Source: a virus
DNA length: 64,000 nucleotides
IMG/VR virus record: IMGVR_UViG_3300036792_000218
Location: 28,370 to 92,369 of that record
Strand: one strand, 5' to 3'
Part shown: positions 1 through 64,000 of the stretch, piece after piece
Layout of the letters: the number at the start of each line of letters is the position of its first letter
Numbering within the stretch: position 1 is the first letter of the stretch
Position numbers and translations under genes: made by a program
Notes under the pieces: generated by a model
What the model was told of the DNA's origin: nothing
Databases searched by the model: none
What the model saw: the letters and a program-made list of their open reading frames with translations, nothing else

Positions 1-683
1 CGCAGAACATCGTGAACATGGCGGAGTCCGACGGCGGGCTGCTGTTCGTCGACGGCCCCGGTTACGTGTTCTACATGGGCCGGGGCGCCGGGTACAACCT
101 GCCGGTCACGGGCACGTTCGGGGAGAACACGGCGGCCGGCGAGTACCCGTACCTCGACGACATCGGGTTCGACGACGACCCCGCCCAGGTTTACAACGAC
201 ATCACCCTGACCCAGTTGTCGGCGCCGCAGGTGATCGGCGCCGCGGACGTGTCCGCTGTCGTCACCCCGGTCAGCACCGCCGCGGTTGCCGCGAGCGTCG
301 AGCAGTACGGTGACCAGACGCTGCAGCAGACCAGCTACCTGTTCGACCTGCCGATCATCCAGGACAGCGCCAACTGGATTTTCTGGACCAACGGCACCCC
401 GCAGATCCGCGTGGCGCAGCTGACCCTCGACCCCGGCGCGAACCCCGCCCTGTGGCCGGTCGCGCTCGGCGTCGAGGTCGGGCAGGTGTACACCGTCAAC
501 CGGCGGCTAGGCGGAACCCAGGTCGTCATCACGGGCGAGTTCCAGGTCATGAGCGTCGCCCACACCGTTCAGGGGCGACGCTGGCAGACGAAACTGACGC
601 TGGTCACCTACCCCGGCGTCGTCCTGACCGCAGACGACAGCGTCCGCGGGCTGCTGAACGGGTCGAACCGGCTTTCCTGGTGA
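1..683 (+). CDS. Minor tail protein, C-terminal part (5' end outside window)
   Basis: The reading frame is open to the first base, so the gene starts outside the window; the first start-like codon in frame is a GTG at 12. The roughly 225 visible residues are beta-rich, with few charged residues and no transmembrane segment. The protein ends in a compact domain rich in Val, Thr and Gly. Position directly before two C1q-like and two fibre genes suggests a structural tail-tip or minor tail protein of a siphovirus. I do not recognise a specific fold, so the role comes mainly from synteny and composition. Confidence 0.6.
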   Translation, partial: QNIVNMAESDGGLLFVDGPGYVFYMGRGAGYNLPVTGTFGENTAAGEYPYLDDIGFDDDPAQVYNDITLTQLSAPQVIGAADVSAVVTPVSTAAVAASVEQYGDQTLQQTSYLFDLPIIQDSANWIFWTNGTPQIRVAQLTLDPGANPALWPVALGVEVGQVYTVNRRLGGTQVVITGEFQVMSVAHTVQGRRWQTKLTLVTYPGVVLTADDSVRGLLNGSNRLSW

Positions 684-703
684 ACGGCGGGGGGCGGTGA
701 AAG

Positions 704-1813
704 ATGGGTAACCCGACCGTCCCCAGCCCGTTTACGTGGGTGCCCGGGCCTGTCCCCGTGTGGGGGCTGCGCGACGTCTCCAACGCCGTCAGCTTCCTGT
801 CCGGGCCGCCGCTGTTCATGGGCTACAGCACGTCGTTCAGCGTGCCGACCGGCCCGACCACGCCCGTGACCCTGGACACCGAGGCGGTGGACACGTGGGG
901 CGGGCACACGCCGCCGGGAGCCCCCTACTTCTGCTGTGCGCCTGGCTGGCACCTGGTCACCGCCGCCGCCCAGTTCACCTACACGACCGCGACCGCGAAG
1001 GACTTCTCCGTGCTCCTCCAGGCGGGCAACGGGGTGACCGTGTCGCTCACCCTCCAGGGCGAGCAGGTCGCCGGCGGGTCCGGCCAGAACCCGTGCGCGA
1101 GCGCCGCCGACCTCGTGCAGCTCGTCAACGTCGGCGCGGACTTCGTTCAGATGGCAGGACGGCAGGACAGCGGCAGCGCGTCGGCGCTGGCCGGGAACCC
1201 GTACATGTCGGCCCGCTGGGTGTGCGCGAACTCGGGGACCGCCGGGCTGGCCGTCCCCGCGAACGCGGCGTGGCCGGTGCCGCCGGCGTACGTCACGAGC
1301 GCGTTCCTGAACGCGAACATCCGCGACGCGATCAGGTTCCTCACCTACCCGCCGATTTTCCGGGGCTACTACGCCGGGTCAGGCAACACCCTCCCGTCGC
1401 AGGCGTTCCCCGCCGGGACCGTGATCCCCCTCGACACCACCACGGGCAGCACCGTCGCCGGCGGCCCTGCGGTCGACAACTACAGCGGCTGGAATTCCGG
1501 CGGCAACTACTGGACCGCACCCGTCGCCGGCGTTTACGCCGTCTACGGGCAGGTCGCGGTGTCGACCTTCGCGGCGAACGGCACGCTAGCCGCCGGGTTC
1601 TCCGTCAACGGGACCGCCCAGTGGCTCAAGTCGTACTTCACCCAGACCGCCGCGGTTCCCCGTTCGGCGCTGGCCGCCCGGAAAATCAGGCTCAGCGCCG
1701 GCGACAGGGTGCAGCTCGTGGGATCGCAGAACTCCGGAAGCAGCCTGGCGCTGGAAGGATCGGGCACCGCCGCTGTCTTCAACAAGCTGATCATCGTGTG
1801 GGAGTCCGCGTGA
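704..1813 (+). CDS. Minor tail protein with two tandem C1q-like repeats
   Basis: This 369-residue protein is an internal duplication. Each half begins with a short helix ending in a Phe-Leu-x-x-Pro-Pro signature (LRDVSNAVSFLSGPP near residue 22, NIRDAIRFLTYPP near residue 206). A Gly/Thr/Val-rich beta-sandwich follows. The second copy carries the YSGWNSGGNYWTAPVAGVY stretch typical of C1q/TNF-like jelly rolls in phage tail proteins. The ATG at 704 has a purine-rich GGCGGTGAAAG just upstream. The likely role is a surface-exposed tail appendage that contacts the host envelope; the receptor is unknown. Confidence 0.6.
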   Translation: MGNPTVPSPFTWVPGPVPVWGLRDVSNAVSFLSGPPLFMGYSTSFSVPTGPTTPVTLDTEAVDTWGGHTPPGAPYFCCAPGWHLVTAAAQFTYTTATAKDFSVLLQAGNGVTVSLTLQGEQVAGGSGQNPCASAADLVQLVNVGADFVQMAGRQDSGSASALAGNPYMSARWVCANSGTAGLAVPANAAWPVPPAYVTSAFLNANIRDAIRFLTYPPIFRGYYAGSGNTLPSQAFPAGTVIPLDTTTGSTVAGGPAVDNYSGWNSGGNYWTAPVAGVYAVYGQVAVSTFAANGTLAAGFSVNGTAQWLKSYFTQTAAVPRSALAARKIRLSAGDRVQLVGSQNSGSSLALEGSGTAAVFNKLIIVWESA

Positions 1814-1838
1814 TGCCGGGCGGTCAGGGCGGCCGGCG

Positions 1839-2360
1839 ATGACGCTCTCAGCTCCTGTCGTCCCGTCATTCCCCGCCGGGTACGGGCCGCTGCCCGCCGA
1901 CTTCAACAACTGGGTTCAGGCGCCGCTCGCCGCGCTGACGTCACGGGTCGTGTTCCGTGCGGTGAAAACCAGCTCGCAGACCCTCGCCGCCGGCAACAAC
2001 ACGATCCAGTTCAACAGCATCCTGGAAGACCCCTACAGCGGCTGGAACCCCTCCACGTTCACGTGGACGCCGCCGGCGGCCTGGTCGGGAACCTACGTCG
2101 TCAGGGCCGGGATCGTCACCGGGGGCACCGCCGGGGGCCGCATAGGCGTCCTCGTCGGCCTCAACGGCAGCGCCCTCTACACGCTGGACACCATATGGAC
2201 TTCGACCAGCGTCGCGAACTCCGCGTGCGGGGAAGCGCCCGTGCAGCTCGTCGGGGGGCAGGACCAGGTATCCGTGATCGGTTACTCCACGGTAGCCGTC
2301 AACGTGGGCACCCTCGCCGGCGAGGAATGCACCTGCGAGATCACGTGGTACTCAAACTGA
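1839..2360 (+). CDS. Small minor tail protein, single C1q-like domain
   Basis: The 173 residues resemble one repeat unit of the preceding tail protein. A Pro-rich N-terminus is followed by a linker (FNNWVQAPLAALTSRVVFRA) and a beta-sandwich containing DPYSGWNPSTFTWTPPAAWSG, which parallels the YSGWN...YWTAPVAG stretch of its neighbour. It therefore probably arose by duplication of the same appendage domain. It has no signal peptide or membrane segment. The Shine-Dalgarno sequence before the ATG at 1839 is weak, so expression may depend on coupling to the upstream gene. Confidence 0.5.
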   Translation: MTLSAPVVPSFPAGYGPLPADFNNWVQAPLAALTSRVVFRAVKTSSQTLAAGNNTIQFNSILEDPYSGWNPSTFTWTPPAAWSGTYVVRAGIVTGGTAGGRIGVLVGLNGSALYTLDTIWTSTSVANSACGEAPVQLVGGQDQVSVIGYSTVAVNVGTLAGEECTCEITWYSN

Positions 2361-2376
2361 CCGGGGGTGACCGCGC

Positions 2377-3633
2377 GTGGCGCTGCTAACAGTCGAGGTG
2401 ACGGGCACGTTCACCGACGGGAGCGGCGAGCCGCTTGCGGGCACTGCCACGTTCACGCCGACGTCGACGGTCTACGCGGGCGGCGTGCCGGTCCTGCAGC
2501 CAGACGCTCCCGTTACCGCGCAGATCACGGACGGGCAGCTCAAGGCGCCGTCGGGTGACCCGCTGACGCTGACCGCGACCGACAACGACGGCCTGACGGT
2601 GGAGGGGCTGACGGGATGGTGGGCGTGGAACGCCCAGGTCACGGTGAGCGGGCAGGTACAGCCGCCCTGGTCGTTCTTCCTGCCTTACTCGTCCTCCCCG
2701 GTTGACCTGACGTCACTGGTGAACTCGCCGGCCAGCGGCGGCGGCTCCGGCACGGTCACCAGCGTCAACCACGTCGACCCCGACGGGTCGGGCAACGTCA
2801 CCCTCACGGCCGCCCAGGTCGGCGCGGACGCCTCCGGTGCGGCGGCGGCAGCGCTGTCGGCCGCCGAGACGTACGCGGCCGGCGTGGCGTCGGCGGCGCA
2901 GTCCAACGCGGAGACTTACGCGGCGGCGCAGGCCAGCGCCGCGCAGTCCGCGGCCGAAGCCGCATCGGACCCGGCCGGGGCCGCCGCGACAGCCCAGGCG
3001 AACGCGGAGACGTACGCGGCCGGGGCGGTCTCGGCCGAGACGACGCGCGCTGAGACGGCCGAGGGACTGCTGATCCCCCTGACGCAGCGAGGCGCTAACT
3101 CCGGTGTCGCCACGCTCGACACCGGCGGTCACGTTCCCACCGGGCAGCTTCCCGCCGCGACGACCGGCGCGCAGGGCGCGGTGCAGCTCGACGGGACCGC
3201 GGGCGACATCCAGCCGGTAGGCACCGCGGCCGCGGCCGGATCGGTCGGCAAGGTGGCCGACGCCGGGCACGTCCACGCGGGCCTGTCCAAGGTCACCGCG
3301 ACGCCCCTGGCCGGCTACACGCTGGTCAACGGCACCGGCACCGTGTCGGGCATGACGTGGACGTCGCCGAACGACGGCCAGATGCACATGATCCTGGTGA
3401 CCGCCAACATAGACGTCACCTCAAATGAGACGGGCGGCGCGATCGGTGTCTCGCTCACGTCACCGAACGGTGTAACGCACGTTCCCGGTGTCTACGCCGC
3501 CGGCCTCAGCGCAGGGTTCGCCTACTTCACCATGGCGTACTTCGTCGAGCCGAACACGACCGTGACGCTACAGCAGACGACCGCGCTCACCGCAGGCGCG
3601 GCGACGCTGTGGGCCGCGATCTGGGCACTCTAG
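2377..3633 (+). CDS. Tail fibre-like protein (paralogue of the next gene)
   Basis: The 418-residue product has three parts. An N-terminal beta domain of about 110 residues starts VEVTGTFTDGSGEPLAGTA. An Ala-rich coiled-coil shaft (about residues 140-225) repeats SAAETYAAG and AQSAAEAASDPAG-type units. A C-terminal beta domain is preceded by GDIQPVGTAAAAGSVGKVAD and a Gly-His-Val-His element. The N-terminal domain, the hinge GSGTVTSVNHV and the C-terminal domain recur in the next gene. This is the architecture of a trimeric fibre with an attachment head, shaft and receptor-facing tip. The start is GTG at 2377. Confidence 0.65.
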   Translation: MALLTVEVTGTFTDGSGEPLAGTATFTPTSTVYAGGVPVLQPDAPVTAQITDGQLKAPSGDPLTLTATDNDGLTVEGLTGWWAWNAQVTVSGQVQPPWSFFLPYSSSPVDLTSLVNSPASGGGSGTVTSVNHVDPDGSGNVTLTAAQVGADASGAAAAALSAAETYAAGVASAAQSNAETYAAAQASAAQSAAEAASDPAGAAATAQANAETYAAGAVSAETTRAETAEGLLIPLTQRGANSGVATLDTGGHVPTGQLPAATTGAQGAVQLDGTAGDIQPVGTAAAAGSVGKVADAGHVHAGLSKVTATPLAGYTLVNGTGTVSGMTWTSPNDGQMHMILVTANIDVTSNETGGAIGVSLTSPNGVTHVPGVYAAGLSAGFAYFTMAYFVEPNTTVTLQQTTALTAGAATLWAAIWAL

Positions 3634-3649
3634 GCGGGAGGCGCCGCAC

Positions 3650-5551
3650 GTGCTTTCCTACACGGAGATAACCGGGACGTTCGCCGACGGCGGCGGCAAC
3701 CGGCTATCCGGTACCGCCGAGTTCACCGTGAACACGACGCTCTACTCCCCGGGCGGGCCGGTGTTCCAGCCGGACGTCCCGATTCAGGCGGTGATCACCG
3801 GCGGCGAGCTCCAGTCGCTGTCAGGGGGCCCGCTCCGGCTCCTTGACCTGGCCAGCGCGGGCCTGGAAATGGCCGGGCAAACCGGGTTCTGGTTCTGGAC
3901 CGCCTGCGTTACCGTCGCCGGGCAGGTGCTCCCGCCGTGGAGTTTCTTCCTCGAGCATTCCGCTACGCCCGTTGACCTGTACTCACTTGCCGATACCGGC
4001 TCCGGGGGCGGCGGCGGCGGATCGGGCACCGTCACCAGCGTCAACCACGTCGGCCCCGACGGGTCGGGCAACGTCACCCTCACGGCCGCCCAGGTCGGCG
4101 CGGACGCGTCGGGTGCCGCTGCCGCCGCGCAGTCAGCCGCGGAGACCTACGCGGCGGGCGCGGCATCGGCGGCGCAGTCGGCCGCCGAGGCGGCATCGGA
4201 CCCCGCCGGGTCTGCCGGCGCAGCGCAGGCGGCCAGCCTCCAGAAGTCGGCGAACCTGTCCGACCTGGCGAACGCCGCGACGGCACGCGGGAACCTCGGT
4301 CTCGGGTCGGCCGCCACGCAGCCGTCTAGCGCGTTCGACGCGGCGGGGGCCGCCGCAGCGGCACAGTCCGCAGCCGAGGCCGCATCGGACCCGGCGGGTT
4401 CCGCCTCGACGGCACAGGCCGCGAGCCTCCAGAAGCTGGCCAACCTGTCTGACCTGGCAAGCACGGCAACCTCCAGGACGAACCTCGGGCTCGGGTCAGC
4501 CGCTGTGCACCCGGCGACGGACTTCGACGTGGCCGGGGCTGCGGCGGCGGTGGCAAGCGCTATCGCGGCCGAGCTCGGTGCCGCCAGCGGCATCGCCACA
4601 CTGGACGTCTCCGGCCACCTGACCGCCTCGCAACTCACCGCGGCGATCGTGGCCGCCGTCGGCGCGCTGCTCGCCGGCAACAACCTCAGCGACCTCGCGA
4701 ACGCCGCCACGGCACGCGGGAACCTCGGTCTCGGGTCGGCGGCGACGCAGCCCAGCAGCGCGTTCGACACGGCCGGGGCGGCGGCAACGGCACAGGCCGC
4801 GAGCCTTCAGAAGTCGGCGAACCTTTCCGACCTGGCCAGCGCCGCGACCTCCAGGACGAACCTCGGGCTCGGCACCGCGGCGACGCAGAACAGCGGCGCT
4901 TTCGACGCGGCCGGGGCCGCCGCAGCGGCGCAGGCGGCGGCTGAGGCGGCATCACTGCCCTCAACCGATGACCTGTCCGCGATCGCGAACGCCAACCCTG
5001 CAGCCGCGAACGTGCCGATGAACAGCAAGAAGTTCACCGGCGTGGCCAACGGCTCCGCGGCTACCGACTCGGCCGCGTTCGGGCAGATCCCGGTGGTCGA
5101 CTCAACCGCTGGCGACATCCAGCCGGTAGGCACGGCGGCGGCGGCCGGGGCGGTCGGCAAGGTGGCCGACGCCGGCCACGTGCACAAGGGCTTCGCCAAG
5201 CTCGCCACGACGGGGACCGCAGGGTTCGCGCTGCAGAACGCCACCCCGAACGTCATCTCCTGGACGGCACCAAACGACGGCGCCGTGCACATGTTCGTCG
5301 CGGTCAGCGTGGTGCACGTGACCAGTGCTGAAACGGGCGGCACGATCCAGGTCATCTACCAGTCGCCGACCTCCGGGGCCGGCAACCACTTCTCGCAGCT
5401 CCTCGCCGGCGGCCTCGGTACCGACGTCAACGGGCAGACCGGCACCACGATCTTCGCGCTTGTCCAGCCGGGGACCACCGTCACTATCCAGCAGACCGCG
5501 GCGCTCACCGCGGGCGCCGCAACCTTGGTCGCGGAGCTGTGGGGCAACTGA
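3650..5551 (+). CDS. Tail fibre protein with repeated NLSDLANAATARGNLGLG modules
   Basis: This 633-residue fibre shares its N-terminal domain, hinge and C-terminal domain with the preceding gene. Its shaft is longer: four copies of the classic phage fibre motif NLSDLANAATARGNLGLG are separated by Ala-rich AAAAQSAAEAASDPAGS segments. A GDIQPVGTAAAAGAVGKVAD block and a beta-rich tip follow. The GTG start at 3650 sits behind GGCGGGAGGCGC, and the same leader sequence precedes the gene at 5616. The pair looks like a recent duplication that diverged by gain or loss of shaft repeats, which is common where host range evolves. Confidence 0.75.
   Translation: MLSYTEITGTFADGGGNRLSGTAEFTVNTTLYSPGGPVFQPDVPIQAVITGGELQSLSGGPLRLLDLASAGLEMAGQTGFWFWTACVTVAGQVLPPWSFFLEHSATPVDLYSLADTGSGGGGGGSGTVTSVNHVGPDGSGNVTLTAAQVGADASGAAAAAQSAAETYAAGAASAAQSAAEAASDPAGSAGAAQAASLQKSANLSDLANAATARGNLGLGSAATQPSSAFDAAGAAAAAQSAAEAASDPAGSASTAQAASLQKLANLSDLASTATSRTNLGLGSAAVHPATDFDVAGAAAAVASAIAAELGAASGIATLDVSGHLTASQLTAAIVAAVGALLAGNNLSDLANAATARGNLGLGSAATQPSSAFDTAGAAATAQAASLQKSANLSDLASAATSRTNLGLGTAATQNSGAFDAAGAAAAAQAAAEAASLPSTDDLSAIANANPAAANVPMNSKKFTGVANGSAATDSAAFGQIPVVDSTAGDIQPVGTAAAAGAVGKVADAGHVHKGFAKLATTGTAGFALQNATPNVISWTAPNDGAVHMFVAVSVVHVTSAETGGTIQVIYQSPTSGAGNHFSQLLAGGLGTDVNGQTGTTIFALVQPGTTVTIQQTAALTAGAATLVAELWGN
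4250..4930 (+). repeat. Four intragenic fibre-shaft repeats
   Basis: Four DNA segments beginning near 4252, 4441, 4681 and 4819 encode NLSDLA-x-x-AT-(A/S)R-x-NLGLG followed by an Ala-rich stretch. The first and third are close to identical at the nucleotide level, and the second and fourth resemble each other. This suggests duplication of a two-unit block. Confidence 0.75.
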
Positions 5552-5615
5552 CGACCCGCCGCCGCTCACGGCACGTATCACCTGATGATCATCGCGTAAG
5601 GCGGGAGGCGCGCGT

Positions 5616-6005
5616 GTGCTGCTGTGGCTGGCCGTCACCGGCCCCGGAACGAGCGTCACCCCGATCGACACGGCATCCGACAGCATCACCGGGTACATCC
5701 TCGGTTTCGGGCCGCTCGGGATTATCGCCCTCGCCCTGGCATGGCTGCTGTTCCGCGGCTGGCGGCTCGTGTCACCCGAAGGGGCGGCCACGATCCGGGC
5801 GGAAGGCCGCGCGGACCTGATCGCCGAACGGGACCGCCTGCTAGACGAGAAGCACGCCGCCGAGCGGGAGCGTGACGAGGCGTCCAAGGTGGCCCGTGAC
5901 CTCGCCCCGCTGCTGTCGTCATTCATCGCGAGCACGGGCGCGCTGATCCCGATCCTCCAGGGCATCATCGCCACCGGGCGCGGACGGGGAGGCGGCACCC
6001 CTTGA
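5616..6005 (+). CDS. Small membrane protein with cytoplasmic coiled coil (holin-region protein)
   Basis: This 129-residue protein has one strong transmembrane segment (about residues 28-46, ILGFGPLGIIALALAWLLF). A charged coiled-coil stretch follows (about 62-92, rich in Arg/Glu/Asp). The C-terminus is moderately hydrophobic. It starts at GTG 5616, eight bases after GGGAGG. Lying between fibre genes and the endolysin, it belongs to the set of small membrane proteins from which the holin or a spanin-like factor would come. It has only one clear membrane span, so the holin call is tentative. Confidence 0.5.
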   Translation: MLLWLAVTGPGTSVTPIDTASDSITGYILGFGPLGIIALALAWLLFRGWRLVSPEGAATIRAEGRADLIAERDRLLDEKHAAERERDEASKVARDLAPLLSSFIASTGALIPILQGIIATGRGRGGGTP

Positions 6006-6247
6006 CCGATCCCGAAGACCTCGAGAAAGCCGAACGGGTGCAGGCTCAAGCCGCCGGGTTGAACCTCGAAGGTGTCGCCGAGCTCGCCGCCCAGGCCGTG
6101 GCCCACGGCGGGACCCCGGACATGCCTATCGGTGAGGTCCGCGACCTCGCCAGGACCGCCGTTGAGCAGGCCAGGAGCGTGACGGCCCTGCTTGAGCGCC
6201 TGTCGGCCTTGCTCGCACCGCCCCAGCCGCCGGGGGGTGACCAGTGA
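6002..6247 (+). CDS. Small soluble protein, unknown function
   Basis: This 81-residue acidic, Ala- and Glu-rich, probably all-helical protein starts at a TTG that overlaps the stop of the preceding membrane protein by four bases. The next gene overlaps its stop the same way. The tight coupling places it in the lysis cassette, but no motif reveals a function. Confidence 0.5.
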   Translation: MTDPEDLEKAERVQAQAAGLNLEGVAELAAQAVAHGGTPDMPIGEVRDLARTAVEQARSVTALLERLSALLAPPQPPGGDQ

Positions 6248-6390
6248 GCGCAGCCGATGTCAAGGGCGGCGCCGAGCTCAAGGACGTCCTCGCCGAACTC
6301 GAAACGCTCATGGGCTCACTGCGGGTCAACGTCGACACGCTGCAGGCCATCCTGACCGAACCGGAGGTGCCCGATGACGCCAGAGCCTGA
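6244..6390 (+). CDS. 48-residue coupled peptide in lysis region
   Basis: A GTG at 6244 overlaps the preceding stop (GTGA). It opens a 48-codon frame ending at TGA 6388-6390, which overlaps the start of the next gene at 6374. Third positions are almost all G or C, as in neighbouring real genes. The peptide is a single amphipathic helix rich in Leu, Glu and Val (ELKDVLAELETLMGSL). No function is recognised; it may be a small coiled-coil partner. Confidence 0.5.
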   Translation: MSAADVKGGAELKDVLAELETLMGSLRVNVDTLQAILTEPEVPDDARA

Positions 6391-6937
6391 CCCGGACACC
6401 ACGGAAACCGAGCTGCTGCCACCGGACCCGTCGGACCCGCTGGCCACCGCCCGGTACCTCGGCGCGTCAATGATCCGCATGGCGGCGCAGCTGAAAGCGT
6501 CGACGACGGCGAGCGAGGACCGTGACGCGAAGCTTGACCGGTACGCGCGCCGCAGCCGCCTGTACATCTGCATCGACGTCTTCCTGACCCTCGCGCTCGC
6601 CGGGATGGGCTTCTGGGTGAGCAGCACGTCGGAGCGGGCCAGCTCGGCGAGCACCAGCGCGGCGGCGGCCAACGCGAGGGCCGCCGCGGTGACCGCCGTC
6701 GAGCAGGCGCAGCACGCCGAGGCGGTCAGCGGGTGCGTGAGCGGCAATCAGTACCGCGCCGGGGTGGTCGTCTCACTGGACCGGCTGGTGATGCTCCTTG
6801 AAGGCCCCCACCCCACCGCCGTGATACGGAAGGCAGCCGTCGGCTACGAGCGGTACGTGCTGTCGAAGAACGAGCCGAGGGACTGCGCGGCCTCCTACTC
6901 GCTACCCAAGCCGAAGGAGACCGCTAGTGCCAAGTGA
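6374..6937 (+). CDS. Single-span membrane protein, holin candidate
   Basis: The 187-residue product has a soluble N-terminus and a basic segment (KLDRYARRSR). One transmembrane helix spans about residues 63-82 (CIDVFLTLALAGMGFWV). An Ala-rich, probably extracytoplasmic region follows with two Cys residues (CVSGNQY near 125 and DCAASY near 175) that could form a disulphide. It lies four genes before the endolysin, in the usual position of a holin or accessory lysis protein. Membrane topology is visible in the sequence; the holin role is inference. Confidence 0.5.
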   Translation: MTPEPDPDTTETELLPPDPSDPLATARYLGASMIRMAAQLKASTTASEDRDAKLDRYARRSRLYICIDVFLTLALAGMGFWVSSTSERASSASTSAAAANARAAAVTAVEQAQHAEAVSGCVSGNQYRAGVVVSLDRLVMLLEGPHPTAVIRKAAVGYERYVLSKNEPRDCAASYSLPKPKETASAK

Positions 6938-7409
6938 CGACGTCGCCGCGCACGACCAGGCCGAGGGGCATCACTACCTGATGCACTTCCCGCCGCACCC
7001 GGCGCGCGAGGACGACCCGCACTACGCCGACTTCGACCACTATCACCGCAAGACGCGGGCAGCCGCGCGGTGCTTCATCGGCGAGCGGATCGGGTTCGGT
7101 GACTGCAAGGACGCCCAGTGCAAGCCGTGCCCGCCACCCGCCGGCGGCGGCGAGCAGCCGGGTCTGGAACTCCATCACGCGCACGTCGAGTTCAGCCTTC
7201 AGAACGGCGTTGACCTCGCGGCACTGGAGAAGGACTACCCCGGCATCTCCGACCCGTCGCAGGTCGGGGCATGGGTCGAGTCGGATGCGAACTTCCGCTG
7301 GCTCTGCGCCTGGCATCATCGCGGCGCGGCCGGGGCCCACACCGCGTCGCACAGTGACTGGGAGGCCTCGCAGTACGTGCAGGGCCTGATCACGGCCGCG
7401 CCCAAGTGA
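6927..7409 (+). CDS. HNH-type nuclease-like protein
   Basis: The 160-residue protein has a Cys cluster (CKDAQCKPCPPP near residues 54-63). An HNH-like arrangement follows: LELHHAHVEFS near 77, an Asn in SDANFRWLCAWHHRG near 122, then conserved His residues. These features match small phage HNH endonucleases of the beta-beta-alpha-metal class, which are often found near packaging and late genes. Here the gene sits in the lysis region and starts at GTG 6927, overlapping the previous gene. It could also be a structural zinc protein if the catalytic His is not conserved. Confidence 0.55.
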   Translation: MPSDDVAAHDQAEGHHYLMHFPPHPAREDDPHYADFDHYHRKTRAAARCFIGERIGFGDCKDAQCKPCPPPAGGGEQPGLELHHAHVEFSLQNGVDLAALEKDYPGISDPSQVGAWVESDANFRWLCAWHHRGAAGAHTASHSDWEASQYVQGLITAAPK

Positions 7410-7504
7410 CCTGGCGCTGTTACCGCTGCGATCGCCCGTTCGCCCACGCCCGGTTCCTGGTCACGCACCTGATCGAGATCCACGGGGAAGGGGCGGCCAG
7501 GTGA
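7406..7504 (+). CDS. 32-residue C2H2-like micro zinc finger
   Basis: A GTG at 7406 overlaps the upstream stop as GTGA, and its TGA at 7502-7504 overlaps the next GTG start at 7501. The product contains CYRCDRPFAHARFLVTHLIEIH, that is Cys-x2-Cys-x12-His-x4-His, the spacing of a classical C2H2 zinc finger. A single finger can fold alone and may bind nucleic acid or a protein partner. Overlap with both neighbours and GC-rich third positions support translation. Confidence 0.5.
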   Translation: MTWRCYRCDRPFAHARFLVTHLIEIHGEGAAR

Positions 7505-7917
7505 ACCGGCTAGGCGACGTCGGGGAAGTCACCCAGACGATCCTCTACACGCCCGAGCTCAACGCGCGGGGTGTCTACGGGAATTGCCTCCAGGCGGCTG
7601 TAGCGAGCGCGCTCGGCGTGGACCTGGACGCGGTGCCGCACTTCGGGGCGTTCGCCTGGTGGGAGCCGGCGGCGCGGCTGTGGCTCCGTGGCCGGGGCCT
7701 TGACTGGCGCATGGTTAGCGGTATCCCGCCGGGCCGGTCGATCGTGGTCGGCCCGACCGTCCGGGAAACCGGAGAGCACGCGGTCGTCGGTGATGACGGG
7801 CGGATCGTCTGGGACCCTCACCCGTCACGCGCCGGGCTGACCGCCGTCAAGCGGTCGTACGTGCTCGAGGAATGGCCCGGCGCGGAGCCGAGCGGCTGCG
7901 TCTGCTGCGACGGCTAG
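7501..7917 (+). CDS. Papain-like cysteine-protease-fold protein
   Basis: The 138 residues contain the pattern seen in small phage proteins with a papain or C39-like fold. A catalytic-type Cys lies in YGNCLQAAVASALG (residue 29), with a hydrophobic core after it. A His follows in TGEHAVVG near residue 93, and a WDPHPS Asp/Asn element near 103. The active-site order Cys-His-Asp is preserved. It lies directly before the endolysin. A possible role is cleavage of a peptide or isopeptide bond during lysis or entry; a non-enzymatic relative cannot be excluded. Confidence 0.55.
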   Translation: MNRLGDVGEVTQTILYTPELNARGVYGNCLQAAVASALGVDLDAVPHFGAFAWWEPAARLWLRGRGLDWRMVSGIPPGRSIVVGPTVRETGEHAVVGDDGRIVWDPHPSRAGLTAVKRSYVLEEWPGAEPSGCVCCDG

Positions 7918-7926
7918 GGGGCAGCC

Positions 7927-9069
7927 TTGCGCGGCATCTTGGACGACCTGTTCGGGCCGGGCACGTGGGGCACCGGCGGAAACATGGTCGCCTGGGTGCT
8001 GTGCGGGGCGATCGGCGGTGCCGCGGCGTTCCTGCTGCGGCACAAGATCGGGAAGCGGCTGGCCGCGTGGTGGGCGTTCCACCACGGGCCGCACGCCGTT
8101 GCCCAGCACCTGGAAGCGCTGCGCCTGCACGAGGCAGCGAAGGCGGCCCGGCAACCAGGCCGGGGTGACAAAGGGAACGGGGGAGTCATGACAGCAAGCG
8201 CGCAGGGCTTCGACATCAGTTCGTATCAGCCTCGGCTTGACGTGGCCGCGATCCGCGCGGCCGGGCACGACTTCGGGTGGGCCAAGGCGACGAACGGTCT
8301 CAGCGGCGAGGATCCGGAGTTCGCGGCGTCGTGGGAGACGCTGCTCACCGCCGGCGTGCACCGCGGCGCCTATCACGAGATGACCGGGGCTGACCCGGTC
8401 GCGCAGGCCCGTGACTTCGTCGCCGTGGTCGCGGGGCGCGGAATCCGGCCGGGTGACATGCTCGCGATCGTCGCCACCGACTACCAGGTCAGCGGCCGGA
8501 ACCTGAAAGCGTGCTGCGACGAGGTCGCGCGGCGCGTCGGGCCGCACTGCCCGGTGCTCGTGTACGCGTCCACGGGCAAGCTCCCGGCCCTCGGCGAGGC
8601 CTCCGCCTACCCGCTGTGGGCGGCCGAATGGCGGGCGAGCGCCCCCACCGACGTCGCCCCGTGGCACAAGTGGGTGTTCTGGCAGTACGCGCCCGGCGGC
8701 GGCGCGGACGGCGGCGACAAGGACGCGTTCAACGGCACCGCGGCCGACCTCAACGCGTGGATCGCTTCGTACACCAAGACCGCCCCGGCGCCCGTGCCGG
8801 TCCCGCCGAAGCCGGTTGTCAAGGAAGCCGTCTCGGTGTCCATCACGTCGGTACAGAAGGGCAGCACCGGCCAGGCGGTGAAGAACTGGCAGGGGCTCCT
8901 GATCGCCCGCGGGTACGACCTCGGGACCAGCGGCCTGCGGAAGGACGGGGTCGACGGCGTGTTCGGTGACGGGACCGACACCGCGACCCGCCACCTCCAG
9001 GCGTCGGCGCACCTCCCGGCTACCGGGGTCGTCGACAAGGCGACGTACACCGCCGCCCTGCACACCTGA
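7927..9069 (+). CDS. Endolysin: membrane segment, GH25-like domain and peptidoglycan-binding domain in one frame
   Basis: The 380-residue frame starts at TTG 7927 behind AGGGGGCAGCC. Residues 20-39 form a transmembrane helix. A GH25 muramidase-like domain (about 92-290) shows GFDISSYQP, FGWAKATNG and GAYHEM. A Pro-rich linker leads to a PG_binding_1 domain (about 308-378). An internal ATG at 8188 (residue 88), directly after AACGGGGGAGTC, would give a soluble lysin without the membrane segment. The position where GH25 enzymes carry their catalytic Asp-x-Glu reads MLAIVATDY, so the usual pair is not visible. Holin-lysin fusion and two overlapping products are both possible. Confidence 0.8.
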   Translation: MRGILDDLFGPGTWGTGGNMVAWVLCGAIGGAAAFLLRHKIGKRLAAWWAFHHGPHAVAQHLEALRLHEAAKAARQPGRGDKGNGGVMTASAQGFDISSYQPRLDVAAIRAAGHDFGWAKATNGLSGEDPEFAASWETLLTAGVHRGAYHEMTGADPVAQARDFVAVVAGRGIRPGDMLAIVATDYQVSGRNLKACCDEVARRVGPHCPVLVYASTGKLPALGEASAYPLWAAEWRASAPTDVAPWHKWVFWQYAPGGGADGGDKDAFNGTAADLNAWIASYTKTAPAPVPVPPKPVVKEAVSVSITSVQKGSTGQAVKNWQGLLIARGYDLGTSGLRKDGVDGVFGDGTDTATRHLQASAHLPATGVVDKATYTAALHT

Positions 9070-9148
9070 CCAAGGCTTTACCGATCGCCGCGCTTCTCGC
9101 GCGGCCCCAGGCAGACCGATTAAGCAGACCACCAGAAAGGCATCACAG

Positions 9149-9430
9149 ATGACCACCACGCCGGCCCCTGAGCCGACCCCAGTCACCCCCGCCGCCCCGG
9201 CAAGCCCGGCGCCCCCGGCCGGGGCCAACCCGGTTACCCGTGCCGTGCACTGGCTCGAATCCCATGTCGTCCCGGCGCTGAAGTCCGTGGACGCCGCCGC
9301 GGAGCGGGTCATCAGCGAGGCGCAGAAGCTTGAGGCGGTCGTCGAGGCCGCGGACCCGGCGCTGGCCTCCCAGCTGACCGCGAGCGCGGCGGCGCTGCGG
9401 GAGATCGCGGCGGACCTCGCCGCGCTGTAG
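9149..9430 (+). CDS. Small Pro/Ala-rich helical protein, last late gene
   Basis: The ATG at 9149 follows AGAAAGG. The 93 residues begin with a Pro- and Ala-rich stretch and continue as a long amphipathic helix (about 35-93). It is the last gene before the strong terminator at 9451, so it belongs to the late operon. Small helical proteins at this position can be lysis accessory or capsid-associated factors; no family is recognised. A short GCCGCGC/GCGCGGC hairpin (9087-9105) separates it from the endolysin. Confidence 0.55.
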   Translation: MTTTPAPEPTPVTPAAPASPAPPAGANPVTRAVHWLESHVVPALKSVDAAAERVISEAQKLEAVVEAADPALASQLTASAAALREIAADLAAL

Positions 9431-9450
9431 CGTCCGGCCTGGCCTGACAT

Positions 9451-9497
9451 AGCGGGGCCCCTGGCTGCCTTCACCGGCGGCCAGGGGCCCCGCTTTT
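9451..9497 (+). terminator. Rho-independent terminator of the late operon
   Basis: The arms AGCGGGGCCCCTGGC and its complement form a 15-bp perfect stem around a short loop, followed by a TTTT run. It lies 20 bases after the last rightward late gene. A second inverted repeat (GCGGCCAGG / CCTGGCCGC, 9555-9590) lies just beyond the end of the oppositely oriented operon and may terminate that one. Confidence 0.85.
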
Positions 9498-9605
9498 CGC
9501 GTGCCGTGACACTGCGGTCACAGAGTGCGGTAGCGTTCCTGTGGGGGTTGTGCAGCGGCCAGGCACCCTGAGTTGACGGGACCTGGCCGCGTCCCCTCCG
9601 GGGCG

Positions 9606-10127
9606 TTACGGGGCGTGCTCTTCACCTCTGATGTGTGCCAGCGACTTGACCATGCTGACCAGCCAGTCCTCACGGATACGCCGGGGCGCGTCGCCGGTCT
9701 CGGGCCACAGCATGCCGTGCACCACACCGACGGCGGCGAAGCTGGCCAGGAGCCGCGCTTCCTCGTCGGTCCCCTCGACCTGGTGCACGACGTTGACCGG
9801 CGTCAGGCACGGGATGCTCCCGCCGCCCGACCCGTAGGCCTGCATCTTCTCGACGGTGTACGGCCCGTGCTCGGGGTTGAGCGCGAAGACGAACAGTTCG
9901 TGGGTCGCGCCGATGAACTGGCGGGCCGGCGGCTTGAAGCCGGGGATGCCGTCGCGGAGCCGCACCATGCCGAGCAGGTACTGAGCCCACAACGGGTGGG
10001 CGTGCGGTGCGGTGAGCAGCCACGAGCACACCGTCTCGGCCGACTCTGGGACGTCGGGCAGCGGGATAAGCCGGGCGCGCCCGTAGTGCCCCTTGAACTC
10101 CGTCTCGTCGCCGGTGATCTCAGGCAC
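9606..10127 (-). CDS. Conserved phage-type hypothetical protein, third gene of the cargo operon
   Basis: The GTG start at 10127 overlaps the stop of the GH26-like gene. The 173-residue soluble protein contains CSWLLTAPHAHPLW, FALNPEHGPYTVEKM and LWPETGDAPRRIREDW. From memory such sequences occur in actinophage genomes, but no function is known to me. Its coupling to a glycan-active operon may be accidental or may mark a regulator or cofactor of it. It has no signal peptide, so it should act in the cytoplasm. Confidence 0.55.
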   Translation of the reverse strand: MPEITGDETEFKGHYGRARLIPLPDVPESAETVCSWLLTAPHAHPLWAQYLLGMVRLRDGIPGFKPPARQFIGATHELFVFALNPEHGPYTVEKMQAYGSGGGSIPCLTPVNVVHQVEGTDEEARLLASFAAVGVVHGMLWPETGDAPRRIREDWLVSMVKSLAHIRGEEHAP

Positions 10128-10980
10128 TCCCTGCCGCCTTCCTGAACGCGGCGAGCGCCGCCGGGTTGCCGTCGATGCTCCACTGCTTGTTGCCGGGCAA
10201 GTCGAACAGGACCACCGCCGCGAGGTGGCCAGCTTTTGCGCCGGCGAACAGGCCCCTGATCTTGGCTGCCTGCCCTGCGGCAGGTGCGGCCGCGGTTTCC
10301 GACAGGATCACCGGGCCGCCCCAGAACTTGCGCACCGCGGCGACCGTGGGCGCTATCCGGTTGCCGTAGGTCATGGACGCGGTGTCGAAATACCCATCGA
10401 GGCCGACCATGCCGACGTAGGCCTGCCCGGGCCACCAGTCGGCGGGCGCGCTGACACCGGGGCTCGCCACGTTCACGGTCCACAGCCAGGCCACGTTCGC
10501 CGCCCCGGCCTGCCGGAACAGCGTCACGACGTGCTGCCAGGCGTCGACGTAGAGCGCCGGGGTGACGTGCTTGTATCCCCACGTGTACCAGGGGCCGTTC
10601 ATTTCCGGGGCGAACCCGAGGATCAGCGGCTTGCCGTAGGCCTTCGCGTCCGCGGCGAGGTTGCGGAGCCGGTCGTCGTACTTCCCGGCGGCGACGCCGG
10701 CGAGCGGGGTGCGGCGCGGAAGGACCTGCACCAGCGGCTCGGCGGGGCCCGCGAACGCGACGGGCAGCGGGTCCCAGAGGGGAATGTAGTGCTCGACGAT
10801 CGCGGGCCGTACCCCGGTCGCGGTCACGAACGCCTGGTAGCTGGAATCAGCGGCGCCGACCAGGAGGTGACCCGGCCGCAGGGTCGAGGCCACCGGGCGC
10901 GGCGCGGCGGTCACGGCCGAGCAGGCGGCCAGCAGCGCGCACAAGGTGAGCACCGCCAGCGGGCGGCTGATCCTAGGCAT
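10120..10980 (-). CDS. Secreted GH26-like glycoside hydrolase lipoprotein
   Basis: The 286-residue protein begins with a lipoprotein signal (about residues 6-20, LAVLTLCALLAAC, lipobox Leu-Ala-Ala-Cys). A TIM-barrel domain of the beta-mannanase (GH26) type follows. The general acid/base is expected at Glu in FAPEMNGPWYTWG (about residue 129) and the nucleophile at Glu in GPVILSETAAAP (about 227). The ATG overlaps the stop of the GT2 gene by eight bases, so synthesis is coupled. It should sit on the outer face of the membrane and trim a polysaccharide. Small GH26-like lipoproteins paired with GT2 synthases suggest processing of the synthase product. Confidence 0.7.
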   Translation of the reverse strand: MPRISRPLAVLTLCALLAACSAVTAAPRPVASTLRPGHLLVGAADSSYQAFVTATGVRPAIVEHYIPLWDPLPVAFAGPAEPLVQVLPRRTPLAGVAAGKYDDRLRNLAADAKAYGKPLILGFAPEMNGPWYTWGYKHVTPALYVDAWQHVVTLFRQAGAANVAWLWTVNVASPGVSAPADWWPGQAYVGMVGLDGYFDTASMTYGNRIAPTVAAVRKFWGGPVILSETAAAPAAGQAAKIRGLFAGAKAGHLAAVVLFDLPGNKQWSIDGNPAALAAFRKAAGSA

Positions 10981-12358
10981 CCGGTTCCTCCATCGTGACC
11001 TCGATGTTCTGCCGTGTTCCCCATCCGGTCGTCCTGCACGTCGCCGCCCCGTACCAGCGCCAGGCGCGCAGGACGGTCAGGGACCAGAGCACGGCCAGCG
11101 GGGCGAGCGACCACGTGAGCAGCCGGGACCGCCATGTCTCGTCGGACCGGCTCACCGTCAGGTAGGGCAGGCCGAGGCCGTACCCGGCGATCGCCGGGAC
11201 GAGCAGGACCGACCACGACCAGTCGCCCCGCACCACGGCGGACACGAGGACGTCGGCGAACGCCCACGCGGAGACGGCCGACAGGACCCACCCGGCCAGG
11301 TGCCACCAGAACGCGTAGGACGACAGCGGCAGGTACCGGAACCGCCACCAGGAACGGATGAACGACCCGCGCATCCACCGGAGGTACTGGCGCTTGTGGT
11401 GGCTGAACGTCTCGGGCATCGCGGCGAACGCGAACGCGGACGGCTGGTGCACCGCCCGGCCTTTCAGGTAGGCGAGCAGCGTCAGCATCGAGTCGTCGCT
11501 GAACCCGACCGGCACCCCGAAGAACGTCTCCCCGAGGTACACCGGCAGCGCCTCCCGCACCGCGCCGGCACGGTAGGCGGCGATCGCCCCGGAGTTCACC
11601 AGGACCGACCGCATGACGCTCATGCCGCCGCGGACCATCAGCTGCGACGGCAGGTAGATCAGGTCCGTGAGGCGGGCGAGCAGCGTCGTCGTGTTGTTCG
11701 CGGCGAGGAACACCCCGGCGACGCTCATGACCCGCGGGTCGGCGAACGGGGCGATCAGCTCGGCGGCCGCGTGCTCGTCGAGCTCACTGTCGGAGTCGAC
11801 GGTGACGTACACGTCGGCGTCGGGAGACGCCTCGACCGCGGCGGCCTGGGCGTGCCGCTTGCCGGCGTGCTCAATGCGTATCCAGGTGAACCGGGTGCCC
11901 GCCAGTTCGGCTAGCCGCCCGAATTCGTGGCGCAGCAGCGAGTAGTCCGCCTTCGGGTCGTCGGACCCGTCGTCGACGACGATGACGTGATCGACGCGCC
12001 GTGACTGCCTCAGCATCGACATCAGGGACCGCCGCGCGATCGCGACGTCCTCGTTGTACAGGGGAACCGCGATTGTCAGGTTCAGCGTGTCGAGCACCGC
12101 CTGCCCGAGCGGGGTGACGCGGAACGGGCGGTCGACCGCGTAGAGGGTGACCTGCCAGGCCAGCGCGAGGAACGTCAGCGCGTACAGCTCGCCGAGCGGC
12201 GTCCCGTGACCGTCGAGGACCGCGCGGGCCGCGGCTAGGTGACGGGCGCCCCATGCGGCGGAGCCGGCCAGCAGGACGGCTGAGGCGAGGGCCTGCCTGA
12301 GCGGGTGGCGGGACGCTGAGCGGGCTACGGCACCAGTGCCGTCTTGCCCTGCCGCCAC
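10973..12358 (-). CDS. Processive family-2 glycosyltransferase (hyaluronan/chitin synthase-like)
   Basis: Starting from the GTG at 12358, which follows AGTGAGG, the protein has 461 residues. Two N-terminal membrane helices are followed by a GT2 catalytic domain: AVPLYNED, VVDDGS (Asp near 129-130), DSDSELD (188-192), GFSDDS (288-289) and KRQYLRWMRG, the QxxRW motif (324-328). Three C-terminal membrane helices follow. This is the layout of synthases that polymerise and export a polysaccharide. The frame stays open upstream to a GTG at 12655 that overlaps the xis stop, so a longer N-terminus is possible. It heads the cargo operon with the GH26-like gene. Confidence 0.75.
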   Translation of the reverse strand: MAAGQDGTGAVARSASRHPLRQALASAVLLAGSAAWGARHLAAARAVLDGHGTPLGELYALTFLALAWQVTLYAVDRPFRVTPLGQAVLDTLNLTIAVPLYNEDVAIARRSLMSMLRQSRRVDHVIVVDDGSDDPKADYSLLRHEFGRLAELAGTRFTWIRIEHAGKRHAQAAAVEASPDADVYVTVDSDSELDEHAAAELIAPFADPRVMSVAGVFLAANNTTTLLARLTDLIYLPSQLMVRGGMSVMRSVLVNSGAIAAYRAGAVREALPVYLGETFFGVPVGFSDDSMLTLLAYLKGRAVHQPSAFAFAAMPETFSHHKRQYLRWMRGSFIRSWWRFRYLPLSSYAFWWHLAGWVLSAVSAWAFADVLVSAVVRGDWSWSVLLVPAIAGYGLGLPYLTVSRSDETWRSRLLTWSLAPLAVLWSLTVLRAWRWYGAATCRTTGWGTRQNIEVTMEEPDA

Positions 12359-12450
12359 CCGAGCCTCACTGACGCCGCCCACGCGGCTACCGTGGCGGCG
12401 GCGATGCCGGGTCCTTCCAGCATGGCCAGGCAGTGGGTTACCAGGTGCAT
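12325..12450 (-). CDS. 41-residue small ORF upstream of the GT2 gene
   Basis: The ATG at 12450 has a good Shine-Dalgarno sequence (GGAAAGG, seven bases upstream) and GC-rich third positions. The product is short and partly hydrophobic (GPGIAAATVAAWAASV). Its stop lies 33 bases inside the proposed GT2 gene, so it may be a leader that couples GT2 translation. No family is recognised. Confidence 0.35.
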   Translation of the reverse strand: MHLVTHCLAMLEGPGIAAATVAAWAASVRLGWRQGKTALVP

Positions 12451-12651
12451 CGGGGGTCCTTTCCATTACGGCTGTTCGGGGGTAGACGGTGGCGGGCGAG
12501 GTGCCCGCCACCTGTCTCATCGGGAGCGTCGGCACCTTCGGGATTGCCTCGGTGAGCGCTGCCGCTGCCTGCTTGGCCGCGATGCCGTTGAGGACGTCGA
12601 GCGCTGAGAACTGGGCGCCGGTGTCGGGGCCGGTGCGCGTGGCCGGGAGGG

Positions 12652-12876
12652 TCACGCCGCGACCTCGTAGCCGAGGGACCGCATCAGGTCGGCCTTGGCG
12701 ACGGTCAGCCGCCCGCGTCCCACGCCGTCCCGGTGCACAGGGAAAGGGAACCCGTCCGACTTCGCCAGCTCGTACGACTTGCGCCGGCCGTGCCCCCACG
12801 CCTTACCCGCGGTCACTACATCGACCGTGACGGGCAGCGCCTGTAGCTCTTCCAGGGTGAGCCTCTGAACTGCCAT
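12652..12876 (-). CDS. Excisionase-like small HTH protein
   Basis: The 74-residue basic protein contains a winged-helix/MerR-type N-terminal helix-turn-helix (LPVTVDVVTAGKAWGHGRRKSYELAK) and a short wing (FPFPVHRDGVGRGRLTV). Proteins of this size and pattern next to an integrase act as recombination directionality factors. The gene diverges from the integrase across a 160-bp region with two operator-like repeats. The ATG follows GGAGGGGAACGTGC. The excisionase role rests on fold type and position. Confidence 0.65.
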   Translation of the reverse strand: MAVQRLTLEELQALPVTVDVVTAGKAWGHGRRKSYELAKSDGFPFPVHRDGVGRGRLTVAKADLMRSLGYEVAA

Positions 12877-12910
12877 GCACGTTCCCCTCCGTGATGCCGC
12901 TGAATGGTCA

Positions 12911-12949
12911 CACGTGATAACGCGTTTCTAGTGCGTGATGACGCGTTTT
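12911..12949. promoter_or_regulatory. Twin operator-like repeats between xis and int
   Basis: CACGTGATAACGCGTTT (12911-12927) and TGCGTGATGACGCGTTT (12932-12948) are direct repeats 21 bp apart, two helical turns. The same core occurs in the divergent XRE switch at 42.4-42.56 kb. The element repressor probably binds here to control excisionase and integrase transcription. Confidence 0.6.
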
Positions 12950-13039
12950 AACGTACACCAGAATCCCCGCTAGTTGCCGCCTGTCACCGCTAGTCCGCGT
13001 TCGTGTCCCCGCGTGCCCCGCTGCGGTTACCTTGGATTC

Positions 13040-14527
13040 ATGAAGGGCAGCGTTTACCGGCAGTGCTTCTGCCGTGACCCTCAGACGAAGCGGCGCTACA
13101 GGCGCGGCAAGTGCCCCGACTGGGGCAAGCGCAGCCACGGCAGGTGGTACTTCAAGTACGACGCCCCGGCCGCTCCGGGCGAGAGCCGGCGGCGTCCCGA
13201 GACCGGCCCGTTCGGCACCAAGAAGGAAGCCGATGAAAAGCTGGCCAAGGCGCTCGCCGAGGCGGGGACGGGCGTCGCCCTGGCCGACCGCTCGCTGAAG
13301 GTCGGCCCCTACCTGCTCGCCTACCAGGCGGGCAAGCGGAACCTGAAGGACAGCACCCGCGCGACCGACGACGAGGCGTTCCGCCTGTACTGGATTCCCG
13401 CGCTCGGGTCACTGCGGCTGGCCGAGCTGCGGGACCACCACGTCGGCCAGGTCCTCACCGCCATGAGCCAGGTGAACCGGCCGCTGCCCGACGGCGGGGA
13501 GCCGTCGGAGATGCTTCGCCGCATGACCGCCGCGCGTGCCGACGACGAGCGGCGCGAGCTGCCCGCCGGCGAGAAGCGGCACAAGAAGTCCGCCAAACCG
13601 CTGTCGCCGGCGCGGGTCGAGCGGATGTTCGCCCCGTTCCGGGCCGCGATGAACGCCGCGGTGAGGACGAAGAAGATCGGGCTCAGCCCGTGCACCGGTG
13701 TCGAGCTCGAACGGGCGCGCAAGGAGCTGGCGCTGGCCTGGACGCCCGCCCGTGAGGCGAAGTTCCGCGCCCAGCTGGCGAAGCGGGTCACGGCGGCTGA
13801 GAAGGCCGCCCCGGCGGGCCGGGTGGTGACGACGGTCCAGCGGCAGGCGCTGTGGGCGGCGAGGGACCTGCGGCCCGGCAAGGTCATGGTGTGGCTGCCG
13901 GCGCACGCCGGCACCTTCCTCGACTACGTCGACGTCGCGCGGGAACGGCTCGCGGCGCTGTTCGCGGTGGCGTGCTACTGCGGTCTGCGCCGCGACGAGA
14001 TCACCGGCCTGAGGTGGGCTGAGGTCGACGTCGGCGAGGGCGTGATCTGGGTGCGGGAAACCGGGTCGGGCAGCGGGCCGAAGTCGAACGCGGGCACGCG
14101 GCCCGTCCCGATGGCGGCGGTCGTCAGGGACGCGCTGGCGGCGTGGGCCGAGGTGCAGGACCTCGAGCGGAGCGTCCGCGCGTCGGAGTGGCCTGATACC
14201 GACCTGGTGTTCACGCACGAGACGGGGCTGCCGCTGAGCGGCCAGTGGGTGAGTACCCGGTTCGAGGTGCTGGCGTACCGGTCGGGTATGCCGCCGGTGC
14301 GGTTCCATGACCTGCGGCACGGCACCGCGTCGATCTTGAAGGCGTCGGGGGCTGATTCGAAGATGATCGCCGCGGTGCTCGGGCACGCCCGGTCGGACTT
14401 CACTGACCGGGTGTACGTGACGCTGTTCCCCGAGGTCCAGGCGGCGGCTGCGGAGGCCGCCGCCGCGGTGGTGCCGCGCAAGAGCCGCATGCCGGGCGAA
14501 AGCACGCCGGGCGGGTCTGCGGTCTGA
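13040..14527 (+). CDS. int: Tyrosine-recombinase integrase
   Basis: This integrase has 495 residues. A Cys-containing basic arm-binding region occupies about residues 1-75 (CFCRDPQTKRRYRRGKC). A core-binding domain and a C-terminal catalytic domain follow. The catalytic residues are visible: Arg317 in YCGLRRDE, His423-x-x-Arg426-His427 in HDLRH, His449 in LGH, and Tyr459 in RVYVTL. It integrates the element at tRNA-Ser. The ATG at 13040 lies seven bases after a TACCTT -10-like box, so the mRNA may be leaderless. The stop codon is part of the first GTCTGAC arm-type site of attP. The more upstream start at 12974 is less likely. Confidence 0.92.
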   Translation: MKGSVYRQCFCRDPQTKRRYRRGKCPDWGKRSHGRWYFKYDAPAAPGESRRRPETGPFGTKKEADEKLAKALAEAGTGVALADRSLKVGPYLLAYQAGKRNLKDSTRATDDEAFRLYWIPALGSLRLAELRDHHVGQVLTAMSQVNRPLPDGGEPSEMLRRMTAARADDERRELPAGEKRHKKSAKPLSPARVERMFAPFRAAMNAAVRTKKIGLSPCTGVELERARKELALAWTPAREAKFRAQLAKRVTAAEKAAPAGRVVTTVQRQALWAARDLRPGKVMVWLPAHAGTFLDYVDVARERLAALFAVACYCGLRRDEITGLRWAEVDVGEGVIWVRETGSGSGPKSNAGTRPVPMAAVVRDALAAWAEVQDLERSVRASEWPDTDLVFTHETGLPLSGQWVSTRFEVLAYRSGMPPVRFHDLRHGTASILKASGADSKMIAAVLGHARSDFTDRVYVTLFPEVQAAAAEAAAAVVPRKSRMPGESTPGGSAV

Positions 14528-14835
14528 CCAGAGTCTGACCGCACTCGCGAGCACCGGGGGGTCCGGGCGGATACTGGGGGACACGCGGTCAGGCCGCTGA
14601 CCTGGTATCGGGTCATCCGGGGTCACGCGCGGAAACACCGGATCACGGGCCGTATCACACTGCTAATGCGGTTTGGGAGTGATCCCATCCGGGGTTCAAA
14701 TCCCCGATCCTCCGCCCCCCGAACAGCAGAAACTCCCCGGCACCCGATTCATTGAGGTGCCAGGGAGTTCCGTTTAGGGGCCAGGTCTGACCAAAGTCTG
14801 ACCGTCGGTGCAAACGGTCTGACGGATGGTCAGAC
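14522..14835. other. attP: attP: tRNA-Ser core with arm-type sites on both sides
   Basis: The core (14660-14716) matches the 3' part of a tRNA-Ser. It has anticodon loop CTGCTAA (GCU), a long variable arm (TGGGA/TCCCA), a T-arm CGGGG-TTCAAAT-CCCCG, acceptor strand ATCCTCC and discriminator G. No 5' half is present. GTCTGAC heptamers flank it: 14522-14528 and 14533-14539 on the left; 14785-14791, 14796-14802, 14817-14823 and the inverted copy 14829-14835 on the right. The paired copies are 11 bp apart. Heptamers on both sides are expected for attP but not for attL or attR, so the sequence was probably not integrated at this site. Confidence 0.8.
14731..14769. terminator. Hairpin downstream of the att core
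   Basis: AACTCCCCGGCACC (14731-14744) pairs with GGTGCCAGGGAGTT (14756-14769) with one mismatch, and CCGTTTA follows. It stands where a tRNA transcript would terminate. It could either supply a terminator to the target tRNA after integration or terminate int transcripts. Confidence 0.5.
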
Positions 14836-15153
14836 CACCGGCACCGCGCCGGGGAACCGCAACAGCCGGCCCGTGCCAATGACCCGGACCACCGACGGGC
14901 ACCGGCCGCCGTCGTGCGCGCAGCGCCCGCAGGGCCACCACGTCGCCTCGGGGTCTTCGAGGTGGCCGTCACAGAACACGTTGCCGGTCCAATGCTCATG
15001 CACGCACATGTACTCGACCCGGCGGGGTTCGCCGCGGTGCGGCTTGCCGTTCTCGTAGAGGCAGTCACCCGGAGGCAAGGCGCGCCAGGCCGCCGGGTCT
15101 TCCCCCTCCTCGTCTTCGTCGCCGGGTCCGTGGCACGTCATCTCCGTAATCAC
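14830..15153 (-). CDS. Cys/His-rich putative zinc protein
   Basis: The GTG start at 15153 overlaps the resolvase stop. The 107-residue acidic protein has a regular series of metal-type ligands: Cys7, Cys31, MCVHEH near 49-54, FCDGH near 60-64 and WPCGRCAHDGGRC near 73-85. It probably folds around one or two zinc ions. Its 3' end runs into the right arm of attP, so transcription of this gene crosses an integrase-binding site. I do not recognise its family. Confidence 0.5.
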   Translation of the reverse strand: MITEMTCHGPGDEDEEGEDPAAWRALPPGDCLYENGKPHRGEPRRVEYMCVHEHWTGNVFCDGHLEDPEATWWPCGRCAHDGGRCPSVVRVIGTGRLLRFPGAVPVV

Positions 15154-15719
15154 TGGCCGCGCACCGCCTCGGGTTCGAGCGCCCGGTAGATGGTCTGACG
15201 GGAGACGCCTAGCAGCGCGGCGATCTCGGAGACCGGCGTCTTGGCGTCGTAGAGCTGGCGGGCGTGGGCCCGCTTCGCGTCGGTCATCTTCGACTTGCGT
15301 CCGCCGGTGCGGCCGCGGGCCCGCGCCGCGGCGAGGCCTTCGTGAGTGCCCTCCACGATCAGCTCGCGCAGCCACTCGTCGATCGCGGCGAGGATGTGGA
15401 AGACCAGGCGGCCGGTCGCGGTGGTCGTGTCGATGTCCTGCTTGAGTACCACCAGGCCGATTCCGCGCGCCTGGAGCTGCTTGGCGATCGCGAGCAGGTC
15501 GGCCAGCGACCGCATCGCGCGGGACAGCCTGGTAATCACCAGGGCGTCGCCTTCGCGGAGGTACGCCATGCAGGCGTCGAGCTCGGGCCGGCTGGCGTGC
15601 TTGCCGCTGACCCCGTGGTCGATGAAGATCCGTTCGCAGCCGTAGGCGTTCAGTTCGTCGACCTGGCTGTCGTCGCTCTGGCCGCGGGTGCTTACGCGCG
15701 CGTAGCCGATGTTGGCCAT
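15150..15719 (-). CDS. Small serine recombinase (resolvase/invertase family)
   Basis: The 189-residue protein starts at ATG 15719 with MANIGYARVST, which carries the catalytic Ser10. It continues with the resolvase core (FIDHGVSGKHASRPELDACM, LVITRLSRAMRSLADLL) and the long E helix. It ends in a C-terminal HTH (TPVSEIAALLGVSRQTIYRAL). The length is that of Tn3/gamma-delta-type resolvases. It may resolve multimers of the replicon or invert a segment. Two dyads in the upstream spacer are candidate sites. It is clearly distinct from the integrase, so the element carries two recombination systems. Confidence 0.88.
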   Translation of the reverse strand: MANIGYARVSTRGQSDDSQVDELNAYGCERIFIDHGVSGKHASRPELDACMAYLREGDALVITRLSRAMRSLADLLAIAKQLQARGIGLVVLKQDIDTTTATGRLVFHILAAIDEWLRELIVEGTHEGLAAARARGRTGGRKSKMTDAKRAHARQLYDAKTPVSEIAALLGVSRQTIYRALEPEAVRGQ

Positions 15720-15771
15720 AAAGGACTGCCCCCCGTTCGCGGCCTGCCCCGGTGGCACGGCCGCCACTTAA

Positions 15772-15883
15772 CCGTAACGCAAACGGTGGTCGTGGAACGT
15801 AGATTCCGGACGCGAGTTTCGGACACTTGTTAACAGGCACGATGCCGACCGGGCGGGGTGCGTCCGTAAACGGTCGTTTGCGG
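15772..15883. promoter_or_regulatory. Two dyads upstream of the resolvase (possible res subsites)
   Basis: CCGTAACGCAAACGGT (15772-15787) and CCGTAAACGGTCGTTTGCGG (15864-15883, one mismatch in nine paired bases) are imperfect palindromes that share CCGTAA and AACGGT elements. Resolvases usually act at such dyads just upstream of their own gene. The rest of 15720-15926 shows no coding frame. Confidence 0.35.
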
Positions 15884-15926
15884 TACACGGCTCACAGGCC
15901 GTCCGGTTCAGGTCTGCCCGGTACGG

Positions 15927-16289
15927 TCAGCGCACGACCACGGAAGGATCCTGCCCGCTCGCCGCCTGTGTCTCCCCGGTCAGGTCACTGGTCAGATGCC
16001 AGAAGCCGCAGCCGGGGCATTCATAGGGCCGGAGCTCGACGCCGCGCTGAGCCTTGATATGCCCGGCCATCTGCCGGGCCCGCTCGGACGTAGGGTAGCT
16101 GCCGCTTTTGTTGTTCCGGGCGCATACCGCCGCCGCAGCCGCCGCGTGCCGTGCCTCTCTCCTGTGACGGTTCTGCTGGCTTCGTTTCCGGCAGGTCTTT
16201 GAGCAGTAGAGCGCCGGCTTGTCGCATAGCCAGAAGGAATCATCCTCGGTGTCGACGCAGAACACGGTGCCGCAGCGCTTGCAGACCAT
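15927..16289 (-). CDS. Double zinc-ribbon protein
   Basis: The 120-residue protein has an N-terminal Cys pair (CKRCGTVFC) and YCSKTCRKRSQQNRHRR, the typical zinc-knuckle/basic pattern. A C-terminal CPGCGFWHLTS follows. Proteins of this type in actinobacterial mobile elements are probably nucleic-acid binding. The ATG at 16289 is preferred because GGAA lies five bases upstream; a TTG at 16298 would add three residues. It is the last gene of a short leftward unit whose promoter may lie near the inverted repeat at 16329. Confidence 0.55.
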   Translation of the reverse strand: MVCKRCGTVFCVDTEDDSFWLCDKPALYCSKTCRKRSQQNRHRREARHAAAAAAVCARNNKSGSYPTSERARQMAGHIKAQRGVELRPYECPGCGFWHLTSDLTGETQAASGQDPSVVVR

Positions 16290-16328
16290 GAGTTCCAATC
16301 TAGGAGGTCGGGGCCGGTAACGTCAGCG

Positions 16329-16369
16329 ACATGCGAGCTAGCGGCTAGTGAGCAAGCTAGCTGGCATGT
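16329..16369. repeat. 14-bp inverted repeat in a divergent spacer
   Basis: ACATGCGAGCTAGC (16329-16342) and GCTAGCTGGCATGT (16356-16369) are inverted with one mismatch and 13 bases between. They lie in the 198-bp spacer between the leftward zinc protein and the rightward gene at 16488. They could form a regulatory operator or a strong cruciform/RNA hairpin. Confidence 0.5.
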
Positions 16370-16487
16370 GCGCGGGTATGGGGCGGCCCCGGCCCGCCTG
16401 GCACCAGCGAACAGGGCGTTTCACGCAGAGTCGCACGCATGATCACTTTCCGTGCCCGGCCGCCCGGCCGGGGCGTACGGTCAGCGC

Positions 16488-16742
16488 ATGAACTCTGGAA
16501 ACACTCCTGACCTGCCCGCATCCGGCACCGTGCTCAGGTCCCTGGGTGACGCGGCGGTCGCGATGCTGCTGGCCTGCCGTGGCGCCCTCGCCGCCGAGGC
16601 CGGCCTGTCCGAGGACCGGATCGCGTTCGTGATCCCGGCGACGGCGCTGCCCGGTGTCGCGTGGCTGTACGGGTCACGGGTCGTCCGCGCGGACATCACC
16701 GGGCCGATGGTCGCGCTGTCCATGCCCACGCTGCCCGGCTAG
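16488..16742 (+). CDS. Small hypothetical protein, isolated rightward gene
   Basis: The ATG at 16488 follows a TACGGT box by six bases, so the message may be leaderless. The 84-residue product is neutral, Ala/Leu-rich and lacks Cys. It contains DRIAFVIPATALPGVAWLYGSRVV, which suggests a compact alpha/beta fold. It is flanked by leftward genes on both sides and is therefore expressed separately, perhaps in lysogens. No family is recognised. Confidence 0.5.
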   Translation: MNSGNTPDLPASGTVLRSLGDAAVAMLLACRGALAAEAGLSEDRIAFVIPATALPGVAWLYGSRVVRADITGPMVALSMPTLPG

Positions 16743-16748
16743 GCGGGG

Positions 16749-16922
16749 TCACTCGTCGCCTGCAGCCAGCCGGATCGCCTTTTCGTCCCACGCCCCACGG
16801 GTAGCGCTACCGGGCTCGAAACGGGACGCGTACCGGGCCAGCCCGGCAGCCGCCTCCGCCTTCGGGACTTCCCGCATTACGCCGGCGTCGACGTCGTACA
16901 CCGTCACCAGGTCGCCGCTCAT
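16749..16922 (-). CDS. 57-residue hypothetical protein
   Basis: The ATG at 16922 overlaps the upstream stop (ATGA). The peptide begins MSGDLVTVYDVDAGVMREV and continues as a short helix ending in acidic residues. It is the last gene of the leftward unit that includes the next gene. No function can be inferred. Confidence 0.45.
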   Translation of the reverse strand: MSGDLVTVYDVDAGVMREVPKAEAAAGLARYASRFEPGSATRGAWDEKAIRLAAGDE

Positions 16923-17389
16923 GACGTGGCACCGGGCAGGAGCGCGGGCATCACGCCGCGCCCGTAGACCGCGGCGAGCTGCGGTGCGGCCCACTCGCCG
17001 ACCGTGGAGCCGTCGGGGAGGACGACGGAGTCAAGGAACTCGCGCTCGACCGTGGAGATCCCGGCCTCAACCGCTTCGAGTTTGGCCTTGACGACCAGGG
17101 CGAGGGCGCGCCACCGCTGGCGGGTTCCCTGCTCGTAGGCGACTTGGGCGGATGCCGCCGAACGGGTCTTGCCGGTCGGGGTGCGGGTGAACTCCGGGTC
17201 GCCTGGGTTCGGCATGGGTAGCCGGAACCGGATGTGCCGGTCGGCGAGCTTGAACGCGATCGAGGCGGTCGCGTCGTCGTCGTCCCACGCGTAAGCGAAC
17301 GCCTTGGCGCCGTAGCGCCGTAGCGTCCGCTCGATCTCCGCGCGTGACTTCTCGCTGGACACTTCGGTGCCCTGGGCGTAGGTGCTCAT
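16919..17389 (-). CDS. Conserved phage/ICE hypothetical protein (KSRAEIERTLRRYGA family)
   Basis: The 156-residue protein carries a signature I associate with many actinophage and integrative-element genomes: SSEKSRAEIERTLRRYGA at the start, FAYAWDDDDATASIAFKL, then RQRWRALALVVKAKLEAVE. It ends in LPDGSTVGEWAAPQL and MPALLPGA. It looks like an alpha/beta protein with a long central helix. It is widespread but functionally uncharacterised as far as I know. Its presence supports the mobile-element nature of this region. Confidence 0.65.
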   Translation of the reverse strand: MSTYAQGTEVSSEKSRAEIERTLRRYGAKAFAYAWDDDDATASIAFKLADRHIRFRLPMPNPGDPEFTRTPTGKTRSAASAQVAYEQGTRQRWRALALVVKAKLEAVEAGISTVEREFLDSVVLPDGSTVGEWAAPQLAAVYGRGVMPALLPGATS

Positions 17390-17616
17390 TCGGCTTCCTC
17401 TTTCGGCTGCTCGGTTGAGGTCGTGCCCGCGCCGTCCTCGAGCGCGACGGTCAGGTACAGGCGGTCACCGTCGTAGGCGTCGGGCCCGGTGACTACGCGC
17501 ACGCCCGGCATGCTGGTCAACTGGCTGGCCAGGTCCCCGGCTGACCCGCCTTGGAGTCGTACGCGGACGACGCCGGGCGGTAGCGGGGCGAACGTCCGGC
17601 CGCGACGGTCAGCCAT
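17386..17616 (-). CDS. Small hypothetical protein, ferredoxin-like pattern
   Basis: The 76 residues starting at ATG 17616 show two strand-helix units (VVRVRLQGGSAGDLASQLTSM and VRVVTGPDAYDGDRLYLTVAL) and a charged tail. This is a pattern compatible with a small beta-alpha-beta domain. An ATG nine bases further upstream is an alternative start. It overlaps both neighbours by a few bases. The function is unknown. Confidence 0.5.
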   Translation of the reverse strand: MADRRGRTFAPLPPGVVRVRLQGGSAGDLASQLTSMPGVRVVTGPDAYDGDRLYLTVALEDGAGTTSTEQPKEEAE

Positions 17617-18049
17617 CGCCGTCATCCGCGCACTCCCAGCACAGTCCGTCCTCGCCCGTCGGCTCGGCATGGCAGTTCGGGCACAGAGGGGTGCGCTCGC
17701 CGGGGGTTCCGACCTGCCGCCAGTCAAGCGCGGGCTTGTGGCCGGCGCTGGCCGCGTTGACTGCGCGGCCGTCGCCGGTGAAGTGGGACCAGCCCGCCAT
17801 CAGGTCCAGGATCGGCTCACCGCAGACGGTGCAGTACGCTTCCGTCTTTTCCATGGCGGCCAGTGCTTCGAGCGCGGCGGCAAGGCTGACGGCTGCGGCT
17901 TCGAGGTCGGCCTTGGCGCCGTCCCAGCGGTCGGCGGGCGCGGTGGCCCGGACAGCGCCCCACATGCCCGCCCGCGCGAGGCCGACCTTGGAAGCGAGCT
18001 CGTCGAGGTGGGCCATCACGTCTTTGACGGACGGCTTGTCAGCGGTCAC
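17609..18049 (-). CDS. Helical protein with C-terminal zinc ribbon
   Basis: The 146-residue protein has an N-terminal helical region (about 1-68). It then carries CTVCGEPI near residue 73 and a C-terminal CPNCHAEPTGEDGLCWEC, which gives a four-Cys zinc ribbon near 122-139. Such mixed helical/zinc-ribbon proteins are frequent in early phage operons and often bind nucleic acid or RNA polymerase. The GTG at 18049 overlaps the upstream stop. Confidence 0.5.
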   Translation of the reverse strand: MTADKPSVKDVMAHLDELASKVGLARAGMWGAVRATAPADRWDGAKADLEAAAVSLAAALEALAAMEKTEAYCTVCGEPILDLMAGWSHFTGDGRAVNAASAGHKPALDWRQVGTPGERTPLCPNCHAEPTGEDGLCWECADDGDG

Positions 18050-18234
18050 CGCCGGCTCCTGCGGCGGTGGTTCCCGCCGACCGGGCCTGACTCGCGGAGC
18101 GACAGCGGGCCGAGGCGGACGGTGCCCGACTGCCAGGCGCGGCCCCGGCCGATCGGGACGGACTGGCGGAAGCGGAAGCGGAACGGGCCGATGCGGAATG
18201 ACTCCGACTCCGACAGGCGGAACCTGATCCTCAT
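18046..18234 (-). CDS. Small basic protein, DUF4236-like pattern
   Basis: The 62 residues alternate Phe and Arg (MRIRFRLSESESFRIGPFRF) and continue with SVPIGRGRAW. This resembles the short beta-hairpin motif of DUF4236-type phage proteins. It is strongly basic, so nucleic-acid contact is plausible. The family assignment is weak because the sequence is short and of low complexity. Confidence 0.4.
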   Translation of the reverse strand: MRIRFRLSESESFRIGPFRFRFRQSVPIGRGRAWQSGTVRLGPLSLRESGPVGGNHRRRSRR

Positions 18235-18473
18235 GACGGGTCCTTTCGTGCCGCCGTGGCGGCGTCTGTGCTGGCGTGCTGTTGCGCTTGCTCTACGAAC
18301 TCGGCGCGGTACTTGACGCCTGCCTTGCGGTACAGGTGGCCGATCGCCACCGTGACGGTTCTTGATGACAGGTGCAGGCGGTTGGCGATCTGGGTGTTTG
18401 ACAAGCCCTCCACGATCAGGGCCGTGATTTCCTGCTCGCGCGGGGTCAGCGGTGTGCCTGCGGTGCCGCTCAT
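18231..18473 (-). CDS. Stand-alone LuxR-type HTH regulator
   Basis: The 80-residue protein consists of a GerE/LuxR HTH: LTPREQEITALIVEGLSNTQ, followed by IANRLHLSSRTVTVAIGHLYRKAGV. There is no receiver domain. Single-domain LuxR proteins usually need a partner or act as simple DNA-binding factors. It is translated from ATG 18473, which overlaps the stop of a second HTH-containing gene, so two regulators are made together. Confidence 0.75.
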   Translation of the reverse strand: MSGTAGTPLTPREQEITALIVEGLSNTQIANRLHLSSRTVTVAIGHLYRKAGVKYRAEFVEQAQQHASTDAATAARKDPS

Positions 18474-19210
18474 GTGACCGTCCACGTAGTGACCGGCCCT
18501 TTGGTGGTCGCCGTTTTCGGGGTGGTCTCCGGTACCGCCTCGCCGTCCTCGCGCATGGCCTTCAGGCGGTACTTGACGCTGGACTTCGCGACCCCGAGCG
18601 CGCGGGCGATCGAGCACTCGGTCAGGCCGGGGTACGTCGTCAGGTGCTCGCGGATACGGGCCCGGAGGTCGTCGGCGGGGGCCTCACCCATCGCGGCGCG
18701 GCTGCCGGTTGCGGTGCTCTCACCGGGGCCGTCCCAGCGGACGGTGACGATCGCGCTTACGTTCGTGTCGCCGCTGATCATGCCGAGGACCATGCCGGCC
18801 AGGTGCCCGGCGCAGGCTTCTTCGGCCCCGGCCTCGGCACCCCAGGACGGGTCCAGGTCGGACCGTTCCACGATGAAGCGGGACGGCGCCCCGCACGGCT
18901 CGGCGTAACGGCGGCCGTCCCCGTCCTCGACGTCGCCCTCGACGTCGGCCGTGCACACGGGCCGCTGGTCCGCGCGCCTGATGGCGAAGGCCCCGCCGTC
19001 GTCGCGCAGGTACAGGTCAAGCAGCGTCGGCAGGCACCCGCAGTCGTCGGCGCCCATGTGGTGAAAGCCGTTGGCACACCTATTGTCGGGGCACCCGCAG
19101 GAGTCCCCGGTCCAGGTGGTGCCGTTGCCCCAGTTGGCCCGGTCCCACTCGGCCGGGGTGACGCCGGCGCGGCGCAGAACCGCCCTCGCGGTCTCGTTCA
19201 GCTGGCTCAT
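18470..19210 (-). CDS. Cys-rich protein with C-terminal HTH
   Basis: The 246-residue protein has a Cys/His-rich first half (CGCPDNRCANGFHH near residue 38, CGCLP near 57, Cys residues near 86 and 106). A central helix follows. The C-terminal winged-helix-like segment (LRARIREHLTTYPGLTECSI then ARALGVAKSSVKYRLKAM) is close to the HTH of DNA-binding repressors. It may sense metal or redox state and bind DNA. Promoter position is not obvious; the next gene upstream ends 12 bases away. Confidence 0.55.
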   Translation of the reverse strand: MSQLNETARAVLRRAGVTPAEWDRANWGNGTTWTGDSCGCPDNRCANGFHHMGADDCGCLPTLLDLYLRDDGGAFAIRRADQRPVCTADVEGDVEDGDGRRYAEPCGAPSRFIVERSDLDPSWGAEAGAEEACAGHLAGMVLGMISGDTNVSAIVTVRWDGPGESTATGSRAAMGEAPADDLRARIREHLTTYPGLTECSIARALGVAKSSVKYRLKAMREDGEAVPETTPKTATTKGPVTTWTVT

Positions 19211-19222
19211 GGTTGCTGTCCT

Positions 19223-19630
19223 TCAGCGCGCGACGTGGAACGCCGGGAAGTAGCCGCCTGCCGGGTTGAATGCGACCTGGCCGCCGGCCGTACCGCAGGG
19301 GCGGCCGAACACGTCGCCGACGACCCAGGTACCGGCCGGGTTACGGGTGGTGAAGGTGAACGCGAGGCTGAACGCCTTAGCGTCCTGCTTGGCCACGGTG
19401 CTCCGTATGACCGCGCCGGTCTGCTCGTTGACCGCTGTCGCCTGGATGTCGTCGGCGCAGGCGCTGACGCGGACGGCCAGGCCGAGCTTGACGGGCTCGC
19501 GGACGCTGGCGTGGGCGAGCTTGACCGACACGGTCAGGGTCTTGAAGGCCCCGGCGTGCGCTGTCGCGGGCGTGAGCGCCACGGCGGTTACGGCGGCCGC
19601 GGCCGCGATCAGGTGCCCGGTCTTAGGCAT
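19223..19630 (-). CDS. Secreted small protein with signal peptide
   Basis: The 135-residue product begins with MPKTGHLIAAAAAVTAVALT and an AHA-type cleavage site, a clear Sec signal peptide. The mature part (from about residue 26) is beta-rich with two Cys residues (SACADD and RPCGTAG) that could form a disulphide. An exported protein in an early phage operon is unexpected and suggests a surface or envelope effect in the lysogen or infected cell. It overlaps the next gene upstream by eight bases. No family is recognised. Confidence 0.6.
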   Translation of the reverse strand: MPKTGHLIAAAAAVTAVALTPATAHAGAFKTLTVSVKLAHASVREPVKLGLAVRVSACADDIQATAVNEQTGAVIRSTVAKQDAKAFSLAFTFTTRNPAGTWVVGDVFGRPCGTAGGQVAFNPAGGYFPAFHVAR

Positions 19631-19997
19631 CGTTGCCGTCCTTTCCGGGTGCCTCAGCATCCGGGTAGTTGCCGTTGGCGTACAGCCGCATCTCGTCGGT
19701 GGTGTTCACGATCGCGGTGCTGACACGCGCTACGCCGGCGTCGAACCCGGCCGCGTACGTGTCCGGGTCACCGGGGACCAGGAGGGTCAGGGTGCGGCCC
19801 TCCGCGCGGCGCTTGACGTCGTACCAGGTCGGGTGCCAGCGCTCGTCTATCCGGGCGTCGGTGGTGTACCAGTTGCCGATGTTCGACTTGTTCGACACCC
19901 AGACCTCCTGGTGTGACTCGCCCCAGTCGATCGCGACCACGGAGCCGGTCGGGGGTTCCTCGTCGAGCCCGGTGGGCAGCGGGTCGTTCACGGTCAC
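19623..19997 (-). CDS. Hypothetical protein, 124 residues
   Basis: The GTG at 19997 overlaps the upstream stop (GTGA) and follows GAGAGGACAAGC. The protein contains SVVAIDWGESHQEVWVSNKS, YTTDARIDERWHPTWYDVKR and LVPGDPDTYAAGFDAGVARV, giving an alpha/beta pattern with conserved-looking Trp and Asp residues. The function is unknown. It belongs to the leftward operon fed by the P1 promoter at 20.95 kb. Confidence 0.5.
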   Translation of the reverse strand: MTVNDPLPTGLDEEPPTGSVVAIDWGESHQEVWVSNKSNIGNWYTTDARIDERWHPTWYDVKRRAEGRTLTLLVPGDPDTYAAGFDAGVARVSTAIVNTTDEMRLYANGNYPDAEAPGKDGNDA

Positions 19998-20551
19998 CGC
20001 TTGTCCTCTCCGGTCGCCGTGGCGACGTGGTCGGCCAGGCTGGCCGGCTTGAGCCCGGCGTCGTACGTGCCGGCCCCGAGGATCGTGCCGCTGACGGCGG
20101 CCTCGTCGCCGGTGCCCGGCAGGAGCCGCCAATGGCGCTTGCGGGTTCCGGTGGAGAACCCGGTCTCCGCGTCGAACCGCATCGGGACGTCCGCCTCCGC
20201 CGTGGCGAAGACATCGGACCCGTCCGCGCCGAGCGCGGTTACCGTCGCGGGCTGCACTATTACGCCCTGGAGCGGCTGGCCGGTGGTCTCGTCGCACCGC
20301 ACCAGGCGTGCGGCCATCCCGACCCGCCACTCGGTCGCGGTCGCGGCGTCGGGCGGGTCGAGGAAGAGGTGGAGGGTAACCACCCGCCCCGACTGGAGGG
20401 TCACGGTGAACGCCGCGTCCGCCGGGTCGCCGTCGAGCAGGTTGAGCGTTGACACCATGGGGGCGCCGTCGCGGAGCGCCACGTCGGGGGAGCGCACCAG
20501 CGCCCTCCTGATCGCGGCCAGGTCGGGGATGTCGAACGGGATGTCAGCCAT
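19994..20551 (-). CDS. Hypothetical beta-rich protein, 185 residues
   Basis: The protein starts MADIPFDIPDLAAIRRALVR and is rich in beta-prone segments (AAFTVTLQSGRVVTLHLFL, QPLQGVIVQPATVTALG). It has neither Cys clusters nor membrane segments. It is the second gene after promoter P1, separated from the first by a 12-bp-stem hairpin. I do not recognise a family. Confidence 0.5.
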   Translation of the reverse strand: MADIPFDIPDLAAIRRALVRSPDVALRDGAPMVSTLNLLDGDPADAAFTVTLQSGRVVTLHLFLDPPDAATATEWRVGMAARLVRCDETTGQPLQGVIVQPATVTALGADGSDVFATAEADVPMRFDAETGFSTGTRKRHWRLLPGTGDEAAVSGTILGAGTYDAGLKPASLADHVATATGEDKR

Positions 20552-20575
20552 CAGGTTTCCTTTGCTGTGGCGGGT

Positions 20576-20603
20576 GGCCCCGCAGGCGGTTGCCTGCGGG
20601 GCC
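20576..20603 (-). other. Intercistronic GC hairpin, copy 1
   Basis: GGCCCCGCAGGC (20576-20587) and GCCTGCGGGGCC (20592-20603) form a perfect 12-bp stem with a four-base loop. There is no T-run after it on the transcribed strand, and the next start lies 25 bases downstream. Similar hairpins follow three more genes between 22.5 and 23.5 kb. Confidence 0.7.
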
Positions 20604-20609
20604 CGGTGG

Positions 20610-20915
20610 TCAGGCGAGGCGGCGGCGGACGGTGACGGTGAAGCTGGCGGGAATGGCGATCGTGGTGCCGGACAGGAACCAAACCCTCTTAGCCTCGATC
20701 GGCATGCGCGGCCCGCGCGGACGGCTGGTCTCGTACATGGCGTGCCAGTCGCTGACGATGGCCTTGATGCCGCTGTTGATGACGGCGCCGCGGATTCCCC
20801 GCTGCGCGGGGAACGAGACCACGAAGTCGCCGTGCCGCAGTTCGGTGAACGTGACGTCTTCCGGGTCGGCGAACTGCGGCTCGGCGGTGGCGGGTTGCGT
20901 CGTGGCGGTGGTCAT
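20610..20915 (-). CDS. Early hypothetical protein under promoter P1
   Basis: The 101-residue protein has a Thr/Ala-rich flexible N-terminus and a small alpha/beta domain (FADPEDVTFTELRHGDFVVS, RMPIEAKRVWFLSGTTIAIP). It is the first gene of a leftward unit. Its ATG at 20915 follows GGGGGACACG, the same leader as other P-family genes. The function is unknown. Confidence 0.5.
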   Translation of the reverse strand: MTTATTQPATAEPQFADPEDVTFTELRHGDFVVSFPAQRGIRGAVINSGIKAIVSDWHAMYETSRPRGPRMPIEAKRVWFLSGTTIAIPASFTVTVRRRLA

Positions 20916-20942
20916 CGTGTCCCCCGGTGGTCTCGGTAGATG

Positions 20943-20990
20943 CTTACGGAGACAACATTATCCGTTCATAATAATGTCGTCAACTTATTC
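20943..20990 (-). promoter_or_regulatory. P-family promoter P1
   Basis: On the minus strand, -35 TTGACG (20978-20983) and -10 TAATGT (20955-20960) are exactly 17 bp apart. TGTCTCCGTAAGC follows. It is the first of eight matching promoters. The -10/-35 region contains a GACAAC...GTTGTC-type dyad, here degenerate on the -35 side. Confidence 0.8.
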
Positions 20991-22494
20991 AGGGCGTGTC
21001 GGCGAACCCTTCCCCGTCCTCTCCGGTCCCGGCGGCGGCCTCGGCGGCGGTGCGGGCTGCGACCTCGGCGGCGTCCACGGCGGCGGCCTCGGCGACCGCT
21101 TCGGCCTTGGCCCGCACGGCGTCGACTACGGCCTGCTCGCACGGCGCCAGGTCGTATCCCCACCCGGCGAGCGCAGTCAGGTACTCAGCCGATGCGCGCT
21201 GCGGGGTGCGCCACGTCATGGTGTCGGCGGTCAGCCACTCGCACGCCCCTATCACCAGCGCGAAGGTGACCAGGTGGGCGCGCTGCTCGGACGCCCCGGT
21301 GAGGCTGTCGGCGAGCGGTGACTTGTAGTCGCCGTAGCCGCTGTAGCCGCTGTCGGCCTCGATGCCGCCGAGCAGGGCCCGCGCGGTCTTGTGCCTGCCG
21401 CCGCTCATGCTGGTGAACGACCGGATCAGGTAGCTGTCCGCCGCGGCGAGCGCCTTGACGGTGAACAGGGCGGCACCCGCGGGCAGGTCCTTGCCGTGCA
21501 GCAGCACGTCTGTCAGCCACCGCTGGCGGACGGTCGTCGCGGACCGCCAGGCGCTGTTACCCTCGCGTACCCGCCTCTTGTCCTCGGGTGACGTCTCGGG
21601 CTGCCCGCTGTCGTGGCGCTTCTTGTGGCCGTTGGCCTTCGGGTCGGTGCAGTACCACGACTCGTCGACGTACCTGTTGTCGCCGTGGCCCATCACGTAC
21701 AGGACAACTACGTTGCCCGGGCAGTCCTTGTGGCTTGCGGGGTCGAGCCGGTTCCCGTCAGTGTCCACCCAGTAATTCAGCCCGTTCTCGTAGTGGATTG
21801 CGTCGTCGCTGACCTTGATGCCCTGCCCGTCCAGCTCGGCGGCTCGGGCGGCCTTCATGGCCCGCTCGGTGCGCTTGTCGCGGCACTGCTGAACCTGGTG
21901 GTCGAACTGGCCGGGCTGGTCGACGGCGGTCACGGCGAGGTGCTTGGCGATCGCGGGCTCGTCGTCGAACTCGGCGATCGCCGCGGCCTGGAGCATGTCG
22001 AGCGGGTACTGGTGGGCCAGGGTGCGCGCGGTGTCGGAGGCGTGAGTCTTGCGGGCGGCGGCGATCTCGGTCCGCTCGTAGCCGGTCATTTTCTTGACCG
22101 TGACGGCGTTCGCGCCGAGGTCGAATAGCTGGGCGACGGCGGCGGCGCGGTCGGCCGTGGTCAGGCCCTCGCGGTTCTCGTTCTCGTCCCATTGCTCGAG
22201 GATCCGCGCGATCTCCGCTTCTGTGGTTCCGGCGGTGCCCTCGACGACGACGGCCGGGACCTGGCATCCGACCTCGATGCAGGCCAGCCGGCGGCGTGCC
22301 CCGAACCGCAAGACGAGTTCGCCGTCCGGGGTCCGGAGGACGCCGATCGGCTGCCGGACCCAGTTCGCGCGGATGGAGTCGATGAGTTCCTTGCTGGGCT
22401 GCGCGTCGCGGATGTTGCCCACGACGGTGATCGCCGCGGGGTCGAGCACTTCGAGCGTCATCGCGGGTGTCTTCACTGATGCGGTCTTCGGCAT
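20989..22494 (-). CDS. ParB/Srx-like domain protein
   Basis: The 501-residue protein has an N-terminal ParB/Srx nuclease-like domain (about residues 18-100: NIRDAQPSKELIDSI, then LRFGARRRLACIEVG with the GxRR motif). A helical HTH-like segment follows (about 115-165, ANAVTVKKMTGYERTEIAAA). A Trp/Tyr-rich middle region and a long Ala-rich C-terminal tail come next. Plasmids, phages and integrative elements of actinobacteria carry such proteins. The role could be partition, transcription control or CTP-dependent clamp loading. No ParA gene is seen nearby, which argues against a standard ParAB system. It is the last gene of the P2 unit. Confidence 0.75.
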   Translation of the reverse strand: MPKTASVKTPAMTLEVLDPAAITVVGNIRDAQPSKELIDSIRANWVRQPIGVLRTPDGELVLRFGARRRLACIEVGCQVPAVVVEGTAGTTEAEIARILEQWDENENREGLTTADRAAAVAQLFDLGANAVTVKKMTGYERTEIAAARKTHASDTARTLAHQYPLDMLQAAAIAEFDDEPAIAKHLAVTAVDQPGQFDHQVQQCRDKRTERAMKAARAAELDGQGIKVSDDAIHYENGLNYWVDTDGNRLDPASHKDCPGNVVVLYVMGHGDNRYVDESWYCTDPKANGHKKRHDSGQPETSPEDKRRVREGNSAWRSATTVRQRWLTDVLLHGKDLPAGAALFTVKALAAADSYLIRSFTSMSGGRHKTARALLGGIEADSGYSGYGDYKSPLADSLTGASEQRAHLVTFALVIGACEWLTADTMTWRTPQRASAEYLTALAGWGYDLAPCEQAVVDAVRAKAEAVAEAAAVDAAEVAARTAAEAAAGTGEDGEGFADTP

Positions 22495-22530
22495 TGAGTG
22501 TCCTGTCTGATCGGTGTGTGTTGTGGTGGT

Positions 22531-22558
22531 GGCCCCGCGGGCGGGTGCCTGCGGGGCC
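22531..22558 (-). other. Intercistronic GC hairpin, copy 2
   Basis: GGCCCCGCGGGC pairs with GCCTGCGGGGCC (one G-T wobble) around a four-base loop, 37 bases upstream of the ParB-like start. It has the same sequence family as the copies at 20576 and 23161. Confidence 0.7.
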
Positions 22559-22567
22559 GTGGGGTGG

Positions 22568-23101
22568 CTAGTCGAGCTGGACGTGGGCGGTGTTGCCGGT
22601 GATCGCGGCGACGTGCCCTACGTACGGGATTCCGGGCTCTGCGTCGGTGACCTCGATCTCGACGCGGTGACCGACGGCGACCGGCGCGGGGCCCTCGATC
22701 GGCATGTCGAGCCAGCCGGTCCCGCCGGCCTCGATGTCGGCCTGCTCGTGGCGCTCAAGCTCGACGCCGGTCATGTTCACGGCCAGGTGGTGCGGGACGG
22801 GCTGCTCGGACAGTTCAGTGATGATCAGGCTCTGGGGCTGCTCTGGGGTCTTCTCCTGGTCCCCTCCGGCCGCCAGGAGGAGCTTCGCCGGGTTGATCGT
22901 GACCGTCCGCACGGCGGCGGTGCGCTTCTTCGCGGTGGGCGCTCCGTTCATGCGCTGCAGGCGGCCGGTAACCGTCACCGCCCCGGTTGCCTTGCTCACG
23001 CTGGCGTGGGTGACCCGGAGCCGGTAGGGCAGCTTCCTGACCCAGTCCGCGCCGGCGGGAACGATGATCTCGACTCCCGGCTCGATGTCCTCGGGTGACA
23101 T
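22568..23101 (-). CDS. Hypothetical beta-rich protein, 177 residues
   Basis: The protein starts MSPEDIEPGVEIIVPAGADW and has several beta-prone stretches (KATGAVTVTGRLQRM, LAVNMTGVELERHEQ, VAVGHRVEIEVTDAEPG). There is a Lys/Arg-rich patch at NGAPTAKKRTAAVRTVT. The composition suits an OB-like or small beta-barrel fold, but no family is recognised. It is part of the P2 unit, separated from its neighbours by hairpins. Confidence 0.5.
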   Translation of the reverse strand: MSPEDIEPGVEIIVPAGADWVRKLPYRLRVTHASVSKATGAVTVTGRLQRMNGAPTAKKRTAAVRTVTINPAKLLLAAGGDQEKTPEQPQSLIITELSEQPVPHHLAVNMTGVELERHEQADIEAGGTGWLDMPIEGPAPVAVGHRVEIEVTDAEPGIPYVGHVAAITGNTAHVQLD

Positions 23102-23160
23102 TTGGTCCTCCTGTCGCTTGGTGCTTACGGTGGCCGGGCCGCCCGGTCTGCTTGGGGACG

Positions 23161-23189
23161 GGCCCCGCAGGCAGGTCGCCTGCGGGGCC
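23161..23189 (-). other. Intercistronic GC hairpin, copy 3
   Basis: GGCCCCGCAGGC (23161-23172) and GCCTGCGGGGCC (23178-23189) pair perfectly over 12 bp with a five-base loop. There is no T-run on the transcribed strand. Confidence 0.7.
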
Positions 23190-23195
23190 GGGTAG

Positions 23196-23417
23196 CTAGC
23201 GCTTGATGGTCACTTCGGCGCCACGGGTGCCGTTGCCGTCGCCGATCTCACCGAACGCGGGCGAGCCCTGGATGCTGGTCAGGACGTCGCTGCGGACGTT
23301 CTCGACTACCTCGCGGGCGTAGAGCTTGCCGCCGGCGGCGGGTAGCCCGTACTTGTTGGCGTACTGCTGGACTTGCTGCTCGGTCATTTCGATGACGATC
23401 GGGACCTGGATTCGCAC
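23196..23417 (-). CDS. Small hypothetical protein, 73 residues
   Basis: The protein begins MRIQVPIVIEMTEQQVQQYA and continues with a helical ANKYGLPAAGGKLYAREVVE. This resembles a strand followed by two helices. It may be a small regulatory or inhibitor protein of an early phage operon; no specific family is recognised. Confidence 0.5.
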   Translation of the reverse strand: MRIQVPIVIEMTEQQVQQYANKYGLPAAGGKLYAREVVENVRSDVLTSIQGSPAFGEIGDGNGTRGAEVTIKR

Positions 23418-23445
23418 GGGGTTTCTCCTTCGGCGATCGGGGGCG

Positions 23446-23473
23446 GGCGCCGCCGGCGGGTGCCGGCGGCGCC
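23446..23473 (-). other. Intercistronic GC hairpin, copy 4
   Basis: GGCGCCGCCGGC (23446-23457) and GCCGGCGGCGCC (23462-23473) form a perfect 12-bp stem. The sequence differs from copies 1-3 but the geometry and place relative to the next start are the same. This suggests that structure, not sequence, is conserved. Confidence 0.65.
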
Positions 23474-23480
23474 GGGGTGG

Positions 23481-23972
23481 CTAGTAGGCGGCTAGCAGGG
23501 CGTCAAGGTCGGCTTCGGTCGGGACCGAGTTGCCGTACAGGCCGCCGTCGAAGACCACGGGGATTTCGAGCTTGCCGGCGTTCTTGCGGAATGAGCGGTA
23601 GCGCTTGAGCGCGGTTTCGTTGCGGGTCCCGGTCACGCCGTTGGAGGTGAGGTGGAAAGTGATACTCACGTGGCCGGTTGTCCAGCCGTGGTAGTAGCGG
23701 CCGCCGTCGAGGTGGGTGCGCGTGGTTTCGGGGGTGTAGCGGGGGTCGTCGCTTTCGTGGTCGAGGGCGTCGTGTCCGGTGAGGGTGTTCGCGCGGGCGC
23801 CGGTGCTCTTGGGGAACCGGGCGGCGGCTTCCCTGGCCTGCTCGATCGTCTCGGTGATCAGGGTCGCGTGGATGCTGAAGCCGCCGTCGCGGTAGGTGAC
23901 GGCGGTGATGTGGTACGCGGCGCTGTCGATCCAGTCCTGGTAGTAGCCGGTCCGCCTGTCGTTCGTGTCCAT
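23481..23972 (-). CDS. Early hypothetical protein under promoter P2
   Basis: This 163-residue protein is rich in Tyr, His and Thr (GYYQDWIDSAAYHITAVTYR, TRTHLDGGRYYHGWTTGHVS), followed by a basic helix (ALKRYRSFRKNAGK). It is the first gene after P2 and so among the earliest leftward transcripts. I see no catalytic motif. Confidence 0.5.
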   Translation of the reverse strand: MDTNDRRTGYYQDWIDSAAYHITAVTYRDGGFSIHATLITETIEQAREAAARFPKSTGARANTLTGHDALDHESDDPRYTPETTRTHLDGGRYYHGWTTGHVSITFHLTSNGVTGTRNETALKRYRSFRKNAGKLEIPVVFDGGLYGNSVPTEADLDALLAAY

Positions 23973-23996
23973 CGTGTTCCCCCTGTGGTCCCCGGT

Positions 23997-24045
23997 TGCT
24001 TACAGAGACAACATTATGTGTGACGGTTAAAGATGTCAACTTAAT
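23997..24045 (-). promoter_or_regulatory. P-family promoter P2
   Basis: TTGACA (24034-24039) and TAATGT (24011-24016) are separated by 17 bp. TGTCTCTGTAAGC follows. The upstream gene stops at 24045, a few bases before the -35 box. Confidence 0.85.
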
Positions 24046-24416
24046 CAGGGCGTGTCGCCAAGCAAGTCCCCCTGCACCAGCGCCGCCCCGCCCCCGCCAG
24101 CGGCAGCCGGCGCCGGGTCGCGATCGGGAAACCAGCCAAGCCGGAGACCCCGCTCCCACCTCGACGCCAGCCGCGCGTCAAGCGCCCCGTCAAGGCACAG
24201 CGCGAGCTCGTAATCGAGCAGCTTCTCCCGGCCGACCGGAATGTCAGCCGCCACCAGGGAACAGCGCGCGCAGCCCGCCCGGTGCGCCCAGAACCGCGCC
24301 GCGGCCTGGTCGCGGGCCGCCACGGCGTGCGACAGGGACGGCTGGTAAGCCGGGTTCGGCACCGTCACCGGGGCGCGCACGGGAGCCGCGTCGAACAGCG
24401 CCCCGTCGTCAGCCAC
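24045..24416 (-). CDS. Hypothetical protein, 123 residues
   Basis: The GTG at 24416 overlaps the upstream stop. The protein has a helical centre with AGCARCSLVAAD (one Cys pair) and a Pro/Ala-rich C-terminus that ends at promoter P2. It is the last gene of the P3 unit. No family is recognised. Confidence 0.45.
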   Translation of the reverse strand: MADDGALFDAAPVRAPVTVPNPAYQPSLSHAVAARDQAAARFWAHRAGCARCSLVAADIPVGREKLLDYELALCLDGALDARLASRWERGLRLGWFPDRDPAPAAAGGGGAALVQGDLLGDTP

Positions 24417-25038
24417 GGCCAGCCGTGCCGTCCGCCAGCGCGGCCAGCTCGCCGGACACCTCGGCCTCATGCGCCTGGCCGATCCTGGTGGCGCTCCGGG
24501 TCGCCCTCGCGGCGTCAGCGAGGTCCGCGGTGATGTCGACGTGGCCGGCGCGGCCAAGCGGGACGCCGTCGAGCTGGTCCAGCACCTGCAGCGCCGTCCG
24601 CGCCTCGCGCAGCGCCGACTCGGCGTCCCCCAGGGCGGTCAGCAGCCGGCGTGTCAGTTCCTGCTGGCTGGTCACCGTGGCGAGCCACCCGCGCGCGTAG
24701 TCGCAGTCTTCGCAGGCGGCGCACAGCTCGCAGACCTCGTGAGCGCAGATCTTGCCCTCATGCTTGCCGGCGAAGTGGGCGGCCCGGATCGCGCACGCAC
24801 CGCAGGAGCAATCTCCGGGGTGGCCGGGTGCCTCGGTGCGGATGTGCTGGCGGGTGCCGCAGGACCACTCGGCCAGTAGCATCGACGGGTCGCTGACCCG
24901 GACGCCGTACCGGACGCAGGCGAGGGCGTCGGCGTGGGCCATCGCCGCCGGGTAACCGGGCGCGGGGTCCTGTGCTGTCTTCCACTCGCCGTCGGCGGTC
25001 ATGCGGAAGGTGACCGTGTACAGGGTCGCGTCAGGCAT
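24409..25038 (-). CDS. Cys-rich zinc-binding protein with helical tail
   Basis: The 209-residue protein has a beta-rich N-terminus. A dense Cys/His cluster follows (CSCGACAIRAAHFAGKHEGK near residue 76, then CAHEVCELCAACEDC). A long helical C-terminal half (ELTRRLLTALGDAESALREA) completes it. The cluster could hold two zinc ions. Similar sequences occur in actinobacterial mobile elements, but the function is unknown to me. Confidence 0.55.
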   Translation of the reverse strand: MPDATLYTVTFRMTADGEWKTAQDPAPGYPAAMAHADALACVRYGVRVSDPSMLLAEWSCGTRQHIRTEAPGHPGDCSCGACAIRAAHFAGKHEGKICAHEVCELCAACEDCDYARGWLATVTSQQELTRRLLTALGDAESALREARTALQVLDQLDGVPLGRAGHVDITADLADAARATRSATRIGQAHEAEVSGELAALADGTAGRG

Positions 25039-25840
25039 TGCCGGCGTCCTTCCGGTGCGTGTAGACGGAGATGAAGGAGCCCCGGTTGTCCGGGGTGTAG
25101 TAACGGCTGGCGATCTCGGTCAGCGCCTTGTCCATGGCGCGCCGCTCGGGACTGGCGATCGTCCACGTCGCCGGGGCGTTGTCGACGTGGATGTCGATCG
25201 AGGTCATCAGGGAGGCGTGCTCGCCCCGCACGCGGATCTTGATGCCGTCGGGGCAGTGGGGCAGCGTCTTGCCGGCGAGGGCCGCCTTGATGTCGGCGCG
25301 GACCGCCTTGGCGGCTTCGGCGAGGGTGATGTCCGGGTACTTGAGCACGGGGGCGGGGCTGTCAGGTACGGCCGGGCCCGGCTTCGGCGCGGTGCCCTCG
25401 ATCACGGCGCACGCCCGGCGTAGCTTGCGCAGGCCCGCCGCTGAGAGGGGAATGTCCAGGGCGGCGGCCAGCGCGTCCCGGTCCGCGGCGGTGAGGCCGC
25501 TGCCCTCGTCGTCGAGCAGCGGGTACAGCAGCGCGCGGGCCTCCGCGATCGCGCCGAGCGCCCTGCCGATGCGCCTGCCCGCGAGCCCGGCCAGCGCCTT
25601 CGCGGTCGCGGCGGGGTCGTCGCTCTCGCGTGCCTGGTACTCGGCGATGTCCAGTTCTGCCTTGTCGAGGACCGTGCGGGTCGCGTCGATGCCGTCGCGG
25701 TCGACCGTGACGGAAGGCAAGAGCAGCAAGTCATAGTCGCGGCGGGCCGCCCGGTTCGTCCGGGGGCGGTCCTCGGCGGACGGGTCGACGTCGGGCAGGT
25801 ACCCGGCGAACTGCATGCGGTCAGGGTCGGTGGTGGTCAT
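25031..25840 (-). CDS. Hypothetical protein, 269 residues
   Basis: An alpha-helical protein with a disordered, charged N-terminus (about 1-30). A central helical domain follows (LDIAEYQARESDD, LTAADRDALAAALDIPLSA). A C-terminal alpha/beta segment comes last (DGIKIRVRGEHASLMTSIDI, YYTPDNRGSFISVYTHRKD). The C-terminal portion looks conserved, with alternating hydrophobic strands. It is translated from ATG 25840, which overlaps the preceding gene. Confidence 0.5.
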   Translation of the reverse strand: MTTTDPDRMQFAGYLPDVDPSAEDRPRTNRAARRDYDLLLLPSVTVDRDGIDATRTVLDKAELDIAEYQARESDDPAATAKALAGLAGRRIGRALGAIAEARALLYPLLDDEGSGLTAADRDALAAALDIPLSAAGLRKLRRACAVIEGTAPKPGPAVPDSPAPVLKYPDITLAEAAKAVRADIKAALAGKTLPHCPDGIKIRVRGEHASLMTSIDIHVDNAPATWTIASPERRAMDKALTEIASRYYTPDNRGSFISVYTHRKDAGNA

Positions 25841-26163
25841 AGGTCGTACTCCTTCGACTGGGCGAGCATCTGGGCGAGGATCCGTTCGGTTTCGGCTTGG
25901 CGCCGCTGCGCTTCTGCGGCTTCAGCGGCGGCGTGGTCGGCGTCGGACAGTTCGCGGGACTCGACGGTGGCGAGGGCGTCAATGCGGAGCGTGGTCGACC
26001 CGCTCGCCCCGTCGGCGGCCCACACGAGGCGCACGTAGTCGCCGGGGGCGTGGAAGCCGTCCCACGGTTCATCTGTCAGCGACTCGACGCGGACGGGGCC
26101 GGTGTGCAGGCCGGGGACGGTGATCAGGTCACCCTTGCGGGCAAGCTCGATGGTCTCGTTCAC
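25837..26163 (-). CDS. Small hypothetical protein, SH3-like N-terminus
   Basis: The GTG at 26163 overlaps the upstream stop. The first 65 of 108 residues look like a small beta-barrel (ELARKGDLITVPGLHTGPVR, DGFHAPGDYVRLVWAADGA). A coiled-coil tail rich in Ala, Glu and Gln follows. The function is unknown. Confidence 0.5.
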   Translation of the reverse strand: MNETIELARKGDLITVPGLHTGPVRVESLTDEPWDGFHAPGDYVRLVWAADGASGSTTLRIDALATVESRELSDADHAAAEAAEAQRRQAETERILAQMLAQSKEYDL

Positions 26164-26387
26164 AGGGCGCTCCCTAGCTGTGCGTCGATGCGGTGGTCGT
26201 CGAGGTCGCGTTGGACGCTCGCGCGGGTCGCGCCGCCGGTCTTGGATTCCCACTGGCCGCATGAGCAGGCGACGTCCCAGCCGGGCCAGGAGCCGGACAT
26301 GGTGCTGGCGTGCGGGATCTTCTCGCGCGGGTACGCGGCGCTGCCGTCGCCCACCCACACGAACCAGCGGCCACGGTGGGCCTTCAT
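26160..26387 (-). CDS. Small Trp-rich hypothetical protein
   Basis: This 75-residue protein contains GRWFVWVGDGSA and a CSCGQW motif in WDVACSCGQWESKTGGATR. The Cys pair and Trp residues suggest a small metal-binding or double-stranded-nucleic-acid-binding module, similar to short proteins in other phage early operons. The assignment is weak. Confidence 0.45.
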   Translation of the reverse strand: MKAHRGRWFVWVGDGSAAYPREKIPHASTMSGSWPGWDVACSCGQWESKTGGATRASVQRDLDDHRIDAQLGSAL

Positions 26388-26417
26388 GGTTTCGGGGTCA
26401 CGAGCAGGTGCGGCATG

Positions 26418-26717
26418 TCAGGCCCCCGGCTTCCGGGCGGCCAGTTCAGCGGTCCGCGCCGCGTCGCACTCGGGGTGCATGTGGTCGTTCCGTGCGGTCT
26501 GAACGAGGGCTGACCGCTCGTCGCCGGGCTGGTAGCAGTAGGCGCAGACGGGGACCATCTGCCGGGCTTCCCTGGACGGCGGCCTGCTGTTGGGGTCGCT
26601 GGCGGCGGGGCTGGCTGCTACCTGGAGGCGGCGGAGGTGCGGCTTCGCGTTCAGTTCCGCCTCGGTGAAGAAACAGCCTGCGGCGATCTGCTGCTCTTCG
26701 GTGATGTCCCTGCGCAT
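26418..26717 (-). CDS. Small zinc-finger-like protein
   Basis: This 99-residue protein has an N-terminal helical region and a C-terminal CAYCYQPGDERSALVQTARN followed by a His-x-x-Cys pair, that is Cys-x2-Cys...His-x4-Cys. This could bind one zinc ion. It belongs to the P3 unit; the function is unknown. Confidence 0.5.
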   Translation of the reverse strand: MRRDITEEQQIAAGCFFTEAELNAKPHLRRLQVAASPAASDPNSRPPSREARQMVPVCAYCYQPGDERSALVQTARNDHMHPECDAARTAELAARKPGA

Positions 26718-26747
26718 CGGGGTTGCTCCTTTCTGGCGTCGGGCGGT

Positions 26748-27149
26748 TCAGGCGGCGAACGGGAGGGCGAGCGGGCGGGGGGTGATCGCGATCACGAGGC
26801 GCAGGGCGCCGGCGTGCTTGCAGGGCTGCTCGTCGGCGGTGAGGCGCCCGACGCCGTGGCGGCAGTTGCACATGCCGTCGGGGGTGACGCGGTATGTGGC
26901 GTCGAAGTCGGTGCTGTCGACGATCCAGATTCCGGGGCGGCTGCTCGGGCGGACCGCGCCGAGTTCGACGATCTCGATTGCCTCGTCGACCTGGTCGTCG
27001 GACAGGCCTGCGAGGGCGGCGGACATCTTGCGCCAGCAGGTGGGGCCGTATCCGCGGCGCTTGCTAAGGGGGCTGGTGAGCTTGCGGCCGCATCCGGGGC
27101 GCTGGCAGCGGTGCTCGTCGGTTTCGGTGATCGCGGTGGTGGTGGTCAT
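26748..27149 (-). CDS. DUF6011-like and SWIM-type zinc finger protein
   Basis: The 133-residue protein has two metal motifs. The N-terminal CQRPGCGRKLTSPLSKRRGY followed by a GPTC motif is the pattern of DUF6011-like phage proteins. A C-terminal CNCRHGVGRLTADEQPCKH matches a SWIM finger (Cys-x-Cys...Cys-x-His), known to bind DNA or proteins. It is the first gene after promoter P3, its ATG following GGGGGAACC. A role in nucleic-acid binding or host takeover is plausible. Confidence 0.65.
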   Translation of the reverse strand: MTTTTAITETDEHRCQRPGCGRKLTSPLSKRRGYGPTCWRKMSAALAGLSDDQVDEAIEIVELGAVRPSSRPGIWIVDSTDFDATYRVTPDGMCNCRHGVGRLTADEQPCKHAGALRLVIAITPRPLALPFAA

Positions 27150-27448
27150 CGGTGGTTCCCCCTGTGAGCGCCGTTGCTTACAAGGACAACATTATAGCTA
27201 GCTAACAGTGTTGTCAATTTAAATGGGCGTGTCGCGCGCCCCACGAGCACCGACAGCCAGAACACCTCCGCAACCTCCGCAACCTTCGCGCCGACCACCC
27301 GCTCCGCCCGCGCCAACTGCCACGCCGCGTCACGCTCCCGCCACTCGACTACCGACCGCAGGTAAGCGCCCCACGCGGCCTGCTGCGCCCCCGCCACGCC
27401 CGCCTCCGCAGACCGGCACAAGCGCAGCAGCCCCTCGTCGCTGATCAC
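27146..27448 (-). CDS. Small helical protein reading through promoter P3
   Basis: The GTG at 27448 overlaps the upstream stop. The first 70 residues form a helical Trp-containing domain (AWGAYLRSVVEWRERDAAWQ). The last 30 codons run through promoter P3 and the leader of the next gene, ending one base inside the next start. The tail encoded by the promoter is probably not functional. At P1 and P2 the upstream genes stop before the promoter, so a stop codon may have been lost here. Confidence 0.45.
   Translation of the reverse strand: MISDEGLLRLCRSAEAGVAGAQQAAWGAYLRSVVEWRERDAAWQLARAERVVGAKVAEVAEVFWLSVLVGRATRPFKLTTLLASYNVVLVSNGAHRGNHR
27175..27225 (-). promoter_or_regulatory. P-family promoter P3
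   Basis: TTGACA (27212-27217) and TAATGT (27189-27194) are 17 bp apart; TATAATGTTGTCCTTGTAAG follows the spacer. This copy lies within the 3' end of the next gene upstream, which reads through the promoter. The half-sites GACAACACTG and TATAATGTTGTC form a near dyad. Confidence 0.85.
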
Positions 27449-27648
27449 GGCAGCCGCCGCACCGACCGGGCGAGCGCCCGCGGCCGGAACCGCTCCGCGC
27501 AGGCACCCGAATCACGGCAGCGGTCCAGGTCCGGCCGCGTCGGAACCACCTCAAGCGCCCCGAACGGGAGCACGACCCGGCATGCCGCGCAGGTGCCCTT
27601 GACATCCGGCAACGGCACCCACAAGACCGGCGCCGGCCTGGCCGCCAT
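27445..27648 (-). CDS. 67-residue zinc-ribbon-like protein
   Basis: The ATG at 27648 overlaps the upstream stop. The peptide holds CAACRVVLPFGALEVV and later DRCRDSGACAE, giving Cys-x2-Cys...Cys-x5-Cys, enough for one zinc site. It is very basic at the C-terminus. The function is unknown. Confidence 0.45.
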   Translation of the reverse strand: MAARPAPVLWVPLPDVKGTCAACRVVLPFGALEVVPTRPDLDRCRDSGACAERFRPRALARSVRRLP

Positions 27649-28028
27649 CAGAACGGGTCCTCGTCGTCCGGGTCGCCGGCGTCGTCCCCGGCCGCTTCGA
27701 GCTCGTACCGCCGCTGCTGTTCCTCCATGGCGACGCGTCGCGCGCGGGCCGCCTCCCACGCCGCGCGTACCGATTCCTCGGTGACCGGCCGCCTCGAGTA
27801 CAGGGCGGTGCCCGCGTACTCCTGCCACGCGTGCGGGTTGCCGCCCCAGATCTTTTCCGGCAGGTCGACGTGGAACGCGGCCTGCCCGGCCAGCGTGATC
27901 TCGGTGACGTAGCCGGTCAGCTCGACGTGACCGAGAAACGCGATGCGGAGCCACTGCCCCTCAGGCTGCTCTTCGACGGGCTCCACGCAGGTGCCGGCCG
28001 GCTCGCCCGCGAGCGGTTCGGTTGTCAT
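27648..28028 (-). CDS. Conserved phage hypothetical protein (PEKIWGGNPHAW type)
   Basis: The 126-residue protein has a beta-rich first half with the phrase GYVTEITLAGQAAFHVDLPE, followed by KIWGGNPHAWQEYAGTALYS. A helical Arg/Glu-rich tail and an acidic end complete it. I recall this pattern from actinophage early genes of unknown function. A role as a small nucleic-acid or replication accessory protein is only a guess. Confidence 0.55.
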   Translation of the reverse strand: MTTEPLAGEPAGTCVEPVEEQPEGQWLRIAFLGHVELTGYVTEITLAGQAAFHVDLPEKIWGGNPHAWQEYAGTALYSRRPVTEESVRAAWEAARARRVAMEEQQRRYELEAAGDDAGDPDDEDPF

Positions 28029-28207
28029 GACTGGCTGTCTCCCTTGAGTGCGGTCCTGATCCTGGCGGCGGCTTCGCGGAACGCCTCCGCGCGGGCCCTG
28101 GCGCAGGCCCTGGCCTTGCGGGTCACCGCCGGGTCGGCGCTGGCCGCGTGGATCGCCTTCGCCTCGGTGTCGAGGTCGACGGCAACCCAGAGAAGCGCGG
28201 CGGTCAC
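28025..28207 (-). CDS. 60-residue helical peptide
   Basis: An almost entirely helical Ala/Arg-rich peptide (KARACARARAEAFREAAARI) with a short hydrophobic N-terminus. It overlaps both neighbours by four bases. No function is recognised. Confidence 0.4.
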   Translation of the reverse strand: MTAALLWVAVDLDTEAKAIHAASADPAVTRKARACARARAEAFREAAARIRTALKGDSQS

Positions 28208-28785
28208 CGGGTGCCGTCTAGGGCTGCCGGGTCCGGGGTGCCGAGCGCTTCGGCGAGCACCACGGCACCGGCGCCGGCGCGCAGCTCGTCCGCCTCGGCG
28301 GCGATCGCGCGGCCGAGGTCGGTCAGGTCCATCGCCTTCGCGATGAAGTCGCTGACCGCAGCGCCCACCGCCTCACCGGAGTCGTCGAGCGCCTTCGCGA
28401 CCTTTTCCATGCGGGCGGTCAATGGCCCTGGTGCGGGCTGCGGCTGGCATATCTGGTGGATCGCGGCCGTGATCAGCGCGTCCGCCTCCGCCTTGGCCGC
28501 GGGGTCGGCCGGCCCGGTTGTGGGGCTGACCGCGCTGTACGGCGTGAGCCCGGCCGCGATCAGCGCATGGTAGATGTCGCTGCGCCAGGCGCCGTTCCCG
28601 AGCGGTGAACCCACGTCGAACCCGGTACCGTCGAACCACACCCCGGACAGGACGGCGGCGAGGAACGCGCCGACGGTCGACGCGCCCGCGTAGACCTGGG
28701 GCATCGGGGCGGCGAGCGCGGCGCGGACCCGCTCGGGAGTCAGGAACGCGGTGCTCGGGTCTTCGGTGACGGCGGTCTCGGTCAA
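28204..28785 (-). CDS. Helical hypothetical protein, 193 residues
   Basis: The N-terminal half contains LTPERVRAALAAPMPQVYAG, SGVWFDGTGFDVGS and WRSDIYHALIAAGLTPYSA. The C-terminal half is a set of amphipathic helices rich in Ala and Glu. It has no Cys pair except one isolated Cys. It lies in the middle of the long leftward early operon. Confidence 0.5.
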   Translation of the reverse strand: MTETAVTEDPSTAFLTPERVRAALAAPMPQVYAGASTVGAFLAAVLSGVWFDGTGFDVGSPLGNGAWRSDIYHALIAAGLTPYSAVSPTTGPADPAAKAEADALITAAIHQICQPQPAPGPLTARMEKVAKALDDSGEAVGAAVSDFIAKAMDLTDLGRAIAAEADELRAGAGAVVLAEALGTPDPAALDGTR

Positions 28786-29012
28786 CTGTCGACTCCTTCG
28801 GGTTGCAGGGTGGCTAGTTGCTGTTCAAGCTCGGTAACGCGGGCAGTGAGGGCCGCGTTCGCGTCACGCAGGGGCGCCAGCAGGGCGTCCTCGATCGCCC
28901 CGAACGTCTCCTTGTCTTCGGGCCTGATCTCTTCCCACGGCACCAGGCCGAGGCCGAGCCACGCCTTGCCGCTCAGCTCGTACAGGGTGCGGCCCTTCGC
29001 TGCGGCGGTCAC
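28782..29012 (-). CDS. Small coiled-coil phage protein
   Basis: The 76 residues comprise a conserved-looking head (RTLYELSGKAWLGLGLVPWE, EIRPEDKETFGAIEDALLAP) and a leucine-zipper-like tail (ANAALTARVTELEQQLATLQ). The head pattern is one I associate with actinophage early proteins. It probably dimerises; the function is unknown. Confidence 0.5.
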   Translation of the reverse strand: MTAAAKGRTLYELSGKAWLGLGLVPWEEIRPEDKETFGAIEDALLAPLRDANAALTARVTELEQQLATLQPEGVDS

Positions 29013-29383
29013 TGGTCCCGCTCCTCGATCGCGTCGCTGAGGGACGCGCCGATGGGGTCGCCGTCCCAGCCCTTCACGCCGAGCGCCTGGGCGCGCTCGA
29101 TCCGCCCGTCAAGCGCGGGGGACGCGATGGCGTCGTTCAGCAGCTCGGCGGCCAGCTCGCGGAGGTCGTCGCGCTGCTGCGTGACTTCGGCCAGGGTGCG
29201 CGACTGCGCCTCGCCGGGCAGTGGCAGCGGCGCGACGGCGGCCAGTTTGTCGCGGGCGAAGTCCACCCGGCGCTCAAGCTCGTTCCCGCTGTAACCCTCG
29301 GTGCCGAGCCATTCTTCGGACGCGAGCCGCCGTAGCGCGGCAGCGAGCCAGTCCCGCTCGGCCTGCACGCGGTCCGCGCTCAC
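29009..29383 (-). CDS. Helical hypothetical protein, 124 residues
   Basis: The GTG at 29383 overlaps the upstream stop. The protein is rich in Leu, Ala, Glu and Arg, with repeated coiled-coil character (RVQAERDWLAAALRRLAS, RTLAEVTQQRDDLRELAA). Its C-terminus has a Trp-Asp-Gly-Asp turn. It may bind the product of the neighbouring coiled-coil gene. Confidence 0.45.
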   Translation of the reverse strand: MSADRVQAERDWLAAALRRLASEEWLGTEGYSGNELERRVDFARDKLAAVAPLPLPGEAQSRTLAEVTQQRDDLRELAAELLNDAIASPALDGRIERAQALGVKGWDGDPIGASLSDAIEERDQ

Positions 29384-30306
29384 AGGTCGGCCTCGGTGCA
29401 CGCGGCGTACGGCTGCCCGTCGGGGTCGCGCACGTCGAGCGCCCCGGCGCGGTCGCGCCACTCCTGCTCGTCGGCGGTATCGGGGAACGACTGGAGCATG
29501 TCGCGGACAAGGCCGTTCAGCCCGTCAACGTTGCGGAGCATCGCGTTTTCCAGGTCGGTCGCCGGCCGCCCCGCTGGCGTCTCGCCCGCGCCGGAAACGA
29601 CCGTCAGCAGCGCGGCCGCGTTTTCCTCGGGTGAGCGCCTGAGCATTTCCTCGAACGGCATCATGCGCTCGGTCTGGCTCACGGTCATCGCGTGGTAGTC
29701 GATGGCGAGCTGGCGGATTCGCTCGCGCTCAGCGTCGCGGGCTGCCTGTACCGCGGCGGCCAGGTCGGGGCCGGGCTGCGGGCCGGCGGGCGCGAGCTGG
29801 TGCACGTGGGCGAGTTGCGCGACGATCAGGGCGGCGGTCCCGCTGGTCCATGACTCACGCAGCACCATCCCTCCCGCGCCGCCCCTGAGTAGCCGGTCGA
29901 CGTCCTCGACGAGACCGCGGAACACGGGAGACGCGTTCGAGCGCCCCGTCTCAGGGTCCGCTGTCCAGTCGGCCGCCTGTCCCTGCTGCGGCTCCTGCTC
30001 GGCCTCGTACGCCTCGCGGAACAGGTCGTCGGCAAGCCGGAAGAACTCGCCCCTGATGCCCTTGATGACCCACTGGCCGGTGTAGACGAGGGTCCAGGTC
30101 GAGTGGAGCTTGCCGAAGACGGTCGCGGTGGCCTCGGGGTCGTCGCAGTTCGCGCGGTCCTGCTCGTCGAGGACGTCGAAGTTCTCGCAGCCGGTCAGCT
30201 CGTAAACCTCGTCGAGGTTGTCGCCGGTCCAGCGGACCGCCTCGACGGTAACGGGCTTCATGCGGAAGCGCGCCGGCGGCCCCGGCGCCGGTGCCGGGCC
30301 GTTCAC
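29380..30306 (-). CDS. Conserved phage hypothetical protein, two-part
   Basis: The 308-residue protein starts with a domain common in phage genomes (about 15-100): RMKPVTVEAVRWTGDNLDEV, FGKLHSTWTLVYTGQWVIKG, RGEFFRLADDLFREAYE. The remainder is helical and holds another phage-like segment (AAALLTVVSGAGE and ARERIRQLAIDY-type helices). The fusion of the short phage domain with a long helical tail is less usual. The function of the N-terminal domain is unknown. Confidence 0.55.
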   Translation of the reverse strand: MNGPAPAPGPPARFRMKPVTVEAVRWTGDNLDEVYELTGCENFDVLDEQDRANCDDPEATATVFGKLHSTWTLVYTGQWVIKGIRGEFFRLADDLFREAYEAEQEPQQGQAADWTADPETGRSNASPVFRGLVEDVDRLLRGGAGGMVLRESWTSGTAALIVAQLAHVHQLAPAGPQPGPDLAAAVQAARDAERERIRQLAIDYHAMTVSQTERMMPFEEMLRRSPEENAAALLTVVSGAGETPAGRPATDLENAMLRNVDGLNGLVRDMLQSFPDTADEQEWRDRAGALDVRDPDGQPYAACTEADL

Positions 30307-30752
30307 CGGGCGCCCATCAGGGCGGAGAGCGTCAGGACGGTGTCGGCGACGGCCCGCCAGCCGTCACGCGTGCGGTCGGTGGACAGCCCCCACCGGGCGT
30401 AGGCCTTGGCGGGGTCGGTGATGCCCTCGTCCGCGGCGAACGCTGCGATGGCGAGCCAGTCGCCGTCATGGGCCGGGCCGTGTGCGAGGGGGTAGAAGCC
30501 GGTGAGCGCTTCGCCGGGCGGCGGGGCGTCGCGGTTCCCGGTGAGCCACCCGTGCCACAGTTCCCTGCCGTTGTCGCCGGTGACGATCGCGTAGTCGTCG
30601 CAGGTGATGCCCGACCGCTCGGTTTCGGTGTAGTCGACGATGACGCCGGCGACGTCGCCGCGCTGGTCGATCGCCTCGCGGATCATCGGGTCCTGGTACT
30701 CGGTGTCGGCGTCGATCTGCGTCTTGCCGCGTGAGTAGACGGTGATCTTCAT
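30303..30752 (-). CDS. Hypothetical alpha/beta protein, 149 residues
   Basis: It begins MKITVYSRGKTQIDADTEYQ, then REAIDQRGDVAGVIVDYTET, then a WLTGNRDAPPPGEALTG loop and a helical end. A small alpha/beta domain is likely, but no catalytic motif is visible. The base after its start adjoins the next gene without overlap. Confidence 0.5.
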   Translation of the reverse strand: MKITVYSRGKTQIDADTEYQDPMIREAIDQRGDVAGVIVDYTETERSGITCDDYAIVTGDNGRELWHGWLTGNRDAPPPGEALTGFYPLAHGPAHDGDWLAIAAFAADEGITDPAKAYARWGLSTDRTRDGWRAVADTVLTLSALMGAR

Positions 30753-31538
30753 TTAGTTCGCCTCCGTGGTTTCGGTCTCTGCCAGTTCCCGCTGCAGGCG
30801 GGACGCGCGGGTGAGGCTGGCCAGGATGCGGGCCCGGCCGAGGTAGTCGAGCCGGCCCATTTCCCGGCGGATCCTCGCCTCGACCGCGGCCTCGTAGGCG
30901 GCGGCGCGCAGTCCCGCGCCGACCAGGTGCTCCGCGTCACGGAGCGTCCCGACGGCGACCCCGACGCCGTCCTCCGGGCGGACCAGGCCGGACACGGCGA
31001 CCTTGCGGCTGGTGAGTGCCCTGGCGATGATCTCGGTGAGGTGGCCGATGTCCATCGCGGGCAGTTCGGCGGGCGGCTCGGTGTCGTGACCGGGGATCTC
31101 CGGGGCGTCGCGGAGTGCGCCGACGTCGTCGGTGCCGATCCAGTCGAGGCAGGCGGCTGCGACCCGGTCAGGGTGGGCCATGTGCCCGGATGCGGCCCGG
31201 CTGCCGTCTTCGGGGTGGACGGTGACCCAGCAGCCGCGCAGCGCGGCGGTGAGCGTCGCCGGGGACACGCCGGGGTGCGGGTCGTCCCACCCGCCGGGCT
31301 TGACGGGGCGGCGGACGGCGGTGAGCGCCGCGGCGTTCGGTGACATGCCGGTGCCCGCGTCGGTGACGGTGCCGTCGTCGTCGACGTGCAGGCCGCTGAC
31401 GTAGGCGATCAGGAATTCCGGGTGCCCTTCCTGCGGCAGGACGCGGTTCTCGGTGACGTACACGAGGCCGTGGTCGTAGAGCGCGACGTCGTCGGCCTGG
31501 ACGTCGGCCCACGGCAGGATCAGGGTTGTGGTTGTCAT
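30753..31538 (-). CDS. Hypothetical protein, 261 residues
   Basis: From ATG 31538 the protein reads MTTTTLILPWADVQADDVAL. A beta-rich N-terminal half contains YVSGLHVDDDGTVTDAGTGM, a helical middle follows, and the C-terminus is coiled coil (RARILASLTRASRLQRELAE). There is no signal peptide. Its position between many overlapping early genes suggests a dispensable early function. Confidence 0.5.
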   Translation of the reverse strand: MTTTTLILPWADVQADDVALYDHGLVYVTENRVLPQEGHPEFLIAYVSGLHVDDDGTVTDAGTGMSPNAAALTAVRRPVKPGGWDDPHPGVSPATLTAALRGCWVTVHPEDGSRAASGHMAHPDRVAAACLDWIGTDDVGALRDAPEIPGHDTEPPAELPAMDIGHLTEIIARALTSRKVAVSGLVRPEDGVGVAVGTLRDAEHLVGAGLRAAAYEAAVEARIRREMGRLDYLGRARILASLTRASRLQRELAETETTEAN

Positions 31539-31990
31539 TCGGTTCCCCCGTTGGTACTGGTTTCGGTTTCGGTTACATGCGCCTCCGCCTGGCCGGCGGA
31601 GGTGGTCGGGTGGGTGGCCGCGTACGCGGCCGCGAAGTTCCCCGCGATCCCCGCGGCGATCGCGGGCGGCGGGGCCGACGCGACTTTCGGCCGGCGCCGG
31701 CGGGTGAGCTCGCGCAGCTCGGCGAAGTCCCGGTGACCTTCCCTCGCGTGGGCGAGGCGCCACAGGGTCAGCTCGACCTCGTCGTAGGTGACGCCGGCGT
31801 TGCGGCAGCCGCCCAGGACGCCGAGCAGGACGACCGCGTCCCAGGGCTCACGGTCGGCGGGCGCGGCCGGGTCCGCTGCGGCGCGGGCAGCCGCCCACCT
31901 GGCGCGGGCAACAGCCCAGTCGTAGACGGCCCGCCACAGGGCACGGTCAAGCTCGTCGACGACGTCGGCGGGCGGCGGGGTTTCGGTCAT
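31535..31990 (-). CDS. Helical hypothetical protein, 151 residues
   Basis: The ATG at 31990 overlaps a short upstream membrane peptide. The N-terminal two thirds are Ala/Arg/Trp-rich helices (DELDRALWRAVYDWAVARAR) and include ELTLWRLAHAREGHRDFAEL. The C-terminus is basic, then Ala-rich and probably flexible. The function is unknown. Confidence 0.45.
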   Translation of the reverse strand: MTETPPPADVVDELDRALWRAVYDWAVARARWAAARAAADPAAPADREPWDAVVLLGVLGGCRNAGVTYDEVELTLWRLAHAREGHRDFAELRELTRRRRPKVASAPPPAIAAGIAGNFAAAYAATHPTTSAGQAEAHVTETETSTNGGTE

Positions 31991-32070
31991 GCCATCCCCA
32001 TGAACCAGCCGAGCGCGGCCATCACGATGACCGCGAGGGCGACGAGGGCCCACTGCCGGGCGGTGGTCAC
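31987..32070 (-). CDS. 27-residue single-span membrane peptide
   Basis: A GTG at 32070 overlaps the stop of the XRE gene, and the stop at 31987-31989 overlaps the next ATG. The product is essentially one transmembrane helix (WALVALAVIVMAALGWFMGM). Both overlaps follow the rule used throughout this operon, which supports translation. The function is unknown. Confidence 0.5.
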   Translation of the reverse strand: MTTARQWALVALAVIVMAALGWFMGMA

Positions 32071-32375
32071 CGGGTCACCGCCGGGCCCGCCGTCCCGCAC
32101 TCCTGGCAGGTGAAACCGCGGCCTGGTGCGTCGTGGCAGTTGGCGCACGTCTCCGGGCTCAGCATCACGGCCAGGGGCACCCAGTAGGCGGCGGCGATCC
32201 TCTCAGCGGTGCTGAGCGTGGTGTCCATGCCCTGCTCGATCCGGCACAGGGTCGAGGGGGCGAGCTGGGTACGGCTGGCCCCCTTGTTCAGGGTCCATTC
32301 CCGTTCCTGGCGGAGTTCCCTGGCGCGGCGGCCGAACGCGATGGTGACGGGTGTCGGGGGGTTGCGGACGGTCAC
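32067..32375 (-). CDS. XRE-family HTH with C-terminal zinc ribbon
   Basis: The 102-residue protein has an XRE helix-turn-helix (about 12-70: RRARELRQEREWTLNKGASR, TQLAPSTLCRIEQGMDTTLS). A compact CANCHDAPGRGFTCQECG zinc ribbon ends the protein. XRE proteins fused to a zinc ribbon usually bind operators and may be redox- or metal-sensitive. Its location within the early operon suggests a Cro-like or late-switch role rather than the main repressor. Confidence 0.7.
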   Translation of the reverse strand: MTVRNPPTPVTIAFGRRARELRQEREWTLNKGASRTQLAPSTLCRIEQGMDTTLSTAERIAAAYWVPLAVMLSPETCANCHDAPGRGFTCQECGTAGPAVTR

Positions 32376-32668
32376 GGTGCCTCACCTGTCCCGCCGGCCG
32401 GGGGCTTCGGCCGGGTGCGGGTCGCCAGGTAGTACAGGTCGGTAGCTGCCTGCTTCTGCTCGTCGGTCTGGGTGTAGACGACCTGGAGGCAGCCTTTGAG
32501 GGTCGGGTGGTCGGATACGCGGAGCATGTGAGCCCACCGGCGGCAGTCCGCGAGGTAGCGGAGCACGTGCGTTTTGAGGGCGGCGACGTCGACCACGGGC
32601 TCGACCCGCGTGCCGGTCTGCCACTCGTAGTTCATCCGGCCGCCGGTGCGGCGGAGGTCGCGGGTCAC
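32372..32668 (-). CDS. Small hypothetical protein
   Basis: I chose the GTG at 32668 because it overlaps the upstream stop (GTGA); an ATG at 32635 is possible. The 98 residues contain MNYEWQTGTRVEPVVDVAAL and a helix (THVLRYLADCRRWAHMLRVS), ending in a Pro-rich tail. No family is recognised. Confidence 0.45.
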   Translation of the reverse strand: MTRDLRRTGGRMNYEWQTGTRVEPVVDVAALKTHVLRYLADCRRWAHMLRVSDHPTLKGCLQVVYTQTDEQKQAATDLYYLATRTRPKPPAGGTGEAP

Positions 32669-32892
32669 CCGGTCACCTGCGTAGCGCCGGCGCCGTCGAT
32701 GAACTCGTTGAGGGCGTCGCGGAGCTTGACGGCCTGGTCGGTGTCGCGGGTCAGGCACGGGTGCCCGGGCGCGATCCACTTGGGCGTCTTCGTGGCGACC
32801 GGCTGCGTGACGATCGTCAGCAGGTCGCCGTCCTCGGTGGCGGTGACGCGGTGCCCCTGCGCGTCGATCAGGTCCGCGAGTACCCGGCTCAC
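32665..32892 (-). CDS. 75-residue hypothetical protein
   Basis: Begins MSRVLADLIDAQGHRVTATE, followed by two beta-prone strands and a helix (QAVKLRDALNEFIDGAG). The pattern resembles a small alpha/beta inhibitor or accessory protein. Both ends overlap neighbouring genes by four bases. Confidence 0.45.
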   Translation of the reverse strand: MSRVLADLIDAQGHRVTATEDGDLLTIVTQPVATKTPKWIAPGHPCLTRDTDQAVKLRDALNEFIDGAGATQVTG

Positions 32893-33407
32893 TGGCCCGG
32901 CTCCCGCTTCCAGCCGCCGCGCAGGACCAGGCGGGCAACCTCACGGCACCTGTCGCACGGGTCCGGGACCACGCTCGTGTTGCACTGGGCACCGTGGATC
33001 GCAGCGGCCAGCCGGTCAACCTCGTCCTGGTCAGGCTCGACGGCGGCCTCCGCGTGCACGGCGATCGCGGCGGCCAGCAGCCAGGCGTCGCCCGGTTCGA
33101 TGCCCTGTTCTAGCTCGCGCTCGTCGGTGCAGACGCGTCCGTTCTCAAGCCACAGGTAGTAGCCCGCTACGGCGGTGTTGTGCTCGCTGGTGCCGATCGG
33201 CAGGTCCAGCGGCCGGGGCAGGATCAGCGGCGCGGGTAGCCCGGTGGCCTCGTACAGCGCTGCGGCGGCACCGGGCACGGCGGACTTCTCAAGCTCGACG
33301 CCTCGGGTACTGCCGTGGTCGTCGATCGTGAGCCATGCGGTGGTTCCCCGGCCGCGCGTGATCTTGAGGCGCCTGCCGGCGGTGTCGGGGTAATCGAAAG
33401 GCTCCAT
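32889..33407 (-). CDS. Hypothetical protein, 172 residues
   Basis: Starts MEPFDYPDTAGRRLKITRGR with beta strands. A helical part contains AVAGYYLWLENGRVCTDERE. The C-terminus has CNTSVVPDPCDRCREVARL, a possible three-Cys zinc site. It has no membrane segment. The ATG is preceded by GCGAGGACCAT. Upstream lies a 105-bp spacer with a CCCGGAA/TTCCGGG hairpin (33462-33488). Confidence 0.5.
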   Translation of the reverse strand: MEPFDYPDTAGRRLKITRGRGTTAWLTIDDHGSTRGVELEKSAVPGAAAALYEATGLPAPLILPRPLDLPIGTSEHNTAVAGYYLWLENGRVCTDERELEQGIEPGDAWLLAAAIAVHAEAAVEPDQDEVDRLAAAIHGAQCNTSVVPDPCDRCREVARLVLRGGWKREPGQ

Positions 33408-33512
33408 ATGGTCCTCGCTTTAATCGGGGCTTGGGGGCTGGTGTTCGTCCTCCCGCCGCGCCCCGGAAACAGGGGTGGTGCTTCCGGGTCACGGCCGCAG
33501 GACGGGCGGGGT

Positions 33513-34334
33513 TTAGTGCAGCGGGGCGGTGCCGGACAGGAGCCGCAGGTCGAGCGCGATCTCCCGGAAGCTGGACACGCCGGTCAGCGCGGCGTAGGTG
33601 AAGAACTCGTTCTTCCTGCTGATGTCCCCGAGGTGCTCGACGAACTCGTCGTGGGCGTCGCCGTAGCCGATCGCGGCGAACGCGACGACCCTGCGCTCAC
33701 TGCAGGTCAGCATGAACTCGTCGAACGCGCGCGGGTCGTTGAACCGGCCGTCGCCGGCGCCGAGGATCACCTGTGCCGGGCACTCGTCGTCGGGGAGGTA
33801 GTTCGGGCTCTTGGGGTTGCGGAACTCGTTGTCGAACGCGGTGCTGACCGCGACCAGCGCCGGGGCGACGAACGTCTGAAGGCCCCGGTACACCAGGCCC
33901 CTGTAGATCTCGACCTTCTCCAGGACGTTGAGGGTGTTCAGGTCGTGCAGGTCCCGCTCGTCGTCGGACTCGTCTTCCGGCACGCCGTCCTCGTCGAGAC
34001 CGAACTTGATCTCGCCGGGGTAGCAGAACGCGAAGCCGCGCACGCCGCCCCGTCCGGTGCCCTCTTCCTTCTTGGCCATCGCGTCGTCACCCTCGAACGC
34101 GGTGACGAACTCCGGCAGGGCACTGGCGACCAGCTCGACCTTCGTGATCGTCTCCTCGGGGTCGGCGTACTCCTGGTTGGACCCGGACGCGTCGAGGACC
34201 ACGCCCGGCTCCTTCTTGCGGTCGGTGTTGGGCAGCTCGAACCGCTCGCGCTCGGTGCGCTTGCCGGGGATGCCCGTGACGGGCTGCTCCAGGATTTCCC
34301 CGACCGTCATGCTGGCGATGCTTCTTCCTGACAT
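33513..34334 (-). CDS. von Willebrand factor A (TerY-like) domain protein
   Basis: The 273-residue protein contains VVLDASGSN (about residues 42-50), the Asp-x-Ser-x-Ser MIDAS motif. It continues with vWA-type strands and helices (IYRGLVYRGLQTFVAPALVA, QVILGAGDGRFNDPR, VVAFAAIGYGDAHDEF). The segment between is Asp/Glu-rich. vWA proteins of the TerY type accompany stress and tellurite operons and some phage or plasmid genes, where they assemble protein complexes. No Ter-type partner is next to it here. The ATG at 34334 follows AAAGGAACAGCCC. Confidence 0.7.
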   Translation of the reverse strand: MSGRSIASMTVGEILEQPVTGIPGKRTERERFELPNTDRKKEPGVVLDASGSNQEYADPEETITKVELVASALPEFVTAFEGDDAMAKKEEGTGRGGVRGFAFCYPGEIKFGLDEDGVPEDESDDERDLHDLNTLNVLEKVEIYRGLVYRGLQTFVAPALVAVSTAFDNEFRNPKSPNYLPDDECPAQVILGAGDGRFNDPRAFDEFMLTCSERRVVAFAAIGYGDAHDEFVEHLGDISRKNEFFTYAALTGVSSFREIALDLRLLSGTAPLH

Positions 34335-34352
34335 GGGCTGTTCCTTTCGTGG

Positions 34353-34380
34353 CCACGGGCGGCCCTTGTGCCGCCCGTGG
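34353..34380 (-). other. Intercistronic GC hairpin, copy 5
   Basis: CCACGGGCGG (34353-34362) pairs with CCGCCCGTGG (34371-34380) around eight bases, 19 bases upstream of the vWA gene start. There is no T-run. It has the same geometry as the hairpins at 20.6-23.5 kb. Confidence 0.6.
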
Positions 34381-34395
34381 GGCTTTGGGGGTTGC

Positions 34396-34719
34396 TCACC
34401 TGCGGCCCCGCGCGCGGAGCCTGGCGAGGAACGTGCTGTGCGGGACGACGTTCTCCGGGGCGGGCTGCCTGGCTTCCTTGGCCCGCTCGCGGCGTTCCTT
34501 CTCAAGCGGGCAGGTCGCCACGTGCGGCATCAGGCGGCGCTCGTAGCCGTACGGTTCCTCACCGTCCTTCAACTGGCGGCTGAGCCACGTGCCGGTCCCG
34601 TCGCGGTACACGGCCTGGTTACCGTCCGGGTCCGGCTTCGGGTTGAGCGCGATCGACCGGTTGTTGACCGTCCGCGCCCACAGGAGCCGCGCGCCGCAGT
34701 CGCAGTTGAAGCGCCTCAC
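34396..34719 (-). CDS. Phage-type zinc protein (CxCG...HVATCP)
   Basis: The GTG at 34719 overlaps the upstream stop. The 107-residue protein starts with NCDCGARLLWARTVNNRSIA. After a linker it carries LMPHVATCPLEKERRERAKE, so the ligands Cys, Cys, His, Cys make one zinc knuckle. I know this pattern from many actinophage small proteins, where the Cys pair is followed by an invariant Trp. The function is unknown; single-strand nucleic-acid binding is possible. Confidence 0.6.
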   Translation of the reverse strand: MRRFNCDCGARLLWARTVNNRSIALNPKPDPDGNQAVYRDGTGTWLSRQLKDGEEPYGYERRLMPHVATCPLEKERRERAKEARQPAPENVVPHSTFLARLRARGRR

Positions 34720-35099
34720 GGGGTCGGCTCCCCGGCGTCGTCCGTGAGCGGGCGGCACGCTCCGGGGTGACCCCGGAAGAGGATGCAGCCGGGCACCCGG
34801 CAGTCAACAAGCCAGTCGACGCGGCGGCGCGGGCAATCCGGCTCGATGTCGGGGTCCTGGGGTGCCGGCCCGTTGATGTTCCAGCGGAGCCATGCCGTCG
34901 TGGTGGTGCCGTCGTCGTCAAGGCTGGCGATCCACGAGCCGCAGTCGGGGGAGTGGCCCGCCTCGAGCATGCAGGCGGCACCGGCGACGGACACCTTGAC
35001 GGGACCGCTCATGCCGTCCCCGTCGGCGGCGCTGCGAATGACTGCGGCTAGGTCGGTGTCGGTCAGGCTGGTTTCGACGTGGCAGGGGTTGAAGCTCAC
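34716..35099 (-). CDS. Cys-rich hypothetical protein, 127 residues
   Basis: The GTG at 35099 overlaps the replication gene stop. Several Cys and His residues (CHVET near the N-terminus, ACMLEAGHSPDC, DCPRRRVDWLVDCRVPGC, RGHPGAC) form at least one metal or disulphide network. Directly downstream of the replication initiator, it may be a replication accessory protein. No family is recognised. Confidence 0.5.
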   Translation of the reverse strand: MSFNPCHVETSLTDTDLAAVIRSAADGDGMSGPVKVSVAGAACMLEAGHSPDCGSWIASLDDDGTTTTAWLRWNINGPAPQDPDIEPDCPRRRVDWLVDCRVPGCILFRGHPGACRPLTDDAGEPTP

Positions 35100-36094
35100 G
35101 CGGTTCTCCTTCGAGTGTGGCGCTTGTCGACTTCCGTCCCCCGGCAGTGCCGGCAGAGGCGCGTTTCGGGGTCCTCGTCGTACTGGTGGCCTGCGTCCCG
35201 CTGCGCGGCGGGTGCTGCGCTGGCGCGGGCAGCGGCGGCGGCATCGGCCCACCACGGGCCGTCGTGCTCAAGTCGTCCGGGGTACTTCGTGCCTGGGTCT
35301 GCGGCCACGAGGCGCATCGCTGCGACGACGAGCGGCCACGGCCGGGCAGCGATGCCGGGGCGTTCGAGCACGCGGCGGACTGACCGGGCCGACCATTCGG
35401 GGCGCGCCCGGCCGACCTCGGCGGCGAGGGCAAGCAGTTCGGGGTTTCCCTGTGCCGGGAATTCCCTCCCTCCCTCCCCTGGGTTCGCGACGGCTGCGAG
35501 CAGCGGCGGCTGATAGGGGGCGGGGGGGGTAGGGGGGGTAGGGGGGTTGGTTTTAAGATCTTTAAAACCCAAAGACCCTGAACGCGCGCGCGAGGCGTCC
35601 GTGGAACCCGGACCCTTCACGACGTGAAACCCGGACCCTTCAGCGGCCAAGGGTCCGGAAACCCCGGACGCTTGAGTCGTGAAACCCGGACCCTTCAACG
35701 CTGTAGCGTCCGTGAAACCCGGACCCTTCGCGCCGGTTGTAGCGTCCGTGAAACCCGGACCCTTCACGGTGACAGGCGGAGCGTCTGGATACCCGGGCCG
35801 CTCCGGACCGCCTGGGGCAAACGGGGCGATCGCGTAAACCGCGTCAACCCCGTTACGTCCCCTCTCAACATGGACAAGCGCCGCCTTCTCGCACAGTGCC
35901 GACAGCACCTCGTACCGGGCTGACCTGCTCAGGCGAAGCCGGGCGACGATCTCCGGGGCGCTCTCGATGCCAGGTGGGCAGAGCCGCGTCGCGTCGCAGG
36001 CCTCGCGGGCCAGGACGAGCAGCGCGAACCGTTCCCGCCAGGTCAGGTCATCGGACGGGGTACCCATGCACTCGGTGACCAGCTCGAAGCCCAA
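35096..36094 (-). CDS. Lambda-O-like replication initiator containing the origin
   Basis: From the TTG at 36094, behind GGAGGGAGGACAGG, the protein has 332 residues; ATGs at 36142 and 36067 are alternatives. An N-terminal winged-helix domain (about 15-100: LTWRERFALLVLAREACDAT, PEIVARLRLSRSARYEVLSA) is like that of plasmid and phage O proteins. A low-complexity middle repeats KGPGFTDAT-type units, encoded by DNA iterons. A Pro-rich PTPPTPPAP stretch follows, and a C-terminal helical/zinc-like domain (about 225-332, CRHCRGTEV) may contact the helicase loader. Coding of the origin within the initiator gene is known from lambda O. Confidence 0.75.
   Translation of the reverse strand: MGFELVTECMGTPSDDLTWRERFALLVLAREACDATRLCPPGIESAPEIVARLRLSRSARYEVLSALCEKAALVHVERGRNGVDAVYAIAPFAPGGPERPGYPDAPPVTVKGPGFTDATTGAKGPGFTDATALKGPGFTTQASGVSGPLAAEGSGFHVVKGPGSTDASRARSGSLGFKDLKTNPPTPPTPPAPYQPPLLAAVANPGEGGREFPAQGNPELLALAAEVGRARPEWSARSVRRVLERPGIAARPWPLVVAAMRLVAADPGTKYPGRLEHDGPWWADAAAAARASAAPAAQRDAGHQYDEDPETRLCRHCRGTEVDKRHTRRRTA
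35516..35765. other. Candidate replication origin: iterons, AT-rich palindrome and G-tract
   Basis: Five copies of GTGAAACCCGGACCCTTC (first copy GTGGAACC...) occur at 35601-35618, 35624-35641, 35679-35696, 35712-35729 and 35748-35765. A degenerate copy lies near 35649-35672. Next to them is the AT-rich near-palindrome GGTTTTAAGATCTTTAAAACC (35549-35569), and beyond it four G-runs (5, 8, 7 and 6 Gs, 35516-35546) separated by C or TA. This matches the iteron plus duplex-unwinding layout of theta origins; the G-tract can form a quadruplex on the plus strand. Confidence 0.75.
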
Positions 36095-36136
36095 CCTGTC
36101 CTCCCTCCGGTCCACCTGGATACCTCTGTGACTCAA

Positions 36137-36243
36137 CGTCATGACGGTACAACATGATCTCACGTCATGTCTACTAGTCATGGCGACGTGTTAGGGTGAT
36201 AGCGACGCATGACTTGGCAACATGACTTCGGATCGCACATGAT
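36137..36243. promoter_or_regulatory. Cluster of seven CATG-centred motifs
   Basis: Between the replication gene and the divergent HTH gene lie seven motifs: CGTCATGACG (36137-36146, palindromic), ACATGAT (36152-36158), GTCATGT (36164-36170), GTCATGG (36177-36183), GCATGACT (36207-36213), ACATGACT (36220-36226) and ACATGAT (36237-36243). Several contain GTCATG or CATGAC. They are likely operators for the HTH protein at 36250 and regulate replication. Confidence 0.55.
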
Positions 36244-36249
36244 GGGGGG

Positions 36250-36501
36250 ATGGACGTGATCGACGAGCTGAAGGAAGCGGTACGGACGGCGCGCGCGAGC
36301 CGCGAAACCGCCGACCGCGACCACGAGCACGTCAAGGAACTGATCGTCCGCGTCCGCCAGGAACGCGGAGACGACTACGGGCCCGCCGACATCGAGCGGG
36401 AGACCGACCGTTACTTCGACCGGGGGACGATCAGCCGCATGACCGTGCCCGAGCTCGGCGGCAAGCCGCCCCGGAAGAGGACGCGCAAGCGCCCTAGCTG
36501 A
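36250..36501 (+). CDS. Small HTH-like regulator divergent from the replication gene
   Basis: The 83-residue protein is highly charged, with a helical N-terminus and a sigma-region-4/HTH-like segment (ADIERETDRYFDRGTISRMT). It ends in a basic tail (KPPRKRTRKRPS). Its ATG follows GATGGGGGG. It diverges from the O-like gene across the CATG-motif cluster, which is the usual setting for a copy-number or replication repressor. The DNA target is inferred. Confidence 0.55.
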   Translation: MDVIDELKEAVRTARASRETADRDHEHVKELIVRVRQERGDDYGPADIERETDRYFDRGTISRMTVPELGGKPPRKRTRKRPS

Positions 36502-36569
36502 CCCCGGACATGCCGCAGCGGCGGCGGGTAGCTGATGCTCCCGCCGCCGCCCGGCTAGTTCCCGCCTGC

Positions 36570-37025
36570 TCACCCGCTGCTGCCCCACCGTGGCGAGTCC
36601 GGGTCGGGCAGGTCGATGTCTTCCGGCTGCTGCCAACACGCCTCACCGTTGGTTACGGACAGCATCGCGGCCCGCTCGGCGACGTCACCGAGGTTGATCC
36701 CGATCAGGGTGGTGTCGTCCTCGCTGTCCTTCCACCGGACCTGAATGGTCAGGTTCTCGGCGCGCTCACCTGGCCGTGCCTCCGCGTAGACGGCGGCCAG
36801 CGCGTCGTACAGCCACCCGTCGGGCCCGAGACGGTCACGGAGGTAGTCAGCGGCCAGCGACGCGTCTAGCCGGTCCTGCAGCTCACGCACGCGCGCCCGC
36901 CACCGCTCCCGGCTAGCGTCCCTGGCCCTCCGCTCCGCTCCCCGGTCGATCGCCGCGAACACCGACCGCGCCAGGTACCCGACGGCGCCGAACGCCACGC
37001 ACAACGCGACCACCACGGCCGTCAT
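36570..37025 (-). CDS. Membrane-anchored hypothetical protein
   Basis: An N-terminal transmembrane helix (about 3-22, AVVVALCVAFGAVGYLARSV) is followed by a coiled-coil linker rich in Arg and Glu. A C-terminal domain contains EARPGERAENLTIQVRWKDS and LIGINLGDVAERAAMLSVTN. The start is ATG 37025, or GTG 37028, in an overlap with the upstream stop. The cytoplasmic domain is not recognised. Confidence 0.5.
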   Translation of the reverse strand: MTAVVVALCVAFGAVGYLARSVFAAIDRGAERRARDASRERWRARVRELQDRLDASLAADYLRDRLGPDGWLYDALAAVYAEARPGERAENLTIQVRWKDSEDDTTLIGINLGDVAERAAMLSVTNGEACWQQPEDIDLPDPDSPRWGSSG

Positions 37026-37567
37026 CACAGGGCACCCCTGCGATCGTGGGGCAGGATCACCAGGACGCCCCCGGCGAGCCGCACCGTGCGCCTCCGCTGC
37101 CGGGCGATCCCGGCCGCGGCCTCCGGGGTGAACCCGGACACCACGAGCGCCGCCATCCGCCGGGCGACCACGAGCTCGGCCGGCGGCCACCAGAACACCG
37201 AGCCGCGCCCGAGCCCGCGCCCCTCGCTCACGGGATGCAGCCAGCCGCGCGCCGCCCAGTGCCGCAGCCGCCACTGATTGACCCCGAACTCGGCGGCCAG
37301 CTCGGCGAGGCTGATCCGGTCCGGCCCGTCACCGCCGCATTCAAGCGGTGACGGGCCGGCGGTCCCGGCTGCCTGTGTGGCCGGGACCCGGCGCACGGGA
37401 ACCCCAAGGGGTGAAGGGTCCGCTGGTGCGCCGCCGCTGCCCGCGCCTGGGTTCGCGGGCAGGTTGGATGCCCGGCCGGCCCCCGTTGACCGGCCGGGCG
37501 GCCCCGCTGGCGAGCGGTCATCGCCGCCAGCGGGGAGAACAGGGAACTCAGGGACGTCGTCAGCCAC
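37025..37567 (-). CDS. MerR-like DNA-binding protein
   Basis: The GTG at 37567 overlaps the upstream stop. A Pro/Gly-rich disordered N-terminus (about 1-85) precedes a MerR-type winged HTH (about 90-165: DRISLAELAAEFGVNQWRLR, HWAARGWLHPVSEGR, then SVFWWPPAELVVARRMAALV). A short basic C-terminus completes it. Such proteins can act as transcription activators, or as origin or excision accessory factors. The low-complexity N-terminus may mediate protein contacts. Confidence 0.65.
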   Translation of the reverse strand: MADDVPEFPVLPAGGDDRSPAGPPGRSTGAGRASNLPANPGAGSGGAPADPSPLGVPVRRVPATQAAGTAGPSPLECGGDGPDRISLAELAAEFGVNQWRLRHWAARGWLHPVSEGRGLGRGSVFWWPPAELVVARRMAALVVSGFTPEAAAGIARQRRRTVRLAGGVLVILPHDRRGAL

Positions 37568-37808
37568 CGGACACCACCACGGGCAGCAGGTCACCCGGTT
37601 GCACGCCGAGCACCGCGGCGACCGCCACGAGGCGCACAGCGGACAGTCCCCGGCTCCCGGCCTCCGCGAGCGAGACCCATGCCCTCGACACGCCGAGACG
37701 GGCGGCAAGCTCGCCTTGCCTCATGCCCCGCCGCTTGCGGGCCTTGCGGACCTGCTCGCCGACGTACCTGTTCACGTCCGCGGCGGTCATCGCCACGGCC
37801 GCCGTCAT
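37560..37808 (-). CDS. Small XRE-family regulator
   Basis: The 82-residue protein is mostly one XRE HTH (VGEQVRKARKRRGMRQGELA, ARLGVSRAWVSLAEAGSRGL). Its DNA site is unknown. It is co-translated with the MerR-like gene and the HNH gene through overlaps, so two regulators and a nuclease are made together. Confidence 0.75.
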   Translation of the reverse strand: MTAAVAMTAADVNRYVGEQVRKARKRRGMRQGELAARLGVSRAWVSLAEAGSRGLSAVRLVAVAAVLGVQPGDLLPVVVSGG

Positions 37809-38419
37809 GCCGCCACCGCCGGGTCAGTGACGCTGACCTCACCGTCGGCGAGCAGCCACAGCGACTGGTACGAGCCGAACGGGCCCGGAACACGAACCGG
37901 GACCACACCGGGCGTCTCCGTCGTCCACCGCCAGAAACCCCGCTCGTACATACCGGGGTCCTTCGCGTGACACAGGTCATGGTCGGCGCGGCAGAGCGCT
38001 ACTAGATTGACGGTCCCGAACGCCACCACCGGGTCCGCCGTGCCCCCGATGCCCCGGCGGATGATGTGGTGCACGTCCACGGCCAGCTCACCGCAGGCCC
38101 GGCACGTCCGCCCGTCGCGCTCGAGGACGACCAGCTTGGCCCCGTCCCACGCCGCGTCGTCGAGGCGGCCGGGGTCGACCTGGTGCTCCCGTGCCGCCTG
38201 CGTGACGGTGCACTCCGCGGCGAGCACCATGGCGACCGCGGCCGCCATGCTGCCAGGGGCGGCGCGGGGCGCCGCCGGCTTGGGCAGGTGCCAGCCGCCG
38301 CACTTCGGGTCACTGCACTGCTCGGGCGTTGTCCCGTCGTTACGGCCGGCCTTCGACCTCGTGGCCGCGTCGGCGGTCGCGTACCGCCTGCCGCAGCGGC
38401 GCATCTCCGAACGGTTCAC
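37805..38419 (-). CDS. HNH endonuclease
   Basis: The 204-residue protein has an N-terminal zinc-like CSDPKCGGWHLPKP. Residues about 108-155 hold an HNH nuclease: CRACGELAVDVHHIIRRGIG, an Asn in FGTVNLVALCRADHD and a final LCHAK. Cys pairs and the His-Asn-His order are intact. The C-terminal part contains Trp and Tyr motifs. Phage HNH enzymes assist packaging or recombination, or act as homing endonucleases. Beside a DnaQ exonuclease and an annealing protein, a recombination or repair role fits best. Confidence 0.8.
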   Translation of the reverse strand: MNRSEMRRCGRRYATADAATRSKAGRNDGTTPEQCSDPKCGGWHLPKPAAPRAAPGSMAAAVAMVLAAECTVTQAAREHQVDPGRLDDAAWDGAKLVVLERDGRTCRACGELAVDVHHIIRRGIGGTADPVVAFGTVNLVALCRADHDLCHAKDPGMYERGFWRWTTETPGVVPVRVPGPFGSYQSLWLLADGEVSVTDPAVAA

Positions 38420-39087
38420 GACGCGGCACCGCCCTCGATCACGTCGAGCATCGCGGCGAGCAGCTTGCAGTCACCGAGCGCGGTGTGCCGCACGAAGGCG
38501 TCCGGGTCGACGCCGAGCGCGATCGCCAGGTCGTCGGTGCCGGCGTCGATCGGCGGCACGGTGAAACCGGGGTTGTCGCTGCTGCGCAGGTAGCCGTACG
38601 CCATCGACCCGATGTCCCGCAGCCGGTAGTGCCACGGTTGCGGGTCCTGCCCGTCGTGCTGCAGGAGCGCGGACAGGAACCCCGCGTCGAACACGGGGTT
38701 GGCCGCGAGCAGGATCACGTCATGAAGGAAGCCGGCCAGGTGCGCGGCGAGGTCAGACGGGTCAGACCAGAGGTACTTGCCGCCGCGGGTCAGGTTCCAG
38801 ATGTTCCGGGGCGCGGTCTCCCAGGTGTACATCACGGCCCGGCGGGCGGCGACCTCACCCGGCGTCGGGTGCCGCATCCCGGCAGTCCGTTCCTCGAACC
38901 GGCCGACCCTCAGCGCCTCCGGGTCGGCCAGGGCCTCGACGGGCCCGACGCGGTACAGCCATTCCTGGCCGGTGTCGCGCCGGATCATGCCCAGTTCCCA
39001 GATGACCCCGCTGCCGCCCTCGTAGTCGGGTGTAAGCGACGTGGTCTCGCAGTCGACGATCACGACTGGCCGGTGCGGCGCGGTCAC
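38416..39087 (-). CDS. DnaQ-like 3'-5' exonuclease
   Basis: From GTG 39087 the 223-residue protein shows a DEDD exonuclease. Exo I is VVIVDCETTSL (Asp12, Glu14). Exo II is LLAANPVFDAGFL (Asp near 138). Exo III is HTALGDCKLL (His201, Asp206). The spacing suits single-domain RNase T/DnaQ-type enzymes that trim single-stranded DNA. It is followed by a Cas4/AddB-like nuclease and an annealing protein, so it probably processes ends during phage recombination or repair. Confidence 0.85.
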   Translation of the reverse strand: MTAPHRPVVIVDCETTSLTPDYEGGSGVIWELGMIRRDTGQEWLYRVGPVEALADPEALRVGRFEERTAGMRHPTPGEVAARRAVMYTWETAPRNIWNLTRGGKYLWSDPSDLAAHLAGFLHDVILLAANPVFDAGFLSALLQHDGQDPQPWHYRLRDIGSMAYGYLRSSDNPGFTVPPIDAGTDDLAIALGVDPDAFVRHTALGDCKLLAAMLDVIEGGAAS

Positions 39088-40085
39088 TTGGCCGCCTCCT
39101 TGTCCTTGATTCGGGTGACGCTCAGCCGGGGCGAGCTTCCCGGCGTCTTGCGCATGGGCAGTTCGATGCCGAAGTCGGCCAGGATCTCCCGGACGGCGTC
39201 CATGTCTGGTTCCTCGCCCGGCTCCCCCGGCCGTGACGTGGTGACCTTCCAGCCGTCGGCCGTCCTGCCGCGCAGCCCGCGGACCATCGGCGCGAGTGCC
39301 TTCTTCTCCGCCTCGGCAGGCGACCAGACCGCGAGCAGTTCCCCGTACCGGCGCACAGCGGTGGCTAGTTCCGGGTCGGTGATCTCGGGGAAGTCTTCGC
39401 CGGCAAGCTCGGCGTCGAGGTCGGGGCGGCAGAGCGGCGCGAACTCGCAGAACTTCGCGCACCACTGCGGCGGCTTCTCCTTCGGGAGCTGGTCAAGGCG
39501 CCCGGCTGCGACCTCAGCGCGTACCCGGTCGACCCTGTCCGCTCCCTGGTCGGCGAGGTCCCGGTCGAACGGTTCCTCGAACGCCCACCAGCCGTCAGTG
39601 TTCAGCTCACCCTCGAAATCGGGTGTGTCGACCGGGGCGACGAGGATCCGCACCGTCGCGTCCTCGCGGAGCCGCCCGGCGTCGACCAGGCCGGCGGCGT
39701 AACCGTGGGCCTGGACACGCGGCTGCCACATCGCCCGGACGTTCGCCCGCCACGTCGCCGCGGCGTCGAGCGTCTTGGTTTTCAGGTCGGTGACGTCGTT
39801 CGGGCCGACCAGGTCCGCGTGGCCGGGGATGCCCCGGTACACGGTTTCGACTTCCCACGCGATGCCGAGCGCCTGGCCGATGACCGGCAGGAGGTAGTCG
39901 TGGAGCGCGGTTCCGCGCACCGCTGCCCACCCTGGTTGCCTGGCCGGCCACGCCCCGTCGACGCGGTACCCGATCGCTGACTGGCAGCCGCCCGCCTCCG
40001 ACCAGCCGACCTCGGCCTGCTGCGCGCGGGGGCGCGCCCGGTCATGGGCGCGCACCCCCTCGATCGCCTTGTCAAGCCACGTCAT
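39084..40085 (-). CDS. Cas4/AddB-like iron-sulphur PD-(D/E)XK nuclease
   Basis: The 333-residue protein has the RecB-family core: His62 in GTALHDYL, Asp91 in GHADLV, and Asp100-x-Lys102 in VTDLKTKT with Gln125 in QAHGYA. One N-terminal Cys (Cys34) plus Cys209, Cys213 and Cys219 (CAKFCEFAPLC) match the split Cys arrangement of 4Fe-4S-clamped nucleases such as AddB and Cas4. It should digest DNA ends 5'-3' and feed the adjacent annealing protein. It is not part of a CRISPR locus; no Cas1/Cas2 or array is visible. Confidence 0.85.
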   Translation of the reverse strand: MTWLDKAIEGVRAHDRARPRAQQAEVGWSEAGGCQSAIGYRVDGAWPARQPGWAAVRGTALHDYLLPVIGQALGIAWEVETVYRGIPGHADLVGPNDVTDLKTKTLDAAATWRANVRAMWQPRVQAHGYAAGLVDAGRLREDATVRILVAPVDTPDFEGELNTDGWWAFEEPFDRDLADQGADRVDRVRAEVAAGRLDQLPKEKPPQWCAKFCEFAPLCRPDLDAELAGEDFPEITDPELATAVRRYGELLAVWSPAEAEKKALAPMVRGLRGRTADGWKVTTSRPGEPGEEPDMDAVREILADFGIELPMRKTPGSSPRLSVTRIKDKEAAK

Positions 40086-40972
40086 CCCGTGGCCGCCTTG
40101 TCACTGCTGGCGAGCTTGCCGCGCTTGGCGGCGATCGCCTTGCGGAGCGCGTTGGCCGTGACGGGCTTGAGCCGCCCCGCGTCGTGCGCGGCTTTGATCT
40201 CGCCCTCGACCCGGTCGGCGTCCTCGTCGGTGACGATCCCCGCCAGGGCGACACCCCAGTCGGTGTCACCCGCCGCCGCGTCCGCCGGGGTCGCCTCCTT
40301 CGGGGTCGCCTCCTTCGGCTGCTCAGCCCTCGTCACCTTCCCGCGCCGTCCCTGCTCGGGGCTCGGCACGTGCCGTTCGGCGTGACCGTCCGCCCCTGCG
40401 CTGTTCTCGGCGGTCGGGTCCTCCCGGTCACCCTTGGCCCACTGGTCGAGCGCGACCCCGAACCGCATGGCGGCGTTGCGGAGCGCGTCACCGATCAGCA
40501 CCTTCTCGGGTTCGAACTGGTTGGTCGGGACCGTCCCGTACCCGGCGCGCTTCTTCCCGCAGACCGTGAGCCAGATCCACAGGCCGACCGGGGTGCCGGT
40601 CGCGGTCCGCTCGAACTTCGGCGGCGCGTTCGCGACCACCTGCTCGACGATGGCCGCGTTTCCCGTAGCCATCGCGGCTCTGAGAAGCTCCGGGTCCGGG
40701 TCGGTCGCCTGCGGGTCCCAGCCCCACAGCGGGTCGACGCTGAGCAGCCTGGCGGTGACGTCCGCGTGTCCGACGAAGTCGATGTGTATGTGCGCGGTCG
40801 TCATGTACGACTTGCAGCCGTCGCACTTCTTTTTGGAGTGGTTGCCGCACTGGCCGATCTTGCTGTTGCGGCAGTCGTTGCAGTTGACGCGCGGTAGCTT
40901 GCCGATCTCTTCCGGCTTGAACTGGGCGCGGAGTTCCAGCAGCTTCGCGGCCATGTCGATCGCGTCGCTCAC
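40082..40972 (-). CDS. Rad52/ERF-type single-strand annealing protein
   Basis: The 296-residue protein starts with two Cys pairs (CNDCRNSKIGQCGN and CDGCKSY, about 30-55). A domain common in actinophage and integrative-element recombination loci follows (about 60-190): HIDFVGHADVTARLLSVDPL, VGLWIWLTVCGKKRAGYG, LIGDALRNAAMRFGVALDQW. The rest is a charged linker and a helical tail. The conserved part is that of proteins annotated as RecT/ERF/Rad52-like ssDNA-annealing factors. With the adjacent nucleases it makes a recombination cassette. Confidence 0.75.
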   Translation of the reverse strand: MSDAIDMAAKLLELRAQFKPEEIGKLPRVNCNDCRNSKIGQCGNHSKKKCDGCKSYMTTAHIHIDFVGHADVTARLLSVDPLWGWDPQATDPDPELLRAAMATGNAAIVEQVVANAPPKFERTATGTPVGLWIWLTVCGKKRAGYGTVPTNQFEPEKVLIGDALRNAAMRFGVALDQWAKGDREDPTAENSAGADGHAERHVPSPEQGRRGKVTRAEQPKEATPKEATPADAAAGDTDWGVALAGIVTDEDADRVEGEIKAAHDAGRLKPVTANALRKAIAAKRGKLASSDKAATG

Positions 40973-41262
40973 CGTGCCACCATCCCCGTCACCACAAGCA
41001 CGGGCGTGACCTCGTTAAGGCCTGTCGCGCGGGATACCGCCCTGGTGAAGATCCCCACGGCCTCGACGTCGCTGGCCGACCGGGTAAGGGCGTTGAACGC
41101 GCAGCTAAGCGCGTCGCGCTGATCGTCGAGCCGCCCGCACTCGGGGCAGAACCCGGCGGACGCCTTGCAGTCGCGGCAGTCCTCCCGGCCGGTGAGCTTC
41201 GCGTCGACGCCGGCTAGCGCGGAGTCGAGGAAGTCCGCGAGGACCACGGTCAGGGCGCTCAC
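40969..41262 (-). CDS. Small zinc-binding protein of the recombination module
   Basis: The 97-residue protein has CRDCKASAGFCPECGRLDDQ (Cys-x2-Cys...Cys-x2-Cys), a classic zinc ribbon. Helical segments flank it. It overlaps the annealing gene and the next upstream gene. It may load the annealing protein or bind single-stranded DNA; no direct evidence for either. Confidence 0.5.
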   Translation of the reverse strand: MSALTVVLADFLDSALAGVDAKLTGREDCRDCKASAGFCPECGRLDDQRDALSCAFNALTRSASDVEAVGIFTRAVSRATGLNEVTPVLVVTGMVAR

Positions 41263-41627
41263 AGCTCAGCCCCCGTGGCGATCGGCGCGCCGGGCTTCCA
41301 CTGCGAATGGGTGCCGGTGAGCTTGTCGGCCTCGGCCATCAGCGCGGCGTACTCGGCCTCGTGCGGCGAGAACCCGTCGGCGGCCGGGTACAGCCCGCCA
41401 AGCGCTGCGACCACGTCGGCCGCCGCGCTGCGCGGCGTGAACCGGGGGCCGCGCAGCGCGCCCTCTGCCGCGTCGTGGACGGGGACCTTCCGCACCGTGT
41501 CGGCGTAGGTCACCCCGGCCTGCTGCTTGGCCTCGTCAACGGCCTTGAAGTCGAGCTTCCTCAGGCTGGACAGGAGGTATTCCATCGCGTCGCGGCCGGT
41601 CGAGCAGGCGGTCACGGGGGCGTTCAC
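41259..41627 (-). CDS. Hypothetical protein, 122 residues
   Basis: Begins with AMEYLLSSLRKLDFKAVDEA and continues with helices rich in Ala and Glu. The C-terminal half contains FSPHEAEYAALMAEADKLTG. It lacks motifs for enzyme activity. As the second gene of the recombination operon it may be an accessory factor. Confidence 0.45.
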   Translation of the reverse strand: MNAPVTACSTGRDAMEYLLSSLRKLDFKAVDEAKQQAGVTYADTVRKVPVHDAAEGALRGPRFTPRSAAADVVAALGGLYPAADGFSPHEAEYAALMAEADKLTGTHSQWKPGAPIATGAEL

Positions 41628-41998
41628 AGGGCACCTGCCCCAGTCCCGGTGGCAGCGGTAGCCCGCTCAAGGTCGGCCCGTGCTTCCCCGTTACCCACGT
41701 AGGCGCGGCAGGCGCGCAGCGACGGGAGCCTTGTCTTCAGGGCGGTGCGTGTCGGGTAGTGCCCGGCCGACCATGTGCGCCCGTGGCGCTCGAACAGCCA
41801 CTCCCCGTCCCTGGTGATTGCCTGTACGGCCTCCCAGGTGCCTGGCCGGATCTGCTTCCTCCAGATCTTCCCCAGCGCCGGGAGCTGGCTCGCGGGGGAC
41901 TTGAGCGGGGCGCCCTGTCCGCGCGGGACTACGGAGAATCCGGCGGGACGCGGCTGCGCTGCCCGCGTTCCGGACTCTTGGGTGGTTGCTGTTGTCAT
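41624..41998 (-). CDS. First gene of the recombination operon, hypothetical
   Basis: From ATG 41998 the 124-residue protein has a disordered Thr/Ala/Pro-rich start. A basic domain follows: GKIWRKQIRPGTWEAVQAIT and WLFERHGRTWSAGHYPTRTA. It is positively charged and could bind DNA. The ATG is preceded by CGGAGGACAGCACCG. It follows a hairpin (42056-42084) after the repressor gene, so a promoter may lie near 42010. Confidence 0.5.
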   Translation of the reverse strand: MTTATTQESGTRAAQPRPAGFSVVPRGQGAPLKSPASQLPALGKIWRKQIRPGTWEAVQAITRDGEWLFERHGRTWSAGHYPTRTALKTRLPSLRACRAYVGNGEARADLERATAATGTGAGAL

Positions 41999-42055
41999 CG
42001 GTGCTGTCCTCCGATTCGAGTACCTTTGTGGGTGCCGGTCGCTGTGCCGGCTGGG

Positions 42056-42084
42056 AGCCTCTGGCGTCGTTACCGCCAGGGGCT
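42056..42084 (-). terminator. Hairpin after the repressor gene
   Basis: AGCCTCTGGCG (42056-42066) pairs with CGCCAGGGGCT (42074-42084, one G-T wobble). It lies ten bases beyond the leftward repressor stop and has no T-run. It could separate repressor transcripts from the recombination operon. Confidence 0.55.
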
Positions 42085-42093
42085 TCCGTCGTG

Positions 42094-42393
42094 TCATGCC
42101 GCTTTGAGAGCGGCGGCGAGCTTTCCGAACGCCTCGCGTCCCTCGTCGTGCATCAGGTCCGCGGGTGCCCGCTTGAGCGCGAGGGCGAGCAGGACGGTCA
42201 TTTCGAGGTCGGGCCCCCAGCCGTCGTCCTCGGCCTCGTAGTGGCCGATCGTCTGCTGCGTGGTGCCGACCAGGTCGCCTAGCCGCCCCTGGGAGAGGCC
42301 GGCGTCCTCGCGGGCGCTGCGGAGCTTGGCGCCTGCGACCCACTTGCCGCCCCGCCTTGGCGGGGCCGTGGCCGGCGCGGTGTTGTGTGTCAT
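42094..42393 (-). CDS. XRE-family repressor, immunity candidate
   Basis: The 99-residue protein has a central XRE helix-turn-helix (about 20-60: GAKLRSAREDAGLSQGRLGD, LVGTTQQTIGHYEAED) and a short helical C-terminus. It diverges from a second HTH gene across operator repeats, like CI and Cro. Its ATG at 42393 lies seven bases after a TACCTT -10, with TTGCCA 17 bp further upstream, so the message is probably leaderless. An operator overlaps the -35, which suggests autoregulation. The same operator core occurs at the xis/int spacer. Confidence 0.75.
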   Translation of the reverse strand: MTHNTAPATAPPRRGGKWVAGAKLRSAREDAGLSQGRLGDLVGTTQQTIGHYEAEDDGWGPDLEMTVLLALALKRAPADLMHDEGREAFGKLAAALKAA

Positions 42394-42410
42394 GCGTGTG
42401 AAGGTACACG

Positions 42411-42558
42411 CGATCATGCGTGATGGCAACGCGAACACGCGTGAAAACGTGTTACTCGCGGGGAGGAAACGCGTCTCAGAGGCGAACCGCCGGGATTCGC
42501 ATACGTAACCCGAAGGTTTGCCCCAAAGGAACACGCGATCCCGCGTGATAACGTGCGG
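42411..42558. promoter_or_regulatory. Divergent switch with at least three operator-like sites
   Basis: TGCGTGATGGCAACGCG (42417-42433), the palindromic AACACGCGTGAAAACGTGTT (42434-42453) and CCGCGTGATAACGTGCGG (42541-42558) share the CGTGATAACG core seen at 12.9 kb. The first overlaps the repressor -35 (TTGCCA on the minus strand). The last overlaps the -10 region of the rightward gene. Confidence 0.65.
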
Positions 42559-42560
42559 GA

Positions 42561-43067
42561 GTGACCGCACCACCGGCGCCCACCACCGGCGCCCTCATCC
42601 GCGCACTACGCCTCAGCGCCACCCCGAAGCTGAGCATGGAAGCCGCCGCCGCCCGCGCCGGCATGAGCGCGAGCCACTGGGGCGCGATCGAGCGCGACAA
42701 GGCCACAGGCCCCGAGGGGCAGCCCCTCCGCGCACCCGCCGCCACCATCGCCCGCATGCTCGCCGTCCTGCCGCCCCTCACGAGCGACCAGCAGGGCGCA
42801 CTCGAACAGGCCCGCCCCGACGACGCCGCCGAGATCCTGGCCGCGACCGCAAGCCAGCCCGGCGCGCCCGTCGGCACGGGCGGCGACGACCGGCTGATCG
42901 AGGCGCTGATCGCCAGCCGCCCCGACAGCGAGTTCCTGGGGTTCCTGTGGGGCGAGCTGGGCAACGACATGAAGCTCGCCCCGCGCGAGCGGCGCGTGCG
43001 CCGTGTCCTCGAATGGGTGGAAAGCCACCCGGTGAACGAGGACGGCCGGGAAAGCAAGACAGGCTGA
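42561..43067 (+). CDS. Divergent HTH protein (Cro-like position)
   Basis: The 168-residue protein has an XRE-like N-terminal HTH (about 10-60: ALIRALRLSATPKLSMEAAA, ARAGMSASHWGAIERDK) and a helical C-terminal region (LIEALIASRPDSEFLGFLWG). Its GTG start at 42561 is only a few bases after a GATAACGT box, so it also may be translated from a near-leaderless message. Opposite the repressor, it is the best candidate for the antagonist of lysogeny. It could instead be a second repressor. Confidence 0.65.
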   Translation: MTAPPAPTTGALIRALRLSATPKLSMEAAAARAGMSASHWGAIERDKATGPEGQPLRAPAATIARMLAVLPPLTSDQQGALEQARPDDAAEILAATASQPGAPVGTGGDDRLIEALIASRPDSEFLGFLWGELGNDMKLAPRERRVRRVLEWVESHPVNEDGRESKTG

Positions 43068-43171
43068 CCAGCGGACATTCACCACTGTTGATGCGATGCG
43101 CTTAAATCTTGTAACTTACAGTGATTCCCGGTAACCTTTCGTGACCCAATTAGGCCGGCGGAGGTAACCGA

Positions 43172-43999
43172 ATGGACGACGCAGCAGAACAGGTACAGCA
43201 CCTAATCGGGCTCATCCAGGAAACCCGCAGCCTGTACTTCCAGCTAGCCACGGCAATCGCCGACGACACCGCCCCCGAAGTCGTCTACGCGGCCAGGGCC
43301 GTCCACGAGATGCGGGGCGCCCTCGCCAAGAAAGAGGTCGGCCTGGAGACCTACGCCGCCGCGCACCGCAACGGCCGCCGCGAGAGAGTCATGGCCGACC
43401 TGAAAAAGGCATGGGACGCCGGCCGACAGTCGGGCATCGCCGAGGGCATCCGCCGCGCCAACCTCCGCGAGCAGGCCCGCAGCATCGGCTTCCCCCGCCT
43501 GGCCCTCGTCCGCACCCTCCCCTGGCTGAATAAGGGCTTAACCGCGACCAGCCCGGACACCCGGCCGGCCGGCCAGTCCCGCCGCAGGACATCCCCCCAG
43601 CCGCCGCGGTCCCACGCCCGCACGTCCGGCACCTCGAGCACGACGTCAAGCCCCGCCCCCGCCGCCCACCCCGCCAGCACCTCCGGGGAGTGCCCGAACA
43701 TCTCGTCCCCGGCCAGGACCCCCACCTCCCCGGCGCGCTCCGCGGCCGACATCGCCACCTGCGACCCCGCCGGCAGCGCCTCCGCGTGCGCCGCCGCGAG
43801 CGCCGCCCCGTCCTCCGCGCCCAGCCGCCACGACCCGATGCCCCACTGCACCTGCAGCGGGCCCGCCAGGCCGGCCATCGCCGCCCGCCTGACCATCTGC
43901 GCGGGGTTCGCGATCGTCGCCCGGAACGCGACGGCGCGCGGGTCGCCGTCAAGCGCGAGCTGGCGCAGCGCGGCCACGACCGGCGACGTGCTCGGGTAA
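43172..43999 (+). CDS. Helical protein with aberrant C-terminal extension
   Basis: The ATG at 43172 follows GGCGGAGGT. Residues 1-115 form a regular helical protein (VQHLIGLIQETRSLYFQLAT, KKAWDAGRQSGIAEGIRRAN). From about residue 120 the frame turns into Ser/Thr/Pro/Ala low complexity, exactly where it is antisense to the leftward gene at 43351-44262. I think the true protein is the first 115-125 residues and the extension results from loss of the stop. The spot near 43525-43545 (AATAAGGGCTTAA) is AT-rich and may be the original end. Confidence 0.4.
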   Translation: MDDAAEQVQHLIGLIQETRSLYFQLATAIADDTAPEVVYAARAVHEMRGALAKKEVGLETYAAAHRNGRRERVMADLKKAWDAGRQSGIAEGIRRANLREQARSIGFPRLALVRTLPWLNKGLTATSPDTRPAGQSRRRTSPQPPRSHARTSGTSSTTSSPAPAAHPASTSGECPNISSPARTPTSPARSAADIATCDPAGSASACAAASAAPSSAPSRHDPMPHCTCSGPARPAIAARLTICAGFAIVARNATARGSPSSASWRSAATTGDVLG

Positions 44000-44262
44000 C
44001 CGAACCGTGCCGCCGGCGACGCGGCCGCCGCCAGCCGGTGCGGCGCGTCGCCGCGCACGGGGAACCCCGTCCCGCAGATCAGGACCGACCCGATACCGCC
44101 GAGCACGGCCAGTTCCGCCGCCCGCGCGCTGAACCTGTCGGCCCACGTCACCATGCGCCGCACCCCCGGCAGCGCCGCCGCCAGTTCCCTCTCAACGTCG
44201 AATGCGATGTTCCCCCCTCTTAGCGCGTCGACCACCAGGGCAATCTTCGTTGAATCCCCCAC
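43351..44262 (-). CDS. Hypothetical protein with antisense-overlapping 3' end
   Basis: The GTG at 44262 has GGTGGGGAG upstream. The first 240 residues look genuine: STKIALVVDALRGGNIAFDV, LGGIGSVLICGTGFPVRGDA, VRRAAMAGLAGPLQVQWGIG, GLVAVKPLFSQG. A Rossmann-like alpha/beta fold is possible. After about residue 245 the frame enters the antisense of the rightward neighbour and becomes Arg-rich, so the natural C-terminus is unclear. No family is recognised. Confidence 0.45.
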   Translation of the reverse strand: MGDSTKIALVVDALRGGNIAFDVERELAAALPGVRRMVTWADRFSARAAELAVLGGIGSVLICGTGFPVRGDAPHRLAAAASPAARFGYPSTSPVVAALRQLALDGDPRAVAFRATIANPAQMVRRAAMAGLAGPLQVQWGIGSWRLGAEDGAALAAAHAEALPAGSQVAMSAAERAGEVGVLAGDEMFGHSPEVLAGWAAGAGLDVVLEVPDVRAWDRGGWGDVLRRDWPAGRVSGLVAVKPLFSQGRVRTRARRGKPMLRACSRRLARRMPSAMPDCRPASHAFFRSAMTLSRRPLRCAAA

Positions 44263-44315
44263 GCGTCTCCCCACCCCCGCCAAAACCGGCTCCCTTTCAT
44301 AATTACAGCAAATAA

Positions 44316-44357
44316 CGGCCGGGCGGTGACCCCCGAATGGGTGACACCGCCCGGCCG
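44316..44357 (-). terminator. Strong hairpin terminator for the regulator operon
   Basis: CGGCCGGGCGGTG (44316-44328) and CACCGCCCGGCCG (44345-44357) pair perfectly over 13 bp with a 16-base loop. On the minus strand TTATTTGCTGTAATT follows. It stops leftward transcription from the 46.3-44.5 kb operon. The rest of 44263-44558 has no coding frame. It holds a GGCCCGG/CCGGGCC stem right after the regulator stop and GTGCAC repeats near 44490. Confidence 0.75.
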
Positions 44358-44558
44358 GGGAAAGCACCATCGGAGCCCGCGCCTGGGACAATGCCCGGTG
44401 CTTCCCTTCCCCGCACCCATTGGGTGGGAGTGCGGGAATCATCAAATTACCGCCGCCACGGCAAATAGCAGAAGATTGCACAGTGCACCTGAACGTGCAC
44501 GCGCAATTTCACCCCCGCCTGTTCCCGGCCCGGCCTTAACCGGGCCCCGGCCCTGATT

Positions 44559-45314
44559 TCACCGCCCGCCGGCGGCCGCCGCCTGCGGCTCCTGCCGCCG
44601 CATCCACGCCGCCAGCCGCAGCCGCGCGCCTTCCCTGACGCCCCCGGTGCCCGCCTTCGCGTGAACGCGGGCCAGGTGACCGCGCACCGTCCCCTCGGCG
44701 ATCCCCAGCTCCCCGGCGATCTCCGCCGCCGTCATCCGCCGCCGCGCGTACAGCACCGCGACCTCCCGCTCACGCGGCGTCAGCGCGGTACCGAGCAGCC
44801 CGGCCGACCTCGACGGCGCGCACGCCTTCGCCAGCAGGTACGCGTGATGCAGCCTCAGCAGCCCGCCGCCCGCCCCGAGGGCACTGTCAGCCCGCTCCCA
44901 GAAGTCAGGCGCCTGCCACAGCAGCCCCGTCTCCGCGTGCCTGACCGCCGTGAGGGAAACACAGGTCAGGCCCGCCAGGTCCGGCTGGCTCATCCCCGCC
45001 GCCCGCCGCCTCGCGGCGAGCCCCGCCGACAGCGCGTCACCCGCCGCCACCAGGACCCGCACCGCAGGGTCAGCCGCGACCAGCGGAACACGGAACTGCC
45101 CCTGCCCGCCCGCACGCCGGGTAAGCGCCCCGGCGCCGGCCAGGTACCGCAGGCCCCGCAGGCAGGTCAGCGTCGAGTACCCCGTGGCCCGGCTCAGCTC
45201 CTCGCCGCCCGGCGCGGCATCCCCCGGCCGCAGGGAGCCGTCACGGATGCGGGCCCGGACCATGTCCGCGACGACCAGGTACTTCCTCGTCCCCGGCGCA
45301 GCCGCCTCCCCCAT
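44559..45314 (-). CDS. Triple-HTH regulator: GntR-like, XRE-like and LuxR-like
   Basis: From ATG 45314, overlapping the upstream stop, the 251-residue protein carries three DNA-binding-type segments in order. First comes a GntR-like winged helix (about 8-70: KYLVVADMVRARIRDGSLRP, LSRATGYSTLTCLRGLRYLA). An XRE-like HTH follows (about 85-120: ARRRAAGMSQPDLAGLTCVS, LTAVRHAETGLLW). A LuxR/GerE HTH ends it (about 165-225: LTPREREVAVLYARRRMTAA, EIAGELGIAEGTVRGHLARV). No receiver or ligand domain is evident. The four small genes upstream are coupled to it. It may integrate several signals or bind a composite operator. Confidence 0.7.
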   Translation of the reverse strand: MGEAAAPGTRKYLVVADMVRARIRDGSLRPGDAAPGGEELSRATGYSTLTCLRGLRYLAGAGALTRRAGGQGQFRVPLVAADPAVRVLVAAGDALSAGLAARRRAAGMSQPDLAGLTCVSLTAVRHAETGLLWQAPDFWERADSALGAGGGLLRLHHAYLLAKACAPSRSAGLLGTALTPREREVAVLYARRRMTAAEIAGELGIAEGTVRGHLARVHAKAGTGGVREGARLRLAAWMRRQEPQAAAAGGR

Positions 45315-45544
45315 CAGCCGGCGTCCCACACCAGCGCCTGCCCGCTGACGTCGCTGAGCACCCGCCGTAGCCGCGCCTCGGTCCTGGCGTCGACCGTGAT
45401 CGGCCGCGGGTCGTCCCGCCGCCACGTCGCCCCGACGCGGACCGCGTACAGGCGCCCCTGGTCCGACTCCCACACGTGCCAGCCGGGGAACTCCGCCTCG
45501 ATCGCGGTGAGCCGCGCGTCCCTCGCCACCGCCGCGCCGGTCAC
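45314..45544 (-). CDS. Small Trp-containing hypothetical protein
   Basis: GTG 45544 overlaps the upstream stop. The 76 residues contain LTAIEAEFPGWHVWESDQGR, LYAVRVGATWRRDDP and a helix (ARTEARLRRVLSDV). The FPGWHVW-x-S-x-x-G-x-LYA pattern is common among short Streptomyces proteins located beside XRE or GntR regulators. Its function is unknown to me. Confidence 0.55.
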   Translation of the reverse strand: MTGAAVARDARLTAIEAEFPGWHVWESDQGRLYAVRVGATWRRDDPRPITVDARTEARLRRVLSDVSGQALVWDAG

Positions 45545-45765
45545 TGCGCCAGCTCCCCGGCGGGCAGCCTCATGCCGAGGCTGAACAGGGTGAACGCGGA
45601 CTCGAACGGCGTCCCCTTCGGCAGCGCCAGCCACGCGCCGGGCAGCCGGTGAAAGTCCAGGTGCGGGTAACTCGCGCGCAGGCTGGCCAGCAGGTCGCTT
45701 TCCTGTTCCGCCCGCTCCGGGCCCGTCTCGATCACGCGGGCCACTGGCTGTCCGCCCAGTCGCAC
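45541..45765 (-). CDS. Small hypothetical protein, 74 residues
   Basis: Begins MRLGGQPVARVIETGPERAE and continues QESDLLASLRASYPHLDFHR, LPGAWLALPKGTPFESAF. It overlaps the next gene at both ends. It has a beta-alpha pattern with no Cys. It is part of the cluster of four small genes coupled to the triple-HTH regulator. Confidence 0.5.
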   Translation of the reverse strand: MRLGGQPVARVIETGPERAEQESDLLASLRASYPHLDFHRLPGAWLALPKGTPFESAFTLFSLGMRLPAGELAQ

Positions 45766-46001
45766 AGGCCGCCGAGCAGCTTCTCCGTGTGGTCACGCGG
45801 CGCGCCGTCCTCGGTCCACGTCAGCACGTGCCCGGTCACGCCCGACGGCTGCTTCCACGCCAGGTCAGGCACGCGGCCCTTCAGCCGTTCCAGCAGCGCC
45901 TCCATGCGGGCGACGTCGTCGCACCAGGTGCCCGTGTCGACGAACGGCACCGGCCCCGGCGCGCCGAAGCCCGCCAGCAGGGCAACGCGCGACCGGATCA
46001 T
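45732..46001 (-). CDS. Small hypothetical protein, 89 residues
   Basis: From ATG 46001, overlapping the upstream stop, it reads MIRSRVALLAGFGAPGPVPF, VDTGTWCDDVARMEALLERL, then LAWKQPSGVTGHVLTWTEDG. A compact alpha/beta fold is likely. It overlaps the downstream gene by 34 bases, so translation of the two is linked. The function is unknown. Confidence 0.5.
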   Translation of the reverse strand: MIRSRVALLAGFGAPGPVPFVDTGTWCDDVARMEALLERLKGRVPDLAWKQPSGVTGHVLTWTEDGAPRDHTEKLLGGLCDWADSQWPA

Positions 46002-46270
46002 GACGCGACCGCCCGGGCGCTGTCGACCAGGCCGCCGAGAGCCTGCGGCGTCGGCGCGGTCAGCAGCGTCACGATCCTGCCGTCCCACACCGACCAGAAC
46101 TCGCCGCGGCCCGGATCGAACCCGAACGTGTACCGGCCGCCGTACAGCAGCCGGAGACGGCTGAGTGCCTGCCTGGTGTCCCCGCCGGCCAGCGTCGCCA
46201 GCTCAGCCCAGTCAACGACGCCTGAAATGCCAGCAGCACGTGGCACCGCCTCTGCGTCCATTCCCGTCAC
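45998..46270 (-). CDS. First gene of the triple-HTH operon, hypothetical
   Basis: The 90-residue protein begins MTGMDAEAVPRAAGISGVVD and contains LATLAGGDTRQALSRLRLLY, GGRYTFGFDPGRGEFWSVWD. The GRYTFGFDPGRGEFW motif is close in character to that of its operon partners. Upstream is a short spacer with an ACTTTCC/GGAAAGT inverted repeat (46330-46347) that may be its operator. Confidence 0.5.
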   Translation of the reverse strand: MTGMDAEAVPRAAGISGVVDWAELATLAGGDTRQALSRLRLLYGGRYTFGFDPGRGEFWSVWDGRIVTLLTAPTPQALGGLVDSARAVAS

Positions 46271-46329
46271 TCCCAGGTACGTAGTCCTCGGTCAGAGTGA
46301 CGCAAACGTAAAGCAGGAACTCGCCCGTA

Positions 46330-46347
46330 ACTTTCCTACAGGAAAGT
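46330..46347. promoter_or_regulatory. 7-bp inverted repeat in the 46.3 kb spacer
   Basis: ACTTTCC (46330-46336) and GGAAAGT (46341-46347) are a perfect inverted repeat with a TACA spacer. It lies between the stop of the XRE-TPR gene and the start of the small-gene operon. It could act as an operator or as a short terminator. Confidence 0.4.
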
Positions 46348-46369
46348 CTCGGGGAATTGATCGAAAAAT

Positions 46370-47575
46370 TTAGATCAAGCCCATCCGCCAGGCCAGGCCG
46401 CGCAGGTCCCGGCCGCCGGCCTTTCTCCGCGCCTCGTCGAGCATGCTCCGCACCAGCTCCCGCAGCAGGGGACTGTTCAGCACCTGCGCCGGGGAAAGGT
46501 GCTCGGCCCGCTTCAGCGCCGCGGCGGCGCGCCCGTCTTTCCCCTGCATGGCGAACGCCCGCCCCTGCTCCATCAGCAGCGCGCCCCGCCGGTTGTTCGA
46601 CGCGAGCGCACGCGGCTCGACCTGGGACGCGTGCTCAAGCGCCCGCTCCGCGTTCCCGGCCTCAACCGACAGCGACGTGCGCCACACCCCGACGTTGCTC
46701 GCGCCGAACAGCTCCCACGCGTCGGGCTCGTCGCCGAGCGGTGCGGCGATCCTCGCGGCCTCCGCCCCGTGGTCATCGGCCCCCGCGTGGTCGCCGCTGA
46801 CCGCGCAGGCCAGCGCCGCGCTCAGCCTGAGCATCCCGTAGACCTCCATGGCCATGCGGGACTGCCCGGCCAGCGGCTCGAACCTGTCGGCCGCGTCCGG
46901 CATCGTCATCAGGGCACGGGGCTTGTTCGTCGAGCTCCGGGCGTGCGCCATGCCGTACGCGGCCGCCGCCTCCCAAACCGGGTCACCGAGCAGCGCCGCG
47001 GCCTGCCTGCCCCGCTCCGCGGCAACCCACGCCAGGTCCGGCTGTGCCGCGTACCGCAGCGTGATCACGGCGGTGGCGGTGGCGGGGACGAGCAGCCGTA
47101 GTGCTTCCTCCCGGTCGTGGCCGTTCGCCGTGCCCGCCTGCACCTCAAGCTCGCCGATCAGCGTGGGGAGGATCGGCAGGAGCGCGGCATAGTCCGACCA
47201 GCGCAGCGCCCGGTCCGCCTGGTCGTTCAGGTCCCGCAGAAAGGGGACCGGCCGCGCGGCGATGTCCGGCGGGTCGTCGGGGGACGCGTCGAGCAGCGCG
47301 GCGCGGAGCGGGTTCAGGGGCCACGCGTCGCGGCCGGCCTGCACTTCAGGGGCGGGCTCGCCGAGCAGCGTGTCCGCGCTGACGTCCAGCACCCCGGCCA
47401 GGGCGGCGATGTCGGCGCGCTTGTCAAGCGGTATGCGCCCGTTCTCGACCTTCGACAGCCAGCCTTCGGAATGCCCGACAAGGCCCGAGGCCTGCGCCAG
47501 CGTCAGGCCTTTCGCGCGGCGTGCCATCCTGACGGCCAGCCCTATGCTGACGCGATCCGTGCTAATCTCGTTCAT
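46370..47575 (-). CDS. XRE-family regulator with TPR-like C-terminal region
   Basis: From ATG 47575 the 401-residue protein has an N-terminal XRE HTH (about 8-60: IGLAVRMARRAKGLTLAQAS, GLVGHSEGWLSKVENGRI). A long helical repeat region follows (about 120-395) typical of Streptomyces XRE-TPR regulators (LAWVAAERGRQAAALLGDPV, GNAERALEHASQVEPRALAS). Such proteins often sense peptides or regulate nearby mobile genes. Both neighbouring leftward genes have their own terminators, so it is a single-gene unit. Confidence 0.75.
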   Translation of the reverse strand: MNEISTDRVSIGLAVRMARRAKGLTLAQASGLVGHSEGWLSKVENGRIPLDKRADIAALAGVLDVSADTLLGEPAPEVQAGRDAWPLNPLRAALLDASPDDPPDIAARPVPFLRDLNDQADRALRWSDYAALLPILPTLIGELEVQAGTANGHDREEALRLLVPATATAVITLRYAAQPDLAWVAAERGRQAAALLGDPVWEAAAAYGMAHARSSTNKPRALMTMPDAADRFEPLAGQSRMAMEVYGMLRLSAALACAVSGDHAGADDHGAEAARIAAPLGDEPDAWELFGASNVGVWRTSLSVEAGNAERALEHASQVEPRALASNNRRGALLMEQGRAFAMQGKDGRAAAALKRAEHLSPAQVLNSPLLRELVRSMLDEARRKAGGRDLRGLAWRMGLI

Positions 47576-47668
47576 CGAAAGACCCCGACGTTTTGAGTGA
47601 AAGCTTCGCAACTCTCACGATAACCGCCGGGGTCTAGTCATGTGTAATTCGTGATGATCTCGTCACAC

Positions 47669-47708
47669 CGAAACGGCCCCGCCCCTGACCTGGGGCGGGG
47701 CCGTTTCG
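47669..47708 (-). terminator. Strong 17-bp hairpin after the GntR gene
   Basis: CGAAACGGCCCCGCCCC (47669-47685) and GGGGCGGGGCCGTTTCG (47692-47708) pair perfectly around a six-base loop. It follows the leftward GntR stop by 24 bases. The A/T-containing ends give it the form of a bidirectional terminator. Confidence 0.75.
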
Positions 47709-47732
47709 CGTTTCCAGGCCGGTCGGCCGTGG

Positions 47733-48221
47733 TCACGCCCCGCGTACCACGGCGGCGTCCACGGGCAGCCCGAGCGCCTTGCGGACCCGCAGCGCGACGG
47801 TAACCGCGCCGTCAAGGGTCCCCGACGTGACTGCCAGCAGGAGCGTGACCGCGCCGCCCTCGCCGTCCTCCACGGTCCCGCTCGGAACCGCCGGCTCGTC
47901 CCTCGTCGCCGCGGCCAGGCCGGCGTGCAGCGACGTGAGCGTGATGCCCTCAGGCGCGGGGTAGCTGGCGAACTCGACGCGCCACGCCCGCCGGGCAAGC
48001 ACGTACGTTCCCCGTTTAGGCACCAGGCGGACTAGTCCCTCGTCGGCCAGCAGCCGCACGCCTTCCTGAACGGTCCCGAGCGCGACCGACGCGTACGTGC
48101 GCCGGAATTCCTTCACCAGTTCCGTACCGGGCGGCAGCATGCCGTCTTCGTCGAAATCACCGGCGATCACCTTCCGCCGCAGCTCCCGCGCTATCAGTTC
48201 ATGCAGGGCGGGACCTGACAC
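47733..48221 (-). CDS. GntR-family repressor, KorSA-like
   Basis: I chose the GTG at 48221 because GGGGAAAGAG lies six bases upstream; a GTG at 48248 would add nine residues. The 162-residue protein has a GntR winged helix (about 1-72: LHELIARELRRKVIAGDFDE, ELVKEFRRTYASVALGTVQE, LLADEGLVRLVPKRGTYVL). A short C-terminal domain follows. It is divergent from the operon that includes the TraB-like translocase, as KorSA is from the transfer genes of pSAM2. It most likely represses that operon and itself at the palindrome at 48334. Confidence 0.8.
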   Translation of the reverse strand: MSGPALHELIARELRRKVIAGDFDEDGMLPPGTELVKEFRRTYASVALGTVQEGVRLLADEGLVRLVPKRGTYVLARRAWRVEFASYPAPEGITLTSLHAGLAAATRDEPAVPSGTVEDGEGGAVTLLLAVTSGTLDGAVTVALRVRKALGLPVDAAVVRGA

Positions 48222-48296
48222 GCGGCTCTTTCCCCGTTTCGCTCGCACAGTGTTCCGCCAATCGTAGGGCCGCCTTCTCCGGATCAGAAGCACGGG

Positions 48297-48347
48297 TTGA
48301 CAACGCGCCGCGCCTATCCCAGTATGGTCTCATACCTGTTAACAGGT
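48297..48347 (+). promoter_or_regulatory. Promoter and palindromic operator for the transfer-type operon
   Basis: TTGACA (48297-48302) is followed 17 bp later by CAGTAT and then TATGGT, -10-like boxes. A perfect 14-bp palindrome, ACCTGTTAACAGGT (48334-48347), lies just downstream, preceded by GGTCTCATACC. A repressor bound there would block transcription. The GntR gene diverges from the same region. Confidence 0.65.
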
Positions 48348-48409
48348 CAGAGCAACCCGAACGAGGAACGGAGACCACCGGCCATGCGAGACAACCCGAG
48401 GCGGTCACG

Positions 48410-49042
48410 GTGACCGCCGTCGCCGCGCTGCGGCACTACGCCCGCACCAGGCGCGCCCTCACCGTCCTCGCCGAGGGGACGCAAGAGCACGCGTACGCCG
48501 TGAACGACCTCATCGACGCCTGGGAGGCAATCCCCGTGCAGCTGCTCTGGGTCGCCAGGCACGTCGACCGGCACACCTACCGGCAGACCGGGGCAGTCAT
48601 GTACGCCCCGGTCTACCGCACCCGCCTCGCCGGCATCCCCGCCGCGCTGCGCCGTTACGCAGCCGCCGAACGGGCACTGTGCGAGAACTCCATCACCGAG
48701 TACGCCGCAGGTACCGACGAGGAAACCCCCGAGTACCTGCACGCCAACAACGAGGCCGCCGCCGCTCACGCGTCCGTCCCGTGGTGCCTGCTCTGGCTTA
48801 CCGAGCTGATCAGCCGCCGCATCGTCCGCGAGCTCGACTACTTCAACCGGACCGGGCAGCCGCGCGAGGCCGGGTCCCCGGTCGCCTGCTGGCTCGGCTG
48901 GCTGCTGGTTACCGCCGCTGTCGCGGCAGGCGCCTGCCTCATCACGAGCGCCGTCACCCAGCCCGCAACCTGCACTGCCCCGTCCCCGGTGCCGTCCGTG
49001 TTCACCCCGGCGCCTGTCGCGGCCCCGCAGGTGACGCCGTGA
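48410..49042 (+). CDS. Membrane-anchored protein, first gene of the transfer-type operon
   Basis: The GTG at 48410 overlaps the stop of a nine-codon leader frame starting at ATG 48384, which may couple translation. The 210-residue protein is helical and Ala-rich, with one C-terminal transmembrane segment (about 165-183, ACWLGWLLVTAAVAAGACLI) and a short Pro-rich tail. It is the first gene of the rightward operon. Its role is unknown, but a membrane-bound factor next to TraB-type genes could assist transfer or spread. Confidence 0.55.
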   Translation: MTAVAALRHYARTRRALTVLAEGTQEHAYAVNDLIDAWEAIPVQLLWVARHVDRHTYRQTGAVMYAPVYRTRLAGIPAALRRYAAAERALCENSITEYAAGTDEETPEYLHANNEAAAAHASVPWCLLWLTELISRRIVRELDYFNRTGQPREAGSPVACWLGWLLVTAAVAAGACLITSAVTQPATCTAPSPVPSVFTPAPVAAPQVTP

Positions 49043-49329
49043 CCACGCTGACCCCTGCCGGCTGGCGCGCCCGCGCGGCCTGCCGCGGCAAGGACCCCGA
49101 GCAGTTCTTCGGCCCCGACGGCGAGACACCCGCACAGCAGGCAGTCCGCGAGGCGCAGGCCATCGTGATCTGCGCCCAGTGCCCCGTACGCGCCACCTGC
49201 CTGCAATGGGCCATGGACACCAACACGAAGCAAGGCGTCTGGGGCGGCACGGGCGAGGCCGAGCGCGCCCGCACCCGCCGCCAGAGGACCCGCCACGCCG
49301 CGAAGGCACGCCGGAGGGCAGCCGCATGA
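49039..49329 (+). CDS. WhiB-family iron-sulphur regulator
   Basis: GTG 49039 overlaps the preceding stop (GTGA). The 96 residues hold the four Cys ligands of the WhiB [4Fe-4S] cluster: Cys15, Cys45, Cys48 and Cys54 (CAQCPVRATC). The GVWGGTGEAER turn and a basic C-terminal tail follow. WhiB proteins bind sigma-A and DNA. Phage-borne examples (WhiB of TM4) act as dominant negatives and affect superinfection and septation. Here it is in the transfer-type operon, so it may adjust the host transcription state during transfer or lysogeny. Confidence 0.9.
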   Translation: MTTLTPAGWRARAACRGKDPEQFFGPDGETPAQQAVREAQAIVICAQCPVRATCLQWAMDTNTKQGVWGGTGEAERARTRRQRTRHAAKARRRAAA

Positions 49330-49568
49330 TCGTCAAGGTCGCCGCCGTCGTCCTCCTGACCGCCCTCTGCATGGTCAGCGTTCACCTGCTCGCCGTCCTG
49401 CTGCTCGCCGTGGTGGCGCTCGCGGCCCTGCTGATCGTCCACCTGCTGATCGTCGCCGTCGTCACCGTCGGCACGGTCCTGCTGGCCCTGGCGTGGGCGA
49501 TCAGCCAGGCCGCGACCGAAACCGGCTGGCGGGTCGTCCCCTGCGTACTGAACGGGGCCACGGCATGA
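49326..49568 (+). CDS. Small hydrophobic multi-span membrane protein
   Basis: The ATG at 49326 overlaps the WhiB stop. The 80-residue product is almost wholly hydrophobic, with two or three transmembrane helices (VAAVVLLTALCMVSVHLLAV, LLLAVVALAALLIVHLLIVA, VVTVGTVLLALAWAI). It resembles the small Spd-like spread proteins of Streptomyces plasmids in size and composition, without clear homology. It could help intramycelial plasmid spread. Confidence 0.55.
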   Translation: MIVKVAAVVLLTALCMVSVHLLAVLLLAVVALAALLIVHLLIVAVVTVGTVLLALAWAISQAATETGWRVVPCVLNGATA

Positions 49569-50182
49569 GCACCGAACCGGAGTACATGAGCCGCACCGAC
49601 CGGGAACGCTGGCAGGCCGCCCGCACCTTGACCGACGTCGGCAACCTCATGGCCGACTGGATACAGGGCAAGATCACCACCCGGCCCGGCTACTACGGCC
49701 CCACCGACCTCGACCAGCCGGACACCCTCGTCCCGCTGCTCGCCAGCCTGTGCCGGGACGGGTTCGTCACGCACCAGTCGCAGGAAGGCTTTTCCGGGTG
49801 GGGCTACGACGGCGCGTGGTGGGTCCAGCACGCTTTCGTGGAGGCGTTCACCACCGAGGACGTCGTTGACCGCCTCTACGAGACCGCGTCGTCCCGCCTG
49901 ATCGTCATCAGCCACGACCCGGCCACACTGCCCGCCTGGCGCTACCGGCGAGACAGCGACTTCACCGCCACCTACCGCATAGGCCGCCCCTACACCGGCG
50001 CCGGCAGCTCACTGCCCCGCCGTCACATCCGCGACCCCCACATCGGGTTCGGGGCGTGCGGCAAGGAGGCCACCGACGCGCTGTGCTCCGCATGGCAGGT
50101 CACGGTCGCCGACCTCGCGCCAGGACCCGAGACGTTCCTGTGGGACTTCCTGTCCGGCCTCGACCTGGAGCCAGGCGAATGA
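49565..50182 (+). CDS. DUF6919-like protein
   Basis: The 205-residue protein contains ERWQAARTLTDVGNLMADWI, KITTRPGYYGPTDLDQPDTL and RDGFVTHQSQEGFSGWGYDG. The succession of an early Trp, PGYYGP and QSQEGF is the signature I associate with DUF6919 proteins of Streptomyces plasmids and integrative elements. The function is unknown. It overlaps the membrane protein upstream and the TraB-like gene downstream. Confidence 0.65.
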   Translation: MSTEPEYMSRTDRERWQAARTLTDVGNLMADWIQGKITTRPGYYGPTDLDQPDTLVPLLASLCRDGFVTHQSQEGFSGWGYDGAWWVQHAFVEAFTTEDVVDRLYETASSRLIVISHDPATLPAWRYRRDSDFTATYRIGRPYTGAGSSLPRRHIRDPHIGFGACGKEATDALCSAWQVTVADLAPGPETFLWDFLSGLDLEPGE

Positions 50183-52632
50183 GCGTGATCCCCGCGCCGC
50201 GCCGTGGCCGCCGGCCCCGTCCCGCCGGTGACGACGACACGCCGCCGCTGAGCGACGCGATCGAGCGACTGCTGCCCGGTGACCCCGAGCCCCCGGCCGA
50301 CCCGCCCGCAGAGCCCGCCGACGCCGAGCCCAGCCCCGGCACAGGGCAGGAGGAGCCAGCCGCGCCCGCCGCGGACGACGACGACCCGCCCGAGCCGAAA
50401 CCCGGCCGCCCCGGACTCGAAGAAGCGCAGCGCGCCGCGATCATCCCCGGTATCCCCGGCCAGCGCTGGCAGGCCGTCAAGGACAGCCTCGAACTCGCCG
50501 GCTACCGGACGGCGTTCCACGGCATACGCGCCGTGCCCGTGTACGCGCCCGGCTCGCTCGTCTACGCGGTCCGCGGCGGCGCCCGCCTCGGCCTCCGCTA
50601 CGCGCTGTGGATGGACGTCACGCACCTGCGGGTCGTCATCTCGCAGTCCCTGGCCCGCGGCGACGCCGGAAACGGCGACGTGCTCCGCGCCCACAACGAC
50701 AGGGAACGCACCAAGAAGGGAAACCGGAAACTCGCCGCCGGGACCGCCGCCACCGCCGCCCTCACGTCCTACGTGCTGGCGGAGGGAACCCCGCCGGCAG
50801 TCCAGATCGGCGCGGCCGCCGCCGCGTTCCTCACCCTGGTCGCGTTCGGGAAGCCGGACGGCAGCCCGTTCCTGCCGAGGGCGATCCTGCCCCCGAACTA
50901 CCAGCCCCCGAGCTTCGAGCTGATCCGCGAGGCGCTGGTAGCGATCATCCCGGCCATCAAGACGCACGTCGCCGCGAAGGGTGACCTTGACTGGGTCAGC
51001 GACGTGCACCGCGACGGCGACGGTTGGGCCGTCGAGCTCGACCTGCCCAAGGGCGTCACGGCTGAGCTGATCATTAAGAAGCGCAAGGAACTGTCCTCCG
51101 CGCTCCGCCGGCCACTCAGCGCCGTGTGGCCCGAGGGCGTGCCCGGCGAGCACGAGGGGCGCCTGTTCATCTGGATCGGCCGGCATGACTGGGCGAAAAA
51201 AAAGCTCGTCCCGCACCCGCTGCTCAAGGCCGGCACCCCCGACTTCTTCGACCTGGTCCCGTTCGGCACGATGCCACGCGGCAACGCGATCACCGTCCCG
51301 CTTTTCCAGACGAACTGGCTGTTCGGCGGGGCCATGGGCTCCGGCAAGACCAGCGCCATCCGGACCCTGCTCGCCGCCGCCGCGCTCGACACCGTCGTCG
51401 ACCTGTGGACCCACGAGTTCAGCGGCAAGGGCGACCTTGAGCCGTACGCCCAGGTCAGCTACCGCTACGTGTCCGGCCTGGATGACGAGGCGATCGCCTA
51501 CGCCGCCGAGTCCGTCAAGATGCTCAAGGCCGAGCTGCAGCGCCGCCAGGCGATATGGAAGAAGATCCCGCGCGAGAAGCGAACCGAAGCGCACCTGACC
51601 CGCGAGATCGCGATGGCCGACAAGCGGCTGCGGCCCATCGTCGCGTCGTTTGACGAGTGCCATAACGCGTTCCAGCACCCGACGTACGGCAAGCAGATCC
51701 AGACCGACCTTGAGTGGGTCATGCGGATCGGCCGGGCGTACGGCATCGTCGTCATCCTCGGCACCCAGCGGCCCGGCGCGGACTCGATCCCGGTCATCAT
51801 CACCGCCGTCACCGTGGCCCGCTGCTGCCTGAAGGTCAGCGACCACACGACCAACGACATGATCCTCGGCAGCGGCTCGTACAACAAGGGCCACGACGCC
51901 ACCGTGTTCCGCCTGCCGTACACGGACGCGGGCTGCTGCTGGCTCAAGGGCGTCGGCGACACGATCGCCCCGAAGATTTATTATCTCAACGATCCCGCGA
52001 CGCTGAAGATCGCGAACCGGGCCCGCGCGCTGCGGGAGAAGGCCGGGGTCCTGTCCGGGTACGCGCTCGGTGAGGAAGAGGACCAGGGCGAGCGGAACCT
52101 GCTCGGCGACGTCCACGCGGTGTTCGGGCCCGGTGAGCGGTTCCTGTACTGGCCGACGATCGCCGAGCGGCTCGCGGAGGGCTACCGGGGGACGTACACG
52201 GGCGTCACCGGTGACGGCGTGTCGGCCGACGTCCGCGAGCTCGCAGACATCGACTCCGACAACGGCCGGGAACCGGGCGGCAAGGTCCTCACCGGCCTGA
52301 AGCGCACCACGATCTCGCTCGCCGTCAACGGCGGCCCGGACGACCCCGACCAGGAAGCCGGCGACGACCCGCCCGCGCCCCCGCGGCCCGAGGCGGACAC
52401 CGAGCTGCTGACCGCCGCGGCGGAGATGGTCATCAGGGAGCAGTGGGCGTCAACGTCGACCCTCGGGCGCAAGCTCCGCCTCGGCCACGACCGCGCCGGC
52501 ACGCTCATGGACGAGCTCGCGGGCCACGGCGTCGTCGGCGAGCCGGGCGACGACCCGAAGGTGCGCGCCGTGCTGAAGACCGAAGACGACCTCGATGCCG
52601 TACTCGAGGCGATCAGGGGCGCGGACTCATGA
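50179..52632 (+). CDS. TraB/FtsK-type DNA translocase
   Basis: The 817-residue protein has a Pro/Asp-rich N-terminus and a hydrophobic membrane region (about 175-220). An alpha domain precedes the motor. The motor shows Walker A GGAMGSGKTS (Lys390) and Walker B RPIVASFDE (Asp492, Glu493), then an RQxP-like VVILGTQRPGAD. A C-terminal winged helix lies at about 739-817 (LLTAAAEMVIREQWASTSTL, GHDRAGTLMDELAGHGVVGE), as in FtsK-gamma and TraB DNA-recognition domains. Such hexameric pumps move double-stranded DNA; in Streptomyces plasmids TraB alone drives conjugation. A repeat-rich candidate recognition locus follows directly. Confidence 0.9.
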   Translation: MSVIPAPRRGRRPRPAGDDDTPPLSDAIERLLPGDPEPPADPPAEPADAEPSPGTGQEEPAAPAADDDDPPEPKPGRPGLEEAQRAAIIPGIPGQRWQAVKDSLELAGYRTAFHGIRAVPVYAPGSLVYAVRGGARLGLRYALWMDVTHLRVVISQSLARGDAGNGDVLRAHNDRERTKKGNRKLAAGTAATAALTSYVLAEGTPPAVQIGAAAAAFLTLVAFGKPDGSPFLPRAILPPNYQPPSFELIREALVAIIPAIKTHVAAKGDLDWVSDVHRDGDGWAVELDLPKGVTAELIIKKRKELSSALRRPLSAVWPEGVPGEHEGRLFIWIGRHDWAKKKLVPHPLLKAGTPDFFDLVPFGTMPRGNAITVPLFQTNWLFGGAMGSGKTSAIRTLLAAAALDTVVDLWTHEFSGKGDLEPYAQVSYRYVSGLDDEAIAYAAESVKMLKAELQRRQAIWKKIPREKRTEAHLTREIAMADKRLRPIVASFDECHNAFQHPTYGKQIQTDLEWVMRIGRAYGIVVILGTQRPGADSIPVIITAVTVARCCLKVSDHTTNDMILGSGSYNKGHDATVFRLPYTDAGCCWLKGVGDTIAPKIYYLNDPATLKIANRARALREKAGVLSGYALGEEEDQGERNLLGDVHAVFGPGERFLYWPTIAERLAEGYRGTYTGVTGDGVSADVRELADIDSDNGREPGGKVLTGLKRTTISLAVNGGPDDPDQEAGDDPPAPPRPEADTELLTAAAEMVIREQWASTSTLGRKLRLGHDRAGTLMDELAGHGVVGEPGDDPKVRAVLKTEDDLDAVLEAIRGADS

Positions 52633-52657
52633 TGTTGCGCACCCGCCGCGAGCCACG

Positions 52658-52799
52658 CAACAGCCCAACAACGTGTTGGGCTAGCACAACACGCGCTGAC
52701 CTGCGGAAACGTCAGATTGTCCGATTCAGCGCAACACGGCCGAGGGCCGCACAACACCAGCACAACACGCTGACCTGCGGAAACACGGTTCGCGCAACA
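52658..52799. other. Candidate clt locus: seven CAACA-core repeats after the TraB-like gene
   Basis: CAACA motifs, mostly in GCACAACAC or GCGCAACAC context, occur at 52658, 52666, 52687, 52732, 52752, 52763 and 52795. AGCCCAACA (52662-52670) and TGTTGGGCT (52674-52682) form a 9-bp inverted repeat. A 17-bp direct repeat, CGCTGACCTGCGGAAAC, occurs at 52694-52710 and 52768-52784. The region 52633-52857 is non-coding. Streptomyces TraB proteins load at short direct repeats near the end of traB, so this position fits a cis-acting transfer locus. Confidence 0.6.
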
Positions 52800-52857
52800 A
52801 ACCGGCGGAACGGGCCCCCACGGGCCGCCCTAGGGACAACCACGATGGGACAGGGGC

Positions 52858-53434
52858 TTGAGCCGGATCACAGTCAGCGTCTGGCGCTGTGGCGGGTGCG
52901 GGAAGAAACGCGGGCTGCGCCACACCTGCCCGGGCGGCCGCGGCCGCAGGACACGCGACCGCATCGCGCTCGGCGTAGAGGTCCGCTGCCCGCACTGCCG
53001 CAAGCGGTCACTGAACCCGCTCACCCACACCTGCTCACCGAAGTCCGACTTCCGCAAGCGCCAGGCCGCCCACAAGCGCCGGGTCGCAGCCGAGAAACGC
53101 AAGCAGAAACGGAAGCTGTCCGCCGCACGGAAACGGGCCCGCGTCAAGGAACGCAGGCGCCTGGCAGCGGAGAAGCGCAAGCAGGCAGCGGCTGCGGCCG
53201 CAGCGAAGCGGAAGGCCGGGGCCCGCGCCCGGTCACACGACAAGACCCGGCACGACCCCGAGACCTGCACGGACCCCTACTGCACGAGCTTCCGCTGCCG
53301 CACCTACAAGGGCGGCAAGGAAGCCGGCAAGGCCGAGGGCCGCGCCGAGGGCTATGCGGCGGGCTACGCCGAGGGCTACGACAAGGGCTTCGCCGACGGG
53401 TTCGCCGCCGGGCAGGCCTCCGCGGCCAAGTTAG
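52858..53434 (+). CDS. Zinc-finger, Lys-rich protein with apparently lost stop
   Basis: From TTG 52858 the 191-residue protein has two N-terminal Cys pairs (CGGCGKKRGLRHTC and CPHCRKRSLNPLTHTC). A long Lys/Arg-rich coiled coil (about 65-120) and CTDPYCTSFRC follow. A Gly-x-x-x repeat tail (GKAEGRAEGYAAGYAEGYDK) ends it. The annotated end is a TAG at 53432-53434, one base out of frame. In the actual frame codon TTA at 53431 replaces it and the ribosome would read to 54237. I think a single-base change removed the stop. Nucleic-acid binding is likely. Confidence 0.5.
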
Positions 53435-53443
53435 GAGATCCCA

Positions 53444-53785
53444 GTGAGCGTGATCATCACGATCCTGATCACCGTCCTGATCGCGGTGCCCGCGCACGTG
53501 GCGCTGTTCCTGCTGACGCACCGGCTCATCGCCGCCGCGCTCGCGGTGCCCGCGTACGTGGTGCTGTGCCTGGCGCACCCGGTCCACAAGTGCCCCCGCT
53601 GCCGCGGGGCCAGGGTGGTCAAGAAGGGCAACAGTCACCCCATGTGCCGCTGGTGCAAGGGCCAGGGCAAAACCAAGCGGCTCGGCGGCCACCTGGTCCA
53701 CCGCGTGTTCTGGGACCACGTCGGCCCCTGGATCAGGGACAAGTACCTGGATGCCGCTCACCGGCTGCGGGACGGCCAGTCATGA
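53444..53785 (+). CDS. Membrane protein with DnaJ-type zinc finger
   Basis: GTG 53444 follows TTAGGAGATCCCA. Residues 1-46 form two transmembrane helices (VIITILITVLIAVPAHVALF, IAAALAVPAYVVLCLA). A cytoplasmic CPRCRGARVVKKGNSHPMCR then gives, with a second Cys pair, a Cys-x2-Cys-x-Gly-type zinc finger similar to DnaJ. A basic C-terminal helix completes it. It probably sits at the membrane and binds nucleic acid or protein, a suitable partner for a DNA pump. Confidence 0.6.
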   Translation: MSVIITILITVLIAVPAHVALFLLTHRLIAAALAVPAYVVLCLAHPVHKCPRCRGARVVKKGNSHPMCRWCKGQGKTKRLGGHLVHRVFWDHVGPWIRDKYLDAAHRLRDGQS

Positions 53786-54237
53786 GCGGCGGCAAGTTCG
53801 AGGGCGTCGTCTCGGGCACCTGGTCGACCACGAGCAGCGGGTGGTGGGTAAAGGCCGTGGCCGCCGTCGCCGTCGTGGGCGCGCTGGACGGGTACCTGTG
53901 GACCCTCCTGCGGTTCCTCGCCGTGCTGCTCACCGTGGTCCTCGTCCTGTTCACCGCGCTGGCGGTACCCGCGGCCGTCTGGATGCGCCGGTGGACCAGC
54001 CGCCAGCACCAGCAGTTCAACCGGCAGCTCGCCGCGCTCCCCGACGAGCCGCGCCAGGCCGTCAAGGCAGCCGCGCCGCCCGTGATCCAGAACTTCTACG
54101 GCGGAACCAACGTGTTCATGCTGCCCGGATCACAGCTCCCGGCCGGAATCAGCGAGAACAGCCAGGTCATCCGGGCTTACCCGCTCCGCGACGCCGTCAC
54201 CGACACCACGGAGGGAGGTCCACGCCATGAGAACTGA
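53782..54237 (+). CDS. Two-span membrane protein of the transfer-type operon
   Basis: The 151-residue protein begins MSGGKFEGVVSGTWSTTSS. Two hydrophobic stretches follow (about 22-40 and 45-68: VKAVAAVAVVGALDGYLWTL, FLAVLLTVVLVLFTALAVPA). A soluble C-terminal part ends AYPLRDAVTDTTEGGPRHEN. It overlaps the previous gene by four bases and the next by 11. No family is recognised; membrane-anchored accessory function is inferred. Confidence 0.5.
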   Translation: MSGGKFEGVVSGTWSTTSSGWWVKAVAAVAVVGALDGYLWTLLRFLAVLLTVVLVLFTALAVPAAVWMRRWTSRQHQQFNRQLAALPDEPRQAVKAAAPPVIQNFYGGTNVFMLPGSQLPAGISENSQVIRAYPLRDAVTDTTEGGPRHEN

Positions 54238-54337
54238 CGACTGCGGCGCCTGCGGAGGATCGGGCACCGAACCGAACCCGTACTTCCCGCAGAAGACACG
54301 CCCGTGCGGCACCTGCCACGGCAGCGGCTGCAAGTAG
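54227..54337 (+). CDS. 36-residue double CxxCxGxG zinc finger
   Basis: ATG 54227 is preceded by GGAGGGAGGTCCACGCC. The peptide reads CGACGGSG and, 18 residues later, CGTCHGSG, exactly the DnaJ-type Cys-x2-Cys-x-Gly-x-Gly pair. Two such motifs can bind one zinc ion, so this is a minimal DnaJ-like finger. It ends at TAG 54335-54337 and is followed by the first of two repeated spacer elements. Confidence 0.6.
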   Translation: MRTDDCGACGGSGTEPNPYFPQKTRPCGTCHGSGCK

Positions 54338-54340
54338 GAA

Positions 54341-54433
54341 CTGACGGCCCCGAGGGCGGCCAGCGCACGCACTGGCCGCCCGACCGGGCAATCAGCACCA
54401 GGGGCAAGCCCGGCCCCACCGAACAGGAGGAAA
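54341..54433 (+). repeat. Repeated intercistronic element, copy 1
   Basis: This spacer and the one at 54643-54738 are near-identical over about 90 bases. Each begins CTGACGGCCCCGAGGGCGGC, continues with an ACTGGCCGCC complement, then GACCGGGCAATCAGCAC and a second GCCCGGCCCC arm, and ends in AACAGGAGGAA. They can form two hairpins and supply the ribosome-binding site of the next gene. Confidence 0.7.
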
Positions 54434-54439
54434 CGAGAA

Positions 54440-54646
54440 ATGGGATTTTTCAAACGCAGCGCGCCGGAACCGGCCCCCACCGAGACGCGCGGCCAGCGCG
54501 AGCAGCGCGACGCCCGCGAGGCGATCGTCAAGGACCTGACCAAGAACATCCATGACCGCAACCGCGCGGCACAGGTCCGGGCCCTGCCCGGCGGCGAGGA
54601 GATGGTCGCCGAAGCGGTCAGGCGCTCGGCCAACTGGTGTTCCTGA
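54440..54646 (+). CDS. Small charged protein between repeat elements
   Basis: The 68 residues (MGFFKRSAPEPAPTETRGQR...) form a charged helix with EQRDAREAIVKDLTKNIHDR and a C-terminal Cys. The gene is flanked by two copies of the repeated spacer and has a strong AACAGGAGGAAAC ribosome-binding site, so translation should be efficient. The function is unknown. Confidence 0.5.
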   Translation: MGFFKRSAPEPAPTETRGQREQRDAREAIVKDLTKNIHDRNRAAQVRALPGGEEMVAEAVRRSANWCS

Positions 54647-54738
54647 CGGCCCCGAGGGCGGCCAGCACCACACCGGGACTGGCCGCCTGACCGGGCAATC
54701 AGCACAGGGGCACGCCCGGCCCCAGCCAACAGGAGGAA
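54643..54738 (+). repeat. Repeated intercistronic element, copy 2
   Basis: Second copy of the element at 54341, with the same CTGACGGCCCCGAGGGCGGC start, GACCGGGCAATCAGCAC core and AACAGGAGGAA end. A shorter relative at 55053-55102 shares CTGACGGC and the GGCCGCCCGGC/GCCGGGCGGCC hairpin. Confidence 0.7.
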
Positions 54739-54742
54739 CCAC

Positions 54743-55057
54743 ATGGCACTACCACCGATGACACCCGAGCAGCGCGCCGACGCCCGGCTGAAGGCCGCCG
54801 CTACGCGCGGGGAACGCGCCGAGGTCAGGCGGCGCCTCAAGCGCGGGGAACTGACCCTGGCCCAGGTCCTCGCCGACGCCGCCACCAGCGACGTCATCGG
54901 CAAGATGAAGGCCTCCGCGCTGCTGGAAGCGCTCCCCGGTATCGGGAAGGTCCGCGCGCGGCAGCTCATGGGCCAGATCGGCATCGCGGAGAACCGTCGC
55001 GTCCGCGGCCTGGGCGCCGGCCAGCGCAACGCGCTCGAGGCCGCGGTCACCGCCTGA
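54743..55057 (+). CDS. mIHF/sIHF-type integration host factor homologue
   Basis: The 104-residue protein matches actinobacterial mIHF over its whole length. LPPMTPEQRADARLKAAATR is followed by a long helix with RAEVRRRLKRGELTLAQVLA, then VIGKMKASALLEALPGIGKV, RARQLMGQIGIAENRRVRGL and GAGQRN. The helix-two-turn-helix with LPGxGKVRARQ is the DNA-bending motif. Host mIHF is essential for L5-type integration and organises chromosomes. An element-encoded copy could compact element DNA, assist integrase or support the transfer locus. It follows copy 2 of the repeated spacer. Confidence 0.9.
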   Translation: MALPPMTPEQRADARLKAAATRGERAEVRRRLKRGELTLAQVLADAATSDVIGKMKASALLEALPGIGKVRARQLMGQIGIAENRRVRGLGAGQRNALEAAVTA

Positions 55058-55102
55058 CGGCACCAGTTGGCCGCCCGGCACTTCCCCGCCGGGCGGCCAG
55101 GA
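55053..55102 (+). repeat. Shorter relative of the repeated spacer element
   Basis: CTGACGGC is followed by GGCCGCCCGGC, a short loop and GCCGGGCGGCC, the same hairpin plan as the 54.3 and 54.6 kb elements but without the GACCGGGCAATCAGCAC core. It precedes the DUF2637-like gene. Confidence 0.5.
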
Positions 55103-55133
55103 CCCCGCACGACACCCCATGAAAGGAACGGCG

Positions 55134-56327
55134 TTGACCGACACCGAAGCCGTACCGCGCCGCTCGTACCGCGACGAGCGCCGCGAGGACCAGCGCGTCG
55201 CGGCGCAGATCAGGCGCGACGACCAGGCGGCACGCGCGCAGGCTGCCCGCGATGACGCTGTCGCACGGGTGAAGACCCGCGCCGCCGCGAACAAGGCCCG
55301 GCAGGACCGGCGTTCCGCAGCGCGCAAGGCCCGTGCCGCCGCCGTCGCCGCCGCATGGTCGTGGGTGGCCCGGCACCTGATGGACCTGATGTTCGTACCG
55401 GTCATCACCGTCCCCGGCGCGCTCGCATGGGAAGCGATGGCCGCCTACGGTCACTCGCTCTGGGGGCCGCTCGGCGTCATCCTGCCCGCCTTCAGCGAGG
55501 GTGCCATGTGGGCATTCGACATCGCCGTCGAAGTCCGCCGCCACCGTGAGCCCGACAAGCCTGTCCGGCTCCTGCTGGCCGGCATGGCCGTCTTCGCCGC
55601 GTACGGGGCCGTCCTGAACTTCCTCCACGGCATGGCACGCACAACGGCGCACCACGGGATCACCACCGCGATAGCGATGGCGCTCGTGAGCGTCGCCGGG
55701 GTGACCGCCCGACAGATGATCACGGCACGGAGAATGACCCGCATCGAGCGGCGTACTGCCCGCAAGATCCGCAAGGCCCAGAGGGACGCGGTCGACAGGG
55801 CGACAGTCGACCTCCACGCACCCGGCGGGCCCCGGCTCGTGATGACCGCCGAACCGTCACCGGAGCCAGTCGCGGAGCCGTCAGAACCGGCCGTCCCCGA
55901 GCCGTCAGATGACGGCCCCCGACCCGTCACGGTGTCCGTCACCAAGAGCGCTTTCGGAACCCTCGCGCTGACCTTCACCCCGGCCGTCAAAATCCCGTCG
56001 GTCGATCCGTCACCGGAACCCGTCAAACCGCAGGCCACGCCACCCGTCGAGCCGTCACCGGAGGCACCCGGAACAGACCAGGGAACGACGCCCCCGGACC
56101 CGTCACGCAGGCCTCGCCGGCGACCCGGCCCGCAGGGGGCAGGCACGCCGCGCGGGAGGCATTCCAAGCTCGACGCCCTGATCGGCAAGGGCGGCCTGCC
56201 CAACAAGGAGATCGCCAAGCAGGCGCGCGTCTCCGTGTCCACCGTCGAACGCCGGCGCCGGGAACTGCGCGAGGCGGCAGAAGCGGCAACCAAGGTGACG
56301 GTGCTCGACGAGCGCCGCCACGCGTAA
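55134..56327 (+). CDS. DUF2637-like membrane protein with C-terminal HTH
   Basis: The TTG at 55134 follows AAAGGAACGGCG. The ATG at 55119 has no ribosome site and would add five residues. The 397-residue protein has a basic coiled-coil N-terminus (about 1-70) and four membrane segments (about 75-195, VPVITVPGALAWEAMAAYGH, LGVILPAFSEGAMWAFDIAV, LLLAGMAVFAAYGAVLNFLH, AIAMALVSVAGVTARQMI). A long Pro/Glu-rich linker and a C-terminal HTH (KLDALIGKGGLPNKEIAKQA, RVSVSTVERRRREL) follow. DUF2637-type proteins are characteristic of Streptomyces plasmids and integrative elements, usually beside tra genes. A role in DNA spread is inferred. Confidence 0.7.
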   Translation: MTDTEAVPRRSYRDERREDQRVAAQIRRDDQAARAQAARDDAVARVKTRAAANKARQDRRSAARKARAAAVAAAWSWVARHLMDLMFVPVITVPGALAWEAMAAYGHSLWGPLGVILPAFSEGAMWAFDIAVEVRRHREPDKPVRLLLAGMAVFAAYGAVLNFLHGMARTTAHHGITTAIAMALVSVAGVTARQMITARRMTRIERRTARKIRKAQRDAVDRATVDLHAPGGPRLVMTAEPSPEPVAEPSEPAVPEPSDDGPRPVTVSVTKSAFGTLALTFTPAVKIPSVDPSPEPVKPQATPPVEPSPEAPGTDQGTTPPDPSRRPRRRPGPQGAGTPRGRHSKLDALIGKGGLPNKEIAKQARVSVSTVERRRRELREAAEAATKVTVLDERRHA

Positions 56328-56376
56328 CCAGGCCACAACCACGACACCCGAGAAAACCAGGAAGAGGGAACAACAC

Positions 56377-56898
56377 ATGGCAAACGAAGCGCAGCAGGCC
56401 GGCGCAGCCCTCGCGGCAGCGCAGCTGGCCAGGGTACGCAAGGTACTCACCGTGCTCGACACGGAAACCGGAAGCCGCCAGTACGCGCTCGAGGACATCG
56501 CGCGCATCGTCGGGGAACCGGACGACACGCCGGGCACCGCGGACGGCCAGCTAACCGACTACGAGCAGGAGTACGCCGGCTTCTGGCGCCGGCTCGTCGA
56601 GAACCCGGACGGCACGCTCAACGCCGACCAGGTGAAGCGCGAGCTCCACGACTACAGCATGCTTATCCGCCAGGTACCCGAGGCGTACGACGGGGTCACT
56701 AACGGCCGGATCAGCAAGCCGAACACGATGCCGGGCCCCGTCATCGACGCGGTAGAGGAACGCATCAGCGACGCCGAAGACGACGCGATCAACGACCTGA
56801 TCACGAACCTGGAGGCGTACCCCGACCAGGCGTTTACCTCGATCGCCGAGGTCGTCGCCGTGATCCGCGGGATAACGGGAGTGACCGGTGGCAACTGA
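56377..56898 (+). CDS. Hypothetical protein, 173 residues
   Basis: Starts MANEAQQAGAALAAAQLARV, followed by YALEDIARIVGEPDDT and an acidic helical domain (YEQEYAGFWRRLVENPDGTL, AVEERISDAEDDAINDLITN). It is acidic, without Cys or membrane segments. It overlaps the next gene. Its position in the transfer-type operon is the only clue to function. Confidence 0.45.
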   Translation: MANEAQQAGAALAAAQLARVRKVLTVLDTETGSRQYALEDIARIVGEPDDTPGTADGQLTDYEQEYAGFWRRLVENPDGTLNADQVKRELHDYSMLIRQVPEAYDGVTNGRISKPNTMPGPVIDAVEERISDAEDDAINDLITNLEAYPDQAFTSIAEVVAVIRGITGVTGGN

Positions 56899-57373
56899 CC
56901 AGGGCCCGCACGGTCCGTTCAACACCGAGGCGCAGGTCCTCGCGCTGCCCGACGTCGAGGCCGTGTACGAGGCGGCGCACGAGTCGAACCGTCACGGGGT
57001 GCTCCGCGAGGGCTCCGAGGCGATCCTGCTGGCCGCGTGCGCCGACACGGGCGCCGACCCCGGTGAGTACGGGGCCAGGATGATCCGCTGGCTGGCAGAC
57101 TTCGGCCCGCAGGCCTGCCAGGTGTTCGCGGACCTGATCCGCCAGGCCGCGCACGGCAAGCCGGGACCGCACAGCGTCACGTTCGACCTGGCCGACGGTA
57201 ACAACACGCCGTTCGTGCTGACCGAGGCGCTCCAGTTGTTCGCGGACACGCAACGGCTCTTCGCCCACAAGAAGGACAGCAACAGCGCGTCGTGCAACGT
57301 GTGGGCGGAGCGCGCCGACGAGATGCGCGCCCAGGCCGTCGAAGTCATGCGAGAGGACCACCCGTCAACCTGA
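56888..57373 (+). CDS. Hypothetical protein, 161 residues
   Basis: From GTG 56888 it reads MATDQGPHGPFNTEAQVLAL, then helices with DPGEYGARMIRWLADFGPQA and ADLIRQAAHGKPGPHSV. A C-terminal helix contains EALQLFADTQRLFAHKKD. It is soluble. It ends 32 bases before a terminator and is the last gene of that transcript. Confidence 0.45.
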   Translation: MATDQGPHGPFNTEAQVLALPDVEAVYEAAHESNRHGVLREGSEAILLAACADTGADPGEYGARMIRWLADFGPQACQVFADLIRQAAHGKPGPHSVTFDLADGNNTPFVLTEALQLFADTQRLFAHKKDSNSASCNVWAERADEMRAQAVEVMREDHPST

Positions 57374-57404
57374 CACATGGAACGCCTGACACCCGCCACC
57401 GCCG

Positions 57405-57440
57405 AAGGGCCGGCATCCCGAGAGGGGGACGCCGGCCTTT
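57405..57440 (+). terminator. Terminator of the transfer-type operon
   Basis: GGCCGGC (57408-57414) pairs with GCCGGCC (57431-57437), extended by TCCC/GGGGA in the inner stem, followed by TTT. It lies just after the last gene of the 48.4-57.4 kb operon. Confidence 0.75.
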
Positions 57441-57482
57441 CGCATGTTTGCGCTGCTAGTCGCGCCGGGTGATCATCGAGGC

Positions 57483-58334
57483 ATGACGGGGGCAAACAAC
57501 TTCAGCGGGGACTGGGACGACACGGGGAGCGGCGGCCAGGGGTGCGCGAGGGGACGCCACTGCGCGGAGGCGGATTACCAGGGCAATGCTGCGCGGGGGC
57601 CGCGGGCGTTCTGCGAGACGGACCGGGCGCACGTCGGCAGCGTGATCCGCGACCTGCCGCAGGTGTACGTCGAGCTCCATTACAAGCTCGCCAAGGGACA
57701 GCAGCCCGACGGGCAACGGGTCAGCGGCGGCGGGAAGGAGGCACCGACCCCGCTCGACCTGGATATCGAGGCGTTCCTGCGGCACGTCATCCTGGTCGCG
57801 GTGTCGTGGGAGGAAGCGGTCCGGGTGGCGGCCCGGCTCTCACCGCTGCCCGACGGGCTGGTCCGCGACGGGACCGCGCTGCAGCGGGCCTGTGTGCTGC
57901 TGGCCGGCCGTGACCGTGACCGCTGCGGCCACCTGGACGTCCTGCTCGCGCTCGCCCCGGAGACGGTGAACCGCCCCGTAACGGGGTCGACGCGGCTGGC
58001 GGACCTTGAACCGGGCACGCTGATCCGGGTCGACTCGTCGGGGGACGCCTGGCAGAAACGCGACATGGACGGGACCGCTGCGGCCCTGGAGTTCCTGACG
58101 CTGAGCAGCCGGGCCCGCGCGGTCCTCGGGCTGAACCTCCAGTCGCGGCGCGTCGCCGTCCGCTGCGACGGGTGCGAGTCGATCGGGACGCTCAAGCAGC
58201 GGGAAGCGCTCGGAGGCGGCTGGGAGGCGGTCGTCCGCTGCTCGGCGTGCCCGCAGGTGTACATCGGGCAGCCGTTCGAGCTGCTGATGGGCCGGGAGTA
58301 CGCCGAGACGGTGAAGGCCGGGCACGCGCCCTAG
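57483..58334 (+). CDS. Conserved phage/ICE protein with zinc-like Cys
   Basis: From ATG 57483 the 283-residue protein has CARGRHCAEADYQGNAARGP and FCETDRAHVGSVIRDLPQVY, a signature I associate with many actinophage and integrative-element genomes. Helical segments follow, and two late Cys pairs (CDGCESIG and CSACPQ) probably form a zinc site. Despite frequent occurrence, no function is known to me. Its stop lies within a convergent hairpin. Confidence 0.6.
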   Translation: MTGANNFSGDWDDTGSGGQGCARGRHCAEADYQGNAARGPRAFCETDRAHVGSVIRDLPQVYVELHYKLAKGQQPDGQRVSGGGKEAPTPLDLDIEAFLRHVILVAVSWEEAVRVAARLSPLPDGLVRDGTALQRACVLLAGRDRDRCGHLDVLLALAPETVNRPVTGSTRLADLEPGTLIRVDSSGDAWQKRDMDGTAAALEFLTLSSRARAVLGLNLQSRRVAVRCDGCESIGTLKQREALGGGWEAVVRCSACPQVYIGQPFELLMGREYAETVKAGHAP

Positions 58335-58345
58335 CGCGCCCGGCC
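58316..58345. terminator. Convergent bidirectional hairpin
   Basis: GGCCGGGC (58316-58323) pairs with GCCCGGCC (58338-58345), with inner GCGC/GCGC pairing. It lies between the rightward gene ending at 58334 and the leftward gene ending at 58355 and probably terminates both. Confidence 0.65.
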
Positions 58346-58354
58346 CCCGGTCGG

Positions 58355-59647
58355 TTATGCCGCCTTGGCGGTCACCACCGTGGCCCGCGTGATGACGGTC
58401 TGCTTCGTGCCCTGCCACTCGTCGTGGCCCTTGATCGTGGCCTTGATGCGGAACGACTTCTCGGCCTCGTGCCCCAGCGCCGCGTTCGAGCTGAACCACT
58501 TGAGCACGTGCCCGTCCGCGGTGATCAGCGTGTAAATCGTGGTCGTCTTGGGCGTGTACCCGAAGTAGCTCTCGCTGTAGGCGATCGACTTGACCCGGAC
58601 GTCGACCTCGATCTTGTCTTTCGCCTGCCCGATGTGCTCGTTCGTGATCGAGTCCTGCTCGGCCTGGCGGCGGAGGTCCGCGCCGACGGCCCGCGCCCAC
58701 GCGGCCGGCGCGGAGCACAGGAGCCCGAAGTGCTTGGGGGTGACCCGCTCGGCGCGCAGGACGGTCTTGAGGTTGATCTCGTACTCGGACCCGGCCGGCC
58801 ACCGCTCGTCGTCGAGCAGGTAGTCGCGGATCAGGACCGCCTGGCCCGGTGCCTCCTCGGCGGTGCGGCGGGTGATCTTCACGCCGTGCGCCTGCTTGAC
58901 CTCGGCGAGCTTCGCCGTGCCCCGCTCGTGGTCGTACTGCTTCTGCAGCGCGGACCTGCTCGCCGGCCTCAGCGCCTGCTCGACAACGTGCTTGGTCGGG
59001 GTCCGGCAAAGCGCGCCGCCGTCTGACGGGACGTAACCGCCCTGCATCTGGATGACGGCCCACGCGCACCGCAGCACCGTCAGCGGGTCATACGCCGGCA
59101 TCCCGCCGCCGCCCCACCCGAACCCGCCCTCGTCGTCGTCGAGCAGGTCCGCGCCGTCGTCCATCCACCGGAACCGCACGTCGTGGCCGAGGAAGTCCTT
59201 CAGGCAGGTTGACCCGACCTGGATCCTCGTGCCGTCCTCGCCCTCGACGAGGTATGTGCGGGTGCGGTGCCGGGCGGTCTTGCAGTGGTCGCAGCCGCCG
59301 GGCTTGAGCGCCGTCCGGTCGATCGTGCCCTCGAAGCCGGGGGCGCAGCGGGTGACCAGCGTCGGCTCGCCGGTGGCGCTCAGGTCCCAGTCCCAGTCAA
59401 GCGCGGCGAGGAACGTCCACCCGGCGTAGCAGGCGGGCTGGCCGGTGACCGTGGTCTCCCACAGGTCGGCGTCGGCGGTGAGCCCGCCCGCGGTTTCCCA
59501 GGTGCGGCGGACCCGCGTGTAAGTGACCTCGTAGCGGCCGGTCCAGCCTTGCCGTGCGGCGCGGGCGTTGACCTTGTCGGTCTTGGCGAGCAGGTCGGCT
59601 AGCTCGGCGTCGTTCAGGTCCGCTGTCCGCGTCCTGGTGGTCTCCAT
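58355..59647 (-). CDS. Conserved phage protein, 430 residues, under promoter P4
   Basis: From ATG 59647 the protein has an N-terminal domain with Tyr/Trp-rich strands (ARQGWTGRYEVTYTRVRRTW) and a zinc-like CDHCKTARHRTRTYLVEGED. It continues with GSTCLKDFLGHDVRFRW. A Gly-rich segment and a C-terminal beta domain follow (YTPKTTTIYTLITADGHVLK, KSFRIKATIKGHDEWQGTKQ). The C-terminal portion resembles an OB-like fold. I associate related sequences with actinobacterial phages and plasmids, function unknown. It is the only gene of the P4 unit and has a good GGGGGCACCG leader. Confidence 0.6.
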   Translation of the reverse strand: METTRTRTADLNDAELADLLAKTDKVNARAARQGWTGRYEVTYTRVRRTWETAGGLTADADLWETTVTGQPACYAGWTFLAALDWDWDLSATGEPTLVTRCAPGFEGTIDRTALKPGGCDHCKTARHRTRTYLVEGEDGTRIQVGSTCLKDFLGHDVRFRWMDDGADLLDDDEGGFGWGGGGMPAYDPLTVLRCAWAVIQMQGGYVPSDGGALCRTPTKHVVEQALRPASRSALQKQYDHERGTAKLAEVKQAHGVKITRRTAEEAPGQAVLIRDYLLDDERWPAGSEYEINLKTVLRAERVTPKHFGLLCSAPAAWARAVGADLRRQAEQDSITNEHIGQAKDKIEVDVRVKSIAYSESYFGYTPKTTTIYTLITADGHVLKWFSSNAALGHEAEKSFRIKATIKGHDEWQGTKQTVITRATVVTAKAA

Positions 59648-59665
59648 CGGTGCCCCCTCGCATCG

Positions 59666-59722
59666 GTTGCTTACAGAGACAACATTATCACGCCGCTTTA
59701 ACGTTGTCACATTGAACGGGCC
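59666..59722 (-). promoter_or_regulatory. P-family promoter P4
   Basis: GTGACA (59705-59710) and TAATGT (59682-59687) are 17 bp apart, then TGTCTCTGTAAGC. Half-sites GACAACGTTA and ATAATGTTGTC form a near dyad. Confidence 0.85.
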
Positions 59723-59754
59723 GACACGCCGGCACCGCCGCCAGGAAACAGAAA

Positions 59755-59785
59755 GGCCGGGCACGCGCCCCAGCGCTGCCCGGCC
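59755..59785 (-). terminator. Hairpin between P4 and the upstream unit
   Basis: GGCCGGGCA (59755-59763) pairs with TGCCCGGCC (59777-59785). The same hairpin, with the flanking CCAGGAAACA motif, recurs at 60746-60777 beside promoter P5. This shows a repeated terminator-promoter cassette. Confidence 0.7.
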
Positions 59786-59801
59786 CCCGCCGGCTGCTCG
59801 A

Positions 59802-60206
59802 TCAGGCCGCGTGGTGCATCTCGTAGAAGAACCGCTCACCCTGCCCCGTGTTCTCGACCCCGGCGTCGACCATCTGACCGAGCAGGGCCGCAAACTGCCA
59901 CGGGGTCATGGCGTTGATCCGCTGAGCCAGGGTGCCGGGGACCCGGTACCCCTTCACGTGCTTCTCGTAGGCGAGGGCCGCGCCGTAGCCGGGGCGCAGG
60001 GCGCGCTCGACGCGCTCGCTGTGAGCGCCGGGAAGCTGGGCGGCCTCCGTGATCGCGTCGATCATCCGGCTGTGCAGGTCGGCGGTGTGGCCGTAGCCGT
60101 CCCTGCGGTGGCGGCGGGTGCGGGTGCCGACCGACAGGTAATAGCGGAGCGCGGCGGCCAGTTCCTGGCCTGGCGTCCGGCCGGGCGGCGCCCCGGTCGC
60201 GGCCAT
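59802..60206 (-). CDS. Hypothetical protein, 134 residues
   Basis: From ATG 60206, or GTG 60209, overlapping the upstream stop. It is helical with Arg/Tyr-rich AALRYYLSVGTRTRRHRRDG and ERVERALRPGYGAALAYEKH. A C-terminal segment TPWQFAALLGQMVDAGVENT ends near a His pair. It is the third gene of the P5 unit. The function is unknown. Confidence 0.5.
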   Translation of the reverse strand: MAATGAPPGRTPGQELAAALRYYLSVGTRTRRHRRDGYGHTADLHSRMIDAITEAAQLPGAHSERVERALRPGYGAALAYEKHVKGYRVPGTLAQRINAMTPWQFAALLGQMVDAGVENTGQGERFFYEMHHAA

Positions 60207-60421
60207 CACTGCGCCTTCCGGTAGCAGGGCCCCATGCGCTTCGCCGCGGCGAGGATCTCCTTCGCGGAGATCGGCGCCCCGGTGTAGCCCTCGGGGGTCG
60301 ACACGGCCAGGGCGTCCCAGGCGGTCTGCGGCACGACGGGCGCGCCGTTGGCGATCATCACGCGGAACCGGAGCGCCGTGTTTTCCAGCCGCTCCTTTTT
60401 CGTCATCCGGCCGGCGGTCAC
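60206..60421 (-). CDS. 71-residue basic helical protein
   Basis: GTG 60421 overlaps the upstream stop. It contains MTKKERLENTALRFRVMIAN and ends AAAKRMGPCYRKAQ. It is short, basic and helical. It may be a small DNA-binding or accessory factor; no family is recognised. Confidence 0.45.
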   Translation of the reverse strand: MTAGRMTKKERLENTALRFRVMIANGAPVVPQTAWDALAVSTPEGYTGAPISAKEILAAAKRMGPCYRKAQ

Positions 60422-60636
60422 TTCGCGGCCGCCTCGACGAGCGTGACCGACTTGACGTCCACGAAGCGGTACGAGCCCGGTGCCCGGCCGTCCTGCTGCA
60501 TCGTGATCCGGCCGGTGGTCCAGTCGGTCAGGGTTGCCCTGGTGACCGTGCGGCTGCCCTGCCAGCGGACGTCCACGGTGTCTCCGGGCTGGGCGGTCTG
60601 GCGGCTGAGCTTCTGGCCGGTCTCGCGCGTGTCCAT
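60418..60636 (-). CDS. First gene of the P5 unit, small beta protein
   Basis: From ATG 60636 (GGGGGACACCG leader) the 72 residues suggest a compact SH3-like beta barrel (PGDTVDVRWQGSRTVTRATL, TDWTTGRITMQQDGRAPGSY, RFVDVKSVTLV). It is among the genes transcribed earliest from the P family. The function is unknown. Confidence 0.5.
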   Translation of the reverse strand: MDTRETGQKLSRQTAQPGDTVDVRWQGSRTVTRATLTDWTTGRITMQQDGRAPGSYRFVDVKSVTLVEAAAK

Positions 60637-60654
60637 CGGTGTCCCCCTCACATC

Positions 60655-60710
60655 GGTAACTTACAAAGACAACACTATCATCAATCCTTAACGTTGTCAC
60701 GTTGAATGCG
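60655..60710 (-). promoter_or_regulatory. P-family promoter P5
   Basis: GTGACA (60695-60700) and TAGTGT (60672-60677) with a 17-bp spacer, then TGTCTTTGTAAGT. Confidence 0.85.
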
Positions 60711-60745
60711 AGGACACGCCGGCACCACCGCCAGGAAACAGCGAA

Positions 60746-60777
60746 GGCCGGGCAGGCGCCCCCGGCGCTGCCCGGCC
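60746..60777 (-). terminator. Hairpin beside promoter P5
   Basis: GGCCGGGCA (60746-60754) pairs with TGCCCGGCC (60769-60777). It is the second copy of the hairpin at 59755 and again lies between the upstream gene stop and a P-family promoter. Confidence 0.7.
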
Positions 60778-60793
60778 CTCAGGCCGTCCCCGC

Positions 60794-60970
60794 TCAGGCT
60801 GGCTCGATTTCCGTCTGGCTGTAGCACCACTCGGTGACGCCGTCATCCGCGCCGCCGTCGACGCGGACCTTGGTGTCCGGCCGGTCGGACAGCGGCACCG
60901 TCGCCACGACGGTCCCGGCCCACGGGTAGATGGTGCTCTGGACCTTGTCGCCGGCTGCTGGCTGCTGCAT
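60794..60970 (-). CDS. 58-residue early protein under promoter P6
   Basis: ATG 60970 has a GGGGGACACCGAA leader, and the frame ends at TGA 60794-60796. The product (MQQPAAGDKVQSTIYPWAGT, then VVATVPLSDRPDTKVRVDGG and GVTEWCYSQTEIEPA) looks like a small beta-barrel. It is the only gene of the P6 unit. The gene follows the same promoter-leader plan as its neighbours, which supports it strongly. Confidence 0.6.
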   Translation of the reverse strand: MQQPAAGDKVQSTIYPWAGTVVATVPLSDRPDTKVRVDGGADDGVTEWCYSQTEIEPA

Positions 60971-60993
60971 TTCGGTGTCCCCCTCCGTAGCGG

Positions 60994-61045
60994 TTGCTTA
61001 CAGAGACAACACTATACGGGCGTGAAAGTGATGTCAATTTGAACG
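60994..61045 (-). promoter_or_regulatory. P-family promoter P6
   Basis: TTGACA (61032-61037) and TAGTGT (61009-61014) are 17 bp apart; TGTCTCTGTAAGC follows. The region 61046-61155 contains a rightward TTGTCA/CATAAT promoter-like element for the next gene. Confidence 0.85.
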
Positions 61046-61155
61046 CGCGGCGACACGCCGACCCGCGCAGTCAATCCACCAGAACCACCCGGCCCCGTTG
61101 TCATAATGACCACGTCGGGACCCGTGTATCCCGCGCAAGGCAAAACGGGGGTGAC

Positions 61156-61398
61156 ATGACCCCCCGCCCCGGACTAGAGGCAGGCGACCTAGTCACCCCC
61201 GCGCAGTTCGCCGGCCACGTCCCCGGCCTGAACCCCAACACCGTCTCCCAGTGGATACGACGCGCCGAGCGGATCATCGGCCGCAAAGTCGAACCCCTCG
61301 GCCGCATCGGCACCTACCCCGCCTACGACTTCAACGACCTCGCCGCCCTCGAACGGGCCATGCGACAGCGCAGGCTAACCCGCGCTGTCGCCGCCTGA
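61156..61398 (+). CDS. Small HTH protein, isolated rightward gene
   Basis: The 80-residue protein has an HTH-type segment: AGDLVTPAQFAGHVPGLNPN, TVSQWIRRAERIIGRKVEPL. A basic C-terminal helix (ALERAMRQRRLTRA) follows. ATG 61156 follows AACGGGGGTGAC. It lies among leftward genes and may be the regulator of the P-family dyads. Its 3' end overlaps the convergent gene by 24 bases. Confidence 0.6.
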   Translation: MTPRPGLEAGDLVTPAQFAGHVPGLNPNTVSQWIRRAERIIGRKVEPLGRIGTYPAYDFNDLAALERAMRQRRLTRAVAA

Positions 61399-62013
61399 CC
61401 GCTCGAACACCAGCCCCGGCACCGCCGCCGCCGCGGCGTCCGCGTCGGCCTGGTCACGGGCGTGAACCACCCGGCCGCCCCCGGTACCGGTGACGAGCAG
61501 CCGCCCCCCGGCCGCGTCCTCCGCCGCCCGCGTGTCCCGCCCGGCCTCGACCGGCGCACGGTACGGGAACGCCGACAGCACCTCGCCGACCACCTCAGCG
61601 CCGACCTGTACCTTGACGGTCGGCCCGGACTTCATGCGGCGCCCTGACCCCGGCTTCGGCTTGCCCTTCGCGCCCTGGCCGGGCAGCGTGCCGCGCCACT
61701 CGCGGAACGCCCCCTGCGAACTGGCGGCCCACGCGAGACGCGGAATCCCGCCGCTTCCCTCCAGGCCGAGTTCCGCGGCGGCCTGCGGGCAGGTCTCGTA
61801 GCGGGTGTGCCACTTCTTGACCGTCGCCTCCTTGACCGGCTTATCCGGAGTGCTGCACCAGGCGGCGACGACGTCAGCGAACACGTACCGGACTGGCTCG
61901 GCCGGCCTGGCCTCGCCCGGTCCCAGCCATCCCTCGGTGACCTCGCCGTTGGCGTCGACGAACAGGGCGTCCGGGGGGCCTACCCCTGTGCGCCAGTACA
62001 GTTGCCTGCTCAT
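61375..62013 (-). CDS. Hypothetical protein, 212 residues, under promoter P7
   Basis: Starts MSRQLYWRTGVGPPDALFVD. It contains DVVAAWCSTPDKPVKEATVK, WHTRYETCPQAAAELGLEGS and a basic GAKGKPKPGSGRRMKSGPTV linker. A C-terminal acidic/Ala-rich region ends it. The mixture of a Cys pair and a basic linker suggests DNA contact. No family is recognised. Confidence 0.5.
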   Translation of the reverse strand: MSRQLYWRTGVGPPDALFVDANGEVTEGWLGPGEARPAEPVRYVFADVVAAWCSTPDKPVKEATVKKWHTRYETCPQAAAELGLEGSGGIPRLAWAASSQGAFREWRGTLPGQGAKGKPKPGSGRRMKSGPTVKVQVGAEVVGEVLSAFPYRAPVEAGRDTRAAEDAAGGRLLVTGTGGGRVVHARDQADADAAAAAVPGLVFERSGGDSAG

Positions 62014-62027
62014 GTTCCCTCCGTGCT

Positions 62028-62072
62028 AGTTAAATGGACAACACTATGAGGCTAGCACTGTGTCAAGGTGCC
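62028..62072 (-). promoter_or_regulatory. P-family promoter P7 (divergent spacing)
   Basis: TTGACA (62061-62066) and TAGTGT (62041-62046) are separated by only 14 bp. The downstream part is less conserved (TGTCCATTTAAC). It is probably a weaker member; the 17-bp rule holds in the other seven. Confidence 0.6.
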
Positions 62073-62081
62073 CGCGTCCCG

Positions 62082-62684
62082 TCAGCCGCCCGCCGGGCCG
62101 GCCAGGAGCGCGGCAGTTTCCAGCATCCGCAGCGCAACCCCGGCAGGAACACGGAACCTCTCGAACTCGACTTCCCCCCCGTCGAGGGAGATCTTGACGT
62201 AACCGCCGAGGTGACCCGGCAGGTAGACGATCACCTCGGCACGGCTGCCGGTCTGGCAGTGGGCGGGCATCGAGGTCTTCCCGGCGGGGAACAGGCCGGT
62301 GACGTACGCGGCGAGCTGTTCCCGTGCCCGCTGCGCGGCCCGGTCGGCTTCATCGGCTTCCCCGACCTTGACCATGGTCGCCCGGTAGGCGGGCAGCAGC
62401 CGCCGCTCGATCTCCGCGGCGATGACGCGGTAACCCCGGCCGGCGCGGACAGCAGCGGAGGGGCGATCGCCCTTGCGGTAGCCGTACGCCGTGCGCGCGG
62501 GGTACCAGCCGGTGGCCTCGACGTACCCCGGCCGGCCACGGGGCTCCGCCAGGTGGACGCCGTTTCCCTCGGTGCCGATCCGGACGCCCGGCCCCCACCA
62601 GGTGAGATCCAGGGTCATGCCGAGCAGCCCGCCGACCTTGATCGCAAGTTCGGCGAGCTGCCACTGCGCCATGCCGTCGTTCAC
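62082..62684 (-). CDS. Conserved phage hypothetical protein, 200 residues
   Basis: From the ATG the protein has AQWQLAELAIKVGGLLGMTL, GVRIGTEGNGVHLAEPRGRP, GYRKGDRPSAAVRAGRGYRV. A helical domain with EADEADRAAQRAREQLAAYV and a beta-rich C-terminus (VIVYLPGHLGGYVKISLDGG) follow. I associate this pattern with actinophage early regions; the function is unknown. It overlaps the next upstream gene by four bases and is the second gene of the P8 unit. Confidence 0.5.
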   Translation of the reverse strand: MNDGMAQWQLAELAIKVGGLLGMTLDLTWWGPGVRIGTEGNGVHLAEPRGRPGYVEATGWYPARTAYGYRKGDRPSAAVRAGRGYRVIAAEIERRLLPAYRATMVKVGEADEADRAAQRAREQLAAYVTGLFPAGKTSMPAHCQTGSRAEVIVYLPGHLGGYVKISLDGGEVEFERFRVPAGVALRMLETAALLAGPAGG

Positions 62685-63277
62685 GACGGGCTGACTCCGT
62701 CAAGCCGTGCCTTCGCCGCCTCGTACAGGGCCCAAGCCGCCGTGAACTTCTCCACTGTCCCGCCCCGGTCCGGGTGGAGTTCCGCGGCGGCCAGGCGCAG
62801 CCGCTTCACCTCGGCGGCGAGCGCCGGGTCAGCGTCCGCGCGGGCCTTCTCGGTGAACTCGCCGATCGGCTCGGTCTGGGCGAAGTCGAACAGTCCCATC
62901 CACGAGGCCCCGTGGAACACCTCGCCGTTGGGGTTCTCGGGAGTCACCCGGTCGGGGTCGCTGCTGGTCCTCGGGTGCTTCAGCATGATCGCGGTCTCGC
63001 CGCGGCGGACCTGGCGGCCCATGGCCTGCCAGGTGCCGTACTTGTGCAGGATGGTCGCGCGCGGGGCCTGTACCCACAGGCGGCACAGGTTGTTGACGCC
63101 GTAACGGTTGCCCCAGCGGGCGAGGAACGCGGAGAAGTCCGGGGCTTCCTGGTCGACCTTCTCGGCCGCTAGCTCGATCTCGTTCCTGCGGGCCTCAAGT
63201 TCCTCGCGGCGCGCGTCTGACATCTTGCGCCGGGGCTTGCGGGCGATGGCCTTGCTGGTGCTGGTCTTGGTGGTCAC
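62681..63277 (-). CDS. ArdC-like domain fused to a J-domain-like C-terminus
   Basis: From GTG 63277 (AAGGGGGACCGCA leader) the 198-residue protein has a basic coiled-coil N-terminus and an ArdC-type domain (about 48-135): FLARWGNRYGVNNLCRLWVQ, TILHKYGTWQAMGRQVRRGE, TAIMLKHPR. A C-terminal helix carries His168-Pro-Asp170 (AAAELHPDRGGTVEKFTAAW), the J-domain signature. ArdC-like proteins protect incoming DNA from restriction, and J domains recruit Hsp70. The fusion is unusual; an early anti-restriction or DNA-protection role is plausible. It is the first gene of the P8 unit. Confidence 0.7.
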   Translation of the reverse strand: MTTKTSTSKAIARKPRRKMSDARREELEARRNEIELAAEKVDQEAPDFSAFLARWGNRYGVNNLCRLWVQAPRATILHKYGTWQAMGRQVRRGETAIMLKHPRTSSDPDRVTPENPNGEVFHGASWMGLFDFAQTEPIGEFTEKARADADPALAAEVKRLRLAAAELHPDRGGTVEKFTAAWALYEAAKARLDGVSPS

Positions 63278-63301
63278 TGCGGTCCCCCTTGTGTGCAACC
63301 C

Positions 63302-63352
63302 TTGCTTACAAAGACAACACTATCAACATGAGTTAGTGTTGTCAAAGTTAAA
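63302..63352 (-). promoter_or_regulatory. P-family promoter P8, perfect dyad
   Basis: TTGACA (63340-63345) and TAGTGT (63317-63322) are 17 bp apart; TGTCTTTGTAAGC follows. Here GACAACACTA and TAGTGTTGTC form a perfect 10-bp inverted repeat. This makes P8 the clearest operator of the eight. Confidence 0.88.
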
Positions 63353-63369
63353 CGTGTGTCTGACCGTGA

Positions 63370-63648
63370 TCACCCGCGCCCCTTCCGCAGCGCGCGGACC
63401 GCGCTGACGATCGCCGCCGACCCGTTCCGGATGTTCACGTCGTCGCTCTCGGCCCACGCCTGGAACGCCGCGTCGGCCTCCGGGCAGCGCTCGACGATCA
63501 CGTCAATGAGGACCGCCCGCGTGAGCCGGTGCGCGTCATCCCACTTCGGCATCGCGTCCAGTACGGCCAGCGAGTCCGCGAGCGTGCGCAGCGGCCGGGC
63601 GGCTACCGCCGCCTTCATCCGCTCCACGCCTTCCTCGTAGGTGCTCAC
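63370..63648 (-). CDS. Small helical hypothetical protein
   Basis: GTG 63648 overlaps the upstream stop. The 92-residue protein contains YEEGVERMKAAVAARPLRTL, MPKWDDAHRLTRAVLIDVIV, AFQAWAESDDVNIRNGSAAI and ends in a basic helix. The function is unknown. Confidence 0.45.
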   Translation of the reverse strand: MSTYEEGVERMKAAVAARPLRTLADSLAVLDAMPKWDDAHRLTRAVLIDVIVERCPEADAAFQAWAESDDVNIRNGSAAIVSAVRALRKGRG

Positions 63649-63992
63649 ATCGCCCCCGTGACCACGTCGGCCGCGTCGCCCTCGCGCAGGACGTGCAGGG
63701 TGAGGATCCGGGGCATCCACGCCACGTCACGCGGCGGCATCGTGCCCGCACGGTCGCGGTGCGGGTCACGACGGACTAGCAGCAGGTCACCGGGCTCCGC
63801 TATCACCTGGCCGGTGCCGTACTCGATCCGCCTGCAGGCGACCGCGAGGACCGACCCGTCGGCCCACCCGTCGCACTCGGGGACGTCACTGGTCTCGGCG
63901 GTGAACTCCGCGCGGAGCGCTATGAGCATCGCCGCCGCCCCGTGGACGCTGATGTCGGCCGTGGTGGGCGCGGCGCTTACAAGGCTGGTCAT
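63645..63992 (-). CDS. Hypothetical protein, 115 residues, complete at the window edge
   Basis: The ATG at 63992 opens a frame with HGAAAMLIALRAEFTAETSD, CDGWADGSVLAVACRRIEYG, VIAEPGDLLLVRRDPHRDRA and a beta-rich end. The pattern suggests a small alpha/beta domain. Only eight bases of sequence remain upstream, so its promoter is outside the window. Confidence 0.5.
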   Translation of the reverse strand: MTSLVSAAPTTADISVHGAAAMLIALRAEFTAETSDVPECDGWADGSVLAVACRRIEYGTGQVIAEPGDLLLVRRDPHRDRAGTMPPRDVAWMPRILTLHVLREGDAADVVTGAM

Positions 63993-64000
63993 GCGTTCCC

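Follow-up and report, generated by a model that had tools for sequence, protein, structure and literature searches.

Gene organization of the tra region

The window analysed here is the whole 64,000-nt stretch of the virus record IMGVR_UViG_3300036792_000218, and all coordinates are positions in it. It contains a tightly coupled, rightward operon which leads up to a TraB translocase (50179..52632, + strand) and is flanked by a GntR-type regulator. Four genes precede traB: (i) the operon's first gene, an ORF whose hydropathy indicates one transmembrane segment (48410..49042, +); (ii) a WhiB-like regulator (49039..49329, +; PF02467, E 2.2e-22), with homologues in 28 of the compared loci, mostly close to traB; (iii) a small protein with three hydrophobic segments by hydropathy (49326..49568, +), whose gene overlaps each neighbour by 4 bp; and (iv) a DUF6919 protein (49565..50182, +; PF21897, E 4.7e-27), whose homologue in the phage G002 is also encoded upstream of TraB. 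The GntR-type regulator (47733..48293, -; PF00392, E 1.4e-7; start codon uncertain) diverges from the operon, and next to it lies a 401-aa XRE-family regulator (46370..47575, -; HTH_31, E 1.6e-11; phrog_5823, E 1.5e-55), 69% identical to its G002 counterpart. The initial annotation had correctly recognized the divergent GntR gene, as well as WhiB and DUF6919. It had also described the regulator as KorSA-like, an identity that is not supported: KorSA-type repressors combine GntR and UTRA domains, and in this protein Pfam finds the GntR domain only, while UTRA is present in the GntR counterparts of pAmyja1, the S. atratus plasmid and pZL12.

The intergenic sequence holds a putative tra promoter, TTGACA-N17-CAGTAT, together with the 14-bp palindrome ACCTGTTAACAGGT at 48334-48347 (48297..48347 in all, +). 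At up to two mismatches, the palindrome has one further match, at 15825, adjoining the resolvase gene (0.03 expected). Moreover, an 18-bp repeat occurs in seven copies, on the + strand throughout, at 20.9-27.2 kb and 59.7-63.3 kb. The earlier proposal that operators link both halves of the window therefore holds in part: the palindrome recurs with two mismatches, and the 18-bp repeat lies on both sides.

Beyond the non-coding repeats that follow traB, the operon continues with a zinc-ribbon protein with Yae1-like repeats (52858..53445, +; PF09811, E 5e-4), which has 12-bp DNA repeats within its gene and homologues 3' of TraB in L097, L098 and L099; a membrane and zinc-binding protein (53444..53785, +; hydropathy), with 43-49% identity in all three gamma-bearing relatives; and a further membrane protein (53782..54237, +; hydropathy). 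An mIHF-like H2TH protein, as annotated, is encoded at 54743..55057 (+; PF22525, E 5.4e-28; 60% identity in G002, 46% in G001). The next gene (55119..56327, +) encodes a membrane protein with a C-terminal HTH and a homologue in G002 (50% identity). Its assignment as SpdB/DUF2637-like, put forward earlier as DUF2637-like, is weak: HHalign matches it to a DUF2637 set (E 5e-5, probability 68%), but Pfam calls no DUF2637 on it. Three more operon genes follow (56377..58334, +), the last of which is a phrog_1568 DNA-binding protein.

The TraB translocase and its extra FtsK-gamma domain

In TraB (817 aa), N-terminal membrane helices (about 166-224) are followed by a RecA-like FtsK motor, in which GAMGSGKT at 384 forms the Walker A motif and DE at 492 the Walker B motif, and by a C-terminal winged helix. 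It gives a weak FtsK_SpoIIIE match and clearer ones to FtsK_gamma (E 8.5e-14) and phrog_1358 (E 2.7e-23), and in its fold it matches the FtsK motor as well as TcpA, a protein of conjugation. The winged helix was correctly foreseen, but the C-terminus consists of two separate domains, i.e. a TraB-type winged helix (about 641-716) and, after a linker (721-734), an FtsK-gamma domain (738-814). In a tree, the protein is nested among actinobacterial plasmid and AICE TraBs, with 13 chromosomal FtsKs set apart at 100% support; the tree is a quick search in which pAmyja1, pSVH1 and P. broussonetiae sit on long branches, their placement being unsure. By its sequence, the translocase is hence TraB-type and not FtsK-type. 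Of the two outcomes which the initial annotation named as refuting it, tail genes and traB on different replicons and a TraB that clusters with chromosomal FtsK, neither was encountered. The nearest non-phage TraBs come from chromosomes or MAGs of Streptosporangiales-like actinomycetes.

An FtsK-gamma domain beyond TraB's own winged helix was found in four of 136 TraBs, all four on phage contigs. A restriction to phages is not claimed, as S. atratus-type homologues on 152-kb and 399-kb plasmids align through the gamma region; besides the present phage clade, an S. atratus phage-plasmid resembling pZL12 separately showed the fusion. The residues which contact KOPS in E. coli FtsK (N1296, R1300, E1303) align with D, T and D, and the R1300 position is occupied by T, S, E or D in the four gamma-bearing TraBs versus R in 13 of 13 actinobacterial FtsKs. 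This loss makes KOPS reading by the domain unlikely. The first part of the Xer-activating peptide, RQFRIGYNR in E. coli (PMC5052618), is kept as RKLR or RKMR. Because the KOPS and XerD contacts of gamma overlap (PMC5052618), an intact Xer face cannot be separated from the KOPS face. Reading of the repeats beside traB by gamma was rejected as well, since the CAACA or CGACA motifs found beside gamma-bearing TraBs also adjoin TraBs that lack the domain (L019; L133 and L017). Tentatively, and with the odds somewhat against it, some phage TraBs might be double-headed pumps in which the winged helix reads clt and the altered gamma has a second target (for example a host Xer recombinase or another site on DNA), tying phage DNA transfer to the host chromosome-resolution machinery. 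In any case, a gamma-bearing TraB that has lost the KOPS-reading arginine appears to be new.

A clt-like locus downstream of traB

Directly 3' of traB lies a non-coding cluster (52633..52810, +) with six GCRCAACA repeats (five on the + strand, one on the -) in 167 bp, versus two elsewhere in the 92-kb record and 0.005 expected at the locus. It also holds two copies of a conserved box, CTGACCTGCGGAAAC, at 52696..52710 and 52770..52784 (both +). The repeat-rich locus reported earlier after traB is thus present, but it comprises two distinct things, namely this non-coding cluster and the coding zinc-ribbon/Yae1-like gene with its 12-bp repeats.

Among 131 loci, the DNA next to the 3' end of traB is repeat-rich in 66%, and that behind other genes in 10.6% (Fisher p 9e-31). 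A strand-biased conserved box was found 3' of traB in half of 138 loci; this box appears to be new and offers a simple handle for finding clt loci. The positive control, pSVH1, ranked first, with GACCCGGA repeats and the same box after traB. According to the pWTY27 paper, a proven clt is located at the 3' end of traA. The repeat motif adjoining TraB is kept across phages at 49-55% protein identity. The cluster is, as judged from these patterns, clt-like and the predicted target of TraB, and it therefore strengthens the interpretation of the operon as a TraB-type transfer system.

The phage replicon and its relatives

The source record closes as a single circle of 92,242 bp, with an exact 127-bp repeat at both ends. 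An assembler leaves the same repeat on any circularly permuted molecule and, in consequence, plasmid maintenance as such is not implied. The tra cassette shares this replicon with tail genes, as initially claimed, and with head genes: terminase, portal, major capsid and tape measure, as in a tailed phage (Caudoviricetes), lie in the same record just outside the 64-kb window. Within the window are an endolysin with GH25 and PG-binding domains (7927..9069, +), a tyrosine integrase (13040..14527, +), a serine resolvase/invertase (15150..15767, -), a ParB-like protein (20989..22494, -; phrog_6218, E 4e-45) and an exonuclease plus annealing protein (39084-40972). The initial annotation was also right in placing an endolysin and a phage recombination module beside the tra operon. 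Among the proteins tested, neither ParA or a plasmid Rep nor RepSA/Prim-Pol was identified; since an integrase is present and ParA and Rep were not identified among these proteins, the lysogen may be chromosomal. Rfam and tRNA scans gave no matches, nor did a nucleotide search with the 13-kb region against phages and plasmids.

A scan of viral contigs returned matches with an alignment as query and none with a single protein. Of 41 IMG/VR records in which a TraB relative occurs, 25 also encode a terminase or portal. On the L099/G003 contig, TraB occurs together with a 77%-identical TerL and a 62%-identical portal. G002 is a second circular phage (106 kb, 127-bp end repeat) with the same cassette, in the order XRE, GntR, DUF6919, TraB, Zn, mIHF, Spd, and different head genes. 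The present head and tail genes are collinear with those of the A. japonica plasmid pAmyja1 (24-66% identity), and the overall plan is common to the closed isolate replicons pPaSha2, pAmyja1 and the S. atratus plasmid, and to the plasmid-phage pZL12. Related plasmids are mostly typed as "non-mobilizable".

Proposed function and alternative explanations

The element is probably a temperate, tailed actinomycete phage; its 92,242-bp circular genome carries a TraB-type conjugation cassette whose role in transfer is predicted. From its sequence, which unites on one replicon a TraB, its operon and clt-like repeats conserved across phages, we infer its regulation, DNA pumping and transfer as follows. 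In the lysogen, the GntR repressor would bind ACCTGTTAACAGGT and keep the operon off. On release, TraB would assemble into a membrane-bound hexameric FtsK-like pump, whose TraB-type winged helix would load onto the adjoining GCRCAACA repeats (clt), and the pump would drive phage DNA in double-stranded form into an adjacent hypha, while the SpdB-like and small membrane proteins may aid spread along the mycelium. TraB transfer would thus be a second exit besides the virion. As a tailed-phage genome here carries a complete-looking plasmid transfer module, the phage may have two means of spread, its virions and the direct passage of its DNA from filament to filament.

The presence of TraB on a phage does not by itself imply conjugation, since phages isolated on Streptomyces (Galactica, Hiyaa, Anedea) also encode FtsK-like translocases, which may or may not be conjugative. 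The pump could act within the infected mycelium only, at septa or in spores of the same lysogen, without delivery to a different strain; Streptomyces spd functions spread plasmids inside a mycelium, those isolated phages retain their translocases, and the added gamma domain is similar to a module of segregation. We consider this unlikely, given that plasmids and AICEs capable of transfer have this kind of clt-like locus and TraBs of this clade, and that pZL12, of similar layout, is reported to transfer conjugally. Multimer resolution, with gamma activating a Xer-type recombinase or the motor working with the phage resolvase, is quite improbable. It would fit the presence of gamma with the start of its Xer-activating peptide, and of both a tyrosine integrase and a serine resolvase, but the motor is TraB and not FtsK, gamma is absent from 132 of 136 TraBs, the KOPS-contact arginine is lost in all four that have it and serine resolvases are not known to need FtsK.

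The head genes that accompany the cassette are unrelated between G000 and G002, and hence the cassette moves. It might then be a decaying hitch-hiker, captured from an AICE and intact-looking yet unused, which is highly improbable: TraB is intact with its Walker motifs, 4-bp overlaps couple the genes, and the repeat motif beside TraB is conserved as described above. The record is metagenome-type, and an assembler could have produced a chimera or joined a prophage with an AICE beside or inside it. Such a chimera is unlikely, because the L099/G003 contig also joins TraB to a 77%-identical terminase and G002 carries the same cassette; with the closed circle, the even GC, the 18-bp repeats common to both sides, and cassette-phage linkage in those two other records and in the isolate plasmids pPaSha2, pAmyja1 and S. 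atratus, we give this origin almost no credence.

Should the probable conjugative role prove functional, the phage would have two exits, its DNA could move where receptors are absent, and chromosomal DNA might be mobilized. The actinomycete single-protein TraB system recurs on intact-looking phage genomes and offers typing tools no relaxase or type IV channel to detect. Among phage-plasmids, conjugation functions have been described as mainly gained by P1-like elements after phage-gene loss (PMC10879196, PMC11652158).

Comparison with known systems

Chromosomal FtsK shares with the present TraB the motor fold and the gamma domain, but its motor belongs to a separate clade and the present gamma lacks the KOPS arginine. 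AICEs have TraB, GntR, WhiB and integrase modules, but no capsid or tail genes. Similarly, pSVH1 of Streptomyces venezuelae has a TraB of the same family, repeats and then a CTGACCTGCGNAAAC box directly 3' of traB, and the order GntR, SpdB2, TraB; unlike the present phage, it is a small plasmid without phage genes, its repeat motif is GACCCGGA and its TraB has a single winged helix.

The closed plasmids pAmyja1, from an Amycolatopsis japonica isolate, and pPaSha2, from a Pseudonocardia alni isolate, combine DUF2637 and TraB-like genes with a terminase, a portal, and capsid or tail genes. The TraB-like protein of pAmyja1 is very distant, though the head/tail block is common to both elements; in pPaSha2, by contrast, TraB is related, but the head genes are unrelated and gamma is absent.

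The plasmid-phage pZL12/phiZL12 was reportedly described by Zhong et al. in 2010. A tailed phage of Streptomyces, pZL12 (GQ919031) resembles the present phage in its circular genome of about 90 kb and in a GntR gene that diverges from membrane-protein and FtsK/SpoIIIE-like genes, which lie just before the terminase; its FtsK-like protein, however, belongs to another TraB lineage without gamma, and its GntR has UTRA. A transfer locus and plaque formation are reported for pZL12, which later papers cite (PMC3583192, PMC4487206, PMC5431353), its transfer requiring a tra gene and two neighbours (PMC3583192). A phage with a tra cassette is, therefore, not new in principle, pZL12 being the published precedent.

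Genome organization

The source virus record comprises 92,369 bp, of which bases 28370-92369 form the window, and its first 127 bases are an exact repeat of its last 127; therefore, joined at its ends, the contig forms a circle of 92,242 bp. Outside the window, the record has the genes for terminase, portal, major capsid and tape measure, and the window itself contains genes for tail proteins, an endolysin, an integrase, a resolvase, a ParB-like protein, an exonuclease and a single-strand annealing protein. The head-tail block is collinear with that of pAmyja1, a closed isolate plasmid of Amycolatopsis japonica (92,539 bp), with protein identities of 24-66%. The phage host is a high-GC actinomycete; the closest cellular TraBs belong to Streptosporangiales-like MAGs and to Actinomadura.

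The TraB motor and its second winged domain

The phage TraB (50179-52632, + strand) has 817 aa; residues 84-718 match plasmid TraBs and residues 283-625 match the TraB of pSVH1. In a tree of 64 rows, it falls inside the plasmid/AICE/phage TraB set, where it groups at 100% support with sequences from three viral contigs; 13 chromosomal FtsKs are set apart in a clade of their own (100% support). The predicted structure (mean pLDDT 83) consists of (i) N-terminal helices; (ii) the motor; (iii) a winged helix at about 641-716; and (iv) after a low-confidence linker (721-734), a second winged domain at 738-814. Foldseek matches it to FtsK motors and to TcpA, a conjugation protein.

This second winged domain is Pfam FtsK_gamma. 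Among 136 TraBs, the gamma profile matched only the phage TraB and its relatives L097, L098 and L099; the search also returned two non-TraB rows, one FtsK and one phage RusA-gamma fusion. Gp52 of Gordonia phage Kiko (L009:5170-6207), annotated as an 'FtsK-like DNA translocase', is really a RusA-like resolvase fused to FtsK-gamma. In Escherichia coli FtsK, R1300 is required to read KOPS (PMC2533119). The aligned residue is Arg in 13/13 actinobacterial FtsKs; the four gamma-bearing TraBs have Thr, Ser, Glu and Asp there.

The tra operon and putative control sites

A GntR regulator diverges from the operon and, between them, there are a promoter-like TTGACA-N17-CAGTAT and a perfect 14-bp palindrome. 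The genes then run TM protein, WhiB, small TM protein, DUF6919 and TraB, with a 4-base overlap at every junction; the non-coding gap 3' of traB is followed by genes for a zinc-ribbon protein, membrane proteins, an mIHF homologue and a SpdB/DUF2637-like protein.

A near copy of the tra-promoter palindrome adjoins the resolvase (15825-15838), inside a 762-bp non-coding stretch which could contain attP or a control region. Furthermore, the 18-bp repeat GTTGCTTACAGAGACAAC occurs in seven copies with at most 3 mismatches, all on the + strand (20939, 23995, 27173, 59666, 60656, 60993 and 63301); the checked copies are all intergenic, and the set looks like phage operators or promoters. In a 251-aa protein (44559-45314), a GntR domain shares one chain with an XRE-type HTH and a LuxR/sigma-region-4-type HTH.

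The clt-like locus

Directly 3' of traB lies the clt-like locus (52633-52810). GCRCAACA has six sites in the 225 bp 3' of traB versus two in the remaining 92 kb, a Poisson figure of about 2e-17 which overstates the case because the motif was chosen after inspection. Stronger evidence comes from a general test of repeat-richness (p<=0.05 against the same locus): the 200 bp 3' of traB are repeat-rich in 66% of 131 loci, versus 10.6% of 283 stretches 3' of other long genes. Since the traB loci tested are kin of one another, these p-values are guides. The TraB of pSVH1 binds repeated 8-bp motifs (PMC3583192), and pSVH1, the positive control, ranks first.

The motif varies by element: CAACA in the phage, L098, L099 and L019 (the last a TraB locus without gamma); CGACA in L097 and in L133 and L017, both also without gamma. 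Within the winged helix of TraB, the wing reads xRKG in the CGACA group and has other residues in the CAACA group, so that, in these few cases, a suggestive correspondence between wing sequence and repeat type can be seen.

A fixed box, CTGACCTGCRNAAAC, lies about 100 bp 3' of traB and remains constant while the adjoining repeats change. With at most 2 mismatches, it occurs on the + strand within 300 bp 3' of traB in 68/138 loci; over the 138 loci, there are 71 matches on the + strand against 4 on the - strand (1.3 expected). The phage traB is followed by two copies and that of pSVH1 by a single one, CTGACCTGCGCAAAC (L008:8288-8303). The box may be part of clt, possibly an undescribed element of it, a host-factor site or the promoter of the next gene.

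Recurrence of the cassette and comparison with known systems

A 16-kb contig from a different metagenome (G003, carrying L099) joins a terminase 77% identical, a portal 62% identical and TraB-gamma. The related circular phage G002 (106,102 bp, likewise with a 127-bp end repeat) also carries the regulator-tra cassette, its gene order unchanged, but its head genes differ. Matches to terminase or portal occur in 25/41 IMG/VR records with a TraB relative; some of these could be prophages adjoining AICEs. Among isolates, the closed replicons that combine phage and TraB gene sets are pPaSha2 (Pseudonocardia alni), pAmyja1 and S. atratus unnamed3; for P. broussonetiae plasmid 3, the combination comprises at least terminase and TraB.

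The plasmid-phage pZL12 (90,435 bp) has a map of GntR, small ORFs, a membrane protein, an FtsK-like protein and then terminase. A 99-kb phage-plasmid of S. atratus resembles it in its GntR/DUF2637/terminase layout; its distant TraB-like protein (L168:40935-43328, annotated as hypothetical) likewise has a winged-helix-like stretch and then gamma at its C terminus; in pZL12 itself, no gamma domain was seen. Given the precedent of pZL12, the present phage element therefore belongs to an already known kind, but it differs from pZL12 in its TraB lineage, in the second head on its TraB and in a cassette common to phages with different capsids.
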